Part shown: positions 1 through 64,000 of the stretch, one piece after another | How the letters are laid out: each line of letters begins with the position of its first letter | How positions within the stretch are numbered: the first letter of the stretch is position 1 | Source: Halobaculum halobium | GTDB lineage: Archaea > Halobacteriota > Halobacteria > Halobacteriales > Haloferacaceae | Direction of reading: 5' to 3' | DNA length: 64,000 nt | Assembly: GCF_030127145.1 (NCBI RefSeq) | Contig: NZ_CP126160.1 | Coordinates: forward strand, 62,001 to 126,000 | Translations under genes and position numbers: made by a program | The notes under the pieces: model-generated | The model's database searches: none | The model's input: only the letters and a program-made list of their open reading frames with translations | Told to the model about the DNA's origin: nothing

Positions 1-3000
1 GCTTGAATCGCTGTTCTCGGAGCTCAGAGAGTTCTTTGCGGACATTCTCTTTCTGTTCGGCGTAATCGTAATCAAGTGCGTAATCTGGCTTGATGAGGAT
101 GTTCTCGAAGACATCCCTAAGCGAATATTGGTCGATAACTTGGGCAAGGCCATCTGCTACGAGGTATAGCGGGATCTCTGTCGAATCGTCACTGTGCTCG
201 TCGATTGCGCTCCGATAGATAGCGATCTGATTAGGCTTTTCCTCAGCAGTGGTTGGCGGTGACCACTGCGTTGATCGTCTCGAACTCGTACCTTCTGGGT
301 TCTCGATAATCCCGATTGGATTGTTGATGATCGCATTAAGCTGGTTGTAGACCGATCTATGGTCGGGCTCAGATACATCTGCATCGTATGCGGCTAGCAG
401 ATAGATTATCCGGGGCTTCAGTGTGGATTTGAGATCCTCTATCGCATCTTGTTCTTGCGCTGTTGGCTCGGACTCGTCTTCGGGAACTCCGAGGTCCGGT
501 TGTTCCGTCTCTGTTTGAATTCCAAACGGAGGTATTGGCCCATCGGGGGCACCCCCGAGCAGGTATGCAATGGCTCGTGCCTCTCGACTGGGCCGTTCGA
601 CGATCGCAATGGACTCGTCATTGGCGAACTGCTCGCGTGCATGCTGTGGGATTTGCTGCGTGTAGATTCGTAGCTCAGGCTCCTCGACTTGTGGGACGTC
701 CTCCTCAACGTGGAGGATGAGCGAGTCGTCGGCCCATCGGACCGGGAGTCGAACGCCAGTATGCCAGATATCTCGACGAATCCACTGGCGCTTGGGTTCC
801 TCATCAGTGAGTTTTCGACTGACTTGCGAGGTCGCCGTGAGCCGCCGTAACAATCCATAGGTGGGCACTGTATTCGACTGGGAATCCCATGTTGATTCCA
901 TCGCCGAAAGCGCTTGATGGTCGTATGTGCGATGTGTATCGGCAACCGCACGGCTGGTTAAGAACTCGTTGAGTCGATCGGCCGCTTGGGCCGGGGTTAG
1001 TCCATCAAGCGGCCGTGCACCAAGCATTGTCGGCAGCGATGCAATGTCGACGTTCGGCAGTTCTCCATCCGAATCGAACCGCGACTCGATGCTTGCGATA
1101 ATTTCGTCGAGATCGAGTCGTGGCAGATAGCTGGCCGCACCGCGTTGCTCATCGGCGGTGATCAGTGGCCTTGCTGTGTGAAGGTCCTCTGGCATCAACC
1201 CACCGGGCGGTTCCGCAGGATCGTCATCTGTATCTGGTTCCGTGACCGGCCAGAGTGCCGCATCCTGTAGTTGGACGACCCCGAGCGCTGGAATCGTGGC
1301 GTCGTGTGTATTCGGTTGGTGACTGTAATGCGTACCGTCACAGTACCAAGCAGTGTCTGTGATGGTCGCCGTGAGTTCTGGCCAGATAAGCGCCGTCGCA
1401 TCCCGAACTGCCTCCCGATGACCCCGGTCAGCGTCTGGATTGAGTTCCGTGAGATGCCACCACGTTGGGATCGCCAAGTCCTTGTTGTACTCCCACTCCT
1501 CAATATCGCAGTCTAACCAATCTTTTTGACAGCTACCCGAGTGGCCGGCACTGAACGCTGGATGGTGTTCTGAGCGCCAACTAATCGTTTGGTACCGCTC
1601 CAGCAGGTCTTCGGGTGGGGAAATCGGTGGATTGGCTTCGAACTCGGGATCGGCATCCGCGAGGGACTGTACTTCCGAGAGTGATAGCGCGCCCGTACGA
1701 CGGTCGTCGGTGCCTCGGCCAGGGAAGAGCCATCCCCAATCGATGTGGGGGCCGACCTGGACGCCCAGATGCAACAAGAAGTAGAGTTCCCACCGCTTGC
1801 GTTCTGCCTCTGAGAGGTCCATCTGTGCATGGATGGCCTCCCACTGCTCGTCACTGGGCGGCGCGAGGGTTGGGGTGTCCGTGGGTTCGAAGTCTTGGCG
1901 GCACTCGATTGCTGCGGCCCATCGTCGGAACTTCGCGGCCGGCTCGGCCTCACCATCATCAGTCCCGGAAAATGGATACTCGACGCCATTTTCACTTGCG
2001 AGCGAATCCGCAACGGCGCTGAATCTCTCCGCCCATTCGGGGCCGAACACCAGTCGCTCGGCTGGGAGTTGGTTGCCGTCGTCGGTCGGAAGCGGGATCG
2101 TCTGCACGTATCGTCGCTCGAGAAACGCATCGTAGTCCGTTGGGGTACCGGTGAGTGTATCATACGCGAAGACTTCCTCGACGTCGTCGAACTGCTTGTT
2201 GTGGAACGGCTGGGGGGTCACCCACTCGGCAGTTTGTCCGGCTGTGGATTGCTTGTATAGATCGGCTAGGTAGCCGACGACGTCTGGGTCGCCATTTTCG
2301 TCGCCCGAGAACCCACCCGCTTCGGCGCCGACACGGCGATAGAAAGCTGCTTGCCCTTCCAGCTCTCGGGTTCCCCAGCGTCGGTTATGCCGCTTGAGCG
2401 GGCCGACCCACTCGTTTTGATACGGAATGATATAGACCGGTAATTGTTGGGGTGGAGTGGGGAGTTCCGCCATGGATTGTTGTGACTCACCGGGCTCCTG
2501 GCGGCGGAAGACGATGCGTTCACTCCGTTGGCGGGATCCATCATCGGATTGCCCCTCGCTAGGCCTCGCGCGAACTAATCTGGTTACGGTTGCCTCCTCC
2601 GACTCAGTCGTCGATGTGCCTTCCTTGTGTTTCTCTGCCGGCAATAGGGGGACACCATGTCTACCGAGGCGGGTCGCTGCATCGACTTCTGCATCGTTTT
2701 CATCGTCGTCATCCGCATCTGCGCCGTGGCCGGCTAGCGCCTCCGCTATGGCCTCGAAGTACAGCTCTGCGTGGGTTGGCTGCTCGACAGTCACATGCCA
2801 CGCATCGAACCCACCATCCGGTGTGGTTGTACTGGCTCGTTTCCAGAAGTCACAGAGGACCGTCACGAGGTCATCCTCCGATGCATCTGCTGCAATCGTC
2901 TCGATAATCGTGGTCAACCCGATCTGGGAAAGGAACCCGTTGAACTGGGATTGGTCACTCGGCCCCGATTCGGGGAGGTCGGCTTTCCACGCTTTCCCAT

Positions 3001-4888
3001 TCGCGATGACCTCTGTAGCAGGGATCGGCGGCGCGGCATCCCGCCCACGCAATGCCTCGAAGGCTTCCAACCGCGTCGGGTCGAGCAGTGTCGCCGTCGG
3101 CTGCAACGGTTCCTGGGAGTCAGTCGGGACGATCGCGGTGTCTTGGAGTCGACTGAGGGTGTCAGCGATTCCATTTGCGAGCGATGTCTCGGCGTCAGTC
3201 TCGGCGACGTCGATGGGGGCAACAAGCCACGGCATCCACGATCGATATCCCGACGGTGGAGCGTGAGTTGCCTCGTTGCTTTGGATGAGGTCTTCGCTTA
3301 CGGTCGCGATGAGCGTCGGGAGCTCCTTGAGGAGCGTCTGGTTTTTTTCAGCAGTCGCGAGATGTTGGCGATCGAAACTCACCTCGAAGGGAGCATGAAT
3401 TACGAACGGGAACGGCGTCGAAACATCCGAAATTGGGTAGTAAAGGTGGAGAGGTTCTGGCGTTGGTTCCCAATCGGCTGCCTCGGGGCGCGGCTGTTCC
3501 AGCAGGATATCTATCGTTGCCGATTCGGCGTCGATGTCGCGGTCCTCATCCGTCAACCACTGATGGACCTCTGGGGTCAGTGTCTGTGAGTATCGAAGGA
3601 ACTCTCGCTCATGGGTGGTTGTGCCGGCAGTAGTGGTCGTTTCCTCTGTGACTGTATGCGGAATTCGGGAGAGTTCGGGATCATCGCCGATGGACGACTG
3701 GTGGGTACTGTCGGTCTCGATAGTCACTTCCCGGCGGTCACTAATCTCAAGCGAACCGGTTTCCTCGGTGTCATCGCCCTCGAGTTTGAGGAAATCGATT
3801 TCGTCGAGTTCCCCAAGGAGGACTAGCGTTGACGCAGAGAGGTCGGTACACTCATCCCAGAATTGCGCTTGGGGTGTCTTGTCGCTGGACAGTCCGCCAA
3901 CGTTTGCGCTTCGCCGGTTAGTCTCAAAGGCGTCGACGATATCGCGACCACTTTCGGCGAGTGCGTTTTGAACAGAATCGAGCAACCCGGTCCATTCCGG
4001 GTCATCATAATCAAGCCGGACGACCGTCTGGTAAGTGTCGGCATGGTCCTCGAGCCATTTGTTGTCCGGCGTTGCGGTTGATGAAGAGGATTGACCTGTC
4101 TTGAGGAGGGCGTCAACGAGCCGGCCTGTTGCATCTGACTCCTCGCGGTCGGTACTGATGAGGAATGGGTACCGGAATAAAGAGAGTCGAGGCAAATCGG
4201 TGAGGAACTCGCTTGGCGCTGGCGGCGCCTGCTCCTCGGTCGACTCCCGCTCAGCGATGGTGTCGATATCCGGCGTTGATGGGAGTCTCGACCATGCTTC
4301 TTCATCTAGGATTTCGTCGAGAATAGACTGATACGACTCGATGACGGAACTCTCGACATCGAGTTCATTTCTGAGATTTGTCTTGAGGTAATGGTCGTAC
4401 CCTGCTAACAGCATCTGGCCCGCGCGATAGCGAGAGAACTGCGCCGAGAGCTGATCGTCATCGACGACCGAATGGACGGAAAACCGCTCACTCAGCTGGA
4501 GTAACGATTTGAGACCAACCCCTTTCTCACCGATCGAGTCGCTGTTGTCGAGTTTCTCCGATCGGCCGAGTCCAGTGACCGCCTCGAACACATCATCATC
4601 GTCGAGTTCAAACGGCCGACCAGTGTTCGCGATGAGTAAGGATTCTGGGCCGACGATAACAGCCACTCGTCCGTCATCGTCGGATCCGTCGCGAATCGCG
4701 TCCCGCGCATTCTGGATGAGTTCCAAAACCGTCCGACTCTCGTGCGTGGAGGCGACGACTTGATTGCCGACGCCAAGATCCGCCTCCTTGCTCCATCGGC
4801 TTTCGTTCGTTAATGCACCGAGGAGGTCTTGATGTTCAGTGCGACATAATTCTTCGACCGTCTGCTTTGGGGACCCTGAGCCACTCAC
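1..4888 (-). CDS. Giant GHKL/sacsin-type ATPase protein, 3' end outside window
   Basis: The minus-strand frame reads from a GTG at 4886-4888 to the window edge with no stop seen, so at least 1,629 residues. The N-terminus has a GHKL (Hsp90/MutL/histidine-kinase) ATP-binding fold: N-box ELIQNARDAI with E56, N60 and D63, a G1-like IANTGRPF near residue 88, and the G2 loop SIGEKGVGLKS near 118-128. This spacing matches the 'sacsin N-terminal ATP-binding-like' family. The remaining roughly 1,400 residues are acidic and without a motif I recognise; residues around 840 (YIIPYQNEWVGPL) look well structured. It has no same-strand neighbour in the window. Large proteins with this ATPase occur in prokaryotic defence islands, so a defence role is inferred from context only. 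Plus-strand frames lying over it are antisense shadows. Confidence 0.8.
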   Translation of the reverse strand, partial: MSGSGSPKQTVEELCRTEHQDLLGALTNESRWSKEADLGVGNQVVASTHESRTVLELIQNARDAIRDGSDDDGRVAVIVGPESLLIANTGRPFELDDDDVFEAVTGLGRSEKLDNSDSIGEKGVGLKSLLQLSERFSVHSVVDDDQLSAQFSRYRAGQMLLAGYDHYLKTNLRNELDVESSVIESYQSILDEILDEEAWSRLPSTPDIDTIAERESTEEQAPPAPSEFLTDLPRLSLFRYPFLISTDREESDATGRLVDALLKTGQSSSSTATPDNKWLEDHADTYQTVVRLDYDDPEWTGLLDSVQNALAESGRDIVDAFETNRRSANVGGLSSDKTPQAQFWDECTDLSASTLVLLGELDEIDFLKLEGDDTEETGSLEISDRREVTIETDSTHQSSIGDDPELSRIPHTVTEETTTTAGTTTHEREFLRYSQTLTPEVHQWLTDEDRDIDAESATIDILLEQPRPEAADWEPTPEPLHLYYPISDVSTPFPFVIHAPFEVSFDRQHLATAEKNQTLLKELPTLIATVSEDLIQSNEATHAPPSGYRSWMPWLVAPIDVAETDAETSLANGIADTLSRLQDTAIVPTDSQEPLQPTATLLDPTRLEAFEALRGRDAAPPIPATEVIANGKAWKADLPESGPSDQSQFNGFLSQIGLTTIIETIAADASEDDLVTVLCDFWKRASTTTPDGGFDAWHVTVEQPTHAELYFEAIAEALAGHGADADDDDENDAEVDAATRLGRHGVPLLPAEKHKEGTSTTESEEATVTRLVRARPSEGQSDDGSRQRSERIVFRRQEPGESQQSMAELPTPPQQLPVYIIPYQNEWVGPLKRHNRRWGTRELEGQAAFYRRVGAEAGGFSGDENGDPDVVGYLADLYKQSTAGQTAEWVTPQPFHNKQFDDVEEVFAYDTLTGTPTDYDAFLERRYVQTIPLPTDDGNQLPAERLVFGPEWAERFSAVADSLASENGVEYPFSGTDDGEAEPAAKFRRWAAAIECRQDFEPTDTPTLAPPSDEQWEAIHAQMDLSEAERKRWELYFLLHLGVQVGPHIDWGWLFPGRGTDDRRTGALSLSEVQSLADADPEFEANPPISPPEDLLERYQTISWRSEHHPAFSAGHSGSCQKDWLDCDIEEWEYNKDLAIPTWWHLTELNPDADRGHREAVRDATALIWPELTATITDTAWYCDGTHYSHQPNTHDATIPALGVVQLQDAALWPVTEPDTDDDPAEPPGGLMPEDLHTARPLITADEQRGAASYLPRLDLDEIIASIESRFDSDGELPNVDIASLPTMLGARPLDGLTPAQAADRLNEFLTSRAVADTHRTYDHQALSAMESTWDSQSNTVPTYGLLRRLTATSQVSRKLTDEEPKRQWIRRDIWHTGVRLPVRWADDSLILHVEEDVPQVEEPELRIYTQQIPQHAREQFANDESIAIVERPSREARAIAYLLGGAPDGPIPPFGIQTETEQPDLGVPEDESEPTAQEQDAIEDLKSTLKPRIIYLLAAYDADVSEPDHRSVYNQLNAIINNPIGIIENPEGTSSRRSTQWSPPTTAEEKPNQIAIYRSAIDEHSDDSTEIPLYLVADGLAQVIDQYSLRDVFENILIKPDYALDYDYAEQKENVRKELSELREQRFK

Positions 4889-4926
4889 TGAAACTCTAAA
4901 CCTGTAGCCTGTGCGGTCTTTCCCCA

Positions 4927-4938
4927 CTTAAATAAAAG
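4927..4938 (-). promoter_or_regulatory. TATA-like box of the giant ATPase gene
   Basis: Read on the minus strand this is CTTTTATTTAAG, 39-50 nt upstream of the GTG start at 4888. A transcription start about 26 nt downstream would leave a leader of under 20 nt. Confidence 0.45.
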
Positions 4939-4984
4939 GTAGGGTCGATACGCCTTGTTGTACGAGTCCGGCTCCTTCGCCCTC

Positions 4985-5101
4985 CCGTCAAACTACAACC
5001 AGGAACGACCGAACCAAGCTCTCAACGGAGGAAATCCAGCTGAGGAGGTGCTGAACCAGACAGTAACTTTCACTCCTGTAGTTCAGGGGTCACAACGTTG
5101 A
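4985..5101 (+). pseudogene. C-terminal remnant of an rve-type transposase
   Basis: The frame ends at TGA 5099-5101 and reads YNQERPNQALNGGNPAEEVL from 4994. This is the signature C-terminal end of integrase-core (rve_3) transposases of IS3/IS481-like elements, normally of the form YNxxRPHxALxxxTPxE. No start or catalytic DDE region is present: the same frame meets a TAG at 4940-4942. What is left is only the last few dozen residues. It lies between the giant ATPase gene and the partition genes and so marks a past insertion at the module border. No terminal inverted repeats were found. Confidence 0.65.
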
Positions 5102-5120
5102 TCTCCTTTCGTTGAATCCA

Positions 5121-5144
5121 AGACTCAGTGATTCATTGATCACC
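5121..5144. repeat. Outlying cluster of three abutting octamers
   Basis: AGACTCAG-TGATTCAT-TGATCACC at 5121-5128, 5129-5136 and 5137-5144 follows the octamer pattern of the array at 6511-6897. It spans the stop codon of the ParA-partner gene, so the last codons of that gene double as a candidate binding site at the far end of the par operon. Confidence 0.55.
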
Positions 5145-5585
5145 GTCTTCTTTTGCTAGTTCGCGGATCTTTTCCTTCGTCTCTTCGCGGTGCTCGCCGA
5201 ACGCCACTTCGAAAATCCCCCGGTAGAAGTGCTTGTTCTTCTCGAGCGTGACGTCCTCTCGCTTCAACTGTTTCTTCAGCCGCGTGAATGTGACCTCGAT
5301 ATCCTCGCTCTGTTCCGGTTCAACGTATATTGTGGCTGAGTCCCAGTCCTCGCGGATGTTCAATGGTTCATCATCCGTTTCTGTTGCCTCCTCAGTGGGA
5401 GACTTAGTATCCGCCGAGCCAGCACCCTTCCCCTGACCTGATTGCTCTTCTGTGGCGGCTCCAGGTTCACGGTCTTGTCTCTCTGTTTCCGATGTCGCCT
5501 CTGCTGTCTCGTCGCTGCCGGCGACTTCTTCGTCTTCTGCTTCCTCTGATGGGTCCTCAAATCGCTCGTCCATTCCTCGGGGCAT
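5133..5585 (-). CDS. Acidic ParA-partner protein, probable DNA-binding adaptor
   Basis: This 150-residue protein begins 2 nt after the ParA stop, so the two are co-transcribed. Residues 1 to about 95 are low-complexity and rich in Glu, Asp, Ser and Thr (a disordered acidic tail). The C-terminal 55 residues are predicted structured: SATIYVEPEQSEDIEVTF begins like the beta strand of a ribbon-helix-helix protein and is followed by helices (LKKQLKRED, KNKHFYRGIFEVAF). Type Ib partition loci use small RHH partners that bind operator/centromere repeats and stimulate ParA; position and size fit that role. It would be the natural ligand of the flanking octamers. RHH assignment is inferred. ATG at 5583-5585; a second Met lies four codons in. 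Confidence 0.65.
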   Translation of the reverse strand: MPRGMDERFEDPSEEAEDEEVAGSDETAEATSETERQDREPGAATEEQSGQGKGAGSADTKSPTEEATETDDEPLNIREDWDSATIYVEPEQSEDIEVTFTRLKKQLKREDVTLEKNKHFYRGIFEVAFGEHREETKEKIRELAKEDGDQ

Positions 5586-5587
5586 AC

Positions 5588-6499
5588 TTACACCTCCACC
5601 TGCGTTTTGTCGAACGCCCGTTCCATTGTTTCAGCAACCTCCAAGAAAAGATCGCGCTCAACTTGCTGATCGTTCGCGTCCTCCCATTCGAAAATATCGC
5701 AGCCGTTGTCCCACGCGCGCTGTATCGCTACCCGCATTGGAAGTTTGAAAATCGGCGCTAGTGATGCATATGACTCGTCAAATGCCTCCAGGAACTTCTG
5801 TGACTGACCATCGTCTCTGTACATGTTTGCCAGCAGTCCCACGATCGCAATCTCGATCTGTTGGTTGTCCTCGATGGATTCCAGCTGATCCCAGAGATCG
5901 TCTAGAGCATCCCGGGATGTCGCTTGGGTTTGCGCAGCCAGGAAGACGTTTTGCGCCGCGATGAACGCTGCATCTGTCAGGACCGAGAGATCAGGGGGGC
6001 AGTCGATCAAAATAAAATCGTAGTCGTAGCCGTCGTCGACCAACTCTTCGAGAGCAACTTTCAACGAGAGACGAGCGCCTGCGTCGTCCATCCAATCCCG
6101 GGCAAGCCCCATGTCCTTGTGGCTCGGTACGAGATCGAAATTCAGGTGTTCGTAATCGTCGCTGTGGATCATGATTTCTGAAAGAGTCGTGTCGTCCGTG
6201 CGCGGATTGTCGACGAGGACGTCGAGAAGATTTGCATCATCCGTAGCGAGCGTATTTGGAATGTCGTTCTTCGGGCTTGATGGATCGTTGTCATCGCCCG
6301 GACCCAGTCCAAGCCCTTTCGTCATGTCGGCCTGTGGGTCCATATCGATCGCAAGAACATCGTGATCTCGCGAGGCTAGTGCCGCTGCACTGTTTATTGT
6401 CGCCGTTGTCTTCCCAGTCCCACCCTTCTGATTACCGAAGGCGATCGTGGGAATGCCAGTCGATGGTGTGACGCCCCAGCCACGAGGTGACTCGGTCAT
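5588..6499 (-). CDS. parA: ParA-family partition ATPase
   Basis: The 303-residue protein has a deviant Walker A motif (NQKGGTGKTTATINSAAALA, residues about 27-46), the ParA signature DMDPQADMTKGLG near residue 54-66, and the Walker B-like ILIDCPPDLSVL around 160-171. It lacks an N-terminal HTH, as in compact type Ib ParAs. ParA dimers bind DNA nonspecifically and, with a partner on the centromere, position plasmid copies. It leads a two-gene operon with the acidic partner at 5133-5585. Octamers at 6511-6526 lie directly upstream of its start, which suggests autoregulation by the partner. It indicates a low-copy replicon, or one that was independent before integration. Confidence 0.93.
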   Translation of the reverse strand: MTESPRGWGVTPSTGIPTIAFGNQKGGTGKTTATINSAAALASRDHDVLAIDMDPQADMTKGLGLGPGDDNDPSSPKNDIPNTLATDDANLLDVLVDNPRTDDTTLSEIMIHSDDYEHLNFDLVPSHKDMGLARDWMDDAGARLSLKVALEELVDDGYDYDFILIDCPPDLSVLTDAAFIAAQNVFLAAQTQATSRDALDDLWDQLESIEDNQQIEIAIVGLLANMYRDDGQSQKFLEAFDESYASLAPIFKLPMRVAIQRAWDNGCDIFEWEDANDQQVERDLFLEVAETMERAFDKTQVEV

Positions 6500-6510
6500 A
6501 GTACGATCAT

Positions 6511-6897
6511 TGATTCAATGACTCATAAATCCACGTCAGACATCTAATCCCGCTCTGGGAATGGTAAAGTGCTGTATTCCGCGGTATAAACCGCTAACAG
6601 GCGCTTATGGCGTTGTACTTAGTGAAAATCAAAGAATCACTGATTCATTGAGTCAACACATTCTGGAATCCTCGCTTGTTGATTCCTCGGGGACTGGAGC
6701 TTGCTACTGGCAGTTACTGAATCAGTGACTCTGTACTTCTCGTGGTAGGTGATTCATTGAATCTCTATCTCTTTGACTCACTGATTCATTGATTTAGTGC
6801 TTCACATATTCTCAGCGCTCCTCTATGATTCACTGAATCCTAAAATCAACCACTCAATAACTCTTTGATTCACTGATTCACTGACTCTGTGATTCAC
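6511..6897. repeat. Clusters of abutting TGANTCAY octamers (candidate centromere/operator)
   Basis: Eight-bp units following TGATTCAC/T abut in clusters: 6511-6526 (2 units), 6633-6656 (3), 6718-6733 (2), 6750-6765 (2), 6774-6797 (3), 6826-6841 (2) and 6866-6897 (4). Most units are TGATTCAC, TGATTCAT, TGACTCAC or TGAATCxx; the last class is close to the reverse complement of TGATTCA, so both orientations abut. A single TGATTCCT lies at 6680-6687. The array fills the non-coding region upstream of parA. The arrangement resembles the abutting heptads bound by the RHH protein omega of streptococcal plasmids. It could alternatively be origin iterons; no replication initiator is visible in the window. 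Confidence 0.8.
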
Positions 6898-6958
6898 TGA
6901 GCTATGTCCTCAACCGTTCACCGGATAACAGACACGGATGAGATCGCTCTGGCGTCAG

Positions 6959-8266
6959 TCACTCCTCCCCGAAGGCGGCAGCTAGCTGGTCCCGCATATA
7001 CTCTCGACGAAGCTTCCGAGCCCGCGAATCTGAGAGGTAATTTTGCAATACGACGTCGGCACTCGCGCTTCCTTGCTCGGCCGCGATCTCGTCAAGGCTA
7101 CCGAGGACGACGTCGAGTGACGAGGAATAGGCGTCATACCAAAATCGTCGCCCCATCTTTGGCGAGGGTGATGCACCACCAATCTCGTCAGGGAGTCCGG
7201 CTTGGTCAGCGAGCTGTGTGAAGCGGTTCCAGACTGTCCACCGGGAAATCGAGTCGCCTGAGGCGTGTGGCGACGGAAATAGATAGCCATCCCAGTCCTC
7301 GTAATCGGCGAACATCGCGAGGCGGTCCTCGAGTACCTCTTTACCGAAGAGGAGAGATACCTCGCCGGGCCCGTTCTTCCGCTCCTCGAACGTAATATAC
7401 GGGATTTCGTCGGTAGAGACGTCGAGGACGAACTGACGCGCTCGTAGGCTAGCCACCTCATTCGGACGTAGACCCCATGCACACAGGGCGAGTACCAGAA
7501 GGCGATCCTCCTGGTCGTCTGCCGCCTTGTAGAGTGCGCGAACGTGCTCGGTTGCGAGACATGGTGTATCCGTGTCATCGTCATTACCGTTCGACCAGTC
7601 GAACTCGTCGTCGAGGCCGTCCGCGGGATTCACCGCTGCCCATTTCCGTCGCACCAGATGCGCATACCAGTTCGAAACCGCGAGATGAATCCGGCGTTTG
7701 GTTTGCCCACCGTCGAGATCCGCGTGCAGGCGGTCGAACGCTGCCCAACACGCATCGACTGCTTTGTAGGCTGGGATATCACCATCCCGAGCAACGGGGG
7801 TCACGAGGTCATCGGTGTCATTTTCCTCGCAGTAGGCGGCGACATAGCGGTTCAATCGGTAGCGGAGAGTATCGATTGACGAGTCTGCAAGGCCCTTGCG
7901 CTCTCGCCGTGACGTGAGGAAGGACTCGAGTGCCTCGATCGTCCGTTCGTGATTGGTTGCCCAGTCGTAGCCCGATTCTACGGCGTCGAGCTCGAGGTCC
8001 TCGCGCCAAAACTCCGCGAAGGTCCTGTCGTGATACTCCCGTAGGGCGTAAAGGAGCGGTCGGAAGCCGTGGTCGCGGAGCCAGCTGTGTGTCGGTTTCT
8101 CTCGTTTTGGATCGAGCCCGTCTGTCTCCATCACCGGAGCGACGACAGCCCAGTACGCGTCGACGAGCTCCTCGAGTTCGAGGAGGGTCCACGAGATGTC
8201 GTCGACGTCCTCCCAGTCCCGATCGATTTCTGGTGTCGTTGCGTCGCTCACTGTGTTGGCCTCCAC
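6959..8266 (-). CDS. Tyrosine-recombinase (integrase-like) protein
   Basis: About 435 residues from GTG 8264-8266; another GTG five codons in is possible. The N-terminal half is helical and resembles a SAM-like core-binding region. The C-terminal half keeps the catalytic-fold landmarks: CAWGLRPNEVASL (first Arg), FEERKNGPGE (beta-hairpin Lys), PKMGRRFWYDAYSSSL at the position of box II, and VVLQNYLSDSRARKLRREY with a candidate Tyr nucleophile. Box II lacks the usual His-x-x-Arg, so catalysis may be altered. Haloarchaeal plasmids and integrated elements commonly carry such proteins near ParA. Its 3' end faces the octamer array; no att site was identified. Confidence 0.8.
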   Translation of the reverse strand: MEANTVSDATTPEIDRDWEDVDDISWTLLELEELVDAYWAVVAPVMETDGLDPKREKPTHSWLRDHGFRPLLYALREYHDRTFAEFWREDLELDAVESGYDWATNHERTIEALESFLTSRRERKGLADSSIDTLRYRLNRYVAAYCEENDTDDLVTPVARDGDIPAYKAVDACWAAFDRLHADLDGGQTKRRIHLAVSNWYAHLVRRKWAAVNPADGLDDEFDWSNGNDDDTDTPCLATEHVRALYKAADDQEDRLLVLALCAWGLRPNEVASLRARQFVLDVSTDEIPYITFEERKNGPGEVSLLFGKEVLEDRLAMFADYEDWDGYLFPSPHASGDSISRWTVWNRFTQLADQAGLPDEIGGASPSPKMGRRFWYDAYSSSLDVVLGSLDEIAAEQGSASADVVLQNYLSDSRARKLRREYMRDQLAAAFGEE

Positions 8267-8308
8267 GGTGTCCGCTGTTCGAGGCTATGACTCGGCGAGA
8301 GAACCCTC

Positions 8309-8319
8309 ACTGAGTCAGT
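8309..8319. promoter_or_regulatory. Palindrome upstream of the integrase
   Basis: ACTGA-G-TCAGT, a perfect 5-bp-arm palindrome 43-53 bp upstream of the integrase start. Its core TGAGTCA matches the octamer half-site of the par array, so it may be an isolated site for the same protein. Confidence 0.35.
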
Positions 8320-8391
8320 TCTCAATTCTAAGCCTGCCATTTTTGGTTGGTAGCGCGTTTATCACAGATAGAATATAGATTTTGGGGACAA

Positions 8392-8410
8392 ACAGACTGT
8401 TGGAGTCTGT
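8392..8410. promoter_or_regulatory. Hairpin/operator between divergent genes
   Basis: ACAGACT-GTTGG-AGTCTGT, with 7-bp perfect arms and a 5-nt spacer, in the region between the minus-strand integrase and the plus-strand gene at 8584. No T-run follows, so an operator is more likely than a terminator. The rest of 8267-8583 shows only AT-rich promoter-like stretches. Confidence 0.4.
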
Positions 8411-8583
8411 GTGAAAACCGAAAATAGATGCTTGGTCACCCGGTCTCACTGTAAATCTTATATCGCTATATGGAGTTCGAGAGGGGTGGTCGGTATACCT
8501 TATCTCGAATTCTTTTATGTACGGCCAACTATCCTTGGTTATTGACAGCCCTCTGTGTTGGGCCTGAAAGCACCACCAACACC

Positions 8584-10272
8584 ATGACTACCAGCATCAA
8601 CCCACTCCAGCGACTATTCGCAGAACTCGGCGCAGTTATCACAGTTGGTGGGCTCTACATCAACCTCTTCGAGATTCGATTCGTTGAGCTCACTACCCTA
8701 CAGTTATGGCTCGTCTCACTGCTAGCCGGCCTCGCGTTTCTTTGGGGCTACCACGGAATCGATGAGTCCGACCACACCCACAGCGCTCTCGTGAAGCACC
8801 GGGTATTACTTCCGGGCTCCCGCGCTGGAAAAGACGCGTTCAAACAACTGGCTAAGCGCATTCCATCACTGGACTATGTAGTGAAGTTCTTTGAGGAGAA
8901 CCGTTCGCGTCAGCAAGCTCTCCGAGTCGTTGACGATTTTGTGACTATCGCCTTCGATGAACTCGCTATGGATGAGTCACTCCGCCCGTCGGTTGACGAG
9001 ATAGATCAGATGGCGGATACTATCTCAACTGACACCACACACCTGAAACGCGATGGGTACCGCCTACTTGCGGAATCAGTTTTCGCGAACGAACCCGATG
9101 AACAGCGGTACATCCGTCTGATTCTCGTCCTGTGCCGAGAGTACATCAAGGCAGACGATACCCTCGAAACAGGCGAGACAATCCACGATCTACAATCGGG
9201 TATCTCCCGGGCACTATCGGCGTCCGGCTGTGACTTCGAGCAGTGGAACGATACAGCCGAGAAGCTCCTCGCAGCGTACGGCACCGCCTACGACGCAATC
9301 CACCACGACGAACCACTTTCGTCTGACCCACTCGACGGAACACCGGCTGAACCACCGAAAGAGTACTACGACGATTTCCTAGAGTACTTCCTACCGTTTC
9401 GTGACCGGAACGCCCTCTCCGAAGAACTCGTCGCCACCATCATCGACGTTGTTGACCGGGGCGAGCTGGATCAATCCGCGGTCGCAAGAGATGTCGAGCA
9501 AAAAATCCAGATCGAGCGGAAACGGGTAAGAGACGAACTCAATACACGGGATGCATACCTGCTTTTATCGCTGGATGCCGGGCTCTCGAAAAGCTCCAGC
9601 GGAAACGCTCGAGAGCGCGTCTATAACCGCTTTCCGGACCACATACAATTCGGACGAACAAAGAACAAAAACGACGTTTCCGCGCTTCCAGAAGACATCT
9701 ACCTTACCACGGATGTCATCTTCACCGACCGTGACTACGAAGGCCCGAATGACTTCTTAGAGAACGTCACGGAGTTGATTCCCGATGATGAACTGGACGG
9801 GGGATTGGTGAGTGCCTACGAACTCAAAGTGGAGACGCCCGCGTATGAGCCCTCCAAGGAAGCAGCGCGCAAACACCTGCCTCAGTGGACACGCGATTCT
9901 GTGAATGCAATTGAGTTCCTCGAGACTGGCGATAGCTCACGTGCTGTAACTGAGGTGGCAATCGACAACCTACTCGGAAAGAAGATTCGAGTCCGTGACC
10001 TGCTCGCTGCTATCCCTGTGAATGTCTTTGTTGATGCCCCACCGAACCAGCGAGAGGTCGTTGATGCCGCCTATGAGGATGTGAAGGAGGAACTCGGTGT
10101 GGGCGAGCTGTACGACTGGGGGAAGTTCGATGTCGACGATATTGCACCGCTTCTCATCGAGACAGACACAGACCGCAATGGTGAACGTGTAGCGACGAAT
10201 GAGGAGTGGGAGGAGATTGCAGAGCAGATGATTGAGAGTGCACGCGAGTGTGAGCGCGCTGCACGTTCGTAG
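8584..10272 (+). CDS. Membrane-anchored protein of unknown function
   Basis: Two hydrophobic segments occupy roughly residues 14-30 and 38-55 (ELGAVITVGGLYI; LWLVSLLAGLAFLWGY), followed by about 500 hydrophilic acidic residues predicted to be cytoplasmic. I recognise no catalytic motif. An in-frame ATG at 8470 would add 38 residues of poor, non-haloarchaeal composition; the ATG at 8584 gives a sensible N-terminus and is preferred. A hairpin overlaps the stop codon, and the next gene has its own TATA box, so this is probably a monocistron. Its place between the integrase and a putative signalling operon makes it accessory. An effector that acts at the membrane is conceivable but unsupported. 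Confidence 0.7.
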   Translation: MTTSINPLQRLFAELGAVITVGGLYINLFEIRFVELTTLQLWLVSLLAGLAFLWGYHGIDESDHTHSALVKHRVLLPGSRAGKDAFKQLAKRIPSLDYVVKFFEENRSRQQALRVVDDFVTIAFDELAMDESLRPSVDEIDQMADTISTDTTHLKRDGYRLLAESVFANEPDEQRYIRLILVLCREYIKADDTLETGETIHDLQSGISRALSASGCDFEQWNDTAEKLLAAYGTAYDAIHHDEPLSSDPLDGTPAEPPKEYYDDFLEYFLPFRDRNALSEELVATIIDVVDRGELDQSAVARDVEQKIQIERKRVRDELNTRDAYLLLSLDAGLSKSSSGNARERVYNRFPDHIQFGRTKNKNDVSALPEDIYLTTDVIFTDRDYEGPNDFLENVTELIPDDELDGGLVSAYELKVETPAYEPSKEAARKHLPQWTRDSVNAIEFLETGDSSRAVTEVAIDNLLGKKIRVRDLLAAIPVNVFVDAPPNQREVVDAAYEDVKEELGVGELYDWGKFDVDDIAPLLIETDTDRNGERVATNEEWEEIAEQMIESARECERAARS

Positions 10273-10288
10273 TTGGAAACAACCAACT
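10271..10288 (+). terminator. Hairpin at the end of the membrane-protein gene
   Basis: AGTTGG-AAACAA-CCAACT overlaps the TAG stop and is followed by a pyrimidine-rich tract (TCCGTTTCTTCC). The remaining 200 nt to the next start hold only its promoter. Confidence 0.45.
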
Positions 10289-10462
10289 TCCGTTTCTTCC
10301 AGTACTTGCGCCAAAACAACTCACACCCCTGATACTGAAGGATATCAATCTGGTCTGATCGCTGGAACCTTGCACAATTCCTTTCTTTTGCAACTACCGT
10401 GAGAGGGTTGGGCGGAGAGATTCTCAATTTTAAGGGCTTCTAGAGGCTTCGCTGGTCCAGAG

Positions 10463-10468
10463 TTATAC
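10463..10468 (+). promoter_or_regulatory. TATA-like box of the ADP-ribosylglycohydrolase operon
   Basis: TTATAC lies 24-29 nt upstream of the ATG at 10492, the spacing expected for a leaderless haloarchaeal transcript beginning at or next to the start codon. Confidence 0.55.
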
Positions 10469-10491
10469 GGGTGGGATGACATCGTGATTCC

Positions 10492-12342
10492 ATGACAATT
10501 GAACGTAACGCAGAGGGATGTCTCCTCGGGTTGGCCTGCGGTGACGCACTAGGTCGACCAGTCGAATTCAAGAGCGTCGAGGAGATCGCATCCCAGCACG
10601 GCGAAGTGACGGAGATGCTCGGTCACGGCACGCACGGCCAGCCCCCGGGGACGATCACTGACGACACTGAGATGGCGCTCTGTATCGCGGAGAGTCTCGT
10701 CGACCGCCGTGGATTCGATCCGGCCGATGTGGCGGATCGATTCGTCGACTGGCTTGATTCTGATCCATTCGATATCGGACTGATGACGCGCGATTCCCTG
10801 TCACAGATCAGGCAGGGAACGTCGTGGGACGACGCTGGCGCGGACGTCTGGGAATCGCGGCCTGAGGGTTCTAACGCCGGCAACGGGAGCGTGATGCGAT
10901 GTGCGCCGCACGCTATCGCGTTTCGGCACTTCGATGTAGAACTCACCCAGGTCAGTCAGCTTTCGTCGGCGATCACACATGCCGACCCGCGTTGCCAGTG
11001 GGGCTGTGTGATTCTCAACCGGACGCTTGCAAACCTGATTCGCGACGAACGCGACCCACTCGGGACCGCGCTCAAGGATACCCATAGAGCTCCCGACGAA
11101 CTTCGAACGGCACTCACTCAGGTGCAGGAAGTCGTCACTGTCGACCGCGACTCGGCAGCGTTCGAAGCCCAGCTTGCGACTACTGGATACGTCGTCAACT
11201 CGCTCCAGGCTGGGCTCTACTATGGTTTGACCGCTGAGTCCGCCGAAACAGCGATCGTTCAGGCGGTGAACAGCGGTGGCGACACGGACACTGTCGGTGC
11301 GATCGCCGGCGCTGTCGCTGGCGCTCGATTCGGATCGACCGATATACCGAATCGATGGACGGAAGAGATCGAGGAATCTGACCGCCTCAAGCGATTAGCG
11401 CAGCGATTGCTGACGATTCGGATACAGATTCCTGGTAGAGGATGCACGACTATGGATGACGGTACCCTCATCTTCAAGGAACGGACTATCGAGGGACCTG
11501 CGTACATTTCCGCTCGCGAATTTCAGGAGGCGACCATCGGACACCGTCCTCATCCCGCGCCACATCGCACTATCAGAACCGAGTACCACGATCTGACGCC
11601 GGCGACAGCTGCGATGCTCGACTGGGAACGGCGAGCGTACGCGGTCGACAGTGGTCGATGTTCCACCTACGCTGGCCCACAAATTGATCTCGATGAGGAA
11701 CCGGGCTTCTCGCAGCCGACGCTCGTCCCTGTGCCACAGTATCCGTTCGTCGACGCCTTCGATGAACTTCCCGAACAAGACCAGCAACGAATCATGCGTG
11801 ACGGGCAGGCAGCAGCGGATGCATTCGTTCGGGCGTACGCGGCGTTCGCAGGGATTCGGCACCCGATAACCGAAACCGAGACCGACACAGTCGGCATCGA
11901 ACGCATGGATCCGATTGCCGGGTCGACGCGAGTGCTAGTCGGCACGTTCGCCGACGCCGGCGAAGCACTGTTGCGAAGCAACGAGAGCGGTGGCTACGAC
12001 TCGCCAGCGGAGATCGAAGCAACCTTCGATATCTCGGTCGCTGAGGAGGTCATTGCTGACCACCCACGTGCCGTCTACGAAGTTGCCGAGATCTTCCCGC
12101 AATTAGCAAGCGGTACGAGCGCTATTCTGGATTACCTCACGCAGATTCGTCCCCCGCAGCAGCAACAGACGTTGACGGACACCAGTCCAGAGGCTCAACT
12201 TGCGGACCTCCGCGATAAGGCCCAAACGATGGTCGGAGAACTCCACGTCATGTACGAATCGCTTCGACGAGTAGCTGTCCGGCATCCAGAGATCGAGCAC
12301 GAGCAATGGCAAGATAGCACCGCTCAGTCGGGGGGTCGATGA
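10492..12342 (+). CDS. ADP-ribosylglycohydrolase (DraG/ARH family) fused to an unknown C-terminal region
   Basis: Residues 1 to about 305 are a full DraG/ARH domain: GCLLGLACGDALGRPVEF at the N-terminus, the metal-binding TDDTEMAL near 56-62, GNGSVMR near 130, THADPRC near 165, and the second metal cluster GGDTDTVGAIAGA near 261-273. These Asp/Thr residues hold two divalent ions, so an active hydrolase that removes ADP-ribose from proteins, nucleic acid or a small molecule is expected. Residues 311-616 form a second region without a motif I recognise. The gene leads an operon: 3 nt separate it from a CARF-like gene, which overlaps a PIN nuclease gene. No ADP-ribosyltransferase partner is visible nearby. 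Confidence 0.85.
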   Translation: MTIERNAEGCLLGLACGDALGRPVEFKSVEEIASQHGEVTEMLGHGTHGQPPGTITDDTEMALCIAESLVDRRGFDPADVADRFVDWLDSDPFDIGLMTRDSLSQIRQGTSWDDAGADVWESRPEGSNAGNGSVMRCAPHAIAFRHFDVELTQVSQLSSAITHADPRCQWGCVILNRTLANLIRDERDPLGTALKDTHRAPDELRTALTQVQEVVTVDRDSAAFEAQLATTGYVVNSLQAGLYYGLTAESAETAIVQAVNSGGDTDTVGAIAGAVAGARFGSTDIPNRWTEEIEESDRLKRLAQRLLTIRIQIPGRGCTTMDDGTLIFKERTIEGPAYISAREFQEATIGHRPHPAPHRTIRTEYHDLTPATAAMLDWERRAYAVDSGRCSTYAGPQIDLDEEPGFSQPTLVPVPQYPFVDAFDELPEQDQQRIMRDGQAAADAFVRAYAAFAGIRHPITETETDTVGIERMDPIAGSTRVLVGTFADAGEALLRSNESGGYDSPAEIEATFDISVAEEVIADHPRAVYEVAEIFPQLASGTSAILDYLTQIRPPQQQQTLTDTSPEAQLADLRDKAQTMVGELHVMYESLRRVAVRHPEIEHEQWQDSTAQSGGR

Positions 12343-12345
12343 GCA

Positions 12346-12819
12346 ATGGTCGATGCGTGGCTCACAACTATGAGCACGAACCTGGAGGCGGTCATCAATC
12401 CTCTCATCGCGGCCTGTGAAGAGGGATTCCTCCCCGACGAACTGTACGTGCTGGAGAATCCTGGGGTCGGTGACCAGTTCGACGACATCACGTCCATGAT
12501 GGAGCGTGTTGTCGTCGAATACGGCGGTGAGGACCCGGACCTCTCCGTGACGAACCTTGAGACGGAGACTGATTTTCAGGGTATCGTCGATCACTTCCGT
12601 GAACCGATCGCCCAGATACAGGATGAGGGGGGTACGGCGGCGGTCGACGTCACCCCTGGTCGAAAGTTCATGTCGGCGATCGCGTTTCAGGCGGGGATTC
12701 AGTTCGAGGCCGACCACGTCTTCTATCTCTACGTCTCGAACAACCGCTTCTACGGCCGATTGTACCCCGATGTCCCCAGACCAGTTGTCGAACTCGTCGA
12801 CTTCCAGGAGGTCTTCTAA
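12346..12819 (+). CDS. CARF-like nucleotide-sensor protein
   Basis: The 157-residue protein reads as a single Rossmann-like CARF domain. NLEAVINPLIAACEEGFLP and ELYVLEN form the first strand-helix-strand; DDITSMMERVVVEYG follows; then AAVDVTPGRKFMSAIAFQAG (D101) corresponds to the D-x-T-x-G-x-K-x-M ligand loop of CRISPR-associated CARF proteins; the strand DHVFYLYVSN comes next. CARF domains bind cyclic oligoadenylates or related nucleotides. No effector domain is fused here; the next gene, a PIN nuclease, overlaps its stop by one base (TAATG) and has a GGAGG 7 nt before its ATG. The pair is therefore probably a split sensor-effector. CARF is assigned from motif and fold order only. Confidence 0.65.
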   Translation: MVDAWLTTMSTNLEAVINPLIAACEEGFLPDELYVLENPGVGDQFDDITSMMERVVVEYGGEDPDLSVTNLETETDFQGIVDHFREPIAQIQDEGGTAAVDVTPGRKFMSAIAFQAGIQFEADHVFYLYVSNNRFYGRLYPDVPRPVVELVDFQEVF

Positions 12820-13862
12820 TGCAGCTTGCTCGCCACCACATCACGCACCTCCTCAACGCGCTGTACACGGAGGGCATTACGTCGGTTAGTGTTCGGCACC
12901 CGTGTGAGGAGATCGGAGAACTCCTCGAAATCGACCTTTCCGATCCCGTCGCAACCACGGTCCGATTCACGCAGGGCGCGCTCACGTACCAGGATTCCCG
13001 CGAGGAACTCCACACGACATACGGCGAACAGGCATACGACGACCTGCCTGACAAGGATACCTACATCCGAGCGCTCGTTGCTGGTGGCCTTATCGACACC
13101 GAAAACCGCGAGGACGTGGAGACGTTCTTCCGCCGACAGGGGTATCCCGATCTTGACGCTGGCCATCAGCCTGTGGCCTTGGGCATCGATACGAACCTCC
13201 TCGCCTGGCGGATGCCGGATGTACTCCGACTGGATCCGGAGCGATACAGTGACGACAAGGGACGAAACCCAGTCAATGGCTTTGCCCTCGCGACGGGTAT
13301 CTACGAGGAACTCAACTGGCATTACAATCACTACGAGACGCGAGCCCTCGAGGATGCGTTCGGCTCCGAGTTCGCGCGTCTGGACAATCAGCCGGCTGGG
13401 GCCAATCGTGAAGGGTTCCTCGGGCTCTATGAGTACCGCCGTCTCCGCGACCATCGGTATGCGGATACGATCGAGAGTGAGACGGGCGACGAAGCCATCG
13501 TAGACGCCTACGCGGAGTACGACCAAGATAGTCGAAAGCGAGTAATTCTCCTTAGCAATGACCACGGGTTCGTCGAGCTGGCTCGTGAGGAGGGGGTACT
13601 CGCACAGCATGTGAGCTTCCCAGTTGACATTCCACGGAAGGTGACCGTTACATGGGATGAACTGCAGGATACGCTCTACACGCTCTCGGTGCTGTTCGGC
13701 GTTCTGCGACTCCCAAAGGTAACGCTATACGGGGTGTGGAACGGCAAATCTGGGGAGGATTGGCAACGCCGGCGTCTGGATATCGATTGCCGAAGCGAGA
13801 ACGTTCGTGAGAAACTGCGACGTGATCGTGCAGTCACAACCGAATACGAGGCGACGAAATGA
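12819..13862 (+). CDS. PIN-domain nuclease, predicted effector
   Basis: 347 residues. From about residue 118 it follows the PIN pattern: ALGIDTNLLAW with D124, an acidic helix IYEELNWHYNHYETR with E163/E164, and VILLSNDHGFVELA with D248. These acidic residues coordinate metal for single-stranded RNA cleavage in PIN nucleases. Residues 1-115 form a separate helical domain, possibly a sensor contact; the C-terminal 80 residues are unassigned. It is translated with the CARF-like gene by stop-start overlap and followed after 56 nt by a phosphoesterase gene with its own GGAGGT ribosome-binding site. RNase activity triggered by the CARF-like partner is inferred. Confidence 0.75.
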   Translation: MQLARHHITHLLNALYTEGITSVSVRHPCEEIGELLEIDLSDPVATTVRFTQGALTYQDSREELHTTYGEQAYDDLPDKDTYIRALVAGGLIDTENREDVETFFRRQGYPDLDAGHQPVALGIDTNLLAWRMPDVLRLDPERYSDDKGRNPVNGFALATGIYEELNWHYNHYETRALEDAFGSEFARLDNQPAGANREGFLGLYEYRRLRDHRYADTIESETGDEAIVDAYAEYDQDSRKRVILLSNDHGFVELAREEGVLAQHVSFPVDIPRKVTVTWDELQDTLYTLSVLFGVLRLPKVTLYGVWNGKSGEDWQRRRLDIDCRSENVREKLRRDRAVTTEYEATK

Positions 13863-13918
13863 GCTTCATCCCAAAATTGTCGGAAAACATTTTGACGAAC
13901 ACGGAGGTCTGATCGATA

Positions 13919-15328
13919 ATGGGTAACTCAGGTGGTCAGACTTTTTGGGCTACGATTGACCGGATCAGTAATCAAGGGAATGGCGTAGTCGAGAAGGACG
14001 ACGGCGGCCATTTCATTGTCGGTCCAGTCCGGGAAGAGGCGGTAGGGAGGACGGTCGAAGTTCGGATGGTTGGACCGAATGAGGCCGAACTTGTGGACTC
14101 TGATTTGCGGAAGGACGTGTACGCTGAACGAACAGAATCTACGGATTCCGACCTCTCAGAGGGCGATATCGTTTCGGGGCGTATTCTCAAGCAATCCGCC
14201 GAGGGGGTTGCTCTACTTGAGAAGGAGGGTATCCGCATCGAAGTTCCCGGAGCAGAGCTTAACGAGGAGGTCAAAATCAAAATCGAGGAAATTTCTAGAT
14301 CTAATTCACAATGGGTCACAGCTACCGGAACTCCTGTCGATCAGCACACCGCCCCGACCGGCGGCCGGGAAGGTTCAGTCATAGGCGACGTCGAACTGTA
14401 TGATGAACTGCCGACATCCTCTTCGGGAACGGTCGCTTGTCCTGTTTCCGGCTGTGAATACACCGGTGAACCAGCATCGGTGGCCGGCCATGTGAGTGGC
14501 AAGCGGGACTCACAACATGATTGGAGTCAACTTGGATACGCTGGTGCAAATGCGTACAAGCGTAAGATCTCGACTACTGGCCATGAGCTGCAGTCGCAGA
14601 CATCTCTGCTGCATCTCTCAGACTCTCATTTAGGAGCGTCACTAACCAAGACAGGAGAGTATTCGTCCGACAGCCGGTGTCTAACGGGCTTCTGTCGTGC
14701 GATAGACATCGCGATAGGGCGCGAGGTGGACGCTGTACTCAATACGGGAGATCTCTTCCATAATGACCGGCATGGTATCCCTCGCACGGTGAAAGACGCG
14801 GCACAGGATCAACTCACACGGTTGGCTGAGCGAGATATTCCCTTCTATTCGATAGACGGGGATCACGAGCGCGATGCCGGTCGAGAAGTTCTCAAAGAGT
14901 TCGAACGAGACGGGCTCGTTACGCAGCTTAACGAAACGCCACAGCTAGTCGGTCAGGGGTTGGCCCTCTATGGTCGCGATTTCACTCCAGCTACGGGATG
15001 GGAGTCTACAAGCTGGTCACCCACTTCCCCCTCCACTGATCGGTTCGGTATCGCTGCAATTCACCAATCGATCAAGCCGATTAGCAATAGTGATTGGCCC
15101 GAGTGTACGGTCGATGATGTCGTCGCAACTGTTGGGCCTCACGTCCATGTAATTGCTGCTGGGCATCTCCACCGCACGGGTATTGATTGGAACGAGGGAC
15201 TGCCATTCGTACTCGGCGGGACCACGGAGCCGCAGCGAGCCCGCCAAGCTTCGATCAAGCCCGTAGTCGGACTCTTCACTCAAGACGCGAATTCGCTTCG
15301 ACATCAGCGGGTTCAACTCACGCTTTAG
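13919..15328 (+). CDS. TRAM/OB, zinc-finger, Mre11-like metallophosphoesterase
   Basis: Domain order: TRAM-like OB fold (residues 1-65, ATIDRISNQGNGVVEKDDGG), a second small beta domain (80-140, GDIVSGRILKQSAEGVALLE), a C2H2-like zinc finger (about 175-200, VACPVSGCEY, AGHVSGKRDSQH), then a calcineurin-like phosphoesterase: LHLSDSHLG (DxH), VLNTGDLFHND, SIDGDHERD and IAAGHLHRTG. This is the motif set of SbcD/Mre11 DNA repair nucleases, except that GNH(D/E) reads GDHE, so the usual Asn is Asp. The gap to the PIN gene is 56 nt with GGAGGT 11 nt before the ATG, suggesting it belongs to the same operon. Likely substrate: nucleic acid or a cyclic nucleotide; undecided. Confidence 0.8.
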   Translation: MGNSGGQTFWATIDRISNQGNGVVEKDDGGHFIVGPVREEAVGRTVEVRMVGPNEAELVDSDLRKDVYAERTESTDSDLSEGDIVSGRILKQSAEGVALLEKEGIRIEVPGAELNEEVKIKIEEISRSNSQWVTATGTPVDQHTAPTGGREGSVIGDVELYDELPTSSSGTVACPVSGCEYTGEPASVAGHVSGKRDSQHDWSQLGYAGANAYKRKISTTGHELQSQTSLLHLSDSHLGASLTKTGEYSSDSRCLTGFCRAIDIAIGREVDAVLNTGDLFHNDRHGIPRTVKDAAQDQLTRLAERDIPFYSIDGDHERDAGREVLKEFERDGLVTQLNETPQLVGQGLALYGRDFTPATGWESTSWSPTSPSTDRFGIAAIHQSIKPISNSDWPECTVDDVVATVGPHVHVIAAGHLHRTGIDWNEGLPFVLGGTTEPQRARQASIKPVVGLFTQDANSLRHQRVQLTL

Positions 15329-15597
15329 CGCTCAAGAGAGTCAAACTGCTTCCGGATCGCCTCGCTGATCTGCTTCCTCATCGATTCAATCTCATCAGGT
15401 GACCGCTCAACATCCTATGCATCATCGAGTGTCGTGAATATGAGTAAAATCGGACACTACGATCGGTCTCCGGTTGGTTTAACGAATCGGTTGACATCCA
15501 TCGGGTTCTCGTAGCGCACCCCAAGCGAAAAAGATACAATACGTTCCTTTGACTAATTGTCCAGGCGCAATTCCGTCAGCAGTTCTATTCAGCACAA
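15329..15597. other. Non-coding gap before the BREX locus
   Basis: No gene seen. The only promoter-like stretch is the AT-rich segment around 15528-15560 (AAAAAGATACAATACG, then TTTGACTAATTG), which would give a leader of a few tens of nt for pglX1. Confidence 0.5.
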
Positions 15598-18500
15598 ATG
15601 GTACCTCTACTCGATTCCCCAGGGCTGAGCGACGAACAGCGGTCGGCGATCCGGCAGACAGTCCTCGAATCACGTGAGCAGCTCGAAACCGAGATCCAAC
15701 GTTCCCTCGAGCGTCTCGGTATCGAACGTTCTCATCGTACACCTCTTGAGGATCTACCACACCTGTCGCAGGCCGACCGGCATCAGCGACGACACGTGGA
15801 GGCAGCGATCGATCACTACTACCGTGGCGAGACAACGGCTACAGAAGCATACGATACCTACGTCACTGAGAAAGTTCGCCGGATACTGAACCGACTTATC
15901 GGGGTGAAAATTTGCGAGGTCCGCGATTTACTCGTTGGCACGCTCGATACGCAGCCTGAGTACGGCGGACGGTCGTACCTCCAATACACGGTTGGAGAAA
16001 TCGCTGGTGAACTCACGGCTGGAACGGCTGACGGACTCGAGCCTGTTCTTGAACTTGCATTTCAGGAACTTGAAGCAGAGTTAGGATCTATCTTCTCTAG
16101 GTCAAGGAGCCGCTCGATCGATATTGATCCGGCAGTCATCCGGTCGGTGACTAACGAGCTACATGCACTTGAAGACGAGATTTGGGAATCAGACGAGACG
16201 ATCGGCTGGGTGTATCAATACTTCGGCGAGGAGGAGCGGTCGGAGCTTGACAACCGGATCAACGATTCTGACGACGATTACCGAGTACATGGTGCCGATG
16301 TCGGTACTAAGACCCAGACATTTACTCCCCGCCATATCGTCGAGTGGCTCGTCGATAACTCGTTGGGGCGGCTTTGGGCAGAGATGCACCCAGATACCGT
16401 CCTGTCTGATGAGGACTACTGCTTCAACCTCGCGCCTGGTTCCGAGGGACTCCAAGAGCGACCGGTTCGCGATGTGCGCGACATCACTATCCTCGACCCT
16501 GCCTGTGGTGGCGGACATATGCTCGTCTACGCGTTCGATGTGTTGTACCAGATGTATCTCGAACAGGGTTCCGTTTCGGAGTCAAAGATTCCGCGAGCGA
16601 TCCTCCGGCATAATCTCGTGGGTGTCGATGTCGATCCAGGTGCGGCTCAACTAACTGCGCTCGCGCTCTATATCAAGGCGAAGACCCAGGCACCGGACAC
16701 CGAAATCGACCGACTCAACGTGGTTGCCGCGGACGCGACTCTTACCAACGGCGACCGGCGTTCTGAGTTGCTGTCGAATGTGTCGACGGAGTTGGAGCGT
16801 CGCGTTATCGAGGAGGTGTGGGATGCATTCAGCCGAACCCGGGAACGAGGGAGCCTCATCCGCATTGAAGATCGCATAGAGCAGGTTATGGAAGAAGAGC
16901 AGGAGGAGCTCGATGATCTTCGCCCCTCGGATGAGGCCAAGCTCACAAGTGAGGGTATTGAGACGGACACGGAGTTCATCGTCGGTGGCGAGGCATACTC
17001 GTGGGATCGACTGAAGGACCATCTCCTCTCGGTTGTCGACGACTTAGCGATGGAGGCGCTGGAAACCTCCGATCCCGCTGCCGAGTTGGTCGCCGACGAG
17101 ATCTCGACTGGCCTTCGGCTGACGGAAGTGTTCCTCGGGAGCTATGATGTCGTCGTAACGAACCCCCCGTACTTGGTCAGCAATAAGATGGGTACGGAGC
17201 TCAAGGAGTTCGTCAAAGCGAACTACAAGGCAAGCCGCGATCTCTACTCTGCGTTCATAGAACGCTGTCTAGAGTTCGCTGACGACGATGGCTATGTCGC
17301 GATGATTACAATGGAGACGTTCATGTATCAGTACGTCTTCCGGGGATTCCGACCATTCCTTCTCGAGCGAGCAAACTTCATCGACGCGCTGCACCTGAGT
17401 AACCGCGACGAGGAGTATATGAATATCGCCTTCATCATGCAGCCGCTCGATGGTGAGCCGCGACCCTCCCGCTTCCTCCGGCTAGTAGATGCCGACGACA
17501 AGCCAGGGGCGACACGTGAGCTGATGGCGACGCTTCGCAACGAGGCTCAGTCCGAGCATGTGTACACCGTCGACCAGCGGTCGTTCACCGCGATCGATCG
17601 GTCGCCGTTCATCTACTGGTTCGGCGCCGAACTTCTTCAGCTATTCGAGGACTACGATGGCCTTGGTGATCATGACGACGTTGCAATCAAAACTGGACTC
17701 CAGACGGACGATGACGACCGCTTCGTCCGGTGCTGGTGGGAAGTTCCACGTGGCCTCCTTGGGGACCGCTACCGTTGGTACGCGATGAATGGCGATCCTG
17801 TCGACTTCTACCATTCGACCGAGAAGGTGATCGACTGGGAGAACAACGGTGCTACCGTGAAGGAGTATGACAACAGCTACGTTCGCAACCCCTCGTTCTA
17901 CGGGCGAGCCGGACTCACGTTCCGGTACAGCTCTTCGCACTTCATCGGGCGTGACCACCCTGATGGGCATATTCATTCTCATACCGCGCATATGGTTACG
18001 ACGGAGACTCGGGAGACCGATCGGACGTTGCTCGGTTACCTGAATAGTTCCCTATCAAGATACATCCTCGACGGACTGAATCCAGGATTACGCTTCGAGA
18101 AAGGTGATGTCGAGAAACTACCGTCGACGACGATCGCCGACTATCCGTCTCGACTCAGCGAACTCGCAAGTGCGGCTATAGACTCACGAAATACGTGGTT
18201 CGAACTCGTCGAGTCGAAAGTGGAGTTCGAACCCCAAACCTTCCTTAATGCGATCGGATCACTCCCATACCGACAGGAGGTGATGGAAGCCGATATCGCG
18301 ACGATCAGCCATCAGATCGATACGGTCGTGTTCGACTACTATGATATCTCCCCCGAGGAACGGAGCCGCGTTACGCAGGATTTCCCAGCACGTCACGGTG
18401 GGTACCCACACGTAACGAACGTAGGTACCATCCCCGAGACCAACGACCACCGAAATCGCGTACCGCGGGAAGAGTACGATAGCGAGGCCTACGAGAAGCT

Positions 18501-19272
18501 TCTTGAAGAGATCGAGGTACGGGCTGATGACCCCGTCAACGAGGTCGCTTCCGCTCTTGAAGTGTCGCCGTACACGGTTGCAATCGCTCGGCAGAAGCAC
18601 GATCTCTACAGTGAAGCGGCACGCGAGAACGCCGCTGCGCGAATCGTCTCGTATCTCCTCGGCGAGCTATTTGGTCGCTGGACGGCTATCCCCGATCTCG
18701 ACCGAGTTGATGACGGCATCCTCCTGTTCGAAGCTTCCCAAGGGAAGGGTATCGAGGCGCGGCTCCGTGACGCGATGGAACTCGCGGTCGAAGATCCATA
18801 CGAACTGGAATCCCGACTGACCCGAGATCTCGGAAAATCGCCTGCTGATTGGCTTCTTGATACGTTCTTCCGGTACCAGCACAACAGCGACTACTCGCGG
18901 CGCGGTCAACGTGTCCCGATCTACTGGCACCTTGAAAGTGCAACGGGCGCGTTCAGTTGTTATCTCTACTACCACGCCATCGATGCCGACACGTTCCCGA
19001 GGCTACGGGGACAGTATCTCGATGCACGCCTGGACCAGCTTACCCAGCGTCTCGATACGTTACAGGCGACTCCGAGCGACGAATTAGAGCCGAACGAACG
19101 GCGTGAGATGGAGACGTTGCAGGATCAGATTGACGAGCTGGAAACGTTCGGCGGGCGGCTCGACGCAGTCATCGATAGCGGCTTCGATCCCGACTTTAAT
19201 GATGGAATCCACGAGAACCTCAAAACCGTCGATGAGTTTGGAGTGTTGGAGACACCAGTCGATTCATTATGA
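15598..19272 (+). CDS. pglX: BREX adenine-specific DNA methyltransferase PglX (first copy)
   Basis: 1,224 residues, usual size for PglX. SAM-binding motif I is ILDPACGGGHMLVYAF near residue 296, followed by VGVDVDPGAAQLTALAL; the catalytic motif IV is VVVTNPPYLVS near 520, typical of gamma-class N6-adenine methylases. Target recognition should lie in the 560-900 region (tandem WxxP-type strands such as RCWWEVPRGLLGDRY). A conserved tail SRRGQRVPIYWHLESATGAF occurs near residue 1100. It methylates one strand of a short non-palindromic motif to mark self DNA. It precedes brxE-like/brxA/B/C and has a paralogue at 25178-28903 that shares N- and C-terminal blocks but differs in the centre. Confidence 0.93.
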   Translation: MVPLLDSPGLSDEQRSAIRQTVLESREQLETEIQRSLERLGIERSHRTPLEDLPHLSQADRHQRRHVEAAIDHYYRGETTATEAYDTYVTEKVRRILNRLIGVKICEVRDLLVGTLDTQPEYGGRSYLQYTVGEIAGELTAGTADGLEPVLELAFQELEAELGSIFSRSRSRSIDIDPAVIRSVTNELHALEDEIWESDETIGWVYQYFGEEERSELDNRINDSDDDYRVHGADVGTKTQTFTPRHIVEWLVDNSLGRLWAEMHPDTVLSDEDYCFNLAPGSEGLQERPVRDVRDITILDPACGGGHMLVYAFDVLYQMYLEQGSVSESKIPRAILRHNLVGVDVDPGAAQLTALALYIKAKTQAPDTEIDRLNVVAADATLTNGDRRSELLSNVSTELERRVIEEVWDAFSRTRERGSLIRIEDRIEQVMEEEQEELDDLRPSDEAKLTSEGIETDTEFIVGGEAYSWDRLKDHLLSVVDDLAMEALETSDPAAELVADEISTGLRLTEVFLGSYDVVVTNPPYLVSNKMGTELKEFVKANYKASRDLYSAFIERCLEFADDDGYVAMITMETFMYQYVFRGFRPFLLERANFIDALHLSNRDEEYMNIAFIMQPLDGEPRPSRFLRLVDADDKPGATRELMATLRNEAQSEHVYTVDQRSFTAIDRSPFIYWFGAELLQLFEDYDGLGDHDDVAIKTGLQTDDDDRFVRCWWEVPRGLLGDRYRWYAMNGDPVDFYHSTEKVIDWENNGATVKEYDNSYVRNPSFYGRAGLTFRYSSSHFIGRDHPDGHIHSHTAHMVTTETRETDRTLLGYLNSSLSRYILDGLNPGLRFEKGDVEKLPSTTIADYPSRLSELASAAIDSRNTWFELVESKVEFEPQTFLNAIGSLPYRQEVMEADIATISHQIDTVVFDYYDISPEERSRVTQDFPARHGGYPHVTNVGTIPETNDHRNRVPREEYDSEAYEKLLEEIEVRADDPVNEVASALEVSPYTVAIARQKHDLYSEAARENAAARIVSYLLGELFGRWTAIPDLDRVDDGILLFEASQGKGIEARLRDAMELAVEDPYELESRLTRDLGKSPADWLLDTFFRYQHNSDYSRRGQRVPIYWHLESATGAFSCYLYYHAIDADTFPRLRGQYLDARLDQLTQRLDTLQATPSDELEPNERREMETLQDQIDELETFGGRLDAVIDSGFDPDFNDGIHENLKTVDEFGVLETPVDSL

Positions 19273-19307
19273 GTTGTGACGAAGCCCGGATCCGGCAGTC
19301 CGTAGCC

Positions 19308-19313
19308 TTATAA
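19308..19313 (+). promoter_or_regulatory. TATA box for the brxE-like/brxA/brxB/brxC operon
   Basis: TTATAA is centred about 26 nt upstream of the ATG at 19337, which predicts a leaderless transcript. It decides the start codon against the upstream GTG at 19325, and gives the core BREX genes a promoter separate from pglX1. Confidence 0.65.
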
Positions 19314-19336
19314 TTCCACCCCGTGTGGCGATATCT

Positions 19337-19936
19337 ATGTCGGAATTTGCGCTCGATGATGTCCTCGAGACTACACGGGAGGAACTGCAGGCCTTAGGTA
19401 TCGAGGAAGATCTGTTCCGCGATGTGCTCGCGGTTCGACTGCTCGTCGAACGTCTTGGTGAGTCGGAGAACAACTCCTGGTGGGACTCCCGTGTGTTCAC
19501 GTCGCTGGGGCGTGACTCATTAGCCGAAGTGACGCCAAAAACCCGCGTAAAGGCGCGGTTTGATCTTGCAATGCAGGTCGGGCGGAAGGTCGAACGCGAA
19601 GCGACCCCTGATGATTCACTGTCGCTGTTCTATCTTGGCCCGACGGGTGAGGCCCAGCTCGAAGCACTACTCGAGGATATTGACGGTGAGTCTACGTTCT
19701 CGCATCTGGAAGAACTGGAGGCGGCGTTTACTGAGCCAGGCTGGACGGCATCCGTAGTCGATGAGATGAGTGATATCGAGACTGGAACTCAAGGGCCGAT
19801 CGAGATTGGTTCCATCGATGCCGATGCGCTGCAAGATCATGACTCTCTCCGCGACGTCGCCCTACAGTGCTTTGGGGCATACGGAGCTTCGACACAGGAG
19901 ACGCTACGAGTTCCATACTTCAGTATCCAAGCATGA
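19337..19936 (+). CDS. brxE: BrxE-like BREX accessory protein
   Basis: 199 residues. An acidic N-terminus is followed by VRLLVERLGESENNSWWDSR, the double-Trp segment and then LAEVTPKTRVKARFDLAMQV, which resemble the conserved core of the BrxE family as I recall it (a WW pair followed by a PRT/PKT-Arg helix). Family members accompany BREX clusters; their function is unknown. The stop overlaps the brxA start (ATGA), so the genes are translationally coupled. Alternative: an unrelated small BREX accessory protein. Start chosen at ATG 19337 from the TATA spacing. Confidence 0.6.
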   Translation: MSEFALDDVLETTREELQALGIEEDLFRDVLAVRLLVERLGESENNSWWDSRVFTSLGRDSLAEVTPKTRVKARFDLAMQVGRKVEREATPDDSLSLFYLGPTGEAQLEALLEDIDGESTFSHLEELEAAFTEPGWTASVVDEMSDIETGTQGPIEIGSIDADALQDHDSLRDVALQCFGAYGASTQETLRVPYFSIQA

Positions 19937-20802
19937 CACCACAAGATAACGAACCAGCTGGCGGTGATGTCGAATCGGGGCGTTCGGATGCCCCTGACGA
20001 CCAGAATGAGCAACAGGAGGAATCGGATGAAGAGTCAACACTCGAATTGGATCCGAAAATCGCCCACCACGGCGCATACCTCGATGAGACGAAACTTCTG
20101 CTCCGTGAGTACCGACGGCTCGAGTCGTTTGATGCCCTGAAGGAACGCGTCGTCGAAGAGAACATTCTCAACAAGTCGACCGACTACTATCGTAAAAACA
20201 TCCTCAGAGAGGTTGCACGGCGGTATATTCCCGACAAGGAGACATACACGACGACGCCGTTGATGCGTGTGCTCGATGCGGATTTGCGGGATGATGTTGA
20301 GAACTGGTGTCTTTACTACGAGTTCGCACAGGATCCGTTCATCCGGCTGGTGACTCTCGAATACCTATATCCGGAGTTCGAACAAGGAACCCTTTCGGTT
20401 CGCTCGGAGGAAGTCGTAGAGTTCCTCGAAAATATTCAGGACGAGTACGACGGCCTGCGCGATCGGACGGATACGACCATTGAGGAAGCGGCAAGCAAGT
20501 ATCTCGCTGCGATGAAAAATTTCGGACTGCTCGAAGGACGCCAGCGCAAGGAATTCGCGATCACATACATTCCAGACGAGGCGATCGCGTACGTGGTGTA
20601 TCGCCTGTTCGATGCTGGCGTGGATACGGCCGCTGGTATCATCGAGCATGAAGATTGGCAGCTGCTTCTCCTCGACGAAGAAGACGTTCGCCGCCGACTG
20701 CAGGATATTAGTTCCTCATACGTTCGATACGAGAAGCTAGGTAGCACCGAACGGCTCGAACGATTATACGACGATACGGAGGCACTCATCAATGCCTTCT
20801 AA
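19933..20802 (+). CDS. brxA: BrxA (DUF1819) BREX protein
   Basis: 289 residues from ATG 19933. The first 45 residues are a disordered acidic tail; the DUF1819 body begins at about 50 with HHGAYLDETKLLLREYRRLE, continues with STDYYRKNILREVARRYI and WCLYYEFAQDPFIRLVTLEY, and ends in predicted wHTH-like helices (DVRRRLQDISSSYVRYEKLG). BrxA is a small DNA-binding component present in nearly all BREX types. It overlaps brxE-like by 4 nt and brxB by 11 nt, so the core genes are translated as a unit. Confidence 0.85.
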   Translation: MTPQDNEPAGGDVESGRSDAPDDQNEQQEESDEESTLELDPKIAHHGAYLDETKLLLREYRRLESFDALKERVVEENILNKSTDYYRKNILREVARRYIPDKETYTTTPLMRVLDADLRDDVENWCLYYEFAQDPFIRLVTLEYLYPEFEQGTLSVRSEEVVEFLENIQDEYDGLRDRTDTTIEEAASKYLAAMKNFGLLEGRQRKEFAITYIPDEAIAYVVYRLFDAGVDTAAGIIEHEDWQLLLLDEEDVRRRLQDISSSYVRYEKLGSTERLERLYDDTEALINAF

Positions 20803-21355
20803 CATCAACGATCGGCTCGAGGAGCTAGAGGATCTTGTGTTGCGGAATCGAGATAAAGTGGGCAAACGAACCGGCGTACCGTTCATTGTATTCACATACC
20901 CACCGAACGACGAACTCGACGTCGAACCCGAAATCGAGGGGTTCGCTGAGAAGTTACAGTTCAACGACCAGAACGTCGATCTCATCGATATGCGTGATCT
21001 GTTCTTCCAGACACTCGAGGATCAGGGCATTACTGAGGGGGTGTTTGAGCGCGAACAGCACGCACCGGATGAACTGTCAGATGGGCTCAAGCAGGCACTG
21101 CTCGAACCCGGAAACTCTCTGGGCCCGCTGCCGACCCGAATTATCGAAGCGTCTGAAGCTGCCGATACCGTACTCATATACCGGATGGGAATTCTGTACC
21201 CGTTCGCGAGCGCCTCACTGCTTATGTCGTTGCTGGAGGGTGAAGTCGAGTCGGATGTCCCGATCGTGTTCTTCTATCCAGCGACAACAGAGGATAAGAG
21301 TTTAAGATTCCTCAACGGGACAGAAGGAACGTACTACCGCGCCAAGGTATTCTAA
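20792..21355 (+). CDS. brxB: BrxB (DUF1788) BREX protein
   Basis: 187 residues, the family's usual length. NDRLEELEDLVLRNRDKVGK and PFIVFTYPPNDELDVE open the protein, followed by LIDMRDLFFQTLEDQG and VLIYRMGILYPFASASLLMS and ending in PIVFFYPATTED. This Rossmann-like layout, without a P-loop, matches DUF1788. BrxB is required for BREX activity and is thought to bridge BrxC and PglZ. It begins inside brxA and ends 1 nt before the brxC start. Confidence 0.88.
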   Translation: MPSNINDRLEELEDLVLRNRDKVGKRTGVPFIVFTYPPNDELDVEPEIEGFAEKLQFNDQNVDLIDMRDLFFQTLEDQGITEGVFEREQHAPDELSDGLKQALLEPGNSLGPLPTRIIEASEAADTVLIYRMGILYPFASASLLMSLLEGEVESDVPIVFFYPATTEDKSLRFLNGTEGTYYRAKVF

Positions 21356-21356
21356 T

Positions 21357-24300
21357 ATGAGTGGAACCACATCCGCGACCAAAATAAACGAGATCTTCTA
21401 CCGGGAAATCACCCGTGAGATCAACGAGGTCGTCAAAGTCGATAATGACGACCCGGAGCTCGTTCAGCAGGAACTCGAAGAATACATCCTCACGCCGCAG
21501 CTCGAGCAATACTTCCTCGACGCCCTTGAGGCGATCACGGACACCGAACACAACCAAACAGAGGACATCGGGATGTGGATCTCGGGGTTCTTCGGCTCGG
21601 GGAAGAGCCACTTCATGAAGATTCTCGGCTATATCCTCGAAAACGAGGAACTTCCAGGAGGGAACACGGCTTCCGAGATCTTCACCCAGCGGACGGAAAA
21701 CGAGATGCTCCGGGGATCAGTGGGAGGTGTCAACCGGAAATTCGACTCCGAAGTGATGATGTTCCAGATCGGCGCGAAAGCCGATGCGACGGAAGCGGAG
21801 TCGATCACGGAGATCATCCATCGCGAGTTCAATATCCAACGTGGCTACGCAGCGATGCCGTGGGTTGCAGCGCTCGAGGAGGACCTCGAAGCTGAAGGCC
21901 GGTATGAAGCGTTCAAAGAGGCCATCGAGGAACAGCGTGGGGAACCCTGGGAGGAGGTCCGTACCCGTGCAGCCTTCCTACGGCCGCACGTGAAACAGGC
22001 GCTCGCTGCCTGTACGCCAGCGTTTGATGAGGAGAACGCTGAACAAGCAATCGAGGACGTCGAGGAAGGTGTGCTCATCAACGCAACCACGCTAACTGAA
22101 AAGATCCTCGATCACGTCGAGCGGAAGGAGGAAGAAACAGGGAACGACCACCGATACTTCGTCTTCATCGACGAGATCTCTCAGTTCATCGGTGACGATC
22201 AGCAAAAGATCCTCACACTCCAGAGTATTGTCGAGGAATTCGGCCGGCAGGGCCAGGGTAAACTGTGGCTCGGCGTGACTTCCCAAGAGGAACTGAAGGA
22301 ACTTGTCGAAGGAGTGCTCGTCAACCAGGAGGAGCAGAATAAGGTCCGTGACCGGTTCCCGAACCGGTACAACCTTCGGTCGGAGGATCTTGACAAAATC
22401 GTCCGCGAGCGCATTCTCCAGAAAGATCCGCAGTACCACGAGGAACTCGGGCAACTCTTCGACGAGCGGGATGGAACGCTCTCGGCCCGCTACAAGATCG
22501 ACTCCGGCCGCGATCTCAAAGAGATCAGCCGCGAAAACTTCATCGAGTGTTACCCATTCCTCCCGTATCAGCTGGATATCCTCCCCGCAATTTTCGGAGC
22601 ACTCAGGGGTGAGGGATCCGATGATCGCTTGACTGGACGCGAGCGAACACTCATCGACGTCACTCAAAGCGTTCTCAAGGATTCGGACTTGCTGTATAAT
22701 AGCCAGCTTGGCGAGTTGGTCACGCTTGATCTAATCTTCGACGAGATCAAAGAGGAGATTCCGGACGCCGACGTCAGTTCTATCGAGGAGGCCGCCCCGA
22801 AAAACTCCGACAATGAACTCGCACGACGAGTGCTCAAGTCACTGTATCTCCTCCAAGAACTCGATTGGGTGCCGAACACGGCCGACAATATTGCGACTAC
22901 GCTACAGGGGGAGATCACGGATGCATCCGATCTCACCTCGCTGCACCACGACGTTGACGATGCCCTCGATGCCCTTGTCGAGGCGGGGTATGTCGGTCGG
23001 AGCGAGGAAGGATATCGGTTCCTCAGGGAAACCGAGCGAAAACTCGAAAACGAGATCAAGTCCGTAGATGTTCGCCCGGGCGATGTTCGGCGATTCTCGA
23101 AACGCTTGCTTAATGATCTCCTCGATAGCACCACCTCCGTCAGGTACGAAAGCCAGTCATTCGACGTGACGGTCGAAGTCGATGATGATACGCTCTCCAC
23201 GGGTGGGCATATCTTCCTCCAGGCATACTCGCCGATCCAACAGCTGTACGAAGACGTCGACGAACGAACGCTCAAACAGCAGAGCTTCTCTCAGGAAGAT
23301 ACGATCTACTGGATCGCTGACGCCGAGGAGGCTGCCGATCTCAAGTCCGATCTCGAGCGCATCCAACAGGTGGAGCAGACTCTCCGCAATAAACGCGGCG
23401 AGCAACTCAGCGAACAACAGCAGGATGCGGTCGCCCAGAAGCAGGAAGACGTCAACCGACTTCAAAACGAGGTCGAACGTCGTCTGACGGATGCCTTCCG
23501 GAAGGGAACGCTGATCTACAACGGGACCGCGACGGAGCTCAACGAGTCGAACAAGAACCTCGCCTCGATTGTCAGCGATCCCGTTACTGAGGCGATTCCG
23601 CGGGTGTTCACGAAGCTGGAACACGGGCTCGCGAACGTCAAAGACCGTCATCTCGAGCAGATCTTCGAGGATCTCGAAGGCTCCTCAGCTCCGAGCGTGT
23701 TCCGAGAGCTGGATGTCGTGCTCGACGGGGAGCTAAACCCGGAGGCACGAATCGCGTCGGAGGTCGAAGATGAGATCCAACAGCGGGAACAGGACGGCGA
23801 GGACCGCACTGGAAGCGACCTCGTGGCACACTTCGGCCAGCCGCCGTATGGATGGAGCCGTGACGTCGTGCGTCTCGCGACAGCAGTGCTGTTCCGTAAT
23901 GGATCGATCGTCGCCACTCACCAGGAACGCCCCTACGAGAACTACACGGAGGACGGAGCGACTGAGCTGTTCGAGCAGGTCTCCAAATTCAAGCATACGT
24001 CCTTCGATGAGCGAGAAACGGTTGATCCCGACACGCGCAACGCCGCTAAGCAGCTCCTCGACCGCCTCTTCGACAAGAAGGTCAAGCGCACTGACCAAGC
24101 TGTCGAGGGTGGGATCCGTGAGGTGATAGACACGTGGACGAGCTGGACTGCGGGCATCAAGCGCGAGCTCGAACGCGTACAGTTCCCACTCCTTGGTGCT
24201 GTGGATTCGTTCGAAACTCGTCTCCAGAATCTTGATCAGCAGGCGACGGCAGCCAAGCGAATCAAGCAGTTCGTCGAGTTCGAGGATGAGCTGGAACAAC

Positions 24301-24989
24301 TCACACCGAAAGTCAAGGCCGTCAAGTCGTTTGTGGAGGCCGACCGACTCGAGACGTACGGCACGTACACGAAGTTCCTCAACGATGAGTGGGCGACGCT
24401 CATCGAACAGGCCGACGAGACACCCGATCACGTGACCGTTTCCGCAGAGGCCCGCAAAGCGGCGGATAAGTTGGACACTATTCTCTCGAGCGAGCAGGTC
24501 GTCGACGACTGGACTAACGCCCAGACGGAATACCAGAAGGCTGCTCAGGCGTATGCATCCGCCTATACGGATCTGTACGAGCAGCGTCACGAGGTGTATA
24601 CCGACGCAATCGGCCGCGTTCAGTCATATGCTGACGGTGAATTGGAAGAGAGCGACCTCAAGGCAGCACTCCAGCCGTTGGCTAGTCGGCTCGGTAACGA
24701 ATCGATCTCACTTGACGTGAGTGCTGGTGATCATCTCGATCGTTCGCCTGACATCGGGCGGTTAGTCGAACACATTCAGACGGTCGACTCCTACGAGAAG
24801 CAGGCACGCGAGGCGGTCGATCGCCGGCGCCCCGAGGACACGGTTCACAAGACGGTCGAACTCCAGTCGATCTTCGGAAGCGAGACGATCACCGATATCG
24901 AGGAGCTTGAGGAACCGATCGACGAGCTTCGTGATGCGGTCGCCACGGCCCTTGACGAAGAGGAAGACGTCGAGGTTCGATTCTCTTAG
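21357..24989 (+). CDS. brxC: BrxC/PglY ATPase of BREX
   Basis: 1,210 residues, normal for BrxC. Walker A is GFFGSGKSHFMKILGY near residue 77; Walker B YFVFIDEISQFIGDD near 267; an arginine-rich sensor region follows. SQEELKELVEG and NRYNLRSEDLDKIVRERIL fit the AAA+/STAND-like core. The C-terminal half is long coiled coil (ERIQQVEQTLRNKRGEQLSE; QQDAVAQKQEDVNRLQNEVE). BrxC is the large BREX ATPase presumed to load on DNA with BrxB, PglZ and PglX. It closes the brxE-like/A/B/C run; pglX2 follows after a 188-bp gap. Confidence 0.94.
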   Translation: MSGTTSATKINEIFYREITREINEVVKVDNDDPELVQQELEEYILTPQLEQYFLDALEAITDTEHNQTEDIGMWISGFFGSGKSHFMKILGYILENEELPGGNTASEIFTQRTENEMLRGSVGGVNRKFDSEVMMFQIGAKADATEAESITEIIHREFNIQRGYAAMPWVAALEEDLEAEGRYEAFKEAIEEQRGEPWEEVRTRAAFLRPHVKQALAACTPAFDEENAEQAIEDVEEGVLINATTLTEKILDHVERKEEETGNDHRYFVFIDEISQFIGDDQQKILTLQSIVEEFGRQGQGKLWLGVTSQEELKELVEGVLVNQEEQNKVRDRFPNRYNLRSEDLDKIVRERILQKDPQYHEELGQLFDERDGTLSARYKIDSGRDLKEISRENFIECYPFLPYQLDILPAIFGALRGEGSDDRLTGRERTLIDVTQSVLKDSDLLYNSQLGELVTLDLIFDEIKEEIPDADVSSIEEAAPKNSDNELARRVLKSLYLLQELDWVPNTADNIATTLQGEITDASDLTSLHHDVDDALDALVEAGYVGRSEEGYRFLRETERKLENEIKSVDVRPGDVRRFSKRLLNDLLDSTTSVRYESQSFDVTVEVDDDTLSTGGHIFLQAYSPIQQLYEDVDERTLKQQSFSQEDTIYWIADAEEAADLKSDLERIQQVEQTLRNKRGEQLSEQQQDAVAQKQEDVNRLQNEVERRLTDAFRKGTLIYNGTATELNESNKNLASIVSDPVTEAIPRVFTKLEHGLANVKDRHLEQIFEDLEGSSAPSVFRELDVVLDGELNPEARIASEVEDEIQQREQDGEDRTGSDLVAHFGQPPYGWSRDVVRLATAVLFRNGSIVATHQERPYENYTEDGATELFEQVSKFKHTSFDERETVDPDTRNAAKQLLDRLFDKKVKRTDQAVEGGIREVIDTWTSWTAGIKRELERVQFPLLGAVDSFETRLQNLDQQATAAKRIKQFVEFEDELEQLTPKVKAVKSFVEADRLETYGTYTKFLNDEWATLIEQADETPDHVTVSAEARKAADKLDTILSSEQVVDDWTNAQTEYQKAAQAYASAYTDLYEQRHEVYTDAIGRVQSYADGELEESDLKAALQPLASRLGNESISLDVSAGDHLDRSPDIGRLVEHIQTVDSYEKQAREAVDRRRPEDTVHKTVELQSIFGSETITDIEELEEPIDELRDAVATALDEEEDVEVRFS

Positions 24990-25054
24990 GCTGTCGCTTT
25001 TGTCGGGGGTTTTCCATCTGTCGTTGGAATCGAGGGAAACAATCCTACTCCCCT

Positions 25055-25063
25055 AAGTATAAG
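25055..25063 (+). promoter_or_regulatory. TATA-like box before pglX2
   Basis: AAGTATAAG lies 115-123 nt upstream of the pglX2 ATG. The gap 24990-25177 also holds an imperfect direct repeat: CCGGCTGCGCTCACTGAG near 25067 and CCGTCTGCGGCTTACTGAG near 25141. Confidence 0.4.
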
Positions 25064-25177
25064 CCCCCGGCTGCGCTCACTGAGGGTATGTCGCCGCCGA
25101 TGGGTGATTCGCGGTGGGAGTGACTTTCTCACCGAGTCCCCCGTCTGCGGCTTACTGAGTCCGATCCTCCTCAATTC

Positions 25178-28100
25178 ATGTCTACGACACACGGCCAACC
25201 TGGTTTGAGTTCGGAGCAACGCTCGACGATTCGCAGTACCATCCTTTCGGCCCGGAATACGCTTGAGTCGGAGATCCGCCGGCAGCTGGAACGATATGGG
25301 GTCTATGAGGATGAGCGGCTACCGTTGGAAGAGCTCTCTCATCTTTCGCTGGAGGACCGCCACACGCGGCGAACAATAGATGCCGCGCTCGAACGGGAAC
25401 TCGAATCAACAGACGGGGATCTGGAGCGGTCGATCACTAACTACGTCCGCGAAGCGACGAAGGCCTATCTCAACCGATTTGTCGCACTGAAATGCATCGA
25501 AGTTCGCGGGCTCGTCGAGGAGACTATCACCGAGCGCCCGGAGTATGGCGGTCGATCGTATATGCATCACACCGTGGCCGAGATCGCCGGCGAGCTAACC
25601 GCTGCTCCCGACGACGGCTTCGGTGCCGCACTTGATCTTGCGTATCAGGAGATCGGTGCGGAGATTCGGATGATCTTCGAGGAGTCCGAACACACCGCTA
25701 TCGATCTGGATGCGCAGGTTCGGGGAGACGTTCTCGACGAACTGGATGCGATTGATAATGAGGCTTGGGAGAGCGACGAGGCACTGGGCTGGGTATACCA
25801 GTACTTTGGTGAGGAAGAACGTGAAGAGATCGACGACCGCGTCGACGAAGAGAACTACAAAATCGCTGGGACAGACATCGCTACGAAGACCCAGCTGTTC
25901 ACTCCCCGGTATATCGTCGAGTGGATGGTGGATAACTCACTGGGCCGGACGTGGCTCGAAATGCAGGGCGAACGGACGAATATCGATGATGAGGAGAATT
26001 GCTTCTATCTTGCCCCGCTGGAAGACTCGTTAATTGATAGAGAAACAAAGGCGGTGAAAGACATTACCGTGGTTGACCCTGCTTGTGGCAGTGGACATAT
26101 GCTCTTCTACGCCTTCGACGTACTCTACCAGATGTATCTGGAGGAGGGAGAAATCCCTGAAAAGTATATCCCACGCGAGATTCTTCGAAACAATCTATAT
26201 GGGATCGATATTGATACCGGTGCAGCACAAATCGCAGCATTGTCACTATATCTTAAAGCGAAAGCACGGGCTCCCGATACAGAAGTTGAGCAAATAAATA
26301 TCGCCTCGGCAGATGCTGTTTTAATAAACGGTGAGAAAAAACAGGAGGTCCTCAGCCGGTCACAGTCGGAGTTCGAAAGAAAAATTCTCGAACAGATATG
26401 GACTAGCTTTGAACATATCCGTGAGTGGGGTAGCCTTGTTCGAGTAGAAGAGCGTATCGAGGAAATCATCGACGAATATCGGGACGAACTCGAATCAGCG
26501 GGTCAATCCAAGTTTACGCAAAGCGGAGGACTTGAAAAGCAGGCTTCTGTTGTTTCGTTCTCGGATGGTGAATCTGAGTCCTGGGAGGCTGTGAAAGAGC
26601 GGTTACTTGAGAATACCCGTGAAATTGCTCGCATTGCTCTCGATGAGGATAACCCGGTTGACGAAATGTTCGCTTCAGAGGTATCAAAGACTGTTGAACT
26701 TCTTGATATTCTCATTCATGATTATGATGTTGTGGTCGCTAATCCGCCTTACTTAGGTAGCGCAAAAATGGGGGAGAATCTGAAACAATATGTTAAGGAT
26801 GGATATGTTGGGACCCGCGATTTGTATGCCGCCTTCATTCAACGATCTTGGGAATTCGCGAAGGATGAGGGATATGCGTCACTAGTCACACCGGAGAACT
26901 ATATGTTCTCGTATAGCTACCGGAAACTCCGCCGTATTTTACTCCAAAATCATCAATTTGTCGAGGGTGTCCACCTCTCTCGTTATGGATTTGACCAGCA
27001 AAAAGATGCCTACACTATTCCATTCCTTCTTCGCAATAGTGAGCCGAAGAAACTTGACAAAACACGCTTCTACCGTATGACCCATGAACAAGATCAATAC
27101 GAGGACTATGAGAAGAAAATACAGGGATTGCAAAACTTAGTCGGACAAATCAGGAATGACAATAATCCAGACGACATTTATGTGATTAATTCCGATGATT
27201 TCTTATCAATTGGAAGACAGCCATTCCTGTATTGGTTTGGTGATTCTATCCTTAATCTCTTCTCCAAATATCCTGCAATAGAAGAGTCGGTTGAAGTGAA
27301 GCAAGGACTAGCTACGGGGGACGATGACCGGTTTGTAAGAAAGCACTGGGAGGTCCCACCTGAAGAATTGGAAAGTCAGTATGTCCCATATCAGAAAAGT
27401 GGGTCTTCCTCTCCATACTATGATACACAACGTGATTATCTCAATTGGGAGAATGAAGGTGAAGCAGTAAAGGAATATAGCGGAAGTCGTCCCCAAAACC
27501 CTGATTACTATTTCCGAGAAGGAATCTCATTCCGGGGTTTCGGAAATTATGCCGTTGCTCGCAAAAAACCAGATGACACTATCTTCTATCATAAATCGCA
27601 CTTCGTATACTCGTATGAGATAAGTGATAATTATTTACTTGGATATGGTAACTCTACCCTAGTTCGATTCCTCCTAAATGGCATCAATCCGTCATTGAAT
27701 TTTGAAGTTGGAGACGTAAAGCGACTACCAATTGATCCGGATCCTGAACAACAAAAAAAGGTAGAGGATCTCGTCAACCAAGCATTGGACCGCAGGAGGC
27801 AATTAGTCTCATTGGATGAGACCAGTGATGAATTTGCTCCGGAAGTTTTCACCGACCATATCCAGAGTGGGGTAAGAGACCTTCTGTATCAAAAGGATCA
27901 GCTCAACGCAGAAGTGGGTGTGATCCATGGACTTATTGATCCGATAATCTACGACGAATACTCAATCCCAACAGAAGAGCGTGACCGACTTTACAATAAT
28001 CTACCTAAGAACCTTTCATCATATCCCACCGTTGAAAACTTAGAAACTGATTATGAAAACATCAGTGACAAAATTCCGGAAGAGACGCTAACATCAGAGA

Positions 28101-28903
28101 GATATGAGGAACTGATTTCTAATATTGCTGAAGGCCCAGAAAACGTTCGTGATGCAGCTGAAGATTTGGAAGTATCCCCTATAACAATCGCAGATGCTCG
28201 GTATAGAGAGAACCTTTATCGTGACGAGAGGCTCGAACAATCTGCAGGCCATATTATATCATTTACCTTAGGTTTGATATTTGAACGATGGGATGTCAAT
28301 CAGGAGATAGAAACTGTTGATGATGGGATATTAAGTTTCGACCAGAGTGCCGGTCAAAACGTAAGGGAGCAGATCTTGACCTGCTTTGAAAGGCTTTTCG
28401 ATGAAAGTTCGAGTATGCAGGCATCTCTTGAAGATTCCCTAGGAAGTTCAATAGAAGACTGGCTACGTGAATCCTTCTTCCGATATCATCATTGCAAAGA
28501 GTACCGTCGTCGAGGGCAGCGTATTCCGATTTACTGGCAACTCGAAAGTCCGGAAGGCGCATTCAGTTGCTTCGTTTACTATCATGAAATAGATGCGAAC
28601 ACGCTTCCGAAACTTCGCGGCCAATACCTTGACCCACGCATAGAAGAGCTTGAAAACGAAATTGAGACCCTGGACGCACAGACTAGTAGTGATAGCCCAG
28701 ACAAGGAACTCTTGAACCGAAAAGAGAAAGTTCAAAACGATCTCAACGATATCAGAGAATTCCGAAATACAATTGACGAAATGATTGACGACGGTGTTTC
28801 CGTTGATGCTAACGAAGGAATTTGGGAGAACATTAAAGAATGGGATCAATACGAAATTCTTGAAACAGGACTGCCAAAATTAAAATCGAGCTACTCCAGA
28901 TAA
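25178..28903 (+). CDS. pglX: BREX adenine-specific DNA methyltransferase PglX (second copy)
   Basis: 1,241 residues. Motif I is VVDPACGSGHMLFYAF near 298-310 with YGIDIDTGAAQIAALS after it; motif IV is VVVANPPYLGSAKMG near 520. The first about 280 residues track the other copy (LSSEQRSTIRSTILSARNTL; GWVYQYFGEEEREEIDDR) and the tail RRRGQRIPIYWQLESPEGAF is also shared, but the target-recognition centre is different. Composition changes inside the gene: the 5' end is like the neighbours, whereas from about 26,040 to the end it is AT-rich (24 G/C in 27541-27600). The copy should methylate a different motif from copy 1. The TBP-like gene follows after 63 nt. Confidence 0.93.
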   Translation: MSTTHGQPGLSSEQRSTIRSTILSARNTLESEIRRQLERYGVYEDERLPLEELSHLSLEDRHTRRTIDAALERELESTDGDLERSITNYVREATKAYLNRFVALKCIEVRGLVEETITERPEYGGRSYMHHTVAEIAGELTAAPDDGFGAALDLAYQEIGAEIRMIFEESEHTAIDLDAQVRGDVLDELDAIDNEAWESDEALGWVYQYFGEEEREEIDDRVDEENYKIAGTDIATKTQLFTPRYIVEWMVDNSLGRTWLEMQGERTNIDDEENCFYLAPLEDSLIDRETKAVKDITVVDPACGSGHMLFYAFDVLYQMYLEEGEIPEKYIPREILRNNLYGIDIDTGAAQIAALSLYLKAKARAPDTEVEQINIASADAVLINGEKKQEVLSRSQSEFERKILEQIWTSFEHIREWGSLVRVEERIEEIIDEYRDELESAGQSKFTQSGGLEKQASVVSFSDGESESWEAVKERLLENTREIARIALDEDNPVDEMFASEVSKTVELLDILIHDYDVVVANPPYLGSAKMGENLKQYVKDGYVGTRDLYAAFIQRSWEFAKDEGYASLVTPENYMFSYSYRKLRRILLQNHQFVEGVHLSRYGFDQQKDAYTIPFLLRNSEPKKLDKTRFYRMTHEQDQYEDYEKKIQGLQNLVGQIRNDNNPDDIYVINSDDFLSIGRQPFLYWFGDSILNLFSKYPAIEESVEVKQGLATGDDDRFVRKHWEVPPEELESQYVPYQKSGSSSPYYDTQRDYLNWENEGEAVKEYSGSRPQNPDYYFREGISFRGFGNYAVARKKPDDTIFYHKSHFVYSYEISDNYLLGYGNSTLVRFLLNGINPSLNFEVGDVKRLPIDPDPEQQKKVEDLVNQALDRRRQLVSLDETSDEFAPEVFTDHIQSGVRDLLYQKDQLNAEVGVIHGLIDPIIYDEYSIPTEERDRLYNNLPKNLSSYPTVENLETDYENISDKIPEETLTSERYEELISNIAEGPENVRDAAEDLEVSPITIADARYRENLYRDERLEQSAGHIISFTLGLIFERWDVNQEIETVDDGILSFDQSAGQNVREQILTCFERLFDESSSMQASLEDSLGSSIEDWLRESFFRYHHCKEYRRRGQRIPIYWQLESPEGAFSCFVYYHEIDANTLPKLRGQYLDPRIEELENEIETLDAQTSSDSPDKELLNRKEKVQNDLNDIREFRNTIDEMIDDGVSVDANEGIWENIKEWDQYEILETGLPKLKSSYSR

Positions 28904-28966
28904 ATAAGAATTAGATTTTCAACTGAAATCTCTTGAAGAGATGATGGTTATAACGATTCAGAAATA

Positions 28967-29515
28967 ATGGGTGAACTTACTATTCAGAATGTTGTTGGTG
29001 GAGGTCAAATCGGTACAGAAATTGATCTATATTCGATAGCTAAAGTAGAGTTTGAACCGTTCAATACCCAGTATGAACCGGAGTCATTTCCAGGTGTTGT
29101 ATTCCGTTCCGATAATTTAGAACCCACTATAATATTACACCGATCTGGCAAATCCAATATTGCCGGTGGCAAATCCACCTCTGAAACAAAAGAGGCATTT
29201 GACATATTTTGTTCTAGCATTACAAATGAAACGGGACTTGAGATACACCCAGAATTGGAAATTCGATACTTCGTTACAACTGGCGACCTCGAGAGAGAAA
29301 TAGATCTCTCTGCTGCTGTGCTAGCCTTGGGGATCGACGAGACAGAGTACGAACCTGAGCAATTTCCTGGGCTATTCTATCGACCAGATGAACAAGATTG
29401 GTTTTCAATTTTGTTCGCAACGGGTTCTATTATTATTGATGGCGTTCCAGACATAGGTCTACTTGAAGAAGCATATCGTAATATAGATAATACGCTATCT
29501 GAACAAAGTATCTAA
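28967..29515 (+). CDS. Divergent TATA-binding protein homologue inside the BREX locus
   Basis: 182 residues in two TBP repeats. Repeat 1: TIQNVVGGGQIGTEIDLYSI, YEPESFPGVVFR, ILHRSGKSNIAGGKS. Repeat 2: IRYFVTTGDLEREIDLSAAV, YEPEQFPGLFYR, ILFATGSIIIDG. The FPG(V/L) stirrup segments are kept, but canonical features are lost: repeat 2 has Tyr-Phe where the DNA-contacting Asn of QN(I/V)V is expected, and repeat 1 has ILH where a stirrup Phe (ILF) is usual. Archaeal TBPs nucleate transcription at TATA boxes; haloarchaea often carry extra copies on plasmids. It is AT-rich like the end of pglX2. A promoter-selective factor or anti-factor tied to BREX is inferred. Confidence 0.82.
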   Translation: MGELTIQNVVGGGQIGTEIDLYSIAKVEFEPFNTQYEPESFPGVVFRSDNLEPTIILHRSGKSNIAGGKSTSETKEAFDIFCSSITNETGLEIHPELEIRYFVTTGDLEREIDLSAAVLALGIDETEYEPEQFPGLFYRPDEQDWFSILFATGSIIIDGVPDIGLLEEAYRNIDNTLSEQSI

Positions 29516-29668
29516 CAAAATATAAATTAATTGGGGGAGTCTCCGAGTACAACGTGATGGTCTGACGTTTAAGACGTATGCTCTGTAGATGGGGTGAGAT
29601 CCTCACTGGTTTAGGACTGAATAGCTGATCCCCGGAGGTATTTGAAATCCGGAGGAGATAGTCCGATC
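29516..29668 (+). other. Non-coding stretch with an AT-rich box and a structured, tRNA-Leu-like segment
   Basis: AAATATAAATTAATT at about 29519-29533 is a plausible TATA region. From 29533 the sequence runs through GGGGGAGTCTCCGAG, a TTTAAGA loop flanked by ACG/CGT, CTGTAG, and the hairpin GTGAG-ATC-CTCAC at about 29595-29607. The order recalls a tRNA-Leu (anticodon TAA) with a long variable arm, but stems do not pair fully, so it is not called a tRNA. GGAGGA at 29651-29656 is the ribosome-binding site of the next gene. Confidence 0.4.
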
Positions 29669-30741
29669 ATGCCTCACGATGCGAAGGATTTCTATAAGTA
29701 CGGGAAGCCTGTCGGTGAGCTGTTCCAGACGCTCTCCGAGAGTTACTTCGACACCTACGAAGAGGGACGGCCGTTCGGTGAGGGTGTTGACGATACCTAT
29801 CCAGATGAGTATCCTGAATCTCGTTGGGGTCTCGACCTCGGTTGCGTTCAGCACAATACGCCCGCATGGGGGGAATCTTGTCTCCGATCAGTCCAGAACC
29901 ACGTCCTCTACCATATTGTTGCGAACGCCCAGTCCAACCGTGAGACACTGACTGCATTCTTCGCCAACCCTGATGAGGATCCGTCGCCGGACAAGGCGCT
30001 ACAGAACCTCTCGAACGCGTGGCGCGATGGTTCGCGCTTAATGACCCACTCGATGGTTCGGTGGAGGACCGAATGCGAACAGCCGAGTGGCGAATCACGA
30101 TGTGTTACTACGCAATCTACAAGGCGTTTAGTGGCCTGATGCGAGCGACGTTCGAAGAGATTCGAGCATCGGGTGGAGGCGGGAGCCACGGACAGATGTG
30201 GAAGAAGCATCGAACCTCTATGTTGACGGAATTGGAGGACGCGCTCTACGCCTATCCGTTTATGCCGTTTCCAGTCGGGCGGTTTTCGGATGAGGCGTTC
30301 GACTGGACGATTCCGTATCCCGCTTGGGCAGAGCAGCCGGAAAGGCTGGAGTCACGATTGGCCACCAACGCAGAACACGAGCTGGAAGCGATATATGAAC
30401 TCCGAGACCGATTCCATCGAAATCCCGATTCCCCGTGCCCAACATTCTTCGACCTGCTTCTTGACCTCCGACATTGGGCAAACTACCACCGTGGAGGGAT
30501 CTTCAGCCGGCTCTATGGTGGGGGCTACAAATTCGCTATCGACGAGGGGCTCCGGATCACGACTTTCGCAGGGTTGGCGATCGCAGAAGTTGGGCTGATC
30601 CATTCGTTGGATTACGATACCGTCAAAGAGGAATATGAGGGCTATCGGAGAAGTTCGGAGGAGGGGATCGAGGAAAGCGCCCGTTTGGTATCTCGACGGT
30701 TCTCGGTATATGAGGAGGTGTTCGGAAATAACGACGCATAG
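29669..30741 (+). pseudogene. Frameshifted HEPN-like protein
   Basis: Translation starts at ATG 29669 (GGAGGA 12 nt upstream) and runs to near 30030; the rest of the protein continues in the -1 frame to TAA 30739-30741. Restoring one G in GATGGTTC near 30028-30031 would join NLSNAWRDG to FALNDPLDGSVEDRM. The downstream part looks like a HEPN-type helical domain: MCYYAIYKAFSGLMR, GGSHGQMWKKH, and later LLDLRHWANYHRGG, which contains an Arg-x5-His that fits the HEPN RNase motif. HEPN is an inference. It lies between TBP and pglZ, in the direction of the BREX genes. Either a true one-base loss or a homopolymer sequencing error. Confidence 0.6.
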
Positions 30742-30889
30742 GATGTCTACCGCGTAAATCTGTCATTCTGAATCCGATGGGTCATCGAATTGCTGAGTGA
30801 GAAAAGTGAGCCATCAACTGTAAAGATGGTGAGCATCCGGCACTGAGTTCCCGAAACAGACATCAACCTACTTGCAGTACGCCACGACA

Positions 30890-33319
30890 ATGGGAGACAC
30901 CGCCGCACGGATCGTGACCGAGCTCCGGGAGAAGTTCCACCGCCACGATGTCTGGGTCTGGTACGACTCCCAAGAGACCTACACAGGCGCTATCGATGAT
31001 ATCCGCTCGGGGCTCGCCGCGGATGACATCAACGTTGCCGTCTACGAAGACAGCTTCCTCGAGCTGAAACACCGAGTCTGGAAGGAAGATCCCGATCTCG
31101 ACGAGCAATGGCTGTTCTACGTCCCGACGTCGAAAAACGACGCCGAGTGGTTTATGGACATCCACAGCCTCGGCAAGCAGTATCGGACGGGGGCGGACGT
31201 CGATTCTAGCTCTCCGGCCTCGCAGTACCTTATCGAACACGAATCCGCGATTCCCGACGAGTTCAGTACCTGGGGGCAGAATGAAGCTACCCGACGGAAG
31301 GCGTTCTTTTGTGTTCTGTTCGGCACTCAGGAGGACAACCCCGCAGAGTGGATCCTCCGATATCTCGACGATCCAGACGCCTACGAAGAGACGATTCAGG
31401 AGTACGGACAGACCGACGACTGGTCGGCATTGCTTGATGAGCGGTACGGGATCTCCGCTAGCCTCGACCCGGAAGACATCGCGACGGAAATCCTGTTTGG
31501 CGAGGTCGCAGTCAGTTCGCCAACAAGCCGTTACGATGAACTTGCGGCCGACGAGCGAATTGAAAGCAAGCGGCTGTGCGAGTACTGGCAGCAACACGAT
31601 CCAGCGACGTACGTCGAGTACGCCCGTTCGGTTGCAGCGGAATACGATCTCAAGACTGCAGTCCTCGACTCCGGCAATGTCGATTGGCATTCGACGGCAT
31701 TCCGCGGAATTGACGAGGGCCTCGTCCGGCTCTGTCTCGACCGGTTGAACGATGCCGATTACGTCGATCTCCCCGAAATCGCTGCCGACCTCCACTCGGT
31801 CGTCAGCGAGCGTCGACGTGGATTCTGGTATGAGGAAGGTTACGCCGGGTATTGGGACGTGCTAGCACCGGCGCTCAGCGCTCTGGATGGGATTGGCGAC
31901 GCACAGACAGCCCTCGATGAGCAGGTGTTCTCTCCAAGCGAACTTCATGACCGCTACGTTGCTGACTGGTGGACCGTCGACCGGGACTACCGACAGTACA
32001 TCCAAGCAACGACGGAAGATGCTGCGCCCGTACCTGGACTTAGTACTCTCAAGAATCGCATCACTCAGCAGTATATGGATTTTCTCAAAGCAGTCAATCG
32101 CCCACTTGCGGAGGGGTTAGGCGACGAACCACGACTCACGACTCCGCAGACACAGTTTTTCGATGAATATGCCGCGACCAATGAGAAAACGGCCATCTTC
32201 ATTTGTGATGGCCTCCGGTACGAGCTGGCCGAAACGCTTCGTGACGAGTTGAGCTATGATTTCGATCATCAGCTCGAAGCCGTCAGTGCGGCGCTGCCAT
32301 CCGTGACTGAGGTCGGTATGGCTGCCCACCTCCCTGGCCAGTTAGGCCTCGCAGTCGAGGATGATGAACTCCAGATCACTGTTGACGGAGAGCCAACTGA
32401 GAACAAACAGTCCCGGGTCGATCGGTTTGCACGTGCTGGGTTCGAGGTAGCAGATCTGACCGATATTCTCGATACACCGTTGGAGGATCTTCAGACTGCG
32501 GAGCCAGTACCTAGGATCCTCTACTCCGGAATCATCGACAAACTCGGCGAGAATATCGACGACGACGAGGCCCTAGCGCGCGCAGAAGGCCACGTCACTC
32601 AGGTTCAAAAGGCAATCCAGCGGCTTCGTTACGCCGGCTACGAGCGCTTTATTGTCACTGCTGATCACGGATTCCTCTTCACTGATCGCCTGAGCGACGA
32701 TCTGAAACTCGACGCACCAGATTTGGCCCCGATCGTCAAACGTCGGTTTGCAGCCGCAGACGTGGACACCCCGCTCGTCGGCGATGCCGAGTACATCACG
32801 CTCGAGAGCGCGGCACTCGAATCACTGGGCATCGATGCTCCTAACGTGCAGTTTCTGTTCCCGCGAAGCGTCGCCTGCTTCAGGGCTCGCGGTGGGAATA
32901 TGCGCTACTTCCATGGTGGGATATCGATTCAAGAATTGCTTGTTCCATGTCTTACCGTCACAACCGAAGAACTCGACGAGAGTGCGAGCATCTCGTATGA
33001 TGTGTCGATTCCGGACCCGATCACGAATACGATCGTTTCTATCGATGTGGAAGCGAAAAGTGAGCAGGTTTCGTTCGATCGAACACCGACCTTGGAAATC
33101 CGCGCCAGTATCGATGACGAGCCTGTCGCAGATCCCGTGGAACTAGAGATCTCTCCTGGCTCAAATAGTGCGTCCATCCGATTGAAACAGGGCGCGCTCG
33201 CCGGTGAATCGAGCGTCACATTCGAACTCGTGAGTACAGACACACGGGAAACGATCGAGCGCCGAAGCGTGGCGCTTGATCTGCTGTTCGGTGACGACGA
33301 TATGGGTTTCGACGTGTAG
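30890..33319 (+). CDS. pglZ: BREX phosphatase-like protein PglZ
   Basis: About 809 residues from ATG 30890; a TTG six codons upstream is possible. The alkaline-phosphatase-superfamily core is visible: AIFICDGLRYELAETLRDEL near 435-455, SVTEVGMAAHLPGQLGLA after it, and FIVTADHGFLFTDRLSDDL near 590, with metal-binding Asp and His. A beta-rich C-terminal domain follows (VSIPDPITNTIVSIDVEAK). PglZ is the invariant BREX component, essential for phage exclusion; in studied members it has metal-dependent nuclease activity. The gap from the frameshifted gene is 148 nt with no strong TATA box, so transcription from upstream is likely. Confidence 0.92.
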   Translation: MGDTAARIVTELREKFHRHDVWVWYDSQETYTGAIDDIRSGLAADDINVAVYEDSFLELKHRVWKEDPDLDEQWLFYVPTSKNDAEWFMDIHSLGKQYRTGADVDSSSPASQYLIEHESAIPDEFSTWGQNEATRRKAFFCVLFGTQEDNPAEWILRYLDDPDAYEETIQEYGQTDDWSALLDERYGISASLDPEDIATEILFGEVAVSSPTSRYDELAADERIESKRLCEYWQQHDPATYVEYARSVAAEYDLKTAVLDSGNVDWHSTAFRGIDEGLVRLCLDRLNDADYVDLPEIAADLHSVVSERRRGFWYEEGYAGYWDVLAPALSALDGIGDAQTALDEQVFSPSELHDRYVADWWTVDRDYRQYIQATTEDAAPVPGLSTLKNRITQQYMDFLKAVNRPLAEGLGDEPRLTTPQTQFFDEYAATNEKTAIFICDGLRYELAETLRDELSYDFDHQLEAVSAALPSVTEVGMAAHLPGQLGLAVEDDELQITVDGEPTENKQSRVDRFARAGFEVADLTDILDTPLEDLQTAEPVPRILYSGIIDKLGENIDDDEALARAEGHVTQVQKAIQRLRYAGYERFIVTADHGFLFTDRLSDDLKLDAPDLAPIVKRRFAAADVDTPLVGDAEYITLESAALESLGIDAPNVQFLFPRSVACFRARGGNMRYFHGGISIQELLVPCLTVTTEELDESASISYDVSIPDPITNTIVSIDVEAKSEQVSFDRTPTLEIRASIDDEPVADPVELEISPGSNSASIRLKQGALAGESSVTFELVSTDTRETIERRSVALDLLFGDDDMGFDV

Positions 33320-33357
33320 AGAATTTCCCGTCTAAACTGCCACGCAAGGGCGGATGT

Positions 33358-34119
33358 TTAATTATCCTGTGGGACACCGAAAATCAGCAAGAGTACGCCT
33401 CCGCTCTGCTCATCTCTTATGAAGTATTTTGTTGCCTCGTCAGCCCTCTCATAGGCTTCCACCTGGTCGAGTGCGTCAGCGACAGAGTCCATATCCCGTT
33501 CTCGAGTCAGCGTACTCCGCAGCCACTCGACACTCCCTTCCTCTTCAGTTTCGACGGCACTCTGGATCGCCATTTGTATCGGGCCAACCTCCGCAATCGC
33601 TGCATTCTCTGAAGACACGATCGGCGCATCGTCAGGGACATCCTCAGCAACTGACGCTGCGACTGCCCGGTCGTCATCGATACTTCGATAGACACCATAC
33701 CAGCTCCCGACCGATACACCCGCCGCAATCCCCGCGGGTCCAAACGGCGATCCAAGAACGCCGCCGATCAGCGCTCCTGTTCCCGCGGTTGGCCCTGTCT
33801 TCCCGACTACTCGTTTGAATCCATCGAGCGCATCACCGAATTCCCATGAGCGAAGCGCCGCCCCAACATCACCGGTCTCGTTAAGGATATCACGTACATT
33901 TTGAGCGACATCCTGCGAAGCACCCGAAAGTTCGGCAGAGGCTGAGTTTAACTGCTCAGAAACGATATTGATGTATCCCTCTGATGTGGATGGGGCGCTG
34001 TTGATCGTCTCATCGGTCTCATCGTGCTGAAAGCAGAACTGCCCGTCCTTGGCGAGTCGACTACACCGACTGCCAGCGTTCGTGAGTGCGTGGCACTGTT
34101 CACCCTCGTTTTCTGCCAT
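33358..34119 (-). CDS. Cys/His-motif protein with a glycine-zipper segment
   Basis: 253 residues antisense to the BREX genes. The N-terminus has C-x-A-x-T-x-x-G-x-x-C-x-x-x(8)-F-C-F-Q-H (residues about 8-28; CHALTNAGSRCSRLA, FCFQH), the short zinc-type motif of DUF5763-like proteins. Residues about 125-160 are Gly/Ala-rich and hydrophobic (TGALIGGVLGSPFGPAGIAA), like a membrane-inserting glycine zipper. The C-terminus is acidic (VADALDQVEAYERADEAT). It sits between pglZ (convergent, 38-bp gap) and brxL. Function unknown; a membrane-active accessory is possible, by composition only. Confidence 0.7.
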   Translation of the reverse strand: MAENEGEQCHALTNAGSRCSRLAKDGQFCFQHDETDETINSAPSTSEGYINIVSEQLNSASAELSGASQDVAQNVRDILNETGDVGAALRSWEFGDALDGFKRVVGKTGPTAGTGALIGGVLGSPFGPAGIAAGVSVGSWYGVYRSIDDDRAVAASVAEDVPDDAPIVSSENAAIAEVGPIQMAIQSAVETEEEGSVEWLRSTLTRERDMDSVADALDQVEAYERADEATKYFIRDEQSGGVLLLIFGVPQDN

Positions 34120-34221
34120 AACCGCAGTTCAGATTATTGGGTGAAAAATCCCACCCTGTTTCAATCCCGTATCATTCACGGAGGGTGTTATAGAGACCAT
34201 AGTACAGGTCGACACAGACGG

Positions 34222-34452
34222 TTATTGATCTGAGGCAGGTCGGAGATCTCTCCATCGAAGGTGTTCTATTGTGTCCTCATCAATGTCAACGGCAAATAAG
34301 TGTGAGTCGCGTTGATCGCCGGTTTCTTTGCCAGCGTCATCCTCGAGAATTTCGACGATTGTACCCTGTTTTCGGTGGAGTCGCTCATGATCGGGATCAT
34401 CCTCATTCGGAATATCAATTCGAACCCGATCTCCGGTCTCAAATCGTCTCAT
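34222..34452 (-). CDS. Small KOW/SH3-like acidic protein
   Basis: 76 residues: FETGDRVRIDIPNEDDPDHE, LHRKQGTIVEILEDDAG and HLFAVDIDEDTIEHLRWRDL form the beta-barrel pattern typical of KOW/SH3-like small haloarchaeal proteins (GDRVRI... GTIVEI... FAVD...WRDL). No catalytic residue is evident. It lies on the minus strand with the Cys/His-motif gene 102 nt downstream; the two may share a transcript. Function unknown. Confidence 0.65.
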   Translation of the reverse strand: MRRFETGDRVRIDIPNEDDPDHERLHRKQGTIVEILEDDAGKETGDQRDSHLFAVDIDEDTIEHLRWRDLRPASDQ

Positions 34453-34801
34453 TGGTTGGTTTTACTGCTGCTCTTCCCTGTCGGTTACGGCTGGTACCGA
34501 AAGTGGAGAAGCGTTCGTGACTCTTCTTTGGGGGGAGTCAACATTAGAGTTCGGCTGGGCAGTCTCAGATTCTCTACCTCGCGTCTGTCTCGCTAACGTT
34601 GACACCCTCTCTTCTTTGATACGCTATTTTTGATCATCCCTAGTTCGTCCTTTGGCACGGAGCGGTAGGTTACGGTCGTGGATGGCTACGGAGTCGATTC
34701 CCTCCGTCGCCAATTTTCAGGATCGCGGCTCTTCGCTCAGAGTGGATACCGTGAATGAGATAACCGACATTCCTTTGACGCCACCAATCCTCTGCCGTTG
34801 T
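34453..34801. other. Divergent non-coding region before brxL
   Basis: About 350 bp separate the minus-strand KOW-like gene from brxL. A frame open from 34652 would extend BrxL N-terminally by 50 residues, but its composition (RSWMATESIPSVANF) is not acidic and an ATG at 34802 fits the family start. An AT-rich stretch TTGATACGCTATTTTTGATC near 34615-34635 is the only promoter-like signal noted. Confidence 0.45.
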
Positions 34802-36829
34802 ATGTCTATTCGAGACGTCGATCAAAAGGCCCTCGACGTCTTCTCCGGCCGCGTAGTCCGAAAGGACCTTGTTCAGGATATCAAGGCCGGGGCAAACGTC
34901 CCGACGTATGTCCTCGAATATCTCGTCGGACAGTACTGTGCCACCGATGACGAGCAATCGATGGAGGAAGGGTTGGAGACGGTTAAGAAGATTCTCTCGA
35001 AGCATTACGTCCGCCCGGATGAGGCTGAATTCGTCAAAAGTGAAGTCCGTGAACGCGGTCGCTATCGCGTCATCGACAAAGTGACCGTCAGGCTCGACGA
35101 ACAACAGGACGCCTACATCGGGTCCTTCGTGAACTTGGGGCTCAGCGACGTTGAGATCAACGAGCATCTCGTTAGCAAGCATCCGAAGCTACTCGGCGGC
35201 GGTGTCTGGGCGGTTATCGATCTCGAGTATCTGCCCGACAACGCAAATTCCCAGAAGAGCTTGTTCGGTATTGACTCGTTCAAACCGATTCAGGTGTCGA
35301 ATCTCGATCTCGACCAGCTGAAAGAACGCCGCAGGGAGTTCACACGCGACGAGTGGCTCGACTTGTTGCTCCAGAGTATTGGCTATGACCCTTCCTCATT
35401 TGACCGCAGGGAGAAAATGCTATTTCTGCTCCGGTGTGTCCCTCTCGTCGAATCGAACTACAACTACGTGGAGCTCGGCCCTCGCGGCACCGGGAAAAGC
35501 TACCTGTACCGGGAGATCAGCCCGCATTCTATACTAATTTCCGGTGGGAAAACCACCGTCGCAAAACTGTTCTTGAACCTTAACACGGGGCGGATTGGCC
35601 TCGTTGGACGTTGGGACGTCGTCGCGTTCGACGAGGTCGGCGGTCTGCAGTTCTCGGACTCGGAGGCCGTCCAGATGCTCAAGGACTATATGGAGTCCGG
35701 AAGCTTCTCGCGCGGTACTGAGGAGCTGACCGCACAGGCGTCAATGGTCTACGTCGGCAATATCGACCTTGACGTCGAGGGTGTACTCAAGAGCTCTCAC
35801 TTGTTCAAGCCGTTCCCAGAGGACATGCAGGACCTCGCACTGATCGACCGCTTCCATTACTACCTACCAGGCTGGGAAGTACCAAAGATGCAGTCGTCGT
35901 TCTTTGGTGATCAGTTCGGCTTCATCGTCGACTACTTCGCGGAGTTCGTTCGCGAGCTCCGCAAGGAGTCGTACGGGGACGCAATCAATGAGGTGTTCAC
36001 GTTCGGCGATCATCTCAACCAGCGAGACGAAAAGGCCGTCCGCAAGACCGTCTCGGGACTACTGAAACTACTTCACCCGCACGGTGAGTACACGAAGGAG
36101 GAACTCAGAGAGTACCTCGAACTGGCGATGGAAGGGCGACGCCGTGTGAAAGAGCAGCTCAAACGGATGGGGGGTATGGAGTACCGGGCAGTGAACTTCT
36201 CATACATCGATCTTGAAACACGCGAAGAAACATTCGTGAGTGTGCCCGAGGAAGCAGAGGAGTCCCTGATCCCCCCCGGGACACAGCAGCCAGGCACGCT
36301 CTATACGATCGGCGAATCCGGATCCAAGAACGCCGTCTTCCGAATCGAAACACAGGCGTTGCCCGGCTCCGGGAAGACGAGCATCGCCGGCTCGACAGGC
36401 ACAGAGATGAAAGAGGAGTTCCAGACCGCGACAAATTACCTGCAAGCGAACATCCGGGAGTTGTCCCGGGATGAGTCGCTCGACGACTACGATATCAAGG
36501 TGCAGGTGCTGAATCCCTCGGACGCTGAGACAGGAACTGAGATCAGTATGGGCTTTCTTATCGGCATCATCTCCGGCATTCTGGATCGGCCTGTCCGGTC
36601 CCAAATGGTCGCACTCGGTGGACTGAGTCTCACGGGAGAGCTCGTTGAAGTAGACTCCCTCGTAGACAAGCTTCAGCTGGCGGTCGACGCTGGTGCCTCA
36701 ACAGTCCTGCTTCCCGCAAAAAACAAAGAGGATTTCGCCAGGATTCCAGATGAGCTTCTCGACGAGCTGGAGCTAGTGTTCTACACTGATCCGATCGAGG
36801 CCGCTAGCAAAGCGATGCAGTTGGAGTAG
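34802..36829 (+). CDS. brxL: BrxL Lon-like AAA+ protein
   Basis: 675 residues, typical for BrxL. N-terminal DNA-binding-like region; AAA+ Walker A VELGPRGTGKSYLYREI near 222-238, and WDVVAFDEVGGLQFSDSEAV (Walker B) near 277-296. The C-terminal Lon-like domain has EISMGFLIGIISGILDRP with the candidate nucleophile S582 and VDKLQLAVDAGASTVLLPAK with K623, so the Ser-Lys dyad appears intact. In type 1 BREX, BrxL forms barrel hexamers on DNA and is needed for phage exclusion. It is separated from pglZ by two antisense genes, giving it its own promoter. Confidence 0.92.
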   Translation: MSIRDVDQKALDVFSGRVVRKDLVQDIKAGANVPTYVLEYLVGQYCATDDEQSMEEGLETVKKILSKHYVRPDEAEFVKSEVRERGRYRVIDKVTVRLDEQQDAYIGSFVNLGLSDVEINEHLVSKHPKLLGGGVWAVIDLEYLPDNANSQKSLFGIDSFKPIQVSNLDLDQLKERRREFTRDEWLDLLLQSIGYDPSSFDRREKMLFLLRCVPLVESNYNYVELGPRGTGKSYLYREISPHSILISGGKTTVAKLFLNLNTGRIGLVGRWDVVAFDEVGGLQFSDSEAVQMLKDYMESGSFSRGTEELTAQASMVYVGNIDLDVEGVLKSSHLFKPFPEDMQDLALIDRFHYYLPGWEVPKMQSSFFGDQFGFIVDYFAEFVRELRKESYGDAINEVFTFGDHLNQRDEKAVRKTVSGLLKLLHPHGEYTKEELREYLELAMEGRRRVKEQLKRMGGMEYRAVNFSYIDLETREETFVSVPEEAEESLIPPGTQQPGTLYTIGESGSKNAVFRIETQALPGSGKTSIAGSTGTEMKEEFQTATNYLQANIRELSRDESLDDYDIKVQVLNPSDAETGTEISMGFLIGIISGILDRPVRSQMVALGGLSLTGELVEVDSLVDKLQLAVDAGASTVLLPAKNKEDFARIPDELLDELELVFYTDPIEAASKAMQLE

Positions 36830-37011
36830 TAGTGCTTAGAAGTCTATGCGTTCGCTCCTGATGAAGGGCCATAATCCCATCACGTTGGGTGTTCTATCGA
36901 CATCTTAGCACTGAGCAATCGTGGTTGCACACGATCGATTGGAGGGTCACTTACGTCGATAAGCCGATCTGGCCAATATCAGCTAGCCAAATCACTAAGT
37001 GGACCGCAGTA

Positions 37012-37028
37012 AAGGATATGTTATCCTT
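37012..37028. promoter_or_regulatory. Palindromic operator before the AddB-like gene
   Basis: AAGGATA-TGT-TATCCTT, a perfect 7-bp inverted repeat with 3-bp spacer ending 2 nt before the ATG at 37031. For a leaderless gene this covers the transcription start, the classic place for a repressor. Confidence 0.6.
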
Positions 37029-37030
37029 AA

Positions 37031-40000
37031 ATGTCTGAGTCTGAGACCGCCAAACTCCTCTTTGGGCCCTCGTTTTCAACGCTTCGGAAGGCCACCTTCG
37101 ATCGGGGATGGGAGCTTGCCGATGAAGGAATTAGACGAGTCCTCTACATCGAATCAAACAATCGAGCGAGCGACGACGTTGCGGATGCATGGGCAGCTGA
37201 GCATCCGGCGCTCGCGATAGAGGTGACGACGCTCGACGACGTCGTTGACCACTGCTACGAGCAGCTATTCGGCGTCGGAGAGACGCTGGGACGACAGGAA
37301 CGACTCCGCCTGATCGAGCAAGCACTCATCGACGTCGACGAGGCTGGGGATCTCAACGGAGGCCCTGCACTGCTCGAAGAATTCTCACAGGTTTTCGCGA
37401 CCATCGAGGCGGCGGGCATCTCGACCGTAGAGATGCTCCGTGAATCGCTCGCCGACACGACACTCCCAGAGCGGATTCGTGATCCGACTGTAACAGCCTT
37501 TGAACGGTACACAGCTCTCCGTGACGACTACACGAACGAACGGACGCAGCCACGAAACGAACGGATCAGGGCCGTTGCTGAAGCCGAACCGTCGCTCCAG
37601 ACATGCTACCCCTCGGTTGACGTCGTGATCGTTGCTGATCGTCGATCGCTACCGAGCGTGGAATACCAGCTCATTGACCGACTCGCCAACGAGTTCGCGT
37701 TCTTCGCGACGCTGCCTGCCATCCACGAAGACACCGATGGCATCGGAACTGATCGTGCAATCGTCGACTGCTTCGAGGCGTTTCAGGCGCTCGGGTGCGA
37801 CCCGGAGTACGTTCCTCCAGCGGAAGAGGAGGCATCGACTCACGAGATCGCACAGCAGCTATACGTCCTTTCCGAGCGCGATGACCATGAGACAGCTACA
37901 GCTCTAGACGACATCGTGTGGCACGAGGCTCCAACACCGGAGCGGGAAGTGCGTCACGTCGCACGGAGCATCCGGCAGCAGCTTTCTGACGGCATTCCTC
38001 CGGAAGAGATCGCAGTCGTCGTCCCAGGCCTGATCTCCTACCGTGAACAGCTGGCGGATAGCTTCGACGCGTACGAGATCCCGTACGTAAGCTACGCCAA
38101 CAAAGTACTCCAGCAAACACACGTCGGGGAAGCAGTCCTACAACTAGTCTCTCTCTGCAGCGAGAATCCGCAGACAGACACGCTTGTCGAGTTAGTATCG
38201 AATCCAATTGTTGGTATCGATGACGTGGATCCGTCCACCGTAGCGGCGATGAATCGCCGGCTCCCCTCACAAGATTGCACAAGGCTTCTCACAGAGCTGT
38301 CAAACGAGGGGTACAGGACGACTGCGACACAGTTAGAGCAGATTCTCAACGACTGCCAGATGGTTCGGGGATCCGATATCACCCCAGCGGCGGCTATGGA
38401 GCAGATCGAGACGCTACTCGATCAACTCAGGTTAGCGTCACACATCTCCAACCACACCAACTCCGGTGATCGTGTCGACGCTACCCTCGAACAACGGACG
38501 CTCTCACAGATCCAGAGTGTATTAGATTCCGTCTCCGAGGTCGCTGCACTTGGCCTCGTCGACGATCCAGTCGACCGTATTGAACGAGCGTTGAGCGACG
38601 TTCGCGCGCCGGCTCCCAAACAAGACACGACGGGACGAGTCGAGGTGATGGGCCTCCTCGACGTACGGGGCAAAGCGTTCGAGCATATGTATCTCATCGG
38701 TGCGACGGCAGATGCCCTTCCGGCATCTCCTCAGCGACCGCTGTTCTTTGAAGAAATCGAGGATATTGTCCCGGCACTCCAGACAGATCCGGACGCAGTC
38801 GTCGACTCGGATCCGCAGCTAGACGCACGGTACGAGGTAGCTACTCTCCTAGCTAGTACTCAGACCGCACATTTCACTACGCCGGAAGCGACGATCAATG
38901 ACGACACAGTCCTTCCATCACCGATCCTGGATGAACTAGCCCGCGTTACTGAACTCGAGCCCTCGGAACCGCTCTCTGTTCATGGAACTGCTGAGGATCT
39001 CCAGCGGACCCTCGCGAAATCTGACACTGCGGAGTTGCACAATATGGTCCAGGCCTGCGTCGCGGCCGGTGATCTGACTGACTCACAGGCCACTCGGCTC
39101 AAAGACGGCGCAGAGTGTGCGGCCCATCGTAGCGATATTACTCTTTCTGACTATGACGGCCAGCTCGATACGAGTACCGTCGAGGCAGTATTTTCGGATG
39201 AGAAACTCGAGCGGCTTAGCCCAAGTCGCTTGAAGGGCTACGCGAAATGTGGATTCGCCTATTTCATGAACCGAGGGCTTGGGCTTGACGCACCGGACGA
39301 TATTTCGACGGAGCCGGACACGCTTGACATCGGTGATGTCGTTCATGAAACACTCGAGCGATTCTTTTCGCGACTGCAAACCACCCCCGGCGAACCAGTT
39401 GACCTCTCTGACTATGACTTCGAGATGCTCGAAATGCAACTTCTCACGGCAGCACTCGACGCCGAAGCAGAACTCGACCTCTCGTACGATAGTCCGTTCT
39501 ATACCACTTGGAAGAGCCACTTACTTGCCGGTCTGGCGACGCCAGCCGAAAATGACCATTACGATGCCTCAACGACTGGACAGCCAGCACCGGAGTCGGA
39601 ACATAGCCGTCGAGATCGCGGATTCTTCCTGCGGTTCTTAGAAGAGGAATACAGTAACGATAGCGAACTTCACCCAGCGTGGTTCGAAACACCGGTAGGA
39701 TTTGACCACGACACCCCCACATTCGAACTTCCGCTTCCGGATGGAACGACGGCGACTATTTCGGGAGTCATCGACCGTATCGATATTACGCAGGATGTGA
39801 CATCGGAACCTGCCTCAGTGTTCGATTACAAGACTGGTAGCACGAACCTCAAGCGGACGGTTGAAGGCGTCGAGTTCCAACTCCCGCTGTATGCTATCGC
39901 CGCCACACATGGAATCGCGACGACAACTGACCAACCATCGGCAGCTATAACCGTCGATGCTCATTTCTACGATATCGACGTCCCGAATGGCGTCTCACGG

Positions 40001-40315
40001 AAAGGACCGCTCTCTGAGCGCGTCGGGGACGGCCCGGCTGATCCTTCCTACGAGGCATTCCTTGAAGATCTAACACCACGACGGGTTCACCAGATCGACG
40101 AAGCGATCCGAAACGGCGCCTTTCATCCGTCGGTTCTCGGTCCGCGCGAGGCTGGGTGCAAGTACTGTGACTACAGCGATGTCTGTGATGTCCGACACCA
40201 CGACCGCTACGATCTTATCGAACATATCGACGAGGAGAATGCGACCGCATACGTCGCGGATCGGAGCCGTGAGATTGCCGTCGAGGATCGTCTACCGGGG
40301 GGTAGTGATGCATGA
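37031..40315 (+). CDS. AddB-like PD-(D/E)XK nuclease with Fe-S cysteines
   Basis: 1,094 residues. The N-terminal two thirds are an AddB-type, apparently inactive helicase fold (no canonical Walker A; SIRQQLSDGIPPEEIAVVV and VEVMGLLDVRGKAFEHMYLI are superfamily-1 landmarks). The C-terminal nuclease has SPSRLKGYAKCGFAYFMNR near 730-748, SGVIDRID and VFDYKTGST near 915-935, and GCKYCDYSDVCDVR near 1041-1054. One early and three late Cys match the 4Fe-4S staple of AddB-family nucleases. It overlaps the AddA-like gene by 4 nt. Together they should process DNA ends, as AddAB/RecBCD do in recombination and phage defence. Confidence 0.85.
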   Translation: MSESETAKLLFGPSFSTLRKATFDRGWELADEGIRRVLYIESNNRASDDVADAWAAEHPALAIEVTTLDDVVDHCYEQLFGVGETLGRQERLRLIEQALIDVDEAGDLNGGPALLEEFSQVFATIEAAGISTVEMLRESLADTTLPERIRDPTVTAFERYTALRDDYTNERTQPRNERIRAVAEAEPSLQTCYPSVDVVIVADRRSLPSVEYQLIDRLANEFAFFATLPAIHEDTDGIGTDRAIVDCFEAFQALGCDPEYVPPAEEEASTHEIAQQLYVLSERDDHETATALDDIVWHEAPTPEREVRHVARSIRQQLSDGIPPEEIAVVVPGLISYREQLADSFDAYEIPYVSYANKVLQQTHVGEAVLQLVSLCSENPQTDTLVELVSNPIVGIDDVDPSTVAAMNRRLPSQDCTRLLTELSNEGYRTTATQLEQILNDCQMVRGSDITPAAAMEQIETLLDQLRLASHISNHTNSGDRVDATLEQRTLSQIQSVLDSVSEVAALGLVDDPVDRIERALSDVRAPAPKQDTTGRVEVMGLLDVRGKAFEHMYLIGATADALPASPQRPLFFEEIEDIVPALQTDPDAVVDSDPQLDARYEVATLLASTQTAHFTTPEATINDDTVLPSPILDELARVTELEPSEPLSVHGTAEDLQRTLAKSDTAELHNMVQACVAAGDLTDSQATRLKDGAECAAHRSDITLSDYDGQLDTSTVEAVFSDEKLERLSPSRLKGYAKCGFAYFMNRGLGLDAPDDISTEPDTLDIGDVVHETLERFFSRLQTTPGEPVDLSDYDFEMLEMQLLTAALDAEAELDLSYDSPFYTTWKSHLLAGLATPAENDHYDASTTGQPAPESEHSRRDRGFFLRFLEEEYSNDSELHPAWFETPVGFDHDTPTFELPLPDGTTATISGVIDRIDITQDVTSEPASVFDYKTGSTNLKRTVEGVEFQLPLYAIAATHGIATTTDQPSAAITVDAHFYDIDVPNGVSRKGPLSERVGDGPADPSYEAFLEDLTPRRVHQIDEAIRNGAFHPSVLGPREAGCKYCDYSDVCDVRHHDRYDLIEHIDEENATAYVADRSREIAVEDRLPGGSDA

Positions 40316-43300
40316 GTGGGTCGGAAGATGACTCTTCTGAGGCCGACGACGTGATCCAGCTCACTGACGAGCAGGAGGCCGCGCTTGATCTGTCACGCAA
40401 TATCGCGGTGACCGCTGGTGCTGGTACAGGCAAGACCACGACACTTACCGAGCGGTACCTTACGATGCTTGATCCCGGTGCCGTTACGCCGGAGAACATC
40501 GTGACGATCACATTCACAAAAGACGCCGCGAACGAGATGCGCGAGCGAATCCGTGCTGCGGTCGACCAAGAACTGACAGCGGCCGACTCACAGACCCCTT
40601 ATGACGACTGGCGCGAAATCCGCGATGAACTCGAAAACGGCTATATTCACACGATTCACGCGTTCTGTAGCCGGCTGCTAACTGAGCATGCTGTCGAGGC
40701 CCCTGTCGATCCCAATTTCACAACGCTCGATGAAACGGATGCCGCACGCCTCCAGCGCGATGTTGTTACGCAGTTCATCGATCAGCACGAAGATGAACAC
40801 GGCCTCAACCTCTTAGCGAGACTGTGGTCCCGCGATTCACTTGAGGAAGTCTTAGTCGGTCTGCTCGATTCCCGTCCCGAAAGCACGCGTTGGGCAACCC
40901 ACTGGAAAGACAAGAGCCCAAACGAGTATCTCGATGTCGCCTGGGAGCAGTTCATACCGATCGACGGTGAGTTGGTTGAATCATGGTTCGCCGATCCAAT
41001 GTTCGTCGACGCGCTTGAAACACTCCGAGATATCCACACACGTGAGTTGGCGATCGATGATGGCGACGATGCGATGGAGAAGCTCGAGACGATCGATGAG
41101 ACTCTCCAACGTACGGGTGCCCTCGATGAAGAAGCGACGACACGCTCCCGACAGACGGCAGTGAATACCATCGCAAACGCACTGACAACCGGCGACGGCG
41201 ACCGGTACAGTCAAGATTACCGCATCTATGGTGCGAGCTCGAACGGTTGGGATGACTTTGAGGCCGAGCAGGAGGAGTTGCGGGCTGCGATCGACACGAT
41301 CCTTGAGACGATCGAACCGGAGACGCTGACAATCGTCGAAGATCTCTCGACGGAGCGCAACAGCAGTTACTACGTTCTCGCGCTCGCACGAGTATACGAC
41401 AAACTCGAAACCGCGTACGATGAGGTCAAAGCTGACCGCAACGCTCTCGATTATACGGACCTCATCGGAAGGACAATCTCGTTCCTGAAAAATCACGATG
41501 CCGCACGGACCGCGATACAGGAACAGTTCGACTACGTCATGGTCGATGAGGTTCAGGACACCGACCCACGTCAGTGGCGCCTAGTCCGTGCATTAACGGG
41601 GACCGATCCGCGCGAGTTCGATTCGCAGAACGTCTTCCTCGTGGGTGATGAAAAACAGAGTATCTATCGCTTCCGTGGCGCCGATGTGACCGCGTTCAGT
41701 GAAGCGCGGCATCGGCTCTCCGCGGCAAACCCAGAGGGCGTGTCTGCGGAATTGCCCCTGAGTGGTAGTTTCCGGACCGTCGAGCCGACGTTGTCATTCA
41801 TTAATGATCTCTTCGAGATGGTTTTCGAACCGGAAAGTGACGAGCGGCAGCCGTATGAAGCCGAGCCACAACGTCTCACTGCTGAACGACGAGAGGGAAC
41901 AGATATTGATGGACTCTGTGAATATCTTCTCGTTCCAGAGTCATCCGGAAACGGACTGCTTGACGCCGATAATCCACTGGAACAAGATCAGTTCATTAAT
42001 ACCGCCCATCGCGAAGCGAGCGCTCTCGCAGCACGTCTCTCACAGCTGTTTGCGGACCCACCACAAGTTTACGATGAGGAGACCGATGAATACCGCGATG
42101 CCGAACCCCGTGACGTGACAGTCTTACTCCGGGCTCGGACCCGACTAGAGTTCTACGAGCGCGCCTTTGATGAAGCCGAGATTCCCTATACCGTCGTCTC
42201 CGGGATGGGATTCTACGATAGCCCCGAGGTTACGGCCTTGGTGAATCTACTTCGAGTACTCGAAGATCCAACTAACGATATTGCCCTCTATGGAGTACTC
42301 CGATCACCGCTTTTCGGGGTCACTGATGATCGACTGGCACGCTCGCTCGCGGCAGGGAATAGGGACAGCGACTCGCTGTGGGCAGGCCTTCAGGATGCGG
42401 ATGGGAATCTCGCGGACGCATACGAACTCCTCACAGATTGGCGAGCCGCTGCCGGTCTCGATGCCAGCTCGGGGGAGCAAACAGGCATCACGATGTGGAG
42501 TTCTCTGCTTACCCGCGTGATCGACGAGACCGGTTACCTCGCAAGCATCAGCGCAGACGATCGCTCACAACAGGCGGTCGTCAACGTCGAAAAGCTCCGC
42601 GAGCAGTTCCGAAACTGGGAGGATCAGCGTGCACTCACGATAAGTGGTTTGCTGGATCGCATCGACCGGCAGCAAACATTGGCTAAACGTACTCCCGAGG
42701 CGACTATACACACCGAAACGGAGGGTGTAGAAATCAGGACAGTCCACTCAGCCAAGGGCTTAGAGTCGCGAATCGTCGTCGTACCGGAGCTAAACACTGG
42801 ATTCAATCAACGAGCGAACGTCGATGAGTACGGGAAGGTCTACCTCGACGAGATCTACGATGTTCCGTTCCTGGGTCTGAAAGCGCCGACACAGACCGAC
42901 CCGTTTGTTATGAAGGATACGCTTGTTCGCGATCGGCTAAAGGCTCGCCATCAGCGAGAGGATCGTGCCGAGCAGAAGCGACTCCTCTATGTGGCACTCA
43001 CTAGGGCACGGGATCACGTCATTCTCAGTGGGACAAACAGCTTGACTGTTGTAGAAGACGACGTCTATCCGAAGGGTAGCAATCCGGCTGACGCCTCCAG
43101 CTGGCGTGACTTTGTTGAGTCTGCCTTGTTTGAAGGGGTTGACCTGAGTGAGCTACTCGTGGCTGACTCGCTCGACGGCGAACTATCGACGAGCGACTAC
43201 CAGATCCGGCTCCCCCCGTCGCCAGCGGAGTGGAGCGGAACGGACGATACAACACCGGAGACAGCGCCGTCGATCGATACCCTCTCCCCCGAGCGACGTT

Positions 43301-44091
43301 CACGGCCAGTGCAACTCTCTGCGACGAACTACGCAAAGATCGTCACCGGGTATGCTGACGACACGGGCGTGAGCTTCGATCCTGGTGAGCCCGATCCGAC
43401 TTCACTCGCCGCTGAAAACGCGGACGACCAGTCAGCGACTGAGCCTGTGTCCTATTCGACTGATGATGGGAGTGTAACTAATGCTGAAGAAACCGAGGAA
43501 GATGCGGATACGGACAGCGGTGAGGATGGTCTCGCTGCCGCGTTTGGAGACGCTGTCCACCGGATCTGTGAACTTGACCGGCCTGAATCAGAGTGGGGTG
43601 ATATCATTAATGAAGCGTTCGAAATGCATGATATCGACCCGACACGAGCGAACCGAGATGAGATTATCACCCATAGCCGACGGGGGCTTGCGGCCGTCCA
43701 AACGCTTCACCGCGAGCTGCAGAACCCACTCACGTACAACGAGCTGTTCGTCAGGGCCTCGTTGGATGTCGGAGCGGTAATCGGATATATCGATCACCTC
43801 GCCGTCACTGACGATGCATATTACATCCTCGATTTCAAAACGAGTGATACCTCAGCGAGAGCGCCTACTGAGATCGCAGAGCGCTACTGGCCACAGCTAC
43901 GAGCGTACGCTGTTGCCCTTGCACAGCAGGACCCGCGGGAACGGGATATCCACGCACTGCTCTACTTCACCGATGCTGATCAGGTAGAGCGAACTAAAAT
44001 CACCCCTGAAGAGATCGGTGAGATCCGCACGACCATCCAGGAGACTCTCACGAAGGTTGCCGAGACAACGGAACTTGGTCCTGAAAGCTAA
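40312..44091 (+). CDS. AddA-like UvrD/Rep helicase-nuclease
   Basis: 1,259 residues. Superfamily-1 helicase motifs: Q-motif region DEQEAALDLSRNIAVT, Walker A AGAGTGKTT (K41), motif II MVDEVQDTDPRQW near 410, motif III VFLVGDEKQSIYRFRGADV near 443, and a late motif VEIRTVHSAKGLESRIVVVP near 805. The C-terminus is a PD-(D/E)XK nuclease: AAFGDAVHRICE near 1075, VGAVIGYIDHL and YYILDFKTSDTS near 1172. This is AddA organisation, the 3'-5' translocating strand motor with one nuclease site; the AddB-like partner supplies the second. Start overlaps the previous stop (ATGA). It ends tail-to-tail with the methylase gene, overlapping 4 bp. Confidence 0.9.
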   Translation: MSGSEDDSSEADDVIQLTDEQEAALDLSRNIAVTAGAGTGKTTTLTERYLTMLDPGAVTPENIVTITFTKDAANEMRERIRAAVDQELTAADSQTPYDDWREIRDELENGYIHTIHAFCSRLLTEHAVEAPVDPNFTTLDETDAARLQRDVVTQFIDQHEDEHGLNLLARLWSRDSLEEVLVGLLDSRPESTRWATHWKDKSPNEYLDVAWEQFIPIDGELVESWFADPMFVDALETLRDIHTRELAIDDGDDAMEKLETIDETLQRTGALDEEATTRSRQTAVNTIANALTTGDGDRYSQDYRIYGASSNGWDDFEAEQEELRAAIDTILETIEPETLTIVEDLSTERNSSYYVLALARVYDKLETAYDEVKADRNALDYTDLIGRTISFLKNHDAARTAIQEQFDYVMVDEVQDTDPRQWRLVRALTGTDPREFDSQNVFLVGDEKQSIYRFRGADVTAFSEARHRLSAANPEGVSAELPLSGSFRTVEPTLSFINDLFEMVFEPESDERQPYEAEPQRLTAERREGTDIDGLCEYLLVPESSGNGLLDADNPLEQDQFINTAHREASALAARLSQLFADPPQVYDEETDEYRDAEPRDVTVLLRARTRLEFYERAFDEAEIPYTVVSGMGFYDSPEVTALVNLLRVLEDPTNDIALYGVLRSPLFGVTDDRLARSLAAGNRDSDSLWAGLQDADGNLADAYELLTDWRAAAGLDASSGEQTGITMWSSLLTRVIDETGYLASISADDRSQQAVVNVEKLREQFRNWEDQRALTISGLLDRIDRQQTLAKRTPEATIHTETEGVEIRTVHSAKGLESRIVVVPELNTGFNQRANVDEYGKVYLDEIYDVPFLGLKAPTQTDPFVMKDTLVRDRLKARHQREDRAEQKRLLYVALTRARDHVILSGTNSLTVVEDDVYPKGSNPADASSWRDFVESALFEGVDLSELLVADSLDGELSTSDYQIRLPPSPAEWSGTDDTTPETAPSIDTLSPERRSRPVQLSATNYAKIVTGYADDTGVSFDPGEPDPTSLAAENADDQSATEPVSYSTDDGSVTNAEETEEDADTDSGEDGLAAAFGDAVHRICELDRPESEWGDIINEAFEMHDIDPTRANRDEIITHSRRGLAAVQTLHRELQNPLTYNELFVRASLDVGAVIGYIDHLAVTDDAYYILDFKTSDTSARAPTEIAERYWPQLRAYAVALAQQDPRERDIHALLYFTDADQVERTKITPEEIGEIRTTIQETLTKVAETTELGPES

Positions 44092-47000
44092 AACGCTTCG
44101 AGGAACTGTTCGAGTGTCTCGCGGTACTCGTCTTCCTCATCCAATCCGAACAGCGAGTAAATGAGATCGTTGAGTTCCGTCTCTAACTCCTCGATCTTGG
44201 CATCAATGTCTTTGACATTCTTCCGGTCTGTCCGCCAGGCAGCCAGCATCTCCTTGACCGTCGCGTCGCTATCAGGGTAGACGATTCGTGTTACGTCACC
44301 CGCCTTTACAGATCGATTCATCATTGCAGCGGCGACGTACGCTGCGTTCGCCTCACTTTCACGGATCCAGTCGTCGACGATTTGTTCTCCCTCGGCGTCG
44401 ACTATCGGCCCCTCAAGGTCCTCATCATAATTGGCCTTAGACACAGGAGAGTGACTCTCGTCCCACTCGTGCGTCAAGATCCGTTGCTCTCCGTCTACAG
44501 CGTCCAGATATGCCTCCGGGAACCGCTGTGTCCGAAGCTCAATGTCGCGTAGTTCGAGTATCTGCTCGACGAGGTCCTCAAAACGCCCTTTCTGTGTGCC
44601 GGGGTCGGTAATGATCGGAATGCGGCCGACGTACTGGGTTGTATACTTGTAATAGCCACCCGATTTGAGCGAAGTGACATGCTTCAGGTAATAATCGAAA
44701 ACCGTCGAATTGAGGAACGCGGAGAGATACGCCCGACGGTCTGCATACTCAGGTGGATACGGAGCACCGTAAGCAGCTTTGAATAGCCATGTCCCGTCTT
44801 CATCGATCATAAATCGGGTTTCGTCAGCAGTCTCCGCACAGATCAGTTTGGGTTCGGAGTGTTCTTTGTGGCTCTTCGGTGCGGTAAACTCGTACCAACA
44901 TTCCTCATCCTCCATTTTCCCACCCTCTCTCCCTTTGAGGTCTTCCTCGAATCGCTCGAAGTATTCCATCGTGGCTTCGTACGCATCTTCCATCGTTTCC
45001 GGGGCAATAGCATCGTAAGCGATGCCTCCGTCCCCTTGGGTCCGCTCGTATGGGAAAATAACGTGTTCACCAGACCAGTCCGATCGCCAGCGAGTCACAT
45101 CCTCACCTTGGAGCCATGGTCGGAGCAATGCCCTGTCGATCTCGACGGGTTCGTCCAGGCCCTTTGGTACGACCTCAACGGTTCCTCCAGTCTCATCGGC
45201 ATCGATACGATATCCTTCAGTTGGGACGACGAGATACACGTCGTTCATACCGGTCTGGGTCCCTGCATGGAGATCGATCAACCCAGATAACCGGGTGTCT
45301 CGCTGATCTTCTAAATGCTGGAACAGAGCCCATTCATCGGCCGGCATCGGTGCCCAGAACTCCTCCCGGAGATCACCTTGTGTAAACGGGAAGGTGTCAA
45401 TATGTGTGTAGCGTCCGGAGTCCTCACAGTGATCGCGGATCTCGGAGACAACAGCGGTATCCAGATCCATATCGAGTGACGTTCCCTCTTCCTCAGACTG
45501 ATGGCGCGTGTCCACCCATTGGTCGATGTCGAGCCCGTCCTCGTTACTGTCTTGACCAGCCGCAACCTCCGTATCCTCCTCGTCACGGCCCTTGACGCGA
45601 ACGCAGTTTATCTCATTTTTAGGCGCTCCGTGCCCCTCCGCGAGTTTCGAAGCGACGACGATCGCTGGATAATTCGTCGCATCCTGGAAGACGCCAGCGT
45701 CACGGAAATCGAAGAGGTCCTGCAGTTCCGTTTGTTGGGTGAGGTACGATCGGACCCCACGACCGTACCGGGCGACCATAAATTGGTTTGGAGTAATGTA
45801 TCCGAGTGTGCCGTCCGGCTTGAGCCAGTCGACACCGCGCTGGTAGAACGGACAGTAGAGGTCCGTCTTTCGGTCTGGGTACGTTTCTGAATAGACCTGC
45901 TCGTATGTGTCCTTGTCCTCTGCAGGGATTTTACCGCTCTCGACATACGGAGGATTCGCAACGACGTAATCATATTCGAGATAGTTCTTCACAACGATCC
46001 CAAGAGTGACGTCCTCGAACATCTTGAATAACCGACCGTCACCGTGATCAGACTGTAGTTCAGCCACCAGTTCGAGGAGTTCCTCAACGTACGATTCGAG
46101 GAACGACGACAAGGGACCGGCCGCATGATCGAGATACTGCTCCAGCGCCCGATCGAGTGAGGCGATAGTCGCGTCGTATTCCGTGAGCGTTCCCCCTGGC
46201 GTGGGTGCATCGACGTGGGCTCGAGTAACGTCGAGCATCGCCTGAAGCACGCGGAAGTAATCACCGTAGTTGACGACGCCGACTGTCGCCCCGCCTCGTT
46301 CTTTCAAGGCGTCGTAGGTCGGAAGGGTCAGCTCACGAGTGAGGAAGTCATCACCATTTTCGCCTGCCTCGCTGTCGGCTGTAAGCGGCAGGTCGATCGG
46401 TACTCTGACGTCCGTACTGTCTTCCTGGATCGTGTTGAACGTTTGCTGCCCCTCACCATCGATGTCCGCTCCAGGTCCACTTACCTCGTTTTCGAGCGTG
46501 TCTGCCCGAAAGATGGGTAGTCGCCGCAGCGTGAATTCGGGATTCTTGTGTTTTGCCTCGCGATATTGTGGGAGGATAGTGAGCGTGAAGCTGATCTGTG
46601 CCATCAGCACCGCAAAGGGGTGAATATCGATCCCCACGATTCGGGGTTCAAGGCAGAGCGAACGGAGTTCTTCCGCCCAGTCAGGGTCAGCCGAGCGGCG
46701 TTCGATATCGTCGAGATGTCGCTGTAACGCCTCCGTAAGAAATGTCCCCGACCCACAGGAGGGATCGATCAGTCGTTTGCGGCCAACTCCCTGCTGGTAG
46801 CCGACCCGATCCAAAATCAAATCGACGAGTTCTGACGGCGTGTAGAACTCACCGAGGGCTTTCCGAGTGTCGGCATCGAAATATCGTTGATATAGCCCGC
46901 CGAGAAGGTCAACATTATCGACCTCTGAGAAGTCGAACTTCAGGACCGCAAAGAACAGTTCTCCGAGAGCCTTGCTGAACGAGTCGCGAACGGCTTCAAC

Positions 47001-48155
47001 TGACGGGTCGACGTCGGTCGCCCCGCTAAGATCGCCGAAACGCGCAGCATGCTCCGACTCGGCGATCGTGTCCCGATAGCCGTCAGTCCACCAGACAAAC
47101 AGATCGTCCTCAAAGAGACTCTCGATCAGCTCATTCCGAAGCTGACCGAACACCGAATCGATGAGCGAAGGGTACTCAGCAGGGTCAATACTATCCGACC
47201 GATCACCGAGGCTGTCAAGTCGACCACGCAACGGATCGTTCTCAAAGAAGCCGTAGTCGTCACAAGCCTTGGCAAGAAAGAGCCGTGAGAGGAGAGCGAA
47301 TCCTGTCTCCAGTGAGAACATGAAATCAGCAAGCAAATCCTGGCTGATGTTGTCCTGAATCTCGTTTTCACCGTCAGGAACGACATACGGGTACCAAGCC
47401 CGTGGGACGTTCTTTTTGCTGGGTATATCGGCGTAGCTCTGTCGCCAGAATTTGAACGCGCCGCGAACGAACGATTGATCTTGCTCATCGCGAAGTTCCG
47501 CTAACAGCGCCATCGTTGCCTCGACTAGTTCACCGAATGACCCCTGCCGATCGAATCGAAAAGTATCGAAGAAGAATGTTTGAGCAATCTCTGACTCGAG
47601 TCCCAGCTGGTTCGTCGCGATCCATTCCCGGTACTCCTCGACGTGGGCTGTCGACCCTAACGACCACTCTCCTTTGTCGAGCGCATCGGCGACAGTATCG
47701 AGATAATCGACACCGGATGCGTCGCCCATCCCGAAATCGACGACTCGTTCCATTCCTTCACCATCTCGCTCGTACAGGCGGATGCTTCGACCGTTCGTGA
47801 GCACTCCATACTCCGCCTTGAGCGTGGATACATACCCTTCCAGTTGGGAGGTGTGGTCATTCAGCGACTCAGTCGGTGACTTGAATTCGTAGACTGCAAC
47901 GACGGCACTACTATCTCGCAGGGTCGTTATATCAGGCCGCGTTCCGTCCTCGAGTCGTCGTTCTTTCTGGATGTCACCACCGTGTTGTTCGAAACCAAGC
48001 GCATCAAAGAACCCACGATCGATGAACGCGTCTTCGACGTCTCCCTCGCTCATCCGATTATGAACATCACCGGCGATCGTTTCCAGAATGTCACCGAGGT
48101 CAGCACCGCTGGCCTCTTGTTCTTCTTCGCTTCCCGACGGATCCCCGGCTGGCAT
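44088..48155 (-). CDS. Type IIG-like restriction-methylation fusion enzyme
   Basis: About 1,355 residues from ATG 48155; a TTG nine codons upstream is possible. An N-terminal nuclease-like domain shows RPDITTLRD then AVYEFKSPTESL (D75, E90, K92: PD-ExK pattern as in HsdR/type IIG enzymes). The methylase core has FYTPSELVDLILDRVG and LIDPSCGSGTFLTEALQ (motif I, near 465), IVGIDIHPFAVLMAQ, and YVVANPPYVESG (motif IV, near 735). The target-recognition region follows from about 940 (DLHAGTQTGMNDVYLVVPTE), and the C-terminus is coiled coil. It should methylate adenine and cleave unmodified sites in one polypeptide. It is convergent with the AddAB-like pair, so the two may act together or merely neighbour. 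Confidence 0.85.
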   Translation of the reverse strand: MPAGDPSGSEEEQEASGADLGDILETIAGDVHNRMSEGDVEDAFIDRGFFDALGFEQHGGDIQKERRLEDGTRPDITTLRDSSAVVAVYEFKSPTESLNDHTSQLEGYVSTLKAEYGVLTNGRSIRLYERDGEGMERVVDFGMGDASGVDYLDTVADALDKGEWSLGSTAHVEEYREWIATNQLGLESEIAQTFFFDTFRFDRQGSFGELVEATMALLAELRDEQDQSFVRGAFKFWRQSYADIPSKKNVPRAWYPYVVPDGENEIQDNISQDLLADFMFSLETGFALLSRLFLAKACDDYGFFENDPLRGRLDSLGDRSDSIDPAEYPSLIDSVFGQLRNELIESLFEDDLFVWWTDGYRDTIAESEHAARFGDLSGATDVDPSVEAVRDSFSKALGELFFAVLKFDFSEVDNVDLLGGLYQRYFDADTRKALGEFYTPSELVDLILDRVGYQQGVGRKRLIDPSCGSGTFLTEALQRHLDDIERRSADPDWAEELRSLCLEPRIVGIDIHPFAVLMAQISFTLTILPQYREAKHKNPEFTLRRLPIFRADTLENEVSGPGADIDGEGQQTFNTIQEDSTDVRVPIDLPLTADSEAGENGDDFLTRELTLPTYDALKERGGATVGVVNYGDYFRVLQAMLDVTRAHVDAPTPGGTLTEYDATIASLDRALEQYLDHAAGPLSSFLESYVEELLELVAELQSDHGDGRLFKMFEDVTLGIVVKNYLEYDYVVANPPYVESGKIPAEDKDTYEQVYSETYPDRKTDLYCPFYQRGVDWLKPDGTLGYITPNQFMVARYGRGVRSYLTQQTELQDLFDFRDAGVFQDATNYPAIVVASKLAEGHGAPKNEINCVRVKGRDEEDTEVAAGQDSNEDGLDIDQWVDTRHQSEEEGTSLDMDLDTAVVSEIRDHCEDSGRYTHIDTFPFTQGDLREEFWAPMPADEWALFQHLEDQRDTRLSGLIDLHAGTQTGMNDVYLVVPTEGYRIDADETGGTVEVVPKGLDEPVEIDRALLRPWLQGEDVTRWRSDWSGEHVIFPYERTQGDGGIAYDAIAPETMEDAYEATMEYFERFEEDLKGREGGKMEDEECWYEFTAPKSHKEHSEPKLICAETADETRFMIDEDGTWLFKAAYGAPYPPEYADRRAYLSAFLNSTVFDYYLKHVTSLKSGGYYKYTTQYVGRIPIITDPGTQKGRFEDLVEQILELRDIELRTQRFPEAYLDAVDGEQRILTHEWDESHSPVSKANYDEDLEGPIVDAEGEQIVDDWIRESEANAAYVAAAMMNRSVKAGDVTRIVYPDSDATVKEMLAAWRTDRKNVKDIDAKIEELETELNDLIYSLFGLDEEDEYRETLEQFLEAF

Positions 48156-48229
48156 ACAGAGGAATTCCACTGCCGTCGTCAAAAAACACTTGTTGTGTAG
48201 TTCCTCGCGCCGCGGTGGTTGTGTTTGTT

Positions 48230-48248
48230 GGCACCGTGAATGGGTGCC
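48230..48248. promoter_or_regulatory. Palindrome in a divergent promoter
   Basis: GGCACC-GTGAATG-GGTGCC lies in the roughly 100-bp region shared by the restriction-methylation gene (minus) and the gene at 48282 (plus). A TATA-like GTAAAAC at 48253-48259, about 26 nt before the ATG at 48282, follows it directly, so a repressor here could control both genes. Confidence 0.4.
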
Positions 48249-48281
48249 GGTGCGTAAAACCGGTCATCGTTACTCGATTCG

Positions 48282-48770
48282 ATGTCAACAAACTGTCTGA
48301 TCCGGTTCAAAAGTCCGGATCACGGTCAGGTCGCACAGGTGTACAAGCACTATGATGGATCTCCGGAGCGCGTGATCAAACGTCTACAGACACTACGCGT
48401 AATTCTAATTGCAACAGGATGTGTCCGTGGACCCACCTATGCTGCTGCCCAGTTCATCACTCTCGAACAATTCCAGCAACTGGCCGATGCCGCTGACAAC
48501 TGCACGAAGGAGGACGATATGAGTTCGCTGGATTGGCTCACGGACCTCGATCAGCCACGCGGACTCCTTGGGTTGGGAGTTCTCGACTCGCGTGATTCGG
48601 TGCCTCAGGACGTTGCTTACCTATACGAAGTCGAAGTGCCAAATCTGGGTAGCCCAACAACGTGGTCGGTTCGAATTAGCTCAAAGCAGTCACTCTCCAC
48701 CTCGGTTCCCGTCGCTGAGCTATACGAGTCGACGTCTTGGTCACAGACTGGCGATCTAACTGAATTGTAG
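48282..48770 (+). CDS. Hypothetical protein with a 'YKHYDG' motif
   Basis: 162 residues. CLIRFKSPDHGQVAQVYKHYDGSPERVIKRL resembles the opening of a scattered family of uncharacterised small proteins that carry a lY(K/Q)HwDGyP signature after a first beta strand; I cannot name a function. The second half is beta-rich (VAYLYEVEVPNLGSP, WSVRISSKQSL). It shares a promoter region with the restriction-methylation gene but runs the other way. Monocistronic: the next gene is 294 bp on. Confidence 0.65.
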   Translation: MSTNCLIRFKSPDHGQVAQVYKHYDGSPERVIKRLQTLRVILIATGCVRGPTYAAAQFITLEQFQQLADAADNCTKEDDMSSLDWLTDLDQPRGLLGLGVLDSRDSVPQDVAYLYEVEVPNLGSPTTWSVRISSKQSLSTSVPVAELYESTSWSQTGDLTEL

Positions 48771-49064
48771 CACTTCGAAACCGCTTCTTTCCCGATAGTC
48801 AGTACGCTGGGATTGATTGGTCACTATCGGTCCGATCATCCAAAACGAACACCAACTTGATGCAGTTGACAGCGTAGTCGCGAAGCGAGGAATTGCATCA
48901 GATGAATCGTCGAGTATTCCAGTATTCTCTCAGCACCTTCTACATTTTATTTATCAATATAGAATAATAGGGGTGTTCTAGTACAGGTGACTGAGTTGCT
49001 GGACCAGACCGAAATGGATTCTGTACCGGTAAAATCTCAGTACCTCTGACTCGTAGCTCACAGT
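48771..49064. other. Non-coding gap with an AT-rich promoter-like stretch
   Basis: No gene seen. ATTTTATTTATCAATATAGA near 48945-48965 is strikingly AT-rich compared with its surroundings and is the best promoter candidate for the zinc-ribbon gene, giving a leader of some 70-90 nt. Confidence 0.45.
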
Positions 49065-49577
49065 ATGCCCTACTGCCCGAATTGTGGGTGCCAAGTCAAG
49101 GCGGTTCACCACTACTGCGGATCCTGTGGCCAAGCACTGTCTGAGATTGCAGGGTCGGAGAGCGATCCACCAATGGCGGTCGAGAGAGATGGATTCCTGT
49201 CACTGCGTTCGCTCTCGTACGTCAATGAACTACTAGGCGGAGAACAGGAACTTGACCGAGATTCTGTCTCCTACACACAGCTGTCGCAAGAGGTGAGCGC
49301 TGCATTTGCGGATTTCGCTCGTCTGGCAATGGTCAACGATCTCGATCTTCTTCAGCTCTGGGCGACTGGTTCGAACACGGCTGCATTGAGTAAATCGGTC
49401 GATGATATGAACAACAACCAGTTCCAAGAATGGCTTGCTGCGATTGGGCTGGGGCGAACTCTTCGGATGTACGATGACGCACTACATACGGAGTTCGAGG
49501 ACGAGTTCAACGACAGACTGCAGAAACTAATCGAGGTCGCAAATGAAGAACTCGACGACGGGGAGCTAACGGGGTAG
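49065..49577 (+). CDS. Zinc-ribbon protein of unknown function
   Basis: 170 residues. The N-terminus is a zinc ribbon with C4-x2-C7 and C18-x2-C21 (PYCPNCGCQV, HYCGSCGQAL). The remaining 140 residues are helical and acidic, with no recognised motif (SYTQLSQEVSAAFADFARLA; NNNQFQEWLAAIGLGRTLRM). Many haloarchaeal proteins use such a ribbon for protein or nucleic-acid contacts. No co-transcribed neighbour is obvious. Confidence 0.7.
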   Translation: MPYCPNCGCQVKAVHHYCGSCGQALSEIAGSESDPPMAVERDGFLSLRSLSYVNELLGGEQELDRDSVSYTQLSQEVSAAFADFARLAMVNDLDLLQLWATGSNTAALSKSVDDMNNNQFQEWLAAIGLGRTLRMYDDALHTEFEDEFNDRLQKLIEVANEELDDGELTG

Positions 49578-49707
49578 TTCTACGCTGCACAAGCGAGATG
49601 ATCTGTTGATATCTGGGTCGTTCCCTACTACGATTCCCTTGGTGAGGTGGTATACTCAGCACGAAGATAGCTTTTTGAGGATCTTGTTCAAAAGTTAGTA
49701 GACGTGT

Positions 49708-50760
49708 ATGGCGGACGCACCGGATGCTGAACGGCAGGCAGCCGAGCCCGATGCAGGAGATGTCCTTAGCGTGTCACAGCTGAACGACCGGATCGCGTCG
49801 GTCGTCCAGGACACGCCTGCCCTCAACGGCGTCCGCTGTATCGGGGAGGTCACTGACCTCCACAAAAACAGTACGGCGCTCTACTTCACGCTGACCGACG
49901 GCGACGCCGAACTCCCCTGTATGATCTGGGCAAACCGTTACCGGGAGATGGATGCCGACCTCGAGGACGGGACCGAAGTCATCCTCGAGGGCGATATCGA
50001 CTACTGGGTCGAAGGTGGGAAAATCGACCTCAAACCGTGGGAAGTGATCGTCGTCGGCGACGGCGACCAAGCGGCTGCCGTCGAGCGACTGCGAAGCGAA
50101 CTCGAAGAGCGTGGCTGGTTCGACGACGAGCAGAAACAGCGACCGCCGGCGTTCCCGGAGCGGGTCGGTGTCGTGACCTCGCTTCGGGGCGACGCCCGGT
50201 ACGACATCCAGAACGCGATCCACGGACAGGACCCCACCGTTGACATCCTGGTGAAGGACGCAACCGTCCAGGGGTCGAACGCGCCGACGTCCATCGCGAA
50301 CGGCATTCACCATCTCGACCGCTCGGAGGACGTCGACGCCATCATCGTCGGTCGCGGCGGGGGGAGCGATTCGAACCTCCAAGCGTTCAACACTGAGCGA
50401 GTCGCGGAGGCGATCTTCACCGCCAATACCCCGGTAGTCACCGCCATTGGACACACTGATGACCGACTCATCGCGGATCAGGTGGCGGACGTCGCGACGA
50501 TCACCCCGACCGCCGCGGGCGAGTATATCGTGAACTCCCGCCAAGAGTTCCTTGCGGGCGAGATCGAGCCGCTGGAGCAACAGCTCGACGCCGCGTACGA
50601 GACCTTCCAGCAGGACCACGAACACGAACAGGAGCTCGCCGAAGCAGTCGATGAAGCGACCGCACCCGAGGGCCTCCCACCGATTTACTACAAGGTCGCC
50701 ATCGTAGTGCTGCTGTTGCTGTTGTTGGTCATCACCGGACTTTGGCTGGGGGTGATCTAA
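49708..50760 (+). CDS. xseA: Exonuclease VII large subunit with a C-terminal membrane helix
   Basis: 350 residues, shorter than bacterial XseA. The N-terminal OB fold (LSVSQLNDRIASVVQDTP; LYFTLTDGDAELPCMIW) is followed by the catalytic domain: PERVGVVTSLRGDARYDIQN, VDAIIVGRGGGSDSNLQAFN, PVVTAIGHTDDRLIADQVAD. The long C-terminal coiled coil that binds XseB in bacteria is reduced to about 30 residues (LEQQLDAAYETFQQDHEHEQ), and the protein ends in a hydrophobic helix at about 328-348 (KVAIVVLLLLLLVITGLWLG). The small subunit follows 2 nt later. It should degrade single-stranded DNA. The membrane anchor is unusual for the family; whether it is general in haloarchaea is not known to me. Confidence 0.88.
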   Translation: MADAPDAERQAAEPDAGDVLSVSQLNDRIASVVQDTPALNGVRCIGEVTDLHKNSTALYFTLTDGDAELPCMIWANRYREMDADLEDGTEVILEGDIDYWVEGGKIDLKPWEVIVVGDGDQAAAVERLRSELEERGWFDDEQKQRPPAFPERVGVVTSLRGDARYDIQNAIHGQDPTVDILVKDATVQGSNAPTSIANGIHHLDRSEDVDAIIVGRGGGSDSNLQAFNTERVAEAIFTANTPVVTAIGHTDDRLIADQVADVATITPTAAGEYIVNSRQEFLAGEIEPLEQQLDAAYETFQQDHEHEQELAEAVDEATAPEGLPPIYYKVAIVVLLLLLLVITGLWLGVI

Positions 50761-50762
50761 CC

Positions 50763-50945
50763 GTGGCAAACGACTCCGAAATCCACGATCGACTGAGTCG
50801 CGTCGAGGAGATCATTGAACAGCTCGACGCGGACGAATGCGACCTCGATGAAGGTACAGCCCTCCATGAGGAAGGGGAGGAACTCTTGACCGAAGTTCGA
50901 GAGATCCTCGACGAGGGAAGCGGCGAAGTTGTGGAGCTCGAGTAA
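50763..50945 (+). CDS. xseB: Exonuclease VII small subunit
   Basis: 60 residues from GTG 50763, 2 nt after xseA. EIHDRLSRVEEIIEQLDADE, CDLDEGTALHEEGEELLTEV and REILDEGSGEVVELE give the two-helix XseB pattern with the conserved Leu-x-x-Gly-x-x-Leu-x-x-Glu-Gly segment. It binds the short coiled coil of the large subunit. A hairpin-plus-T-run terminator follows directly. Confidence 0.82.
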   Translation: MANDSEIHDRLSRVEEIIEQLDADECDLDEGTALHEEGEELLTEVREILDEGSGEVVELE

Positions 50946-50963
50946 GCGAGCTAGTTCTCGACT

Positions 50964-51016
50964 TTAACCAACGATCTCCTTATCGCGTCTCCCCCTCTGT
51001 TGGTTAAGTCCTTTTT
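50964..51016 (+). terminator. Inverted repeat followed by a T-run after xseB
   Basis: TTAACCAAC (50964-50972) pairs with GTTGGTTAA (50999-51007), 9 perfect bp with a 26-nt loop, and TTTTT at 51012-51016 follows. This separates the exonuclease genes from the conjugation operon. Confidence 0.55.
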
Positions 51017-51039
51017 CTACGAGGGCAACAAGTAATTTG

Positions 51040-51048
51040 GTTATAATT
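51040..51048 (+). promoter_or_regulatory. TATA box of the conjugation operon
   Basis: GTTATAATT is a near-consensus archaeal TATA box 109-117 nt before the first gene's ATG at 51157, implying a leader of roughly 85 nt. Confidence 0.5.
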
Positions 51049-51156
51049 TACTCGACAAACTTGCACCACTTGATAGCCAGAAAGCATTTAGGTATCATCC
51101 AACTACCGCGCCCATATGTACCGGGACTGAGCCGGTGCATACCCATACCCGCATGT

Positions 51157-51435
51157 ATGATTACGAGGTCAGTCACCATCGAAGACATCGATGACCTGTA
51201 CCTGATGTGGAACGACCACATCAACGCCTCCGCCCTCTATCGCCGCGCCCTCCGCGAGGAAATGGAAGTCCGCGGTGTTGACCCCGATGAACTCCGCGAC
51301 CTCCTCGAACGGGCCCGCGAGCAGGGCTACACACTCGAAGAGATCGCAGAGGACACCAACCGATTCGACGACCTCCAGTCGCTCGTCGAAGAGCAGCAAA
51401 GCCAGCCAACGGCTGGAGACGCCACCGATGATTAG
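51157..51435 (+). CDS. Small RHH-type regulator heading the conjugation operon
   Basis: 92 residues from ATG 51157. ITRSVTIEDIDDLYLMWNDH reads as the N-terminal beta strand and turn of a ribbon-helix-helix protein, and INASALYRRALREEMEVRG is the typical second helix of archaeal RHH regulators (INxSxLxRxAxREE). RHH proteins act as operon repressors or as relaxosome accessories that bind the transfer origin; either would suit this position, 6 nt before the pilin-like gene. The C-terminus is acidic and helical. An earlier in-frame start at 51037 is unlikely, being inside the promoter. Confidence 0.65.
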   Translation: MITRSVTIEDIDDLYLMWNDHINASALYRRALREEMEVRGVDPDELRDLLERAREQGYTLEEIAEDTNRFDDLQSLVEEQQSQPTAGDATDD

Positions 51436-51441
51436 CCCGCT

Positions 51442-51861
51442 ATGTCACAGGACCAGACTCCCTCCGACCCTGAGCGTAGCGTCGAAAACCAGTCACCGCT
51501 GACCGGGAAGATCCCTCGACAGGCAGCGCTCACTGTCGTCCTCCTGAGCCTGTTCGCTGTCCAGCCGGTCGCCGCCCAGAGTAACGCGGTCTGTAGCGCA
51601 GACAACCTCCCGAGTATGATTGAGGGGTTCTTCCAGCTGACCACCGCGCTGGGGATCGTCGGCCTCGCCATCGTCTGGCAGGCTGACTCCCTCATCGAGA
51701 TGTTCACCCTCAATCCCGAGCAAAAGAAGGGCCTCAAGCGCCACAAACGGTCGGCGATGAAGTCCGCGGTCGTCCTCGTCGTCCTCGGCCCGCTGTACAC
51801 CGTCGCCGGGTCGATGATGGGCCTCCCGCTGGCGCAGTGCGTCGACCTCGTCCCCTGGTAA
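51442..51861 (+). CDS. VirB2-like pilin/membrane subunit
   Basis: 139 residues. A positively charged segment precedes the hydrophobic stretch QAALTVVLLSLFAVQPVAAQ (about 30-49), which resembles a cleavable signal ending in AQ. The mature part has two membrane helices, TTALGIVGLAIVWQADSLI and MKSAVVLVVLGPLYTVAGSM, separated by a short basic loop (KKGLKRHKRS). Size, signal and two helices match VirB2/TrbC-type pilins of type IV secretion systems; two Cys (NAVCSAD, AQCVD) could form a disulphide. Function is inferred from architecture and neighbours. Confidence 0.6.
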   Translation: MSQDQTPSDPERSVENQSPLTGKIPRQAALTVVLLSLFAVQPVAAQSNAVCSADNLPSMIEGFFQLTTALGIVGLAIVWQADSLIEMFTLNPEQKKGLKRHKRSAMKSAVVLVVLGPLYTVAGSMMGLPLAQCVDLVPW

Positions 51862-51889
51862 CCACCCCACAGTCCCCGTTGCGAGCCCC

Positions 51890-53622
51890 ATGAACCATCG
51901 AGAGCTCTCCGTGCTCATGGCCGGCTTGCTCGTGACGAGCCTAGTCACGGGTATCGTCGCCGCTGACCCGCCACGACCAGGTACGGAGGGGAACGGGCTC
52001 ACGGAAAACGAGTCGGCAGCGCTGTGGTCACGTGATGCGGACAACTACATCACTCAAGAGGAGTACCGCCAGCGCTACGGCGAGGACCGCTCCGCTGTCC
52101 ATCAAGTCGCGAACGGGACGGACATTACGTTCAAACGGCCGCCCGCGACAGCGGCGACGTGGACGCGGAACGACTTCGAGGACCTCGACGCCGGCGGCCC
52201 AGATACGTCCGTACATCCACCGCATGCAGACCTCGAGGACGGCGTCTTCATCGAGGATGCTCACGCGACGATCTTCGCGGTCCAGCCCTCTACTCGTGGA
52301 CACCTCGAGTCCGGTGAAACCCCACTGTACATCGCACCGAATGGGACGATGCGCGGGTTCGTTGATTACCGCGTTCGCGTCCCCAACGGGAGTTCCTCCG
52401 GCAACACGACTATCTCGTGGTCGCTCACGGAGCACGAGATCGAAGAAGTCCGGTTGAAGAAGAACGGCGAGACCATCGCCGAGCGTGACGGGGCCCATAC
52501 GCCTGCCCTCGACTACCAGATCGAGGACGACTGGAGTGCGAATCTCACGCTGGAAGCGGAGATTAGCGTCCGGCTGAAGAAGACCGTCAGAACCGACCTG
52601 GGTGACCAGACGGACGTCGACGTTACCTATCGGACGGAAACACGGAACGTCTCCGATTCAATCGCCGTCGAGATCTACGACCTCTCGGCGTACCCCTACT
52701 ACGCCGAGTATCCAAACGGCGATGCCGGCGTGGCCATCTTCCAGTCGCGGCCGTGGCAGGGGTACACGCTCACGGAGGATGGTGAGGCACGGGTCCGTGG
52801 CATCTGGCGGTTCTACACCGCTCGGAACACCAACTGGGACACGCTCGTTCGGTCGAACCGCACGGATAGCGCCACCGTCGAGTCAGACGCGATTCCGGTG
52901 TACGTCCACGCCTATCCCTCGCGGATCGGGCCGCGTGCCGAGCCGGTTCGAGACGGGCCGGAACTCATCGAGACCTGGGGAACTGACCGTCCGTCTCCGG
53001 TCGGGACCATTGGTGAGAACATCAATATCGACATCGTCAACCAGTCGTACACGACGACGTACGGCGTCGCTGTTCGAGCCGAGAACGTCGATCGAGAGGC
53101 GCTGCACGTTGGGGGAATCGTCCGGGGAGTGAATGCGTCAATCGTCGAGCCGGACGCCGGCTCCGAGCGACAGCTCCGCCGCAGTAATCTCACTGTCGAG
53201 GTCATCCAACAGAATCAGTCGCAAGCCACGCTCAGGGTCGAACTGCGGGACAATCAAACTGGTGCGCCGATTGCGCTCGACGATAGCCGTCAGTATCCAA
53301 TCGGCGGCACCACCCGGAACGGGTACATCACGGTCGCGGATCAGCGCGTCGAGACCAACGCCTCGGGGGTGGCGATCGTGACCATCGACGAACCGGGCAT
53401 CTACACGGCTCGGTACCATCCGGGCTCGTGGCTCGGTCACGACCCGGCGTACGTGAGCGATACCGCGACGGCCCGCTGGCACCCACTGGGACGATCGACG
53501 GCTGGTTTGCGCTGGTGTTCGAGGTCGGCTGGCAGCTCCTGCCGTTCTTCGTGATGTTCTACGCTGGCAAGCGCCTCTTGCGAATGCTCGGCCCAGAAGA
53601 CATCTTCGGACAGAAACCATGA
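51890..53622 (+). pseudogene. Secreted conjugation protein with C-terminal anchor, interrupted by a frameshift
   Basis: A signal-like N-terminus (VLMAGLLVTSLVTGIVAADP) leads about 500 residues of beta-rich, Thr/Asn-rich extracellular sequence. The frame runs to a stop at 53554, but the last 20 residues are basic and out of character. The +1 frame from 53485 continues TGTIDGWFALVFEVGWQLLP, a membrane helix, then MFYAGKRLLRMLGPEDIFG, to a TGA that overlaps the next gene's ATG. Adding one C to the CCC at 53482-53484 restores WHPTGTIDGW and a 577-residue protein. Either a genuine lesion or a sequencing error. The protein would be an exposed envelope component of the transfer apparatus. Confidence 0.7.
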
Positions 53623-54449
53623 CTCAGGACAATCCCCACCTCAGTAGACGGACCGCCCTCCGAACAGTCGCCGGCGCCTCTCTCGTGAGCATGGCCGGAT
53701 GCCTCAACAACGGCGATTCCCCGGGTAACGGGAACTCAACACCGTCTGATGAAGGAGGAGTCATCCAGCAAGTCACTGTAGAGGGGACAGAACTCGTCGT
53801 TGAATACTCCTCAGAGGAGGAAGTCGACCAGATCAACCTCGTCCAGCCGAATGGGGAACTGTTCGGTCAGCGAGAAACCGCTGCTGGGTCACAGCAGGTC
53901 TCTTTCGAGATCGGAACTTCTTACGAGCCTGGAGAATATACTGTTGTGGCTCTCAGCGGTGAAGAAACGCTAGCTGAGAGTTCCTCACTGATTCAGCCGG
54001 AAATTGGAATTCAAGAGGTCGGTCTTTACCGGAATAACCCTGAGAAGCCGTGGGACGAAGTCTACGGAGATACCGAGACGGATCGGCTAAAGAACGGGGA
54101 AGCGTACGTCACCGTCGAAAACACCGGAAGCGGACCAGAAGCGGTTGTTGAGTTAATTTTCTCCGGTGATGTTCCAAACCCGGTTGAAGATCCCCGAGGT
54201 AGCGGGATGTATGAAACCGAGCAGGTGGTGATCTCGCCGGGAGAAACTACCGACTTGTTCAGTGGTTCGTTCCCGTTTGGGTCCGAATCTGAGGAGGGAA
54301 TGGGGTGCTCCCCGGACGGGAACAGCGGCCAGTTCACTGTCACAGTCCGAACCCAGGTTAGCGGCGACCAGGTGTCGGAATCCTTCGATGTACAGTACTC
54401 CGGATCCACGGAGATGAGTGACTGCGAGGTTTCAATCACGGAGGCCTAA
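53619..54449 (+). CDS. Tat-exported lipoprotein
   Basis: 276 residues. The N-terminus has a twin-arginine signal, HLSRRTALRTVAGASLVSMA, followed by Gly-Cys: a haloarchaeal Tat lipobox (SMAGC), so the mature protein is lipid-anchored outside the cell. A Ser/Gly/Asn-rich linker precedes beta-sandwich-like sequence (VTVEGTELVVEYSSEEEVDQ). Two Cys near the C-terminus (MGCSPDG, SDCEVS) may pair. Its start overlaps the preceding gene's intended stop. The base composition is lower in GC than the rest of the operon, so it may be a recent replacement of a surface component. Confidence 0.78.
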   Translation: MTQDNPHLSRRTALRTVAGASLVSMAGCLNNGDSPGNGNSTPSDEGGVIQQVTVEGTELVVEYSSEEEVDQINLVQPNGELFGQRETAAGSQQVSFEIGTSYEPGEYTVVALSGEETLAESSSLIQPEIGIQEVGLYRNNPEKPWDEVYGDTETDRLKNGEAYVTVENTGSGPEAVVELIFSGDVPNPVEDPRGSGMYETEQVVISPGETTDLFSGSFPFGSESEEGMGCSPDGNSGQFTVTVRTQVSGDQVSESFDVQYSGSTEMSDCEVSITEA

Positions 54450-54451
54450 CG

Positions 54452-55513
54452 ATGGTGGACCTGATAGACGTCGTTCTCGAGGGCTTCAAAGACGTCGTCG
54501 ATTGGTTCATCGGTCTGTTCATGGACGGGCTTCGGTCGGGGTATCAGACGCTGACCGAAGAGATGTTTGGCACTCCGACTCCCCAGACTGACGGGACGTT
54601 CATTTTCGGAGAACCAAGTAACGCCCCTTGGCCAGCAATCCAAGAAGGGCTCATCGGCGGCGAGATCATGTTGATTTCTCTGCTGCTACTTGTGATGAGC
54701 GTTCAGGGACGACACACTATCCGCATCTTCAATATCGGGAGTGCGTACGAGGCTCGGAAGACCAAGAAGACTGCCTGGGTCGGAGCCTTTCTGATTATTA
54801 CCTGGTACTGGATTGGAGCGCTCGCGCTCTACCTTGTTGATGGGTTCACGATTGCCCTGATGCCGGAGCTGTCCTCGCTGGGCTCTGCTATGTTGCAGTT
54901 CATAACGGGGTCGATTACCAACCCCGGTCTTGGTCTCCTCTTTGCTCTTATCGGAGGAATTTCGATGTGGGCACTGGAGGCGCTGTTCTACATCCGGCAG
55001 ATTCTCCTCTACGTCTACCTGTACGGGATGCCCATCGCGTTCGCCGTCGCCTATGGCAACATTCCTGTCCTCTCTGATGTCGCGATGGGGTTCAGCAAAC
55101 GGTTCGTCCCATTGGCCATCCTACCCCTGCCTGCGGCGATAGTCCTCAAAGGATACGACCTACTCTACTCTGGAGGGACGTTGACGCCGGGAACAGCGTT
55201 CCTCAAGTACCTCGTCGCGTCTTCACTTCCTCTCGTCGCGCTCTATGTCACGTGGAAGACGTTCAAATACGCGACCCCACTCACGGCGAAGGTTCTCGGT
55301 GGTGCGACGAAAGGAGCGGCCCTCATCGGCGGTGTCGCCGCTGGAGCCTACATCGGCGGCGCCGGCGTCGCGACGACCGCGGCCCGATGGGGACCGAAGG
55401 CCGCAGCGGGACACGCTGTGGCGCAGAAAGCTGCAGCCCGTGGCGCGAACAGCGACGAAGACGGCGGGACGCCGTCCTACCGACGGACCGAGAACGACCC
55501 TGGAGGTTACTAA
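54452..55513 (+). CDS. VirB6/TrbL-like polytopic membrane protein
   Basis: 353 residues with about six membrane helices: LIGGEIMLISLLLLVMSVQG, WVGAFLIITWYWIGALALYL, LGLLFALIGGISMWALEALF, ILLYVYLYGMPIAFAVAYG, LAILPLPAAIVLKGYDLLYS and VASSLPLVALYVTWKTFKYA. A Gly/Ala-rich stretch follows (GGATKGAALIGGVAAGAYIG) and a charged tail. This is the layout of VirB6/TrbL inner-membrane channel proteins, which scaffold the type IV translocation pore. It precedes the VirB3/VirB4-like genes at 6-nt spacing. The assignment rests on topology and order, not on residue motifs. Confidence 0.68.
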   Translation: MVDLIDVVLEGFKDVVDWFIGLFMDGLRSGYQTLTEEMFGTPTPQTDGTFIFGEPSNAPWPAIQEGLIGGEIMLISLLLLVMSVQGRHTIRIFNIGSAYEARKTKKTAWVGAFLIITWYWIGALALYLVDGFTIALMPELSSLGSAMLQFITGSITNPGLGLLFALIGGISMWALEALFYIRQILLYVYLYGMPIAFAVAYGNIPVLSDVAMGFSKRFVPLAILPLPAAIVLKGYDLLYSGGTLTPGTAFLKYLVASSLPLVALYVTWKTFKYATPLTAKVLGGATKGAALIGGVAAGAYIGGAGVATTAARWGPKAAAGHAVAQKAAARGANSDEDGGTPSYRRTENDPGGY

Positions 55514-55519
55514 CAATCC

Positions 55520-56641
55520 ATGTCCATCGACGAAGACGCAGCCGCACGGCGCATCATGGACCAGTTCGGTGAGGAGAGTCGCATCCCCTACCTCAACATC
55601 GAGGAAGGCGACGTCGGCGTCCTGATCGCCTTCCCGATCGTCGGCCTGTTCATCGCCGGCCTCACCGGCATCGAATCACTCGCCCTGCCGTTCGTCGCAG
55701 GTGGCTTCGGGTTCGGCGTCGCGATCGTCTACGTCTCGCCCGACCACCTCAACGCGTGGACGTGGACGAAAGACGTCTATCGCTACGTCAAGCGCCCCCA
55801 GATCACGTTCAGCGCCCCGGAGGAGGCCGACAGTAGTACCAACGAGACAGAGCGCAACGAGGGCGGGCTCGCGAACTACACGCCGTTCAAGCCCGACGAG
55901 CGGACGCAGGACCTCACGAACATCGAACGGGCGTGGCCGGGCGCTGGCGCGATCCAGCGCGCGGACGGCACGATGGAGGCGTTCATCGAGATCGACCCCG
56001 GCAACATGGATTTCGCGATGTCCGACGACTGGGCACAGCTCCAAGACGCCGGCGAAGAGTTCGCCAACAAGGAACTGGATTCGAAACTCAAACTTCACGC
56101 GACGACCCGCTCGTTCCCGGTCGAACAGATTACCGAGAACATCGAAGATCGCCTGAACGACGAGGACGTCAAAGAAAATCCGATCTTCCGGGAACTCCTC
56201 GAGGAGTATCGGGAGACGCGGCCGAAGGAGATGCGCGAACGGGGTATCCAGCAGATGCGGTACTACATCGGCGTCCAAGTCACCCCGCTGGAGGTCTATG
56301 ACCGCTTCCGAGACGAGGGGACACCGGCCGAGAAGCTGACGCAGTTCCCCGTCATCGGGTTCCTGTTCAACCCGTTCGTCACCCGCCGCGAGGACCTCAC
56401 CGACGTCGAGCGCCGCGCACAGATGTTCGAGAAACTGGATAGCCGAGTCAACGACGTGCGGTCGGAGTTCATCCAGCAGGCGTCTGGCTGGTCCGCACGT
56501 CGGCTCAGCACGGTCGAGCTCTTCGTGTTGAATATGGACTTCTGGAACGGCCGCGAACACGAGTACGACGCCGCAGAGAGCGTCGTTCGCGAACAACCCA
56601 TCATCGGTCATTCGCGCCGGGAGGATGACCACGATGCGTAA
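55520..56641 (+). CDS. VirB3/PrgI-like membrane protein with a large cytoplasmic domain
   Basis: 373 residues. One or two membrane helices at about 33-70 (GVLIAFPIVGLFIAGLTGIE; LPFVAGGFGFGVAIVYVSP) follow a short N-terminus, the plan of VirB3/PrgI proteins. The rest resembles the N-terminal half of VirB4 (DGTMEAFIEIDPGNMDFAMS, then helices ending in LFVLNMDFWNGREHEYDAAE). It seems that the VirB4 N-terminal region is encoded here and its ATPase separately in the next gene, which starts within this one. It would couple the ATPase to the channel. Confidence 0.65.
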   Translation: MSIDEDAAARRIMDQFGEESRIPYLNIEEGDVGVLIAFPIVGLFIAGLTGIESLALPFVAGGFGFGVAIVYVSPDHLNAWTWTKDVYRYVKRPQITFSAPEEADSSTNETERNEGGLANYTPFKPDERTQDLTNIERAWPGAGAIQRADGTMEAFIEIDPGNMDFAMSDDWAQLQDAGEEFANKELDSKLKLHATTRSFPVEQITENIEDRLNDEDVKENPIFRELLEEYRETRPKEMRERGIQQMRYYIGVQVTPLEVYDRFRDEGTPAEKLTQFPVIGFLFNPFVTRREDLTDVERRAQMFEKLDSRVNDVRSEFIQQASGWSARRLSTVELFVLNMDFWNGREHEYDAAESVVREQPIIGHSRREDDHDA

Positions 56642-58859
56642 CCTCGTCCTCCAGACGGGCAGCGGAGCCGTCGGCCAGCTCACAGAGTGGCTCACGAACC
56701 CAACCTCAGCTGAAGGTGCGGCTCTCTACATCCTACTCGCGGTACTGGTCGGGATCGGCGGGAAATTCCTCTGGGACTGGTACACCGAAGACGACGAGGA
56801 AGAGGTCGAGTTCTCGGACCTGCTCGACGAGGAAACCATCGAACAGGGCGCGGCCGAACGCCAGCTCCTCGACGACATCGCCGAGTCACACAAGACGGTG
56901 ACGGCGCCGGCGACGATCGAGTGGGAGACGCGCGCGGCACGGGTCGGCGAGCAGTGGACGACGACGCTGTACATCGCTGATTACCCGGACTACCCCAACG
57001 ACGGCTACCTCTCCGAGCTCTTCGAGATGACCGACGTGCAGTTCGATTTGACGGCCCACATCTCGCCGAAGAACCAGGAGCGGGCGCGGAACGAACTGCA
57101 GGATATCGCTGACGACCTCCAGGTGGATGCTGACCTCGAACAGAGTGTCCGGAGTGCCTACCTACAGGAACGCGCCAACGAGGCCGCAGCGACGTACAAG
57201 GCCGTCGAGAATGGCGCGAACGTCTTCGACCAGGGGATGTTCATCACGGTACGAGCCGACGAGAAGGAGGACCTCCGGGATGCCGTCCAGAAGGTCAAGA
57301 GCGCGCTCCGCGACGATCCGGCGAACCTCACACCGAAGACGGCGATCTGTCGGCAGGATCTCGCCCTCCAGTCCGCCGCGCCCATCGGCGACAACGAGTT
57401 CGGGCGGACGTCGATCGCACTCGGCGGCGCCGTCGGGGCGTTGCTCTCCTCACCGCACAACGCGACGATTCTCGAGGAGGGCGGCGTCGAGTTCGGGATT
57501 CACAAGGACAACCAGAGCCCGGTGGTCATTGACCCGTTCGCCCGGGACAACGGGTACGCAATGTTCACCGTTGGGGACACCGGTTCGGGGAAGTCGTTCA
57601 GTTCGAAGCAGAACTTCATCCGCTCGATCGAGCAGAGCAAGGACCGTATCGGCATTATCCTTGAGCCGTTGAACAACTGGGCCGGCGTCGCGGAAGCGCT
57701 CGACGCCAAACGCATCACTGTCGGCGGGACGCTCGGGCTGAACCCCTTGGAGATTCGGGAGACGCCCGAGCACGTCCAGCGGGCGATGGGCGAGGACGCC
57801 AGCCCGTTCAACGAGAAGCTCGACGACGCGATGAGCTTCCTCACCAACTTCTTCGCCCTCCGCGGCATCTCGCTGGGCGACCGCCGGACAACACTCGAAC
57901 TCGGGCTCAAGCGGGCGTACAAGCGAAACGGGATTACCGACGACATCTCGACGCACGGCAACCCGAGCCCGACGATTCAGGATATGATGGACGTCTTCGA
58001 GGACATGGTTGACGACCCCGAGGAGTTCGTCGTCCGGTCCGACGAGGAGGCGGGGAAGATCAAGGAAGACGCGACGTGGCTACTCGACCAGCTCCGCCCC
58101 TTCGAGGACGACGGTCGGCACGCCAACCTCGGCCAAGAGTCCGACTTCGACATTCGGGACGAGAAGGTTATCTACCTCGATCTCGCCCAGCAGGAGGGCA
58201 GCGTCGACAGCAGCACGGCGCTGACGATGCAGTTGCTCATCTCGCTCGTCTACGAGCGGGCGAAAGTCTCGGAGAAGGAGGTCGTGTTCTACATCGACGA
58301 GGCGCGGTACATCATGCAGGACGCCGCGAGCCTGGCGTTTCTTGAAACGGTGTTCCGTCACCACCGCCACCACGACCTCTCGATCCGGCTGGTCACGCAG
58401 ACGGTCGACGAGTTCTTCGAGCACGCCGAATCCGAGGCGATCCTGGATCAGTGTGCAGTCAAGCAGTTCCACCGCCTCGACGGGATGGACGAGGAGTGGG
58501 CCGACGAGTTCGGGCTGAACTACGCGCAGATGCGGTTCGTCCAGGACGCCGTGCCGGGCAACGAGGACGCCGGCTTCTCCGAGGCCCTCGTGGGCGTCGA
58601 CGGCGAGTGGCGCGGTATCCAGGTCAAAGCGATGCCCAAGGAGAAGCAGGTCATCGACTTCGACCCGACCTCACAGATCCGGTCCTCGCTGCCCGGCGCC
58701 GGCGACGACGCCGTCGATACCGAGATGGAGGAGTTCCAGGAAGAGCTCGAACACCGAGCAACGAACGGAACGAACGAAACGAGCGAACTGAACGAGGAAT
58801 CAGACGCCGTCGAAGCTGAGCCAGACGGCGGGACTACGGAGGACACCAACGATGGCTGA
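56634..58859 (+). CDS. VirB4-like conjugation ATPase
   Basis: About 741 residues. GGGAGG at 56619-56624 abuts an ATG at 56625 but is 9 nt from the ATG at 56634, so the latter is taken as start. A membrane helix at about 22-45 (ALYILLAVLVGIGGKFLWDW) precedes the VirB4/HerA motor: Walker A FTVGDTGSGKSFSSKQNF near 310-325, Walker B VVFYIDEARYIMQD near 548-560, and RLVTQTVDEFFEHAESEAIL. VirB4 ATPases power pilus assembly and DNA transfer at the membrane base. It overlaps the coupling-protein gene by 8 nt. Confidence 0.9.
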   Translation: MRNLVLQTGSGAVGQLTEWLTNPTSAEGAALYILLAVLVGIGGKFLWDWYTEDDEEEVEFSDLLDEETIEQGAAERQLLDDIAESHKTVTAPATIEWETRAARVGEQWTTTLYIADYPDYPNDGYLSELFEMTDVQFDLTAHISPKNQERARNELQDIADDLQVDADLEQSVRSAYLQERANEAAATYKAVENGANVFDQGMFITVRADEKEDLRDAVQKVKSALRDDPANLTPKTAICRQDLALQSAAPIGDNEFGRTSIALGGAVGALLSSPHNATILEEGGVEFGIHKDNQSPVVIDPFARDNGYAMFTVGDTGSGKSFSSKQNFIRSIEQSKDRIGIILEPLNNWAGVAEALDAKRITVGGTLGLNPLEIRETPEHVQRAMGEDASPFNEKLDDAMSFLTNFFALRGISLGDRRTTLELGLKRAYKRNGITDDISTHGNPSPTIQDMMDVFEDMVDDPEEFVVRSDEEAGKIKEDATWLLDQLRPFEDDGRHANLGQESDFDIRDEKVIYLDLAQQEGSVDSSTALTMQLLISLVYERAKVSEKEVVFYIDEARYIMQDAASLAFLETVFRHHRHHDLSIRLVTQTVDEFFEHAESEAILDQCAVKQFHRLDGMDEEWADEFGLNYAQMRFVQDAVPGNEDAGFSEALVGVDGEWRGIQVKAMPKEKQVIDFDPTSQIRSSLPGAGDDAVDTEMEEFQEELEHRATNGTNETSELNEESDAVEAEPDGGTTEDTNDG

Positions 58860-61800
58860 GTACCTGCGCGTCACGCCGACATCCGAGCGGCTTGACCCGG
58901 AGAGCATCCCCCGAGTCCTCGACAGCCTCCACAAACTGACCACGCCCGGCTCGTCGGGCCTCGGGGCGAAGCTGAACCCACTCCACAGTGAGACACCACC
59001 CCGATTCGAGTTCATCGCAATCAGTGATGGACCCGACGACCCGGTGGAGTTCTTCTACGGGGCCGACGCCCACCTCGATACGCTTGAGAAGCGCCTCCGA
59101 TCCATCTATCCGGCCACGTTCGACATCGAGCGCGTCGACGTCGACGTCGCCGCCCGGCTCATTCAGCCAGTCGAGTTCACACCGCAGGAATTCGTCGACC
59201 ACTACGAGGCCGGGCGGCTGCAGTACGAGTTTGACCCGGCAGAACAGTACGATATCGACGAGGAATCAGTGGATTCCGAGGCAGCCGAAGCAGACCCCGT
59301 TGTCGACGGCGGTTCGGCAACCACGAGCGTCCCCGATCATCACGTTACTGTCGGGGGCTCAGCCCTCGAACTAGCGCCGCCCGATGCACTTCCAGACGAC
59401 GAGGAAGAGCGACGGGCCATCGAGAAGCCGACGATGACACCGACGGGAACGATTCTAGCTCGCCCGGCACAAGACGCTGTCTCGCCGCTCGGTGTCCGGT
59501 GGTGTGGCTCCGCGTCGCGGAAGCAGGACTGGATGACCTCGCTGACGCCGTTCACAGCGGAGGAAACGAACGGCGATCTCTCGTCCGTCGACGAGCCCGG
59601 CGCGGCGCTGGCGTCGCTGATCGACCACTTGATGGAGGCGACAGCGCCGACCGCGTTCCAAGTCGTCTTCCAACGGCGTGCTAGCTGGCAGTCCGACTCG
59701 GAGGTACGGAAAGAGGACCTCGTCGACGGCCGGGATACGTTCTTCCAGGAAGTCGTCGGGTCGTTGCTCGAGGTCGAGGAGCAACGGAGCGACCAGGACG
59801 ACCGGCAGCTCAGCGAGGCCGTCGAGAAGCGCATCGAGTACATCGACGCGAAGAACGCCAAACGGTCGTTCACGGTCAACATCCGGGCCGTCGGCGTCCC
59901 CACCGACACCATCCGCGACGACCTCGATGGTCGGATGGACTCGCTCCTCCCGGTGTTCGACCCGCTTGATGGTCCGTTCTACGAGGTCGAGGGACAACGC
60001 CTCCGAGACAGCGGCTTCCGTGAGAAAACCAAGGAGAAGAAGGCACGGGCCGCTCTCCAGCGCCTCCTCAATCGCGAGTTGACGACGGGCCGGGGGAAGA
60101 CCCGCCCCGAGCTGGTCCTCTGTGGGACGGAGCTCGCGAACTTCGTTCTCGTCCCCTCCTCCGAACAGTTGACCGTCGAAGGGACGCGAGGAACGAGGGC
60201 CGAACAGCAGAGTCGGAACCCGCTCCCGTGGCCGAATCCGGATCTAATCCAGCAGTTCCAAGACGGGATGGCAATCGGCTACGCGCTCGACGAGAACGGT
60301 GAGCCACGGCCGGATCCCATTCGGATTCCGCCGGACCTGTTGCCGACGCATTACGGGCGGTTCGCGTCGACTGGTGGCGGGAAGTCGAAGGCCATCATCA
60401 ACGACGCCCTCTCGCTCCGCGAGTCGACGGGTGGCCCCGTCGTCCTCGTCGACCCGAAGGGGGACGGAATGTGTGAGAACTACCTGCGCTGCCACTACGA
60501 ACGGTTTGGTGGCCTCGACGACGTCTACCACTTCCGCGTCCCAGAGACCATCCCCGCGTTCTCGTTCTTCGACATCCGCCCCGCGCTCGAAGCAGGTCGC
60601 AACCGGGAGGACGCGATTCAGGACAAAGTCGACCACTTCCACGACATCCTTCGGATGATTATGGGTCGCGAGCAGTACGGCCAGGCGTTCGTCGCGAACG
60701 AGATTCTGAGCTACCTGATCAAGGCGCTGTTCGACGAGGAATACGGGAGCGATGTGTTCGGGCTGGACGACCTCTTCGCCGCCGCGCTCCGGATGCAGCG
60801 CGACCAGACGATTCCCCCGGTCTCGGCGGACAACCAGAACATCGAGGAATCACTGACGCGCCACTTCGCGAAGGACAACCACCAGTTCCAGGTGTCGATG
60901 GACGCCGTCGGGAACCGCCTCGACAAGCTCAAAGAGGACGCGCATCTTCGGCGGATCTTCAGCCACGTCCCCAAGCAGAATGACGCCGGCGAGTATGTCG
61001 ACAACCGCTTCGACTTCCGCGAGTTCCTCGATGAAGACGCCACCATCATCTTCGACCTCGGCGACCTGCGGCCGGAGGCCCAACGAGCGATCACACTCCT
61101 ACTGTTGAGCAACCTCTGGGACGCCGTGCAGGTGCGCCGGCGCGACGATCAGACCGACTATGAGAAGCTCACGAACCTCATCATCGAGGAGGCGGCGCCG
61201 GTCGCGTCGACGAAGCTCGTCTCCGAGCAACTACTGCCGCAGGGCCGATCGTTCGGGCTGAGTATGGGGCTCGTGATGCAGTTCCCTGAACAGGTGCGGA
61301 ACCGGAACGAGCGGGCCTACGACGAGGTACTGAACAACATCAAGACGAAGCTCATCGGCAATATCTCGATCGAGCGCGACCTCGCGGAGTCCCTTGCCCA
61401 CGAGGACCTCAGCCCGACCGAACTCCGCAACCGTATCAATACGCTCCCAAGTGGCGAGTGGATCGCACAGCTCCCCAGTCCGTCGTTCGGCGAGACTGGG
61501 CCGCCGCCGTTTTCGCTGAAGCCGCTCCCGATTGCGCCGGGCCATCCAGAAAGCGACCAGCCGCTCACAGAGTCCCAGGAAGACCATTTCGAGTCCGTGT
61601 CCCGGCCACGGATGGTCGAGCGAACACAGGCCCAGTACGGGCTGACAGAGCCGACTGAGTCGAACACTACTCCGGAGGAGACCGGCTGGGGGAGTTCGGG
61701 GGCCGAGACGACGGGCTCGGCTGCCGACGGCGATGCAGCGACCGACCCGACGCAATCCGCGTTCATCAGCGACTCGACGACCGAGGACGCGTCGACGTCG

Positions 61801-62673
61801 ACCACCCAGGTCGAGACGGACAGCGACCCAGATGCAGACGAGTCAGGGATAAGCCCCCTGTTCGGGCAGGCCACCGAGACGGACAAGGAGTCAGCTGCTG
61901 ACCAAGCAGCGGGGCCGGAGAACGGGGCAACACCCGTTCAGGAAAGTAGCGTGCCCGTCCCCGATGACGAACTCCAACAACGCGGGCTCAGCCGTGACGA
62001 CGTCCGATTCCTGAATCGGGTCCTCGACGTGATGAACCGAGAGGACGACGAGTACACGCTACTGGACAGGATGAGCCAGCTTCAGGACGAATACGACGAC
62101 CTCCATGTGGAGCGGCTCACGGAACAGGACCTCCTGGAAGCGGACTCCGCGGCGGGGCGCAAGTACTACACCGTCCTCCCAGACGGTCGAGACCTCCTCG
62201 GGAGAGAATTGAAGGCGGGGCCAGGAGCGGGCGATCTCGGCGAGAAAACGCCGCATAAGGTTGGCGTCCGGCTCCTCGAGCTGTGGCTCCAGCAGCGGGA
62301 CGACGTCGGTCGCGTGGGGCCGTACTACGAAACCGAAGACGGCACGGTACTGGACGTGGCCGGCTTCGACGAGGACGGCGAGCTTGTCTGGGCCGGCGAA
62401 GCAGAGCTCGCGAGTAACAACCGGCACGCCCCGGTCGAGGATTACGACAAACTCAGCGCGGTGGACGCCGACGCAATCTGGGCCTTCAACAATCGCGAGA
62501 CGGCGCTCGACGTCCTGGATAGCCTTGCCGACGCCGATCGGATCGGCGAGCGGGTCAGCGGGCGGGCGGCACGGTCGTTCGCGACCATCAGAGACGCTGT
62601 CGACGAGTTCGATGCTGCGGGCCTGACCACCGTTCGGGGCTTCAAAAATCTCGACCAAGAACTCAACCAATGA
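58852..62673 (+). CDS. VirD4/TraG-type coupling ATPase with a nuclease-like C-terminus
   Basis: 1,273 residues, about twice a standard coupling protein. The motor has Walker A YGRFASTGGGKSKAIINDAL near 502-520, VVLVDPKGDGMCENYL near 530, and the Walker B-like NLIIEEAAPVASTKLVSEQL near 775, then SMGLVMQFPEQVRNRNERAY. The first 480 residues are an N-terminal domain without a membrane helix. After an acidic linker the C-terminus has a winged-helix-like part (RDDVRFLNRVLDVMNREDDE) and GTVLDVAGFDEDGELVWAGE around 1163-1182, a D...E-x-E arrangement resembling a PD-(D/E)XK fold. It would deliver DNA to the channel. The tail may supply site recognition or nicking, since no separate relaxase is visible. 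Confidence 0.82.
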   Translation: MAEYLRVTPTSERLDPESIPRVLDSLHKLTTPGSSGLGAKLNPLHSETPPRFEFIAISDGPDDPVEFFYGADAHLDTLEKRLRSIYPATFDIERVDVDVAARLIQPVEFTPQEFVDHYEAGRLQYEFDPAEQYDIDEESVDSEAAEADPVVDGGSATTSVPDHHVTVGGSALELAPPDALPDDEEERRAIEKPTMTPTGTILARPAQDAVSPLGVRWCGSASRKQDWMTSLTPFTAEETNGDLSSVDEPGAALASLIDHLMEATAPTAFQVVFQRRASWQSDSEVRKEDLVDGRDTFFQEVVGSLLEVEEQRSDQDDRQLSEAVEKRIEYIDAKNAKRSFTVNIRAVGVPTDTIRDDLDGRMDSLLPVFDPLDGPFYEVEGQRLRDSGFREKTKEKKARAALQRLLNRELTTGRGKTRPELVLCGTELANFVLVPSSEQLTVEGTRGTRAEQQSRNPLPWPNPDLIQQFQDGMAIGYALDENGEPRPDPIRIPPDLLPTHYGRFASTGGGKSKAIINDALSLRESTGGPVVLVDPKGDGMCENYLRCHYERFGGLDDVYHFRVPETIPAFSFFDIRPALEAGRNREDAIQDKVDHFHDILRMIMGREQYGQAFVANEILSYLIKALFDEEYGSDVFGLDDLFAAALRMQRDQTIPPVSADNQNIEESLTRHFAKDNHQFQVSMDAVGNRLDKLKEDAHLRRIFSHVPKQNDAGEYVDNRFDFREFLDEDATIIFDLGDLRPEAQRAITLLLLSNLWDAVQVRRRDDQTDYEKLTNLIIEEAAPVASTKLVSEQLLPQGRSFGLSMGLVMQFPEQVRNRNERAYDEVLNNIKTKLIGNISIERDLAESLAHEDLSPTELRNRINTLPSGEWIAQLPSPSFGETGPPPFSLKPLPIAPGHPESDQPLTESQEDHFESVSRPRMVERTQAQYGLTEPTESNTTPEETGWGSSGAETTGSAADGDAATDPTQSAFISDSTTEDASTSTTQVETDSDPDADESGISPLFGQATETDKESAADQAAGPENGATPVQESSVPVPDDELQQRGLSRDDVRFLNRVLDVMNREDDEYTLLDRMSQLQDEYDDLHVERLTEQDLLEADSAAGRKYYTVLPDGRDLLGRELKAGPGAGDLGEKTPHKVGVRLLELWLQQRDDVGRVGPYYETEDGTVLDVAGFDEDGELVWAGEAELASNNRHAPVEDYDKLSAVDADAIWAFNNRETALDVLDSLADADRIGERVSGRAARSFATIRDAVDEFDAAGLTTVRGFKNLDQELNQ

Positions 62674-63554
62674 CCTGGCGACAGGCGACCCGCGAGGAGA
62701 TTTACGCCTACTACGCCGAGGAGTTCCCCCGCTATCTGGACGACCTGCCGGAATTCATCACGGCGAACGGTCCGAAACAGTACGCCATCGCCTTCCGAGA
62801 GTCCCACCCGGTTCGCAAAGACGAGGTACCGGCCAAGGACTTCATCCGGCGGGATACGTGGCAGACAGATCCGTCGGGGTACCGAACGACATCCGAGTTC
62901 AACGACTTCGAGGACGTCGTCGACTTCATTCGACACCCCGCTCGCAACGACCCGCTGGGGCGGAGCAAGTTCGCGCTTGCTGATCCGGAGGTGCTGGAAC
63001 AACCGGACCCACGTCCCGACGCCGTCTACTACGCGCTGGATCACTGGGAACGACCCTGGGTCCTCCTCGTCGACATCGACGCGAAAGAGATCGCCCGAGA
63101 CCGAGCGGACGAGATGGTGTCGGCGGCCGTCGATGATCAGGACGACGATGCGCTCCTCGACGCAGCGGGTATCCTCGACGCCGCTCCCGAGGGGTATCCG
63201 TACGACTTCGAAGACGTCGACCGCGCCATCGAGTACGGGTTCGAGGTGCGCGACATCTTCGAGGACGATTTCGACGCCGAGGAGACGATGGTCGTCTACA
63301 GCGGGCAGGGTGTCCACGTCTACCTGCTGGATACCGACCCGGCGCACCGATACGACGAGCAGAGTCGCGAAGTGTTGAACGACCTCCTCCTAGAGACGTA
63401 CGACATCCCGATCGATCCCGTCGTGACGGCCGACCGCCGGCGTGTCGCTCGCCTGCCCTACTCGCTGCACGCCGACGTCTGTAGCATCGTTCAACCAATC
63501 GAGAGTCCGGCGTTCGACGTTCGGTCGGCGACACCCGAGGTGATCGACGAATGA
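62670..63554 (+). CDS. Archaeo-eukaryotic-type primase (PriS-like)
   Basis: 294 residues. The catalytic signatures of AEP primases are present: WVLLVDIDAKEIARDRADE with the D-x-D metal site near 132-136, MVVYSGQGVHVYLLDTDPAH with S-G-x-G-x-H near 212-217, and VARLPYSLHADVCSIV near 254. An N-terminal region rich in aromatic residues precedes it. It is smaller than the replicative PriS and coupled to the conjugation operon (ATGA overlaps at both ends), so it probably primes complementary-strand synthesis after transfer, as conjugative primases do. Confidence 0.85.
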   Translation: MTWRQATREEIYAYYAEEFPRYLDDLPEFITANGPKQYAIAFRESHPVRKDEVPAKDFIRRDTWQTDPSGYRTTSEFNDFEDVVDFIRHPARNDPLGRSKFALADPEVLEQPDPRPDAVYYALDHWERPWVLLVDIDAKEIARDRADEMVSAAVDDQDDDALLDAAGILDAAPEGYPYDFEDVDRAIEYGFEVRDIFEDDFDAEETMVVYSGQGVHVYLLDTDPAHRYDEQSREVLNDLLLETYDIPIDPVVTADRRRVARLPYSLHADVCSIVQPIESPAFDVRSATPEVIDE

Positions 63555-64000
63555 GTCCGAGTACCCCCACCGACGACGAGGACATGGCGTATCGGGTTGC
63601 GGCACTCCCGCTGGAGTACGGTGAGACCCGCATCAACCAGCTGTTTACGCGTGGCTACAACCGATACGTCGTCGACGGCGAGGACCAACCAGAGGACCTC
63701 GTGAACGACGTCGAGCGGTTCGGGACGGCGGCGTTCAAAGAGCAGGTCCGTGTCGACGCCGCCGAAGAGCCGTTCGTCGACGAACCGGGGACGCTCGCCG
63801 TGCTCGCGACGCTGAGTGCGATCTGTGTGAAAGAAAACCCGAAGTTCGAGCACGCGTCACCACGGAACATTCAGGTACTCTACGACATCCGAGAGCTGTA
63901 CGTCAACAATCTCGCCTCCCTCATTCGGGCCCACGGCGATGGGTCGCTCCAACAGGACATCGCCGACGTGCTGTACAGCAAGGAGCCCGGTGAAGATGGC
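63551..64000 (+). CDS. Unknown conjugation-operon protein, 3' end outside window
   Basis: 150 codons are visible from ATG 63551, which overlaps the primase stop (ATGA). The sequence is acidic and helical: VAALPLEYGETRINQLFTRG, DVERFGTAAFKEQVRVDAAE, NNLASLIRAHGDGSLQQDIA. No motif recognised. Translational coupling to the primase suggests a DNA-processing partner such as a primase accessory subunit; this is inference. Confidence 0.7.
   Translation, partial: MSPSTPTDDEDMAYRVAALPLEYGETRINQLFTRGYNRYVVDGEDQPEDLVNDVERFGTAAFKEQVRVDAAEEPFVDEPGTLAVLATLSAICVKENPKFEHASPRNIQVLYDIRELYVNNLASLIRAHGDGSLQQDIADVLYSKEPGEDG

Follow-up and report, generated by a model that had tools for sequence, protein, structure and literature searches.

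A divergent TBP encoded in a haloarchaeal BREX cluster and its relatives beside DNA-modification defence systems

A distinct group of TATA-binding proteins (TBPs, basic transcription factors) recurs beside BREX and restriction-modification (RM) systems in many haloarchaea and in their viruses, and methylase-based defence systems probably carry in this way a transcription switch of their own. The member described here, P0001, is encoded within a BREX cluster of the window (the whole stretch of 64,000 nucleotides that was analysed, carried on a 167-kb contig) and is proposed, tentatively and at slightly less than an even chance, to be a defence-dedicated TBP, that is, an initiation factor that a DNA-modification defence system carries for its own control. 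Why haloarchaea have so many TBP paralogues is a matter of long debate; a large proportion of those that diverge is physically linked to DNA-modification defence systems, which points to a concrete and testable role. If the proposal is right, these proteins would be the archaeal counterpart of RM controller proteins, made from a general transcription factor, and would explain how mobile BREX and RM modules could be safely expressed in new hosts. A search of the open-access literature, to which it was confined, returned no report of TBPs in haloarchaeal BREX, RM or IIG-methylase systems.

The BREX cluster and its TBP

The cluster is composed of pglX1, a 203-aa ORF, brxA, brxB, brxC, pglX2, the TBP gene, a gene initially annotated as HEPN-like, pglZ and brxL, in this order (Table 1). 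It shares the core order brxA-brxB-brxC-pglX-pglZ-brxL with type I BREX, reportedly established as a type by Goldfarb et al. in 2015, and differs from it in the extra pglX1, the 203-aa ORF, the TBP, the frameshifted HEPN-like gene and the helicase and nuclease genes that come after it. The 203-aa ORF gave no match in a Pfam scan, and its homologues (35-52% identity) lie directly upstream of brxA in other loci. The initial annotation of the accessory gene next to the TBP as HEPN-like needs correction: a Pfam scan of this gene returned zero matches, and it is broken by a single frameshift near 30029. In tblastn, intact 353-aa homologues from two loci (L047 and L053), which occupy the same pglX-pglZ slot there, align to the window as two abutting HSPs in frames 2 and 1 with 60% identity. 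Downstream of brxL (37031-44091), two large genes code for a PD-(D/E)XK nuclease protein and a UvrD helicase-nuclease, and the same two genes follow brxL in several other BREX loci. A further ORF of 1,364 aa on the minus strand (44088-48182), which adjoins the BREX cluster and has no TBP of its own, shows 26% likeness to the type IIG enzyme of the virus HRTV-9.

Table 1. Genes of the BREX cluster, with positions in the window
Feature	Position	Strand	Evidence or remark
pglX1, second PglX paralogue	15598..19272	+	PADLOC PglX 3.8e-138
203-aa BREX-linked ORF, conserved in this BREX type	19325..19936	+	homologues directly 5' of brxA elsewhere
brxA	19867..20802	+	PF08849 1e-14; PADLOC BrxA 1e-21
brxB	20792..21355	+	PF08747 4.3e-15; PADLOC BrxB 3.8e-20
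brxC, ATPase	21357..24989	+	PADLOC BrxC 7.3e-184
pglX2, BREX adenine methyltransferase	25178..28903	+	PADLOC PglX 4.6e-157
TBP P0001	28967..29515	+	182 aa, two TBP repeats, BREX-embedded, divergent
HEPN-like (initial name) accessory gene	29669..30741	+	tblastn, homologues in L053/L047
pglZ	30872..33319	+	PADLOC PglZ 1.1e-60
brxL (Lon-like)	34652..36829	+	PF13337 2.3e-140; PADLOC BrxL 2.7e-290

P0001 is a genuine, complete and conserved two-repeat TBP. The Pfam family PF00352 covers both repeats (E=4e-32, 110 bits against a cut-off of 22.9), and the closest solved structure by PDB sequence match is the Methanocaldococcus (M.) jannaschii TBP 2z8u (E=3.8e-26), which is also the top Foldseek match (E=1.3e-15) of an AlphaFold (AF2) model that contains the full TBP saddle (mean pLDDT 91.5); the best structural matches are all TBPs. 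The gene starts 63 bp downstream of pglX2, and low GC (~0.41-0.46) extends over 26-30 kb of the window, so that Pfam, gene order and composition bear out the initial annotation, which had placed a TBP inside the BREX cluster, on the strand of pglX2 and in a low-GC stretch. The same genome encodes two further TBPs, both chromosomal, and one broken remnant, which carries stop codons (G000:C1:1282435-1282593).

Close relatives of P0001 were found, among 392 Halobacteriales genomes, only in Haloarcula japonica (82-83%) and in a second genome, G282 (62%), every other match being at or below 40%. The H. japonica orthologue, too, occupies the pglX-pglZ interval of a BREX cluster, which has a second TBP between brxC and pglX, and the G282 orthologue comes after a type IIG/DrmMI-like methylase. 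Between the window and H. japonica, 81% DNA identity is restricted to positions 25173-29488, which is exactly pglX2 plus the TBP, whereas brxABC and pglZ show 65-67%, and therefore pglX2 and the TBP were transferred together; this cassette moved as one unit. The comparison of both TBP genes gave a dN of 0.12 and a dS of 0.87 (dN/dS ~0.14), which denotes purifying selection.

Defence-linked TBPs in haloarchaea and their viruses

Other BREX loci, too, repeatedly contain TBPs, for the most part in the pglX-pglZ slot. In a survey that started from brxC homologues with at least 50% identity (~23 genomes), a TBP occupied the pglX-pglZ slot in 7 of the 20 complete type-I-like BREX loci (the window, L038, L049, L051, L057, L062 and L063, the last two from one genome); with the mean genomic TBP density multiplied by ten, the number expected by chance would still be 0.14. 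Elsewhere the slot is empty or filled by a HEPN-like, GmrSD-type, SMC-like or small unknown gene, and this variety identifies the pglX-pglZ gap as an accessory slot. Roughly two thirds of the comparable BREX loci thus work without a slot TBP, which counts against a dedicated-TBP model. TBPs are present too in more distant BREX loci (L080, L081, L122, L133, L143 and L150), one of them annotated by NCBI as BREX-5.

Several observations on these loci can be added. In loci L044-L061 the gaps between pglX and pglZ and between brxC and pglX contain NucS-like and Mrr-like nucleases, GmrSD, SMC-like and unknown small proteins. The TBP relatives of L051 (10605-11285) and L057 (8742-9386) have one recognisable repeat and a strongly altered N-terminal half, and their genes are on the strand opposite to pglX and pglZ.

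A profile made from eight BREX TBPs separates high-scoring TBPs from the housekeeping TBPs of the same genomes, and among 393 genomes sampled across the phylum the high-scoring type was confined to Halobacteriales. Sixty neighbourhoods were chosen by TBP score alone, blind to gene context, and 48 of 53 loci (L120-L172) had at least one TBP with a methylase or defence gene within 4 kb (30 IIG/SNF2, 14 type I RM and 4 BREX). Within 1.5 kb, such a neighbour was found for 65/70 defence-assigned TBPs vs 0/26 housekeeping TBPs, a count that includes loci assigned by the 4-kb rule, the 48 of 53 being the cleaner test. Chance insertion of the TBP, which the initial annotation had set against its proposal as a presence here only, with no conservation near BREX elsewhere, is rejected on the slot and adjacency counts. 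The link to BREX itself was upheld, but not its framing as a matter of BREX only, as BREX is one of several systems with such a TBP.

The recurrent neighbours are a ~1,380-aa IIG/DrmMI-like methylase, a ~988-aa SNF2/PLD helicase, type I HsdM/HsdS/HsdR and BREX proteins; none of those scanned is a partner TFB gene. Either the TBP gene is coupled to the 3' end of an operon, or it is divergent from the methylase gene. According to the NCBI annotation, plasmid pHLAC01 of Hrr. lacusprofundi carries a methylase-helicase-TBP operon with 4-bp gene overlaps (an overlapping arrangement found in many IIG-SNF2-TBP loci), Halolamina has the same order, and Halobacterium DL1 has a methylase, a restriction subunit and a TBP. 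This species can serve as a model, since a laboratory strain of Halorubrum lacusprofundi that lacks pHLAC01 is available and has been described as virus-sensitive (PMC10544981). Elsewhere the TBP gene and hsdM or pglX diverge from a common intergenic region, a usual layout of regulators that supports a regulatory role.

That the TBP of IIG-SNF2-TBP operons is translationally coupled to the genes for the methylase and the helicase, and that all three members of the P0001 clade lie directly downstream of a methylase, would also suit a component of the effector complex, where the TBP would bind and bend DNA, or contact the methylase or helicase, and so aid target choice or self/non-self discrimination. 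This explanation is considered unlikely, since type I HsdM/S/R, PglX, IIG enzymes and an N4-cytosine methyltransferase with Eco29kI do not obviously share a binding surface, the TBP moves between systems on the tree, and the same systems occur without it. That the partners are unrelated enzymes (PglX, HsdM, IIG, N4-cytosine methyltransferase with Eco29kI) favours a shared role in expression over a dedicated protein-protein role. What these partners have in common is DNA modification and a need for controlled expression, not protein architecture, and this, with the preserved TFB motif, favours a dedicated initiation or regulatory factor.

Since TBP genes abound on the plasmids of haloarchaea (76 plasmid records) and other accessory genes share the BREX slot, P0001 might be seen as a passenger, just another of the numerous plasmid-borne TBP paralogues that reached defence islands by chance. 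This is highly improbable in view of the adjacency counts, the gene overlaps, the signature of the subfamily, the RM-TBP modules of viruses, the co-transfer with pglX2 and the purifying selection.

Two related tailed haloviruses carry such modules, with differing RM genes and a TBP alongside in each. In HRTV-9 (L200) a TBP gene lies 16 bp after the gene of a IIG enzyme, and in HJTV-2 (L199) the TBP adjoins an N4-cytosine methylase and an Eco29kI-like nuclease; both modules occupy corresponding variable genome regions beside the ribonucleotide reductase and integrase genes. Both viral TBPs are of the defence type, their nearest relatives being RM-linked TBPs (~55%) and the BREX TBP of L081 (63%). 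Marine viral TBPs from IMG/VR (L114-L118) were considered as members of this type and rejected as housekeeping-like.

DNA modification as the feature common to the partners, and the presence of the same subfamily in haloviruses, could also point to a TBP that tolerates modified or virus-altered promoters, so that transcription of the host or of the system would persist if promoter adenines were methylated or a virus disabled the housekeeping TBP. This reading is regarded as very unlikely, because N6-methyladenine lies in the major groove of DNA whereas TBP reads the minor groove, and no motif or virus factor was identified in this analysis.

Subfamily signature and the DNA-binding face

Defence TBPs share with haloarchaeal housekeeping and plasmid TBPs (PF00352; tbpA-F type paralogues) the fold, the two repeats, the acidic halophilic composition and the TFB-contact motif EYEPEQFPG, and differ from them in forming a separate branch, in the Pro of the YRPD motif (63/66 defence TBPs vs 0/28 housekeeping TBPs, which have Leu, Met or Ile there), in having mostly Tyr at F99 and F116 (sites are given in what we take to be yeast TBP numbering) and in lying beside defence genes. 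Repeat 1 is characteristically changed (F99 to Tyr in 51/66, F116 to Tyr in 56/66 and V122 to Ile in 50/66), repeat 2 is mostly canonical (N159 in 60/66, F190 in 61/66, F207 in 63/66 and T215 in 56/66) and the TFB contacts E186, P187 and E188 are almost invariant.

P0001 retains N69, F99, F190 and F207 and stands further from the housekeeping and plasmid TBPs through F116H, T124A, N159Y and T215D, so that the canonical minor-groove contact set (N69, N159, four Phe, T124 and T215) is not complete. Both changes that the initial annotation had listed, the loss of the DNA-contact Asn of repeat 2 and of one stirrup Phe of repeat 1, are present (Tyr at N159 and His at F116), and the altered DNA-contact surface that it had deduced is supported by the residue comparison; T124A, T215D and the retained F99, F190 and F207 were missing from its list. 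These changes make ordinary TATA-box binding less likely and leave the homology to TBPs unaffected. E186, P187 and E188 of the C-terminal stirrup are conserved in the P0001 sequence, and its TFB-binding stirrup is predicted to be intact.

The YRPD Pro is present in P0001 and in its H. japonica and G282 relatives, whose neighbours are BREX or IIG genes. Judged by aligned residues, this clade (F99 kept in 2/3 and F116H in 2/3, with T124A, N159Y/F and T215D) is more altered than the remaining defence TBPs. In the trees, defence TBPs group together and apart from housekeeping ones, with switching between systems inside the group. The P0001 clade joins the other defence TBPs in the outgroup-rooted best tree with a support of 99/85, and the alternative that places it with housekeeping TBPs has a p-AU of 0.138 and is not rejected; it is a probable sister of the other defence TBPs.

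An intact TFB stirrup combined with altered DNA contacts (both intercalating Phe of repeat 1 replaced by Tyr in most members, and the three contact changes F116H, N159Y and T215D in P0001) would fit a poison TBP, a defence effector that binds TFB and not the normal TATA box, sequesters TFB or forms dead complexes, and halts transcription of the virus or of the whole cell during infection. Such a TFB-sequestering role is compatible with the altered DNA face of P0001, and repeat 1 is almost unrecognisable in the BREX TBPs of L051 and L057. Repeat 2 is nevertheless canonical in most members, the change from Phe to Tyr is mild, and RM-adjacent TBPs inside viruses fit poorly with an antiviral poison of transcription, so that this reading, too, seems unlikely, if marginally less so than the effector-complex component.

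Proposed role and promoter elements

As a defence-dedicated TBP, P0001 would probably be co-transcribed with pglX2, bind the TFB of the host through its intact C-terminal stirrup, and recruit RNA polymerase to the promoters of its own system (the modification genes) or autoregulate them, with a TATA preference shifted by the changes on its DNA-binding saddle; a mobile modification or defence cassette could thereby set its own expression on entering a new host. The data show the TBP fold, the subfamily, the residue changes, the purifying selection, the co-transfer with pglX2 and the recurrent gene linkage, whereas TFB binding, promoter binding and a regulatory role are what we infer for P0001. 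The initial annotation had put forward transcription of BREX genes, a response to infection and a block of viral promoters, all of which stand as candidate functions. Against this model, the loss of N159 and the Asp at T215 on the DNA face suggest that TATA binding could be weaker. It is held to be an evenly balanced proposition that a single dedicated TBP lineage supplies haloarchaea and their viruses with an interchangeable control part, common to BREX, type I RM, IIG-methylase/helicase and viral type II RM modules.

The controller (C) proteins of bacterial RM operons, of which P0001 might be the archaeal functional counterpart, are helix-turn-helix repressor-activators. The likeness lies in a gene for a small DNA-binding protein that belongs to the RM operon and frequently overlaps, or diverges from, the genes of the enzymes, and in the timing of expression, which for the TBPs is proposed here. 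P0001 has the TBP saddle (a general transcription factor fold) and not a helix-turn-helix, and is thus at most an analogue of C proteins and not a member. TBPs in conflict systems are on record in TOTE (TPR, OB, TBP, Effector; Aravind/Iyer 2022) and in TALON (TOTE-like, Bacillati), according to the published account (PMC12458937). P0001 resembles these systems in being a TBP-domain protein encoded in a prokaryotic conflict or defence operon, whereas the proteins found here are whole archaeal-type TBPs, which in Halobacteriales go with BREX, type I RM and IIG-methylase systems. A Pfam scan of the BREX core, the neighbours and the accessory gene found none of the TPR, OB or effector partners of TOTE beside P0001, an OB or TPR protein too divergent for Pfam being possible.

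No cis element for P0001 was found in the window. A promoter element shared by TBP-bearing systems was sought in 19 TBP upstream regions, and the best result, 5 matching sequences vs 3-4 in shuffles, is not convincing. The lack of a common element counts against a dedicated-TBP model, as does the absence from the window of TAGTCTAAGTAAAGACTATAT, a 21-bp element (a palindrome plus TATA) that was found nowhere else in the 2.4 Mb of DNA examined, including RM and BREX loci. This element heads all 11 of the IIG-SNF2-TBP operons that start with a 63-aa AbrB-like gene (L126, L152, L155-L159, L162, L163, L165 and L170), where it lies ~80-90 bp upstream of that gene with at most 2 mismatches and diverged flanks. 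Its restriction to operons beginning with this gene disfavours a TBP-specific signal and makes it more likely to be an operator of the 63-aa AbrB-like protein.
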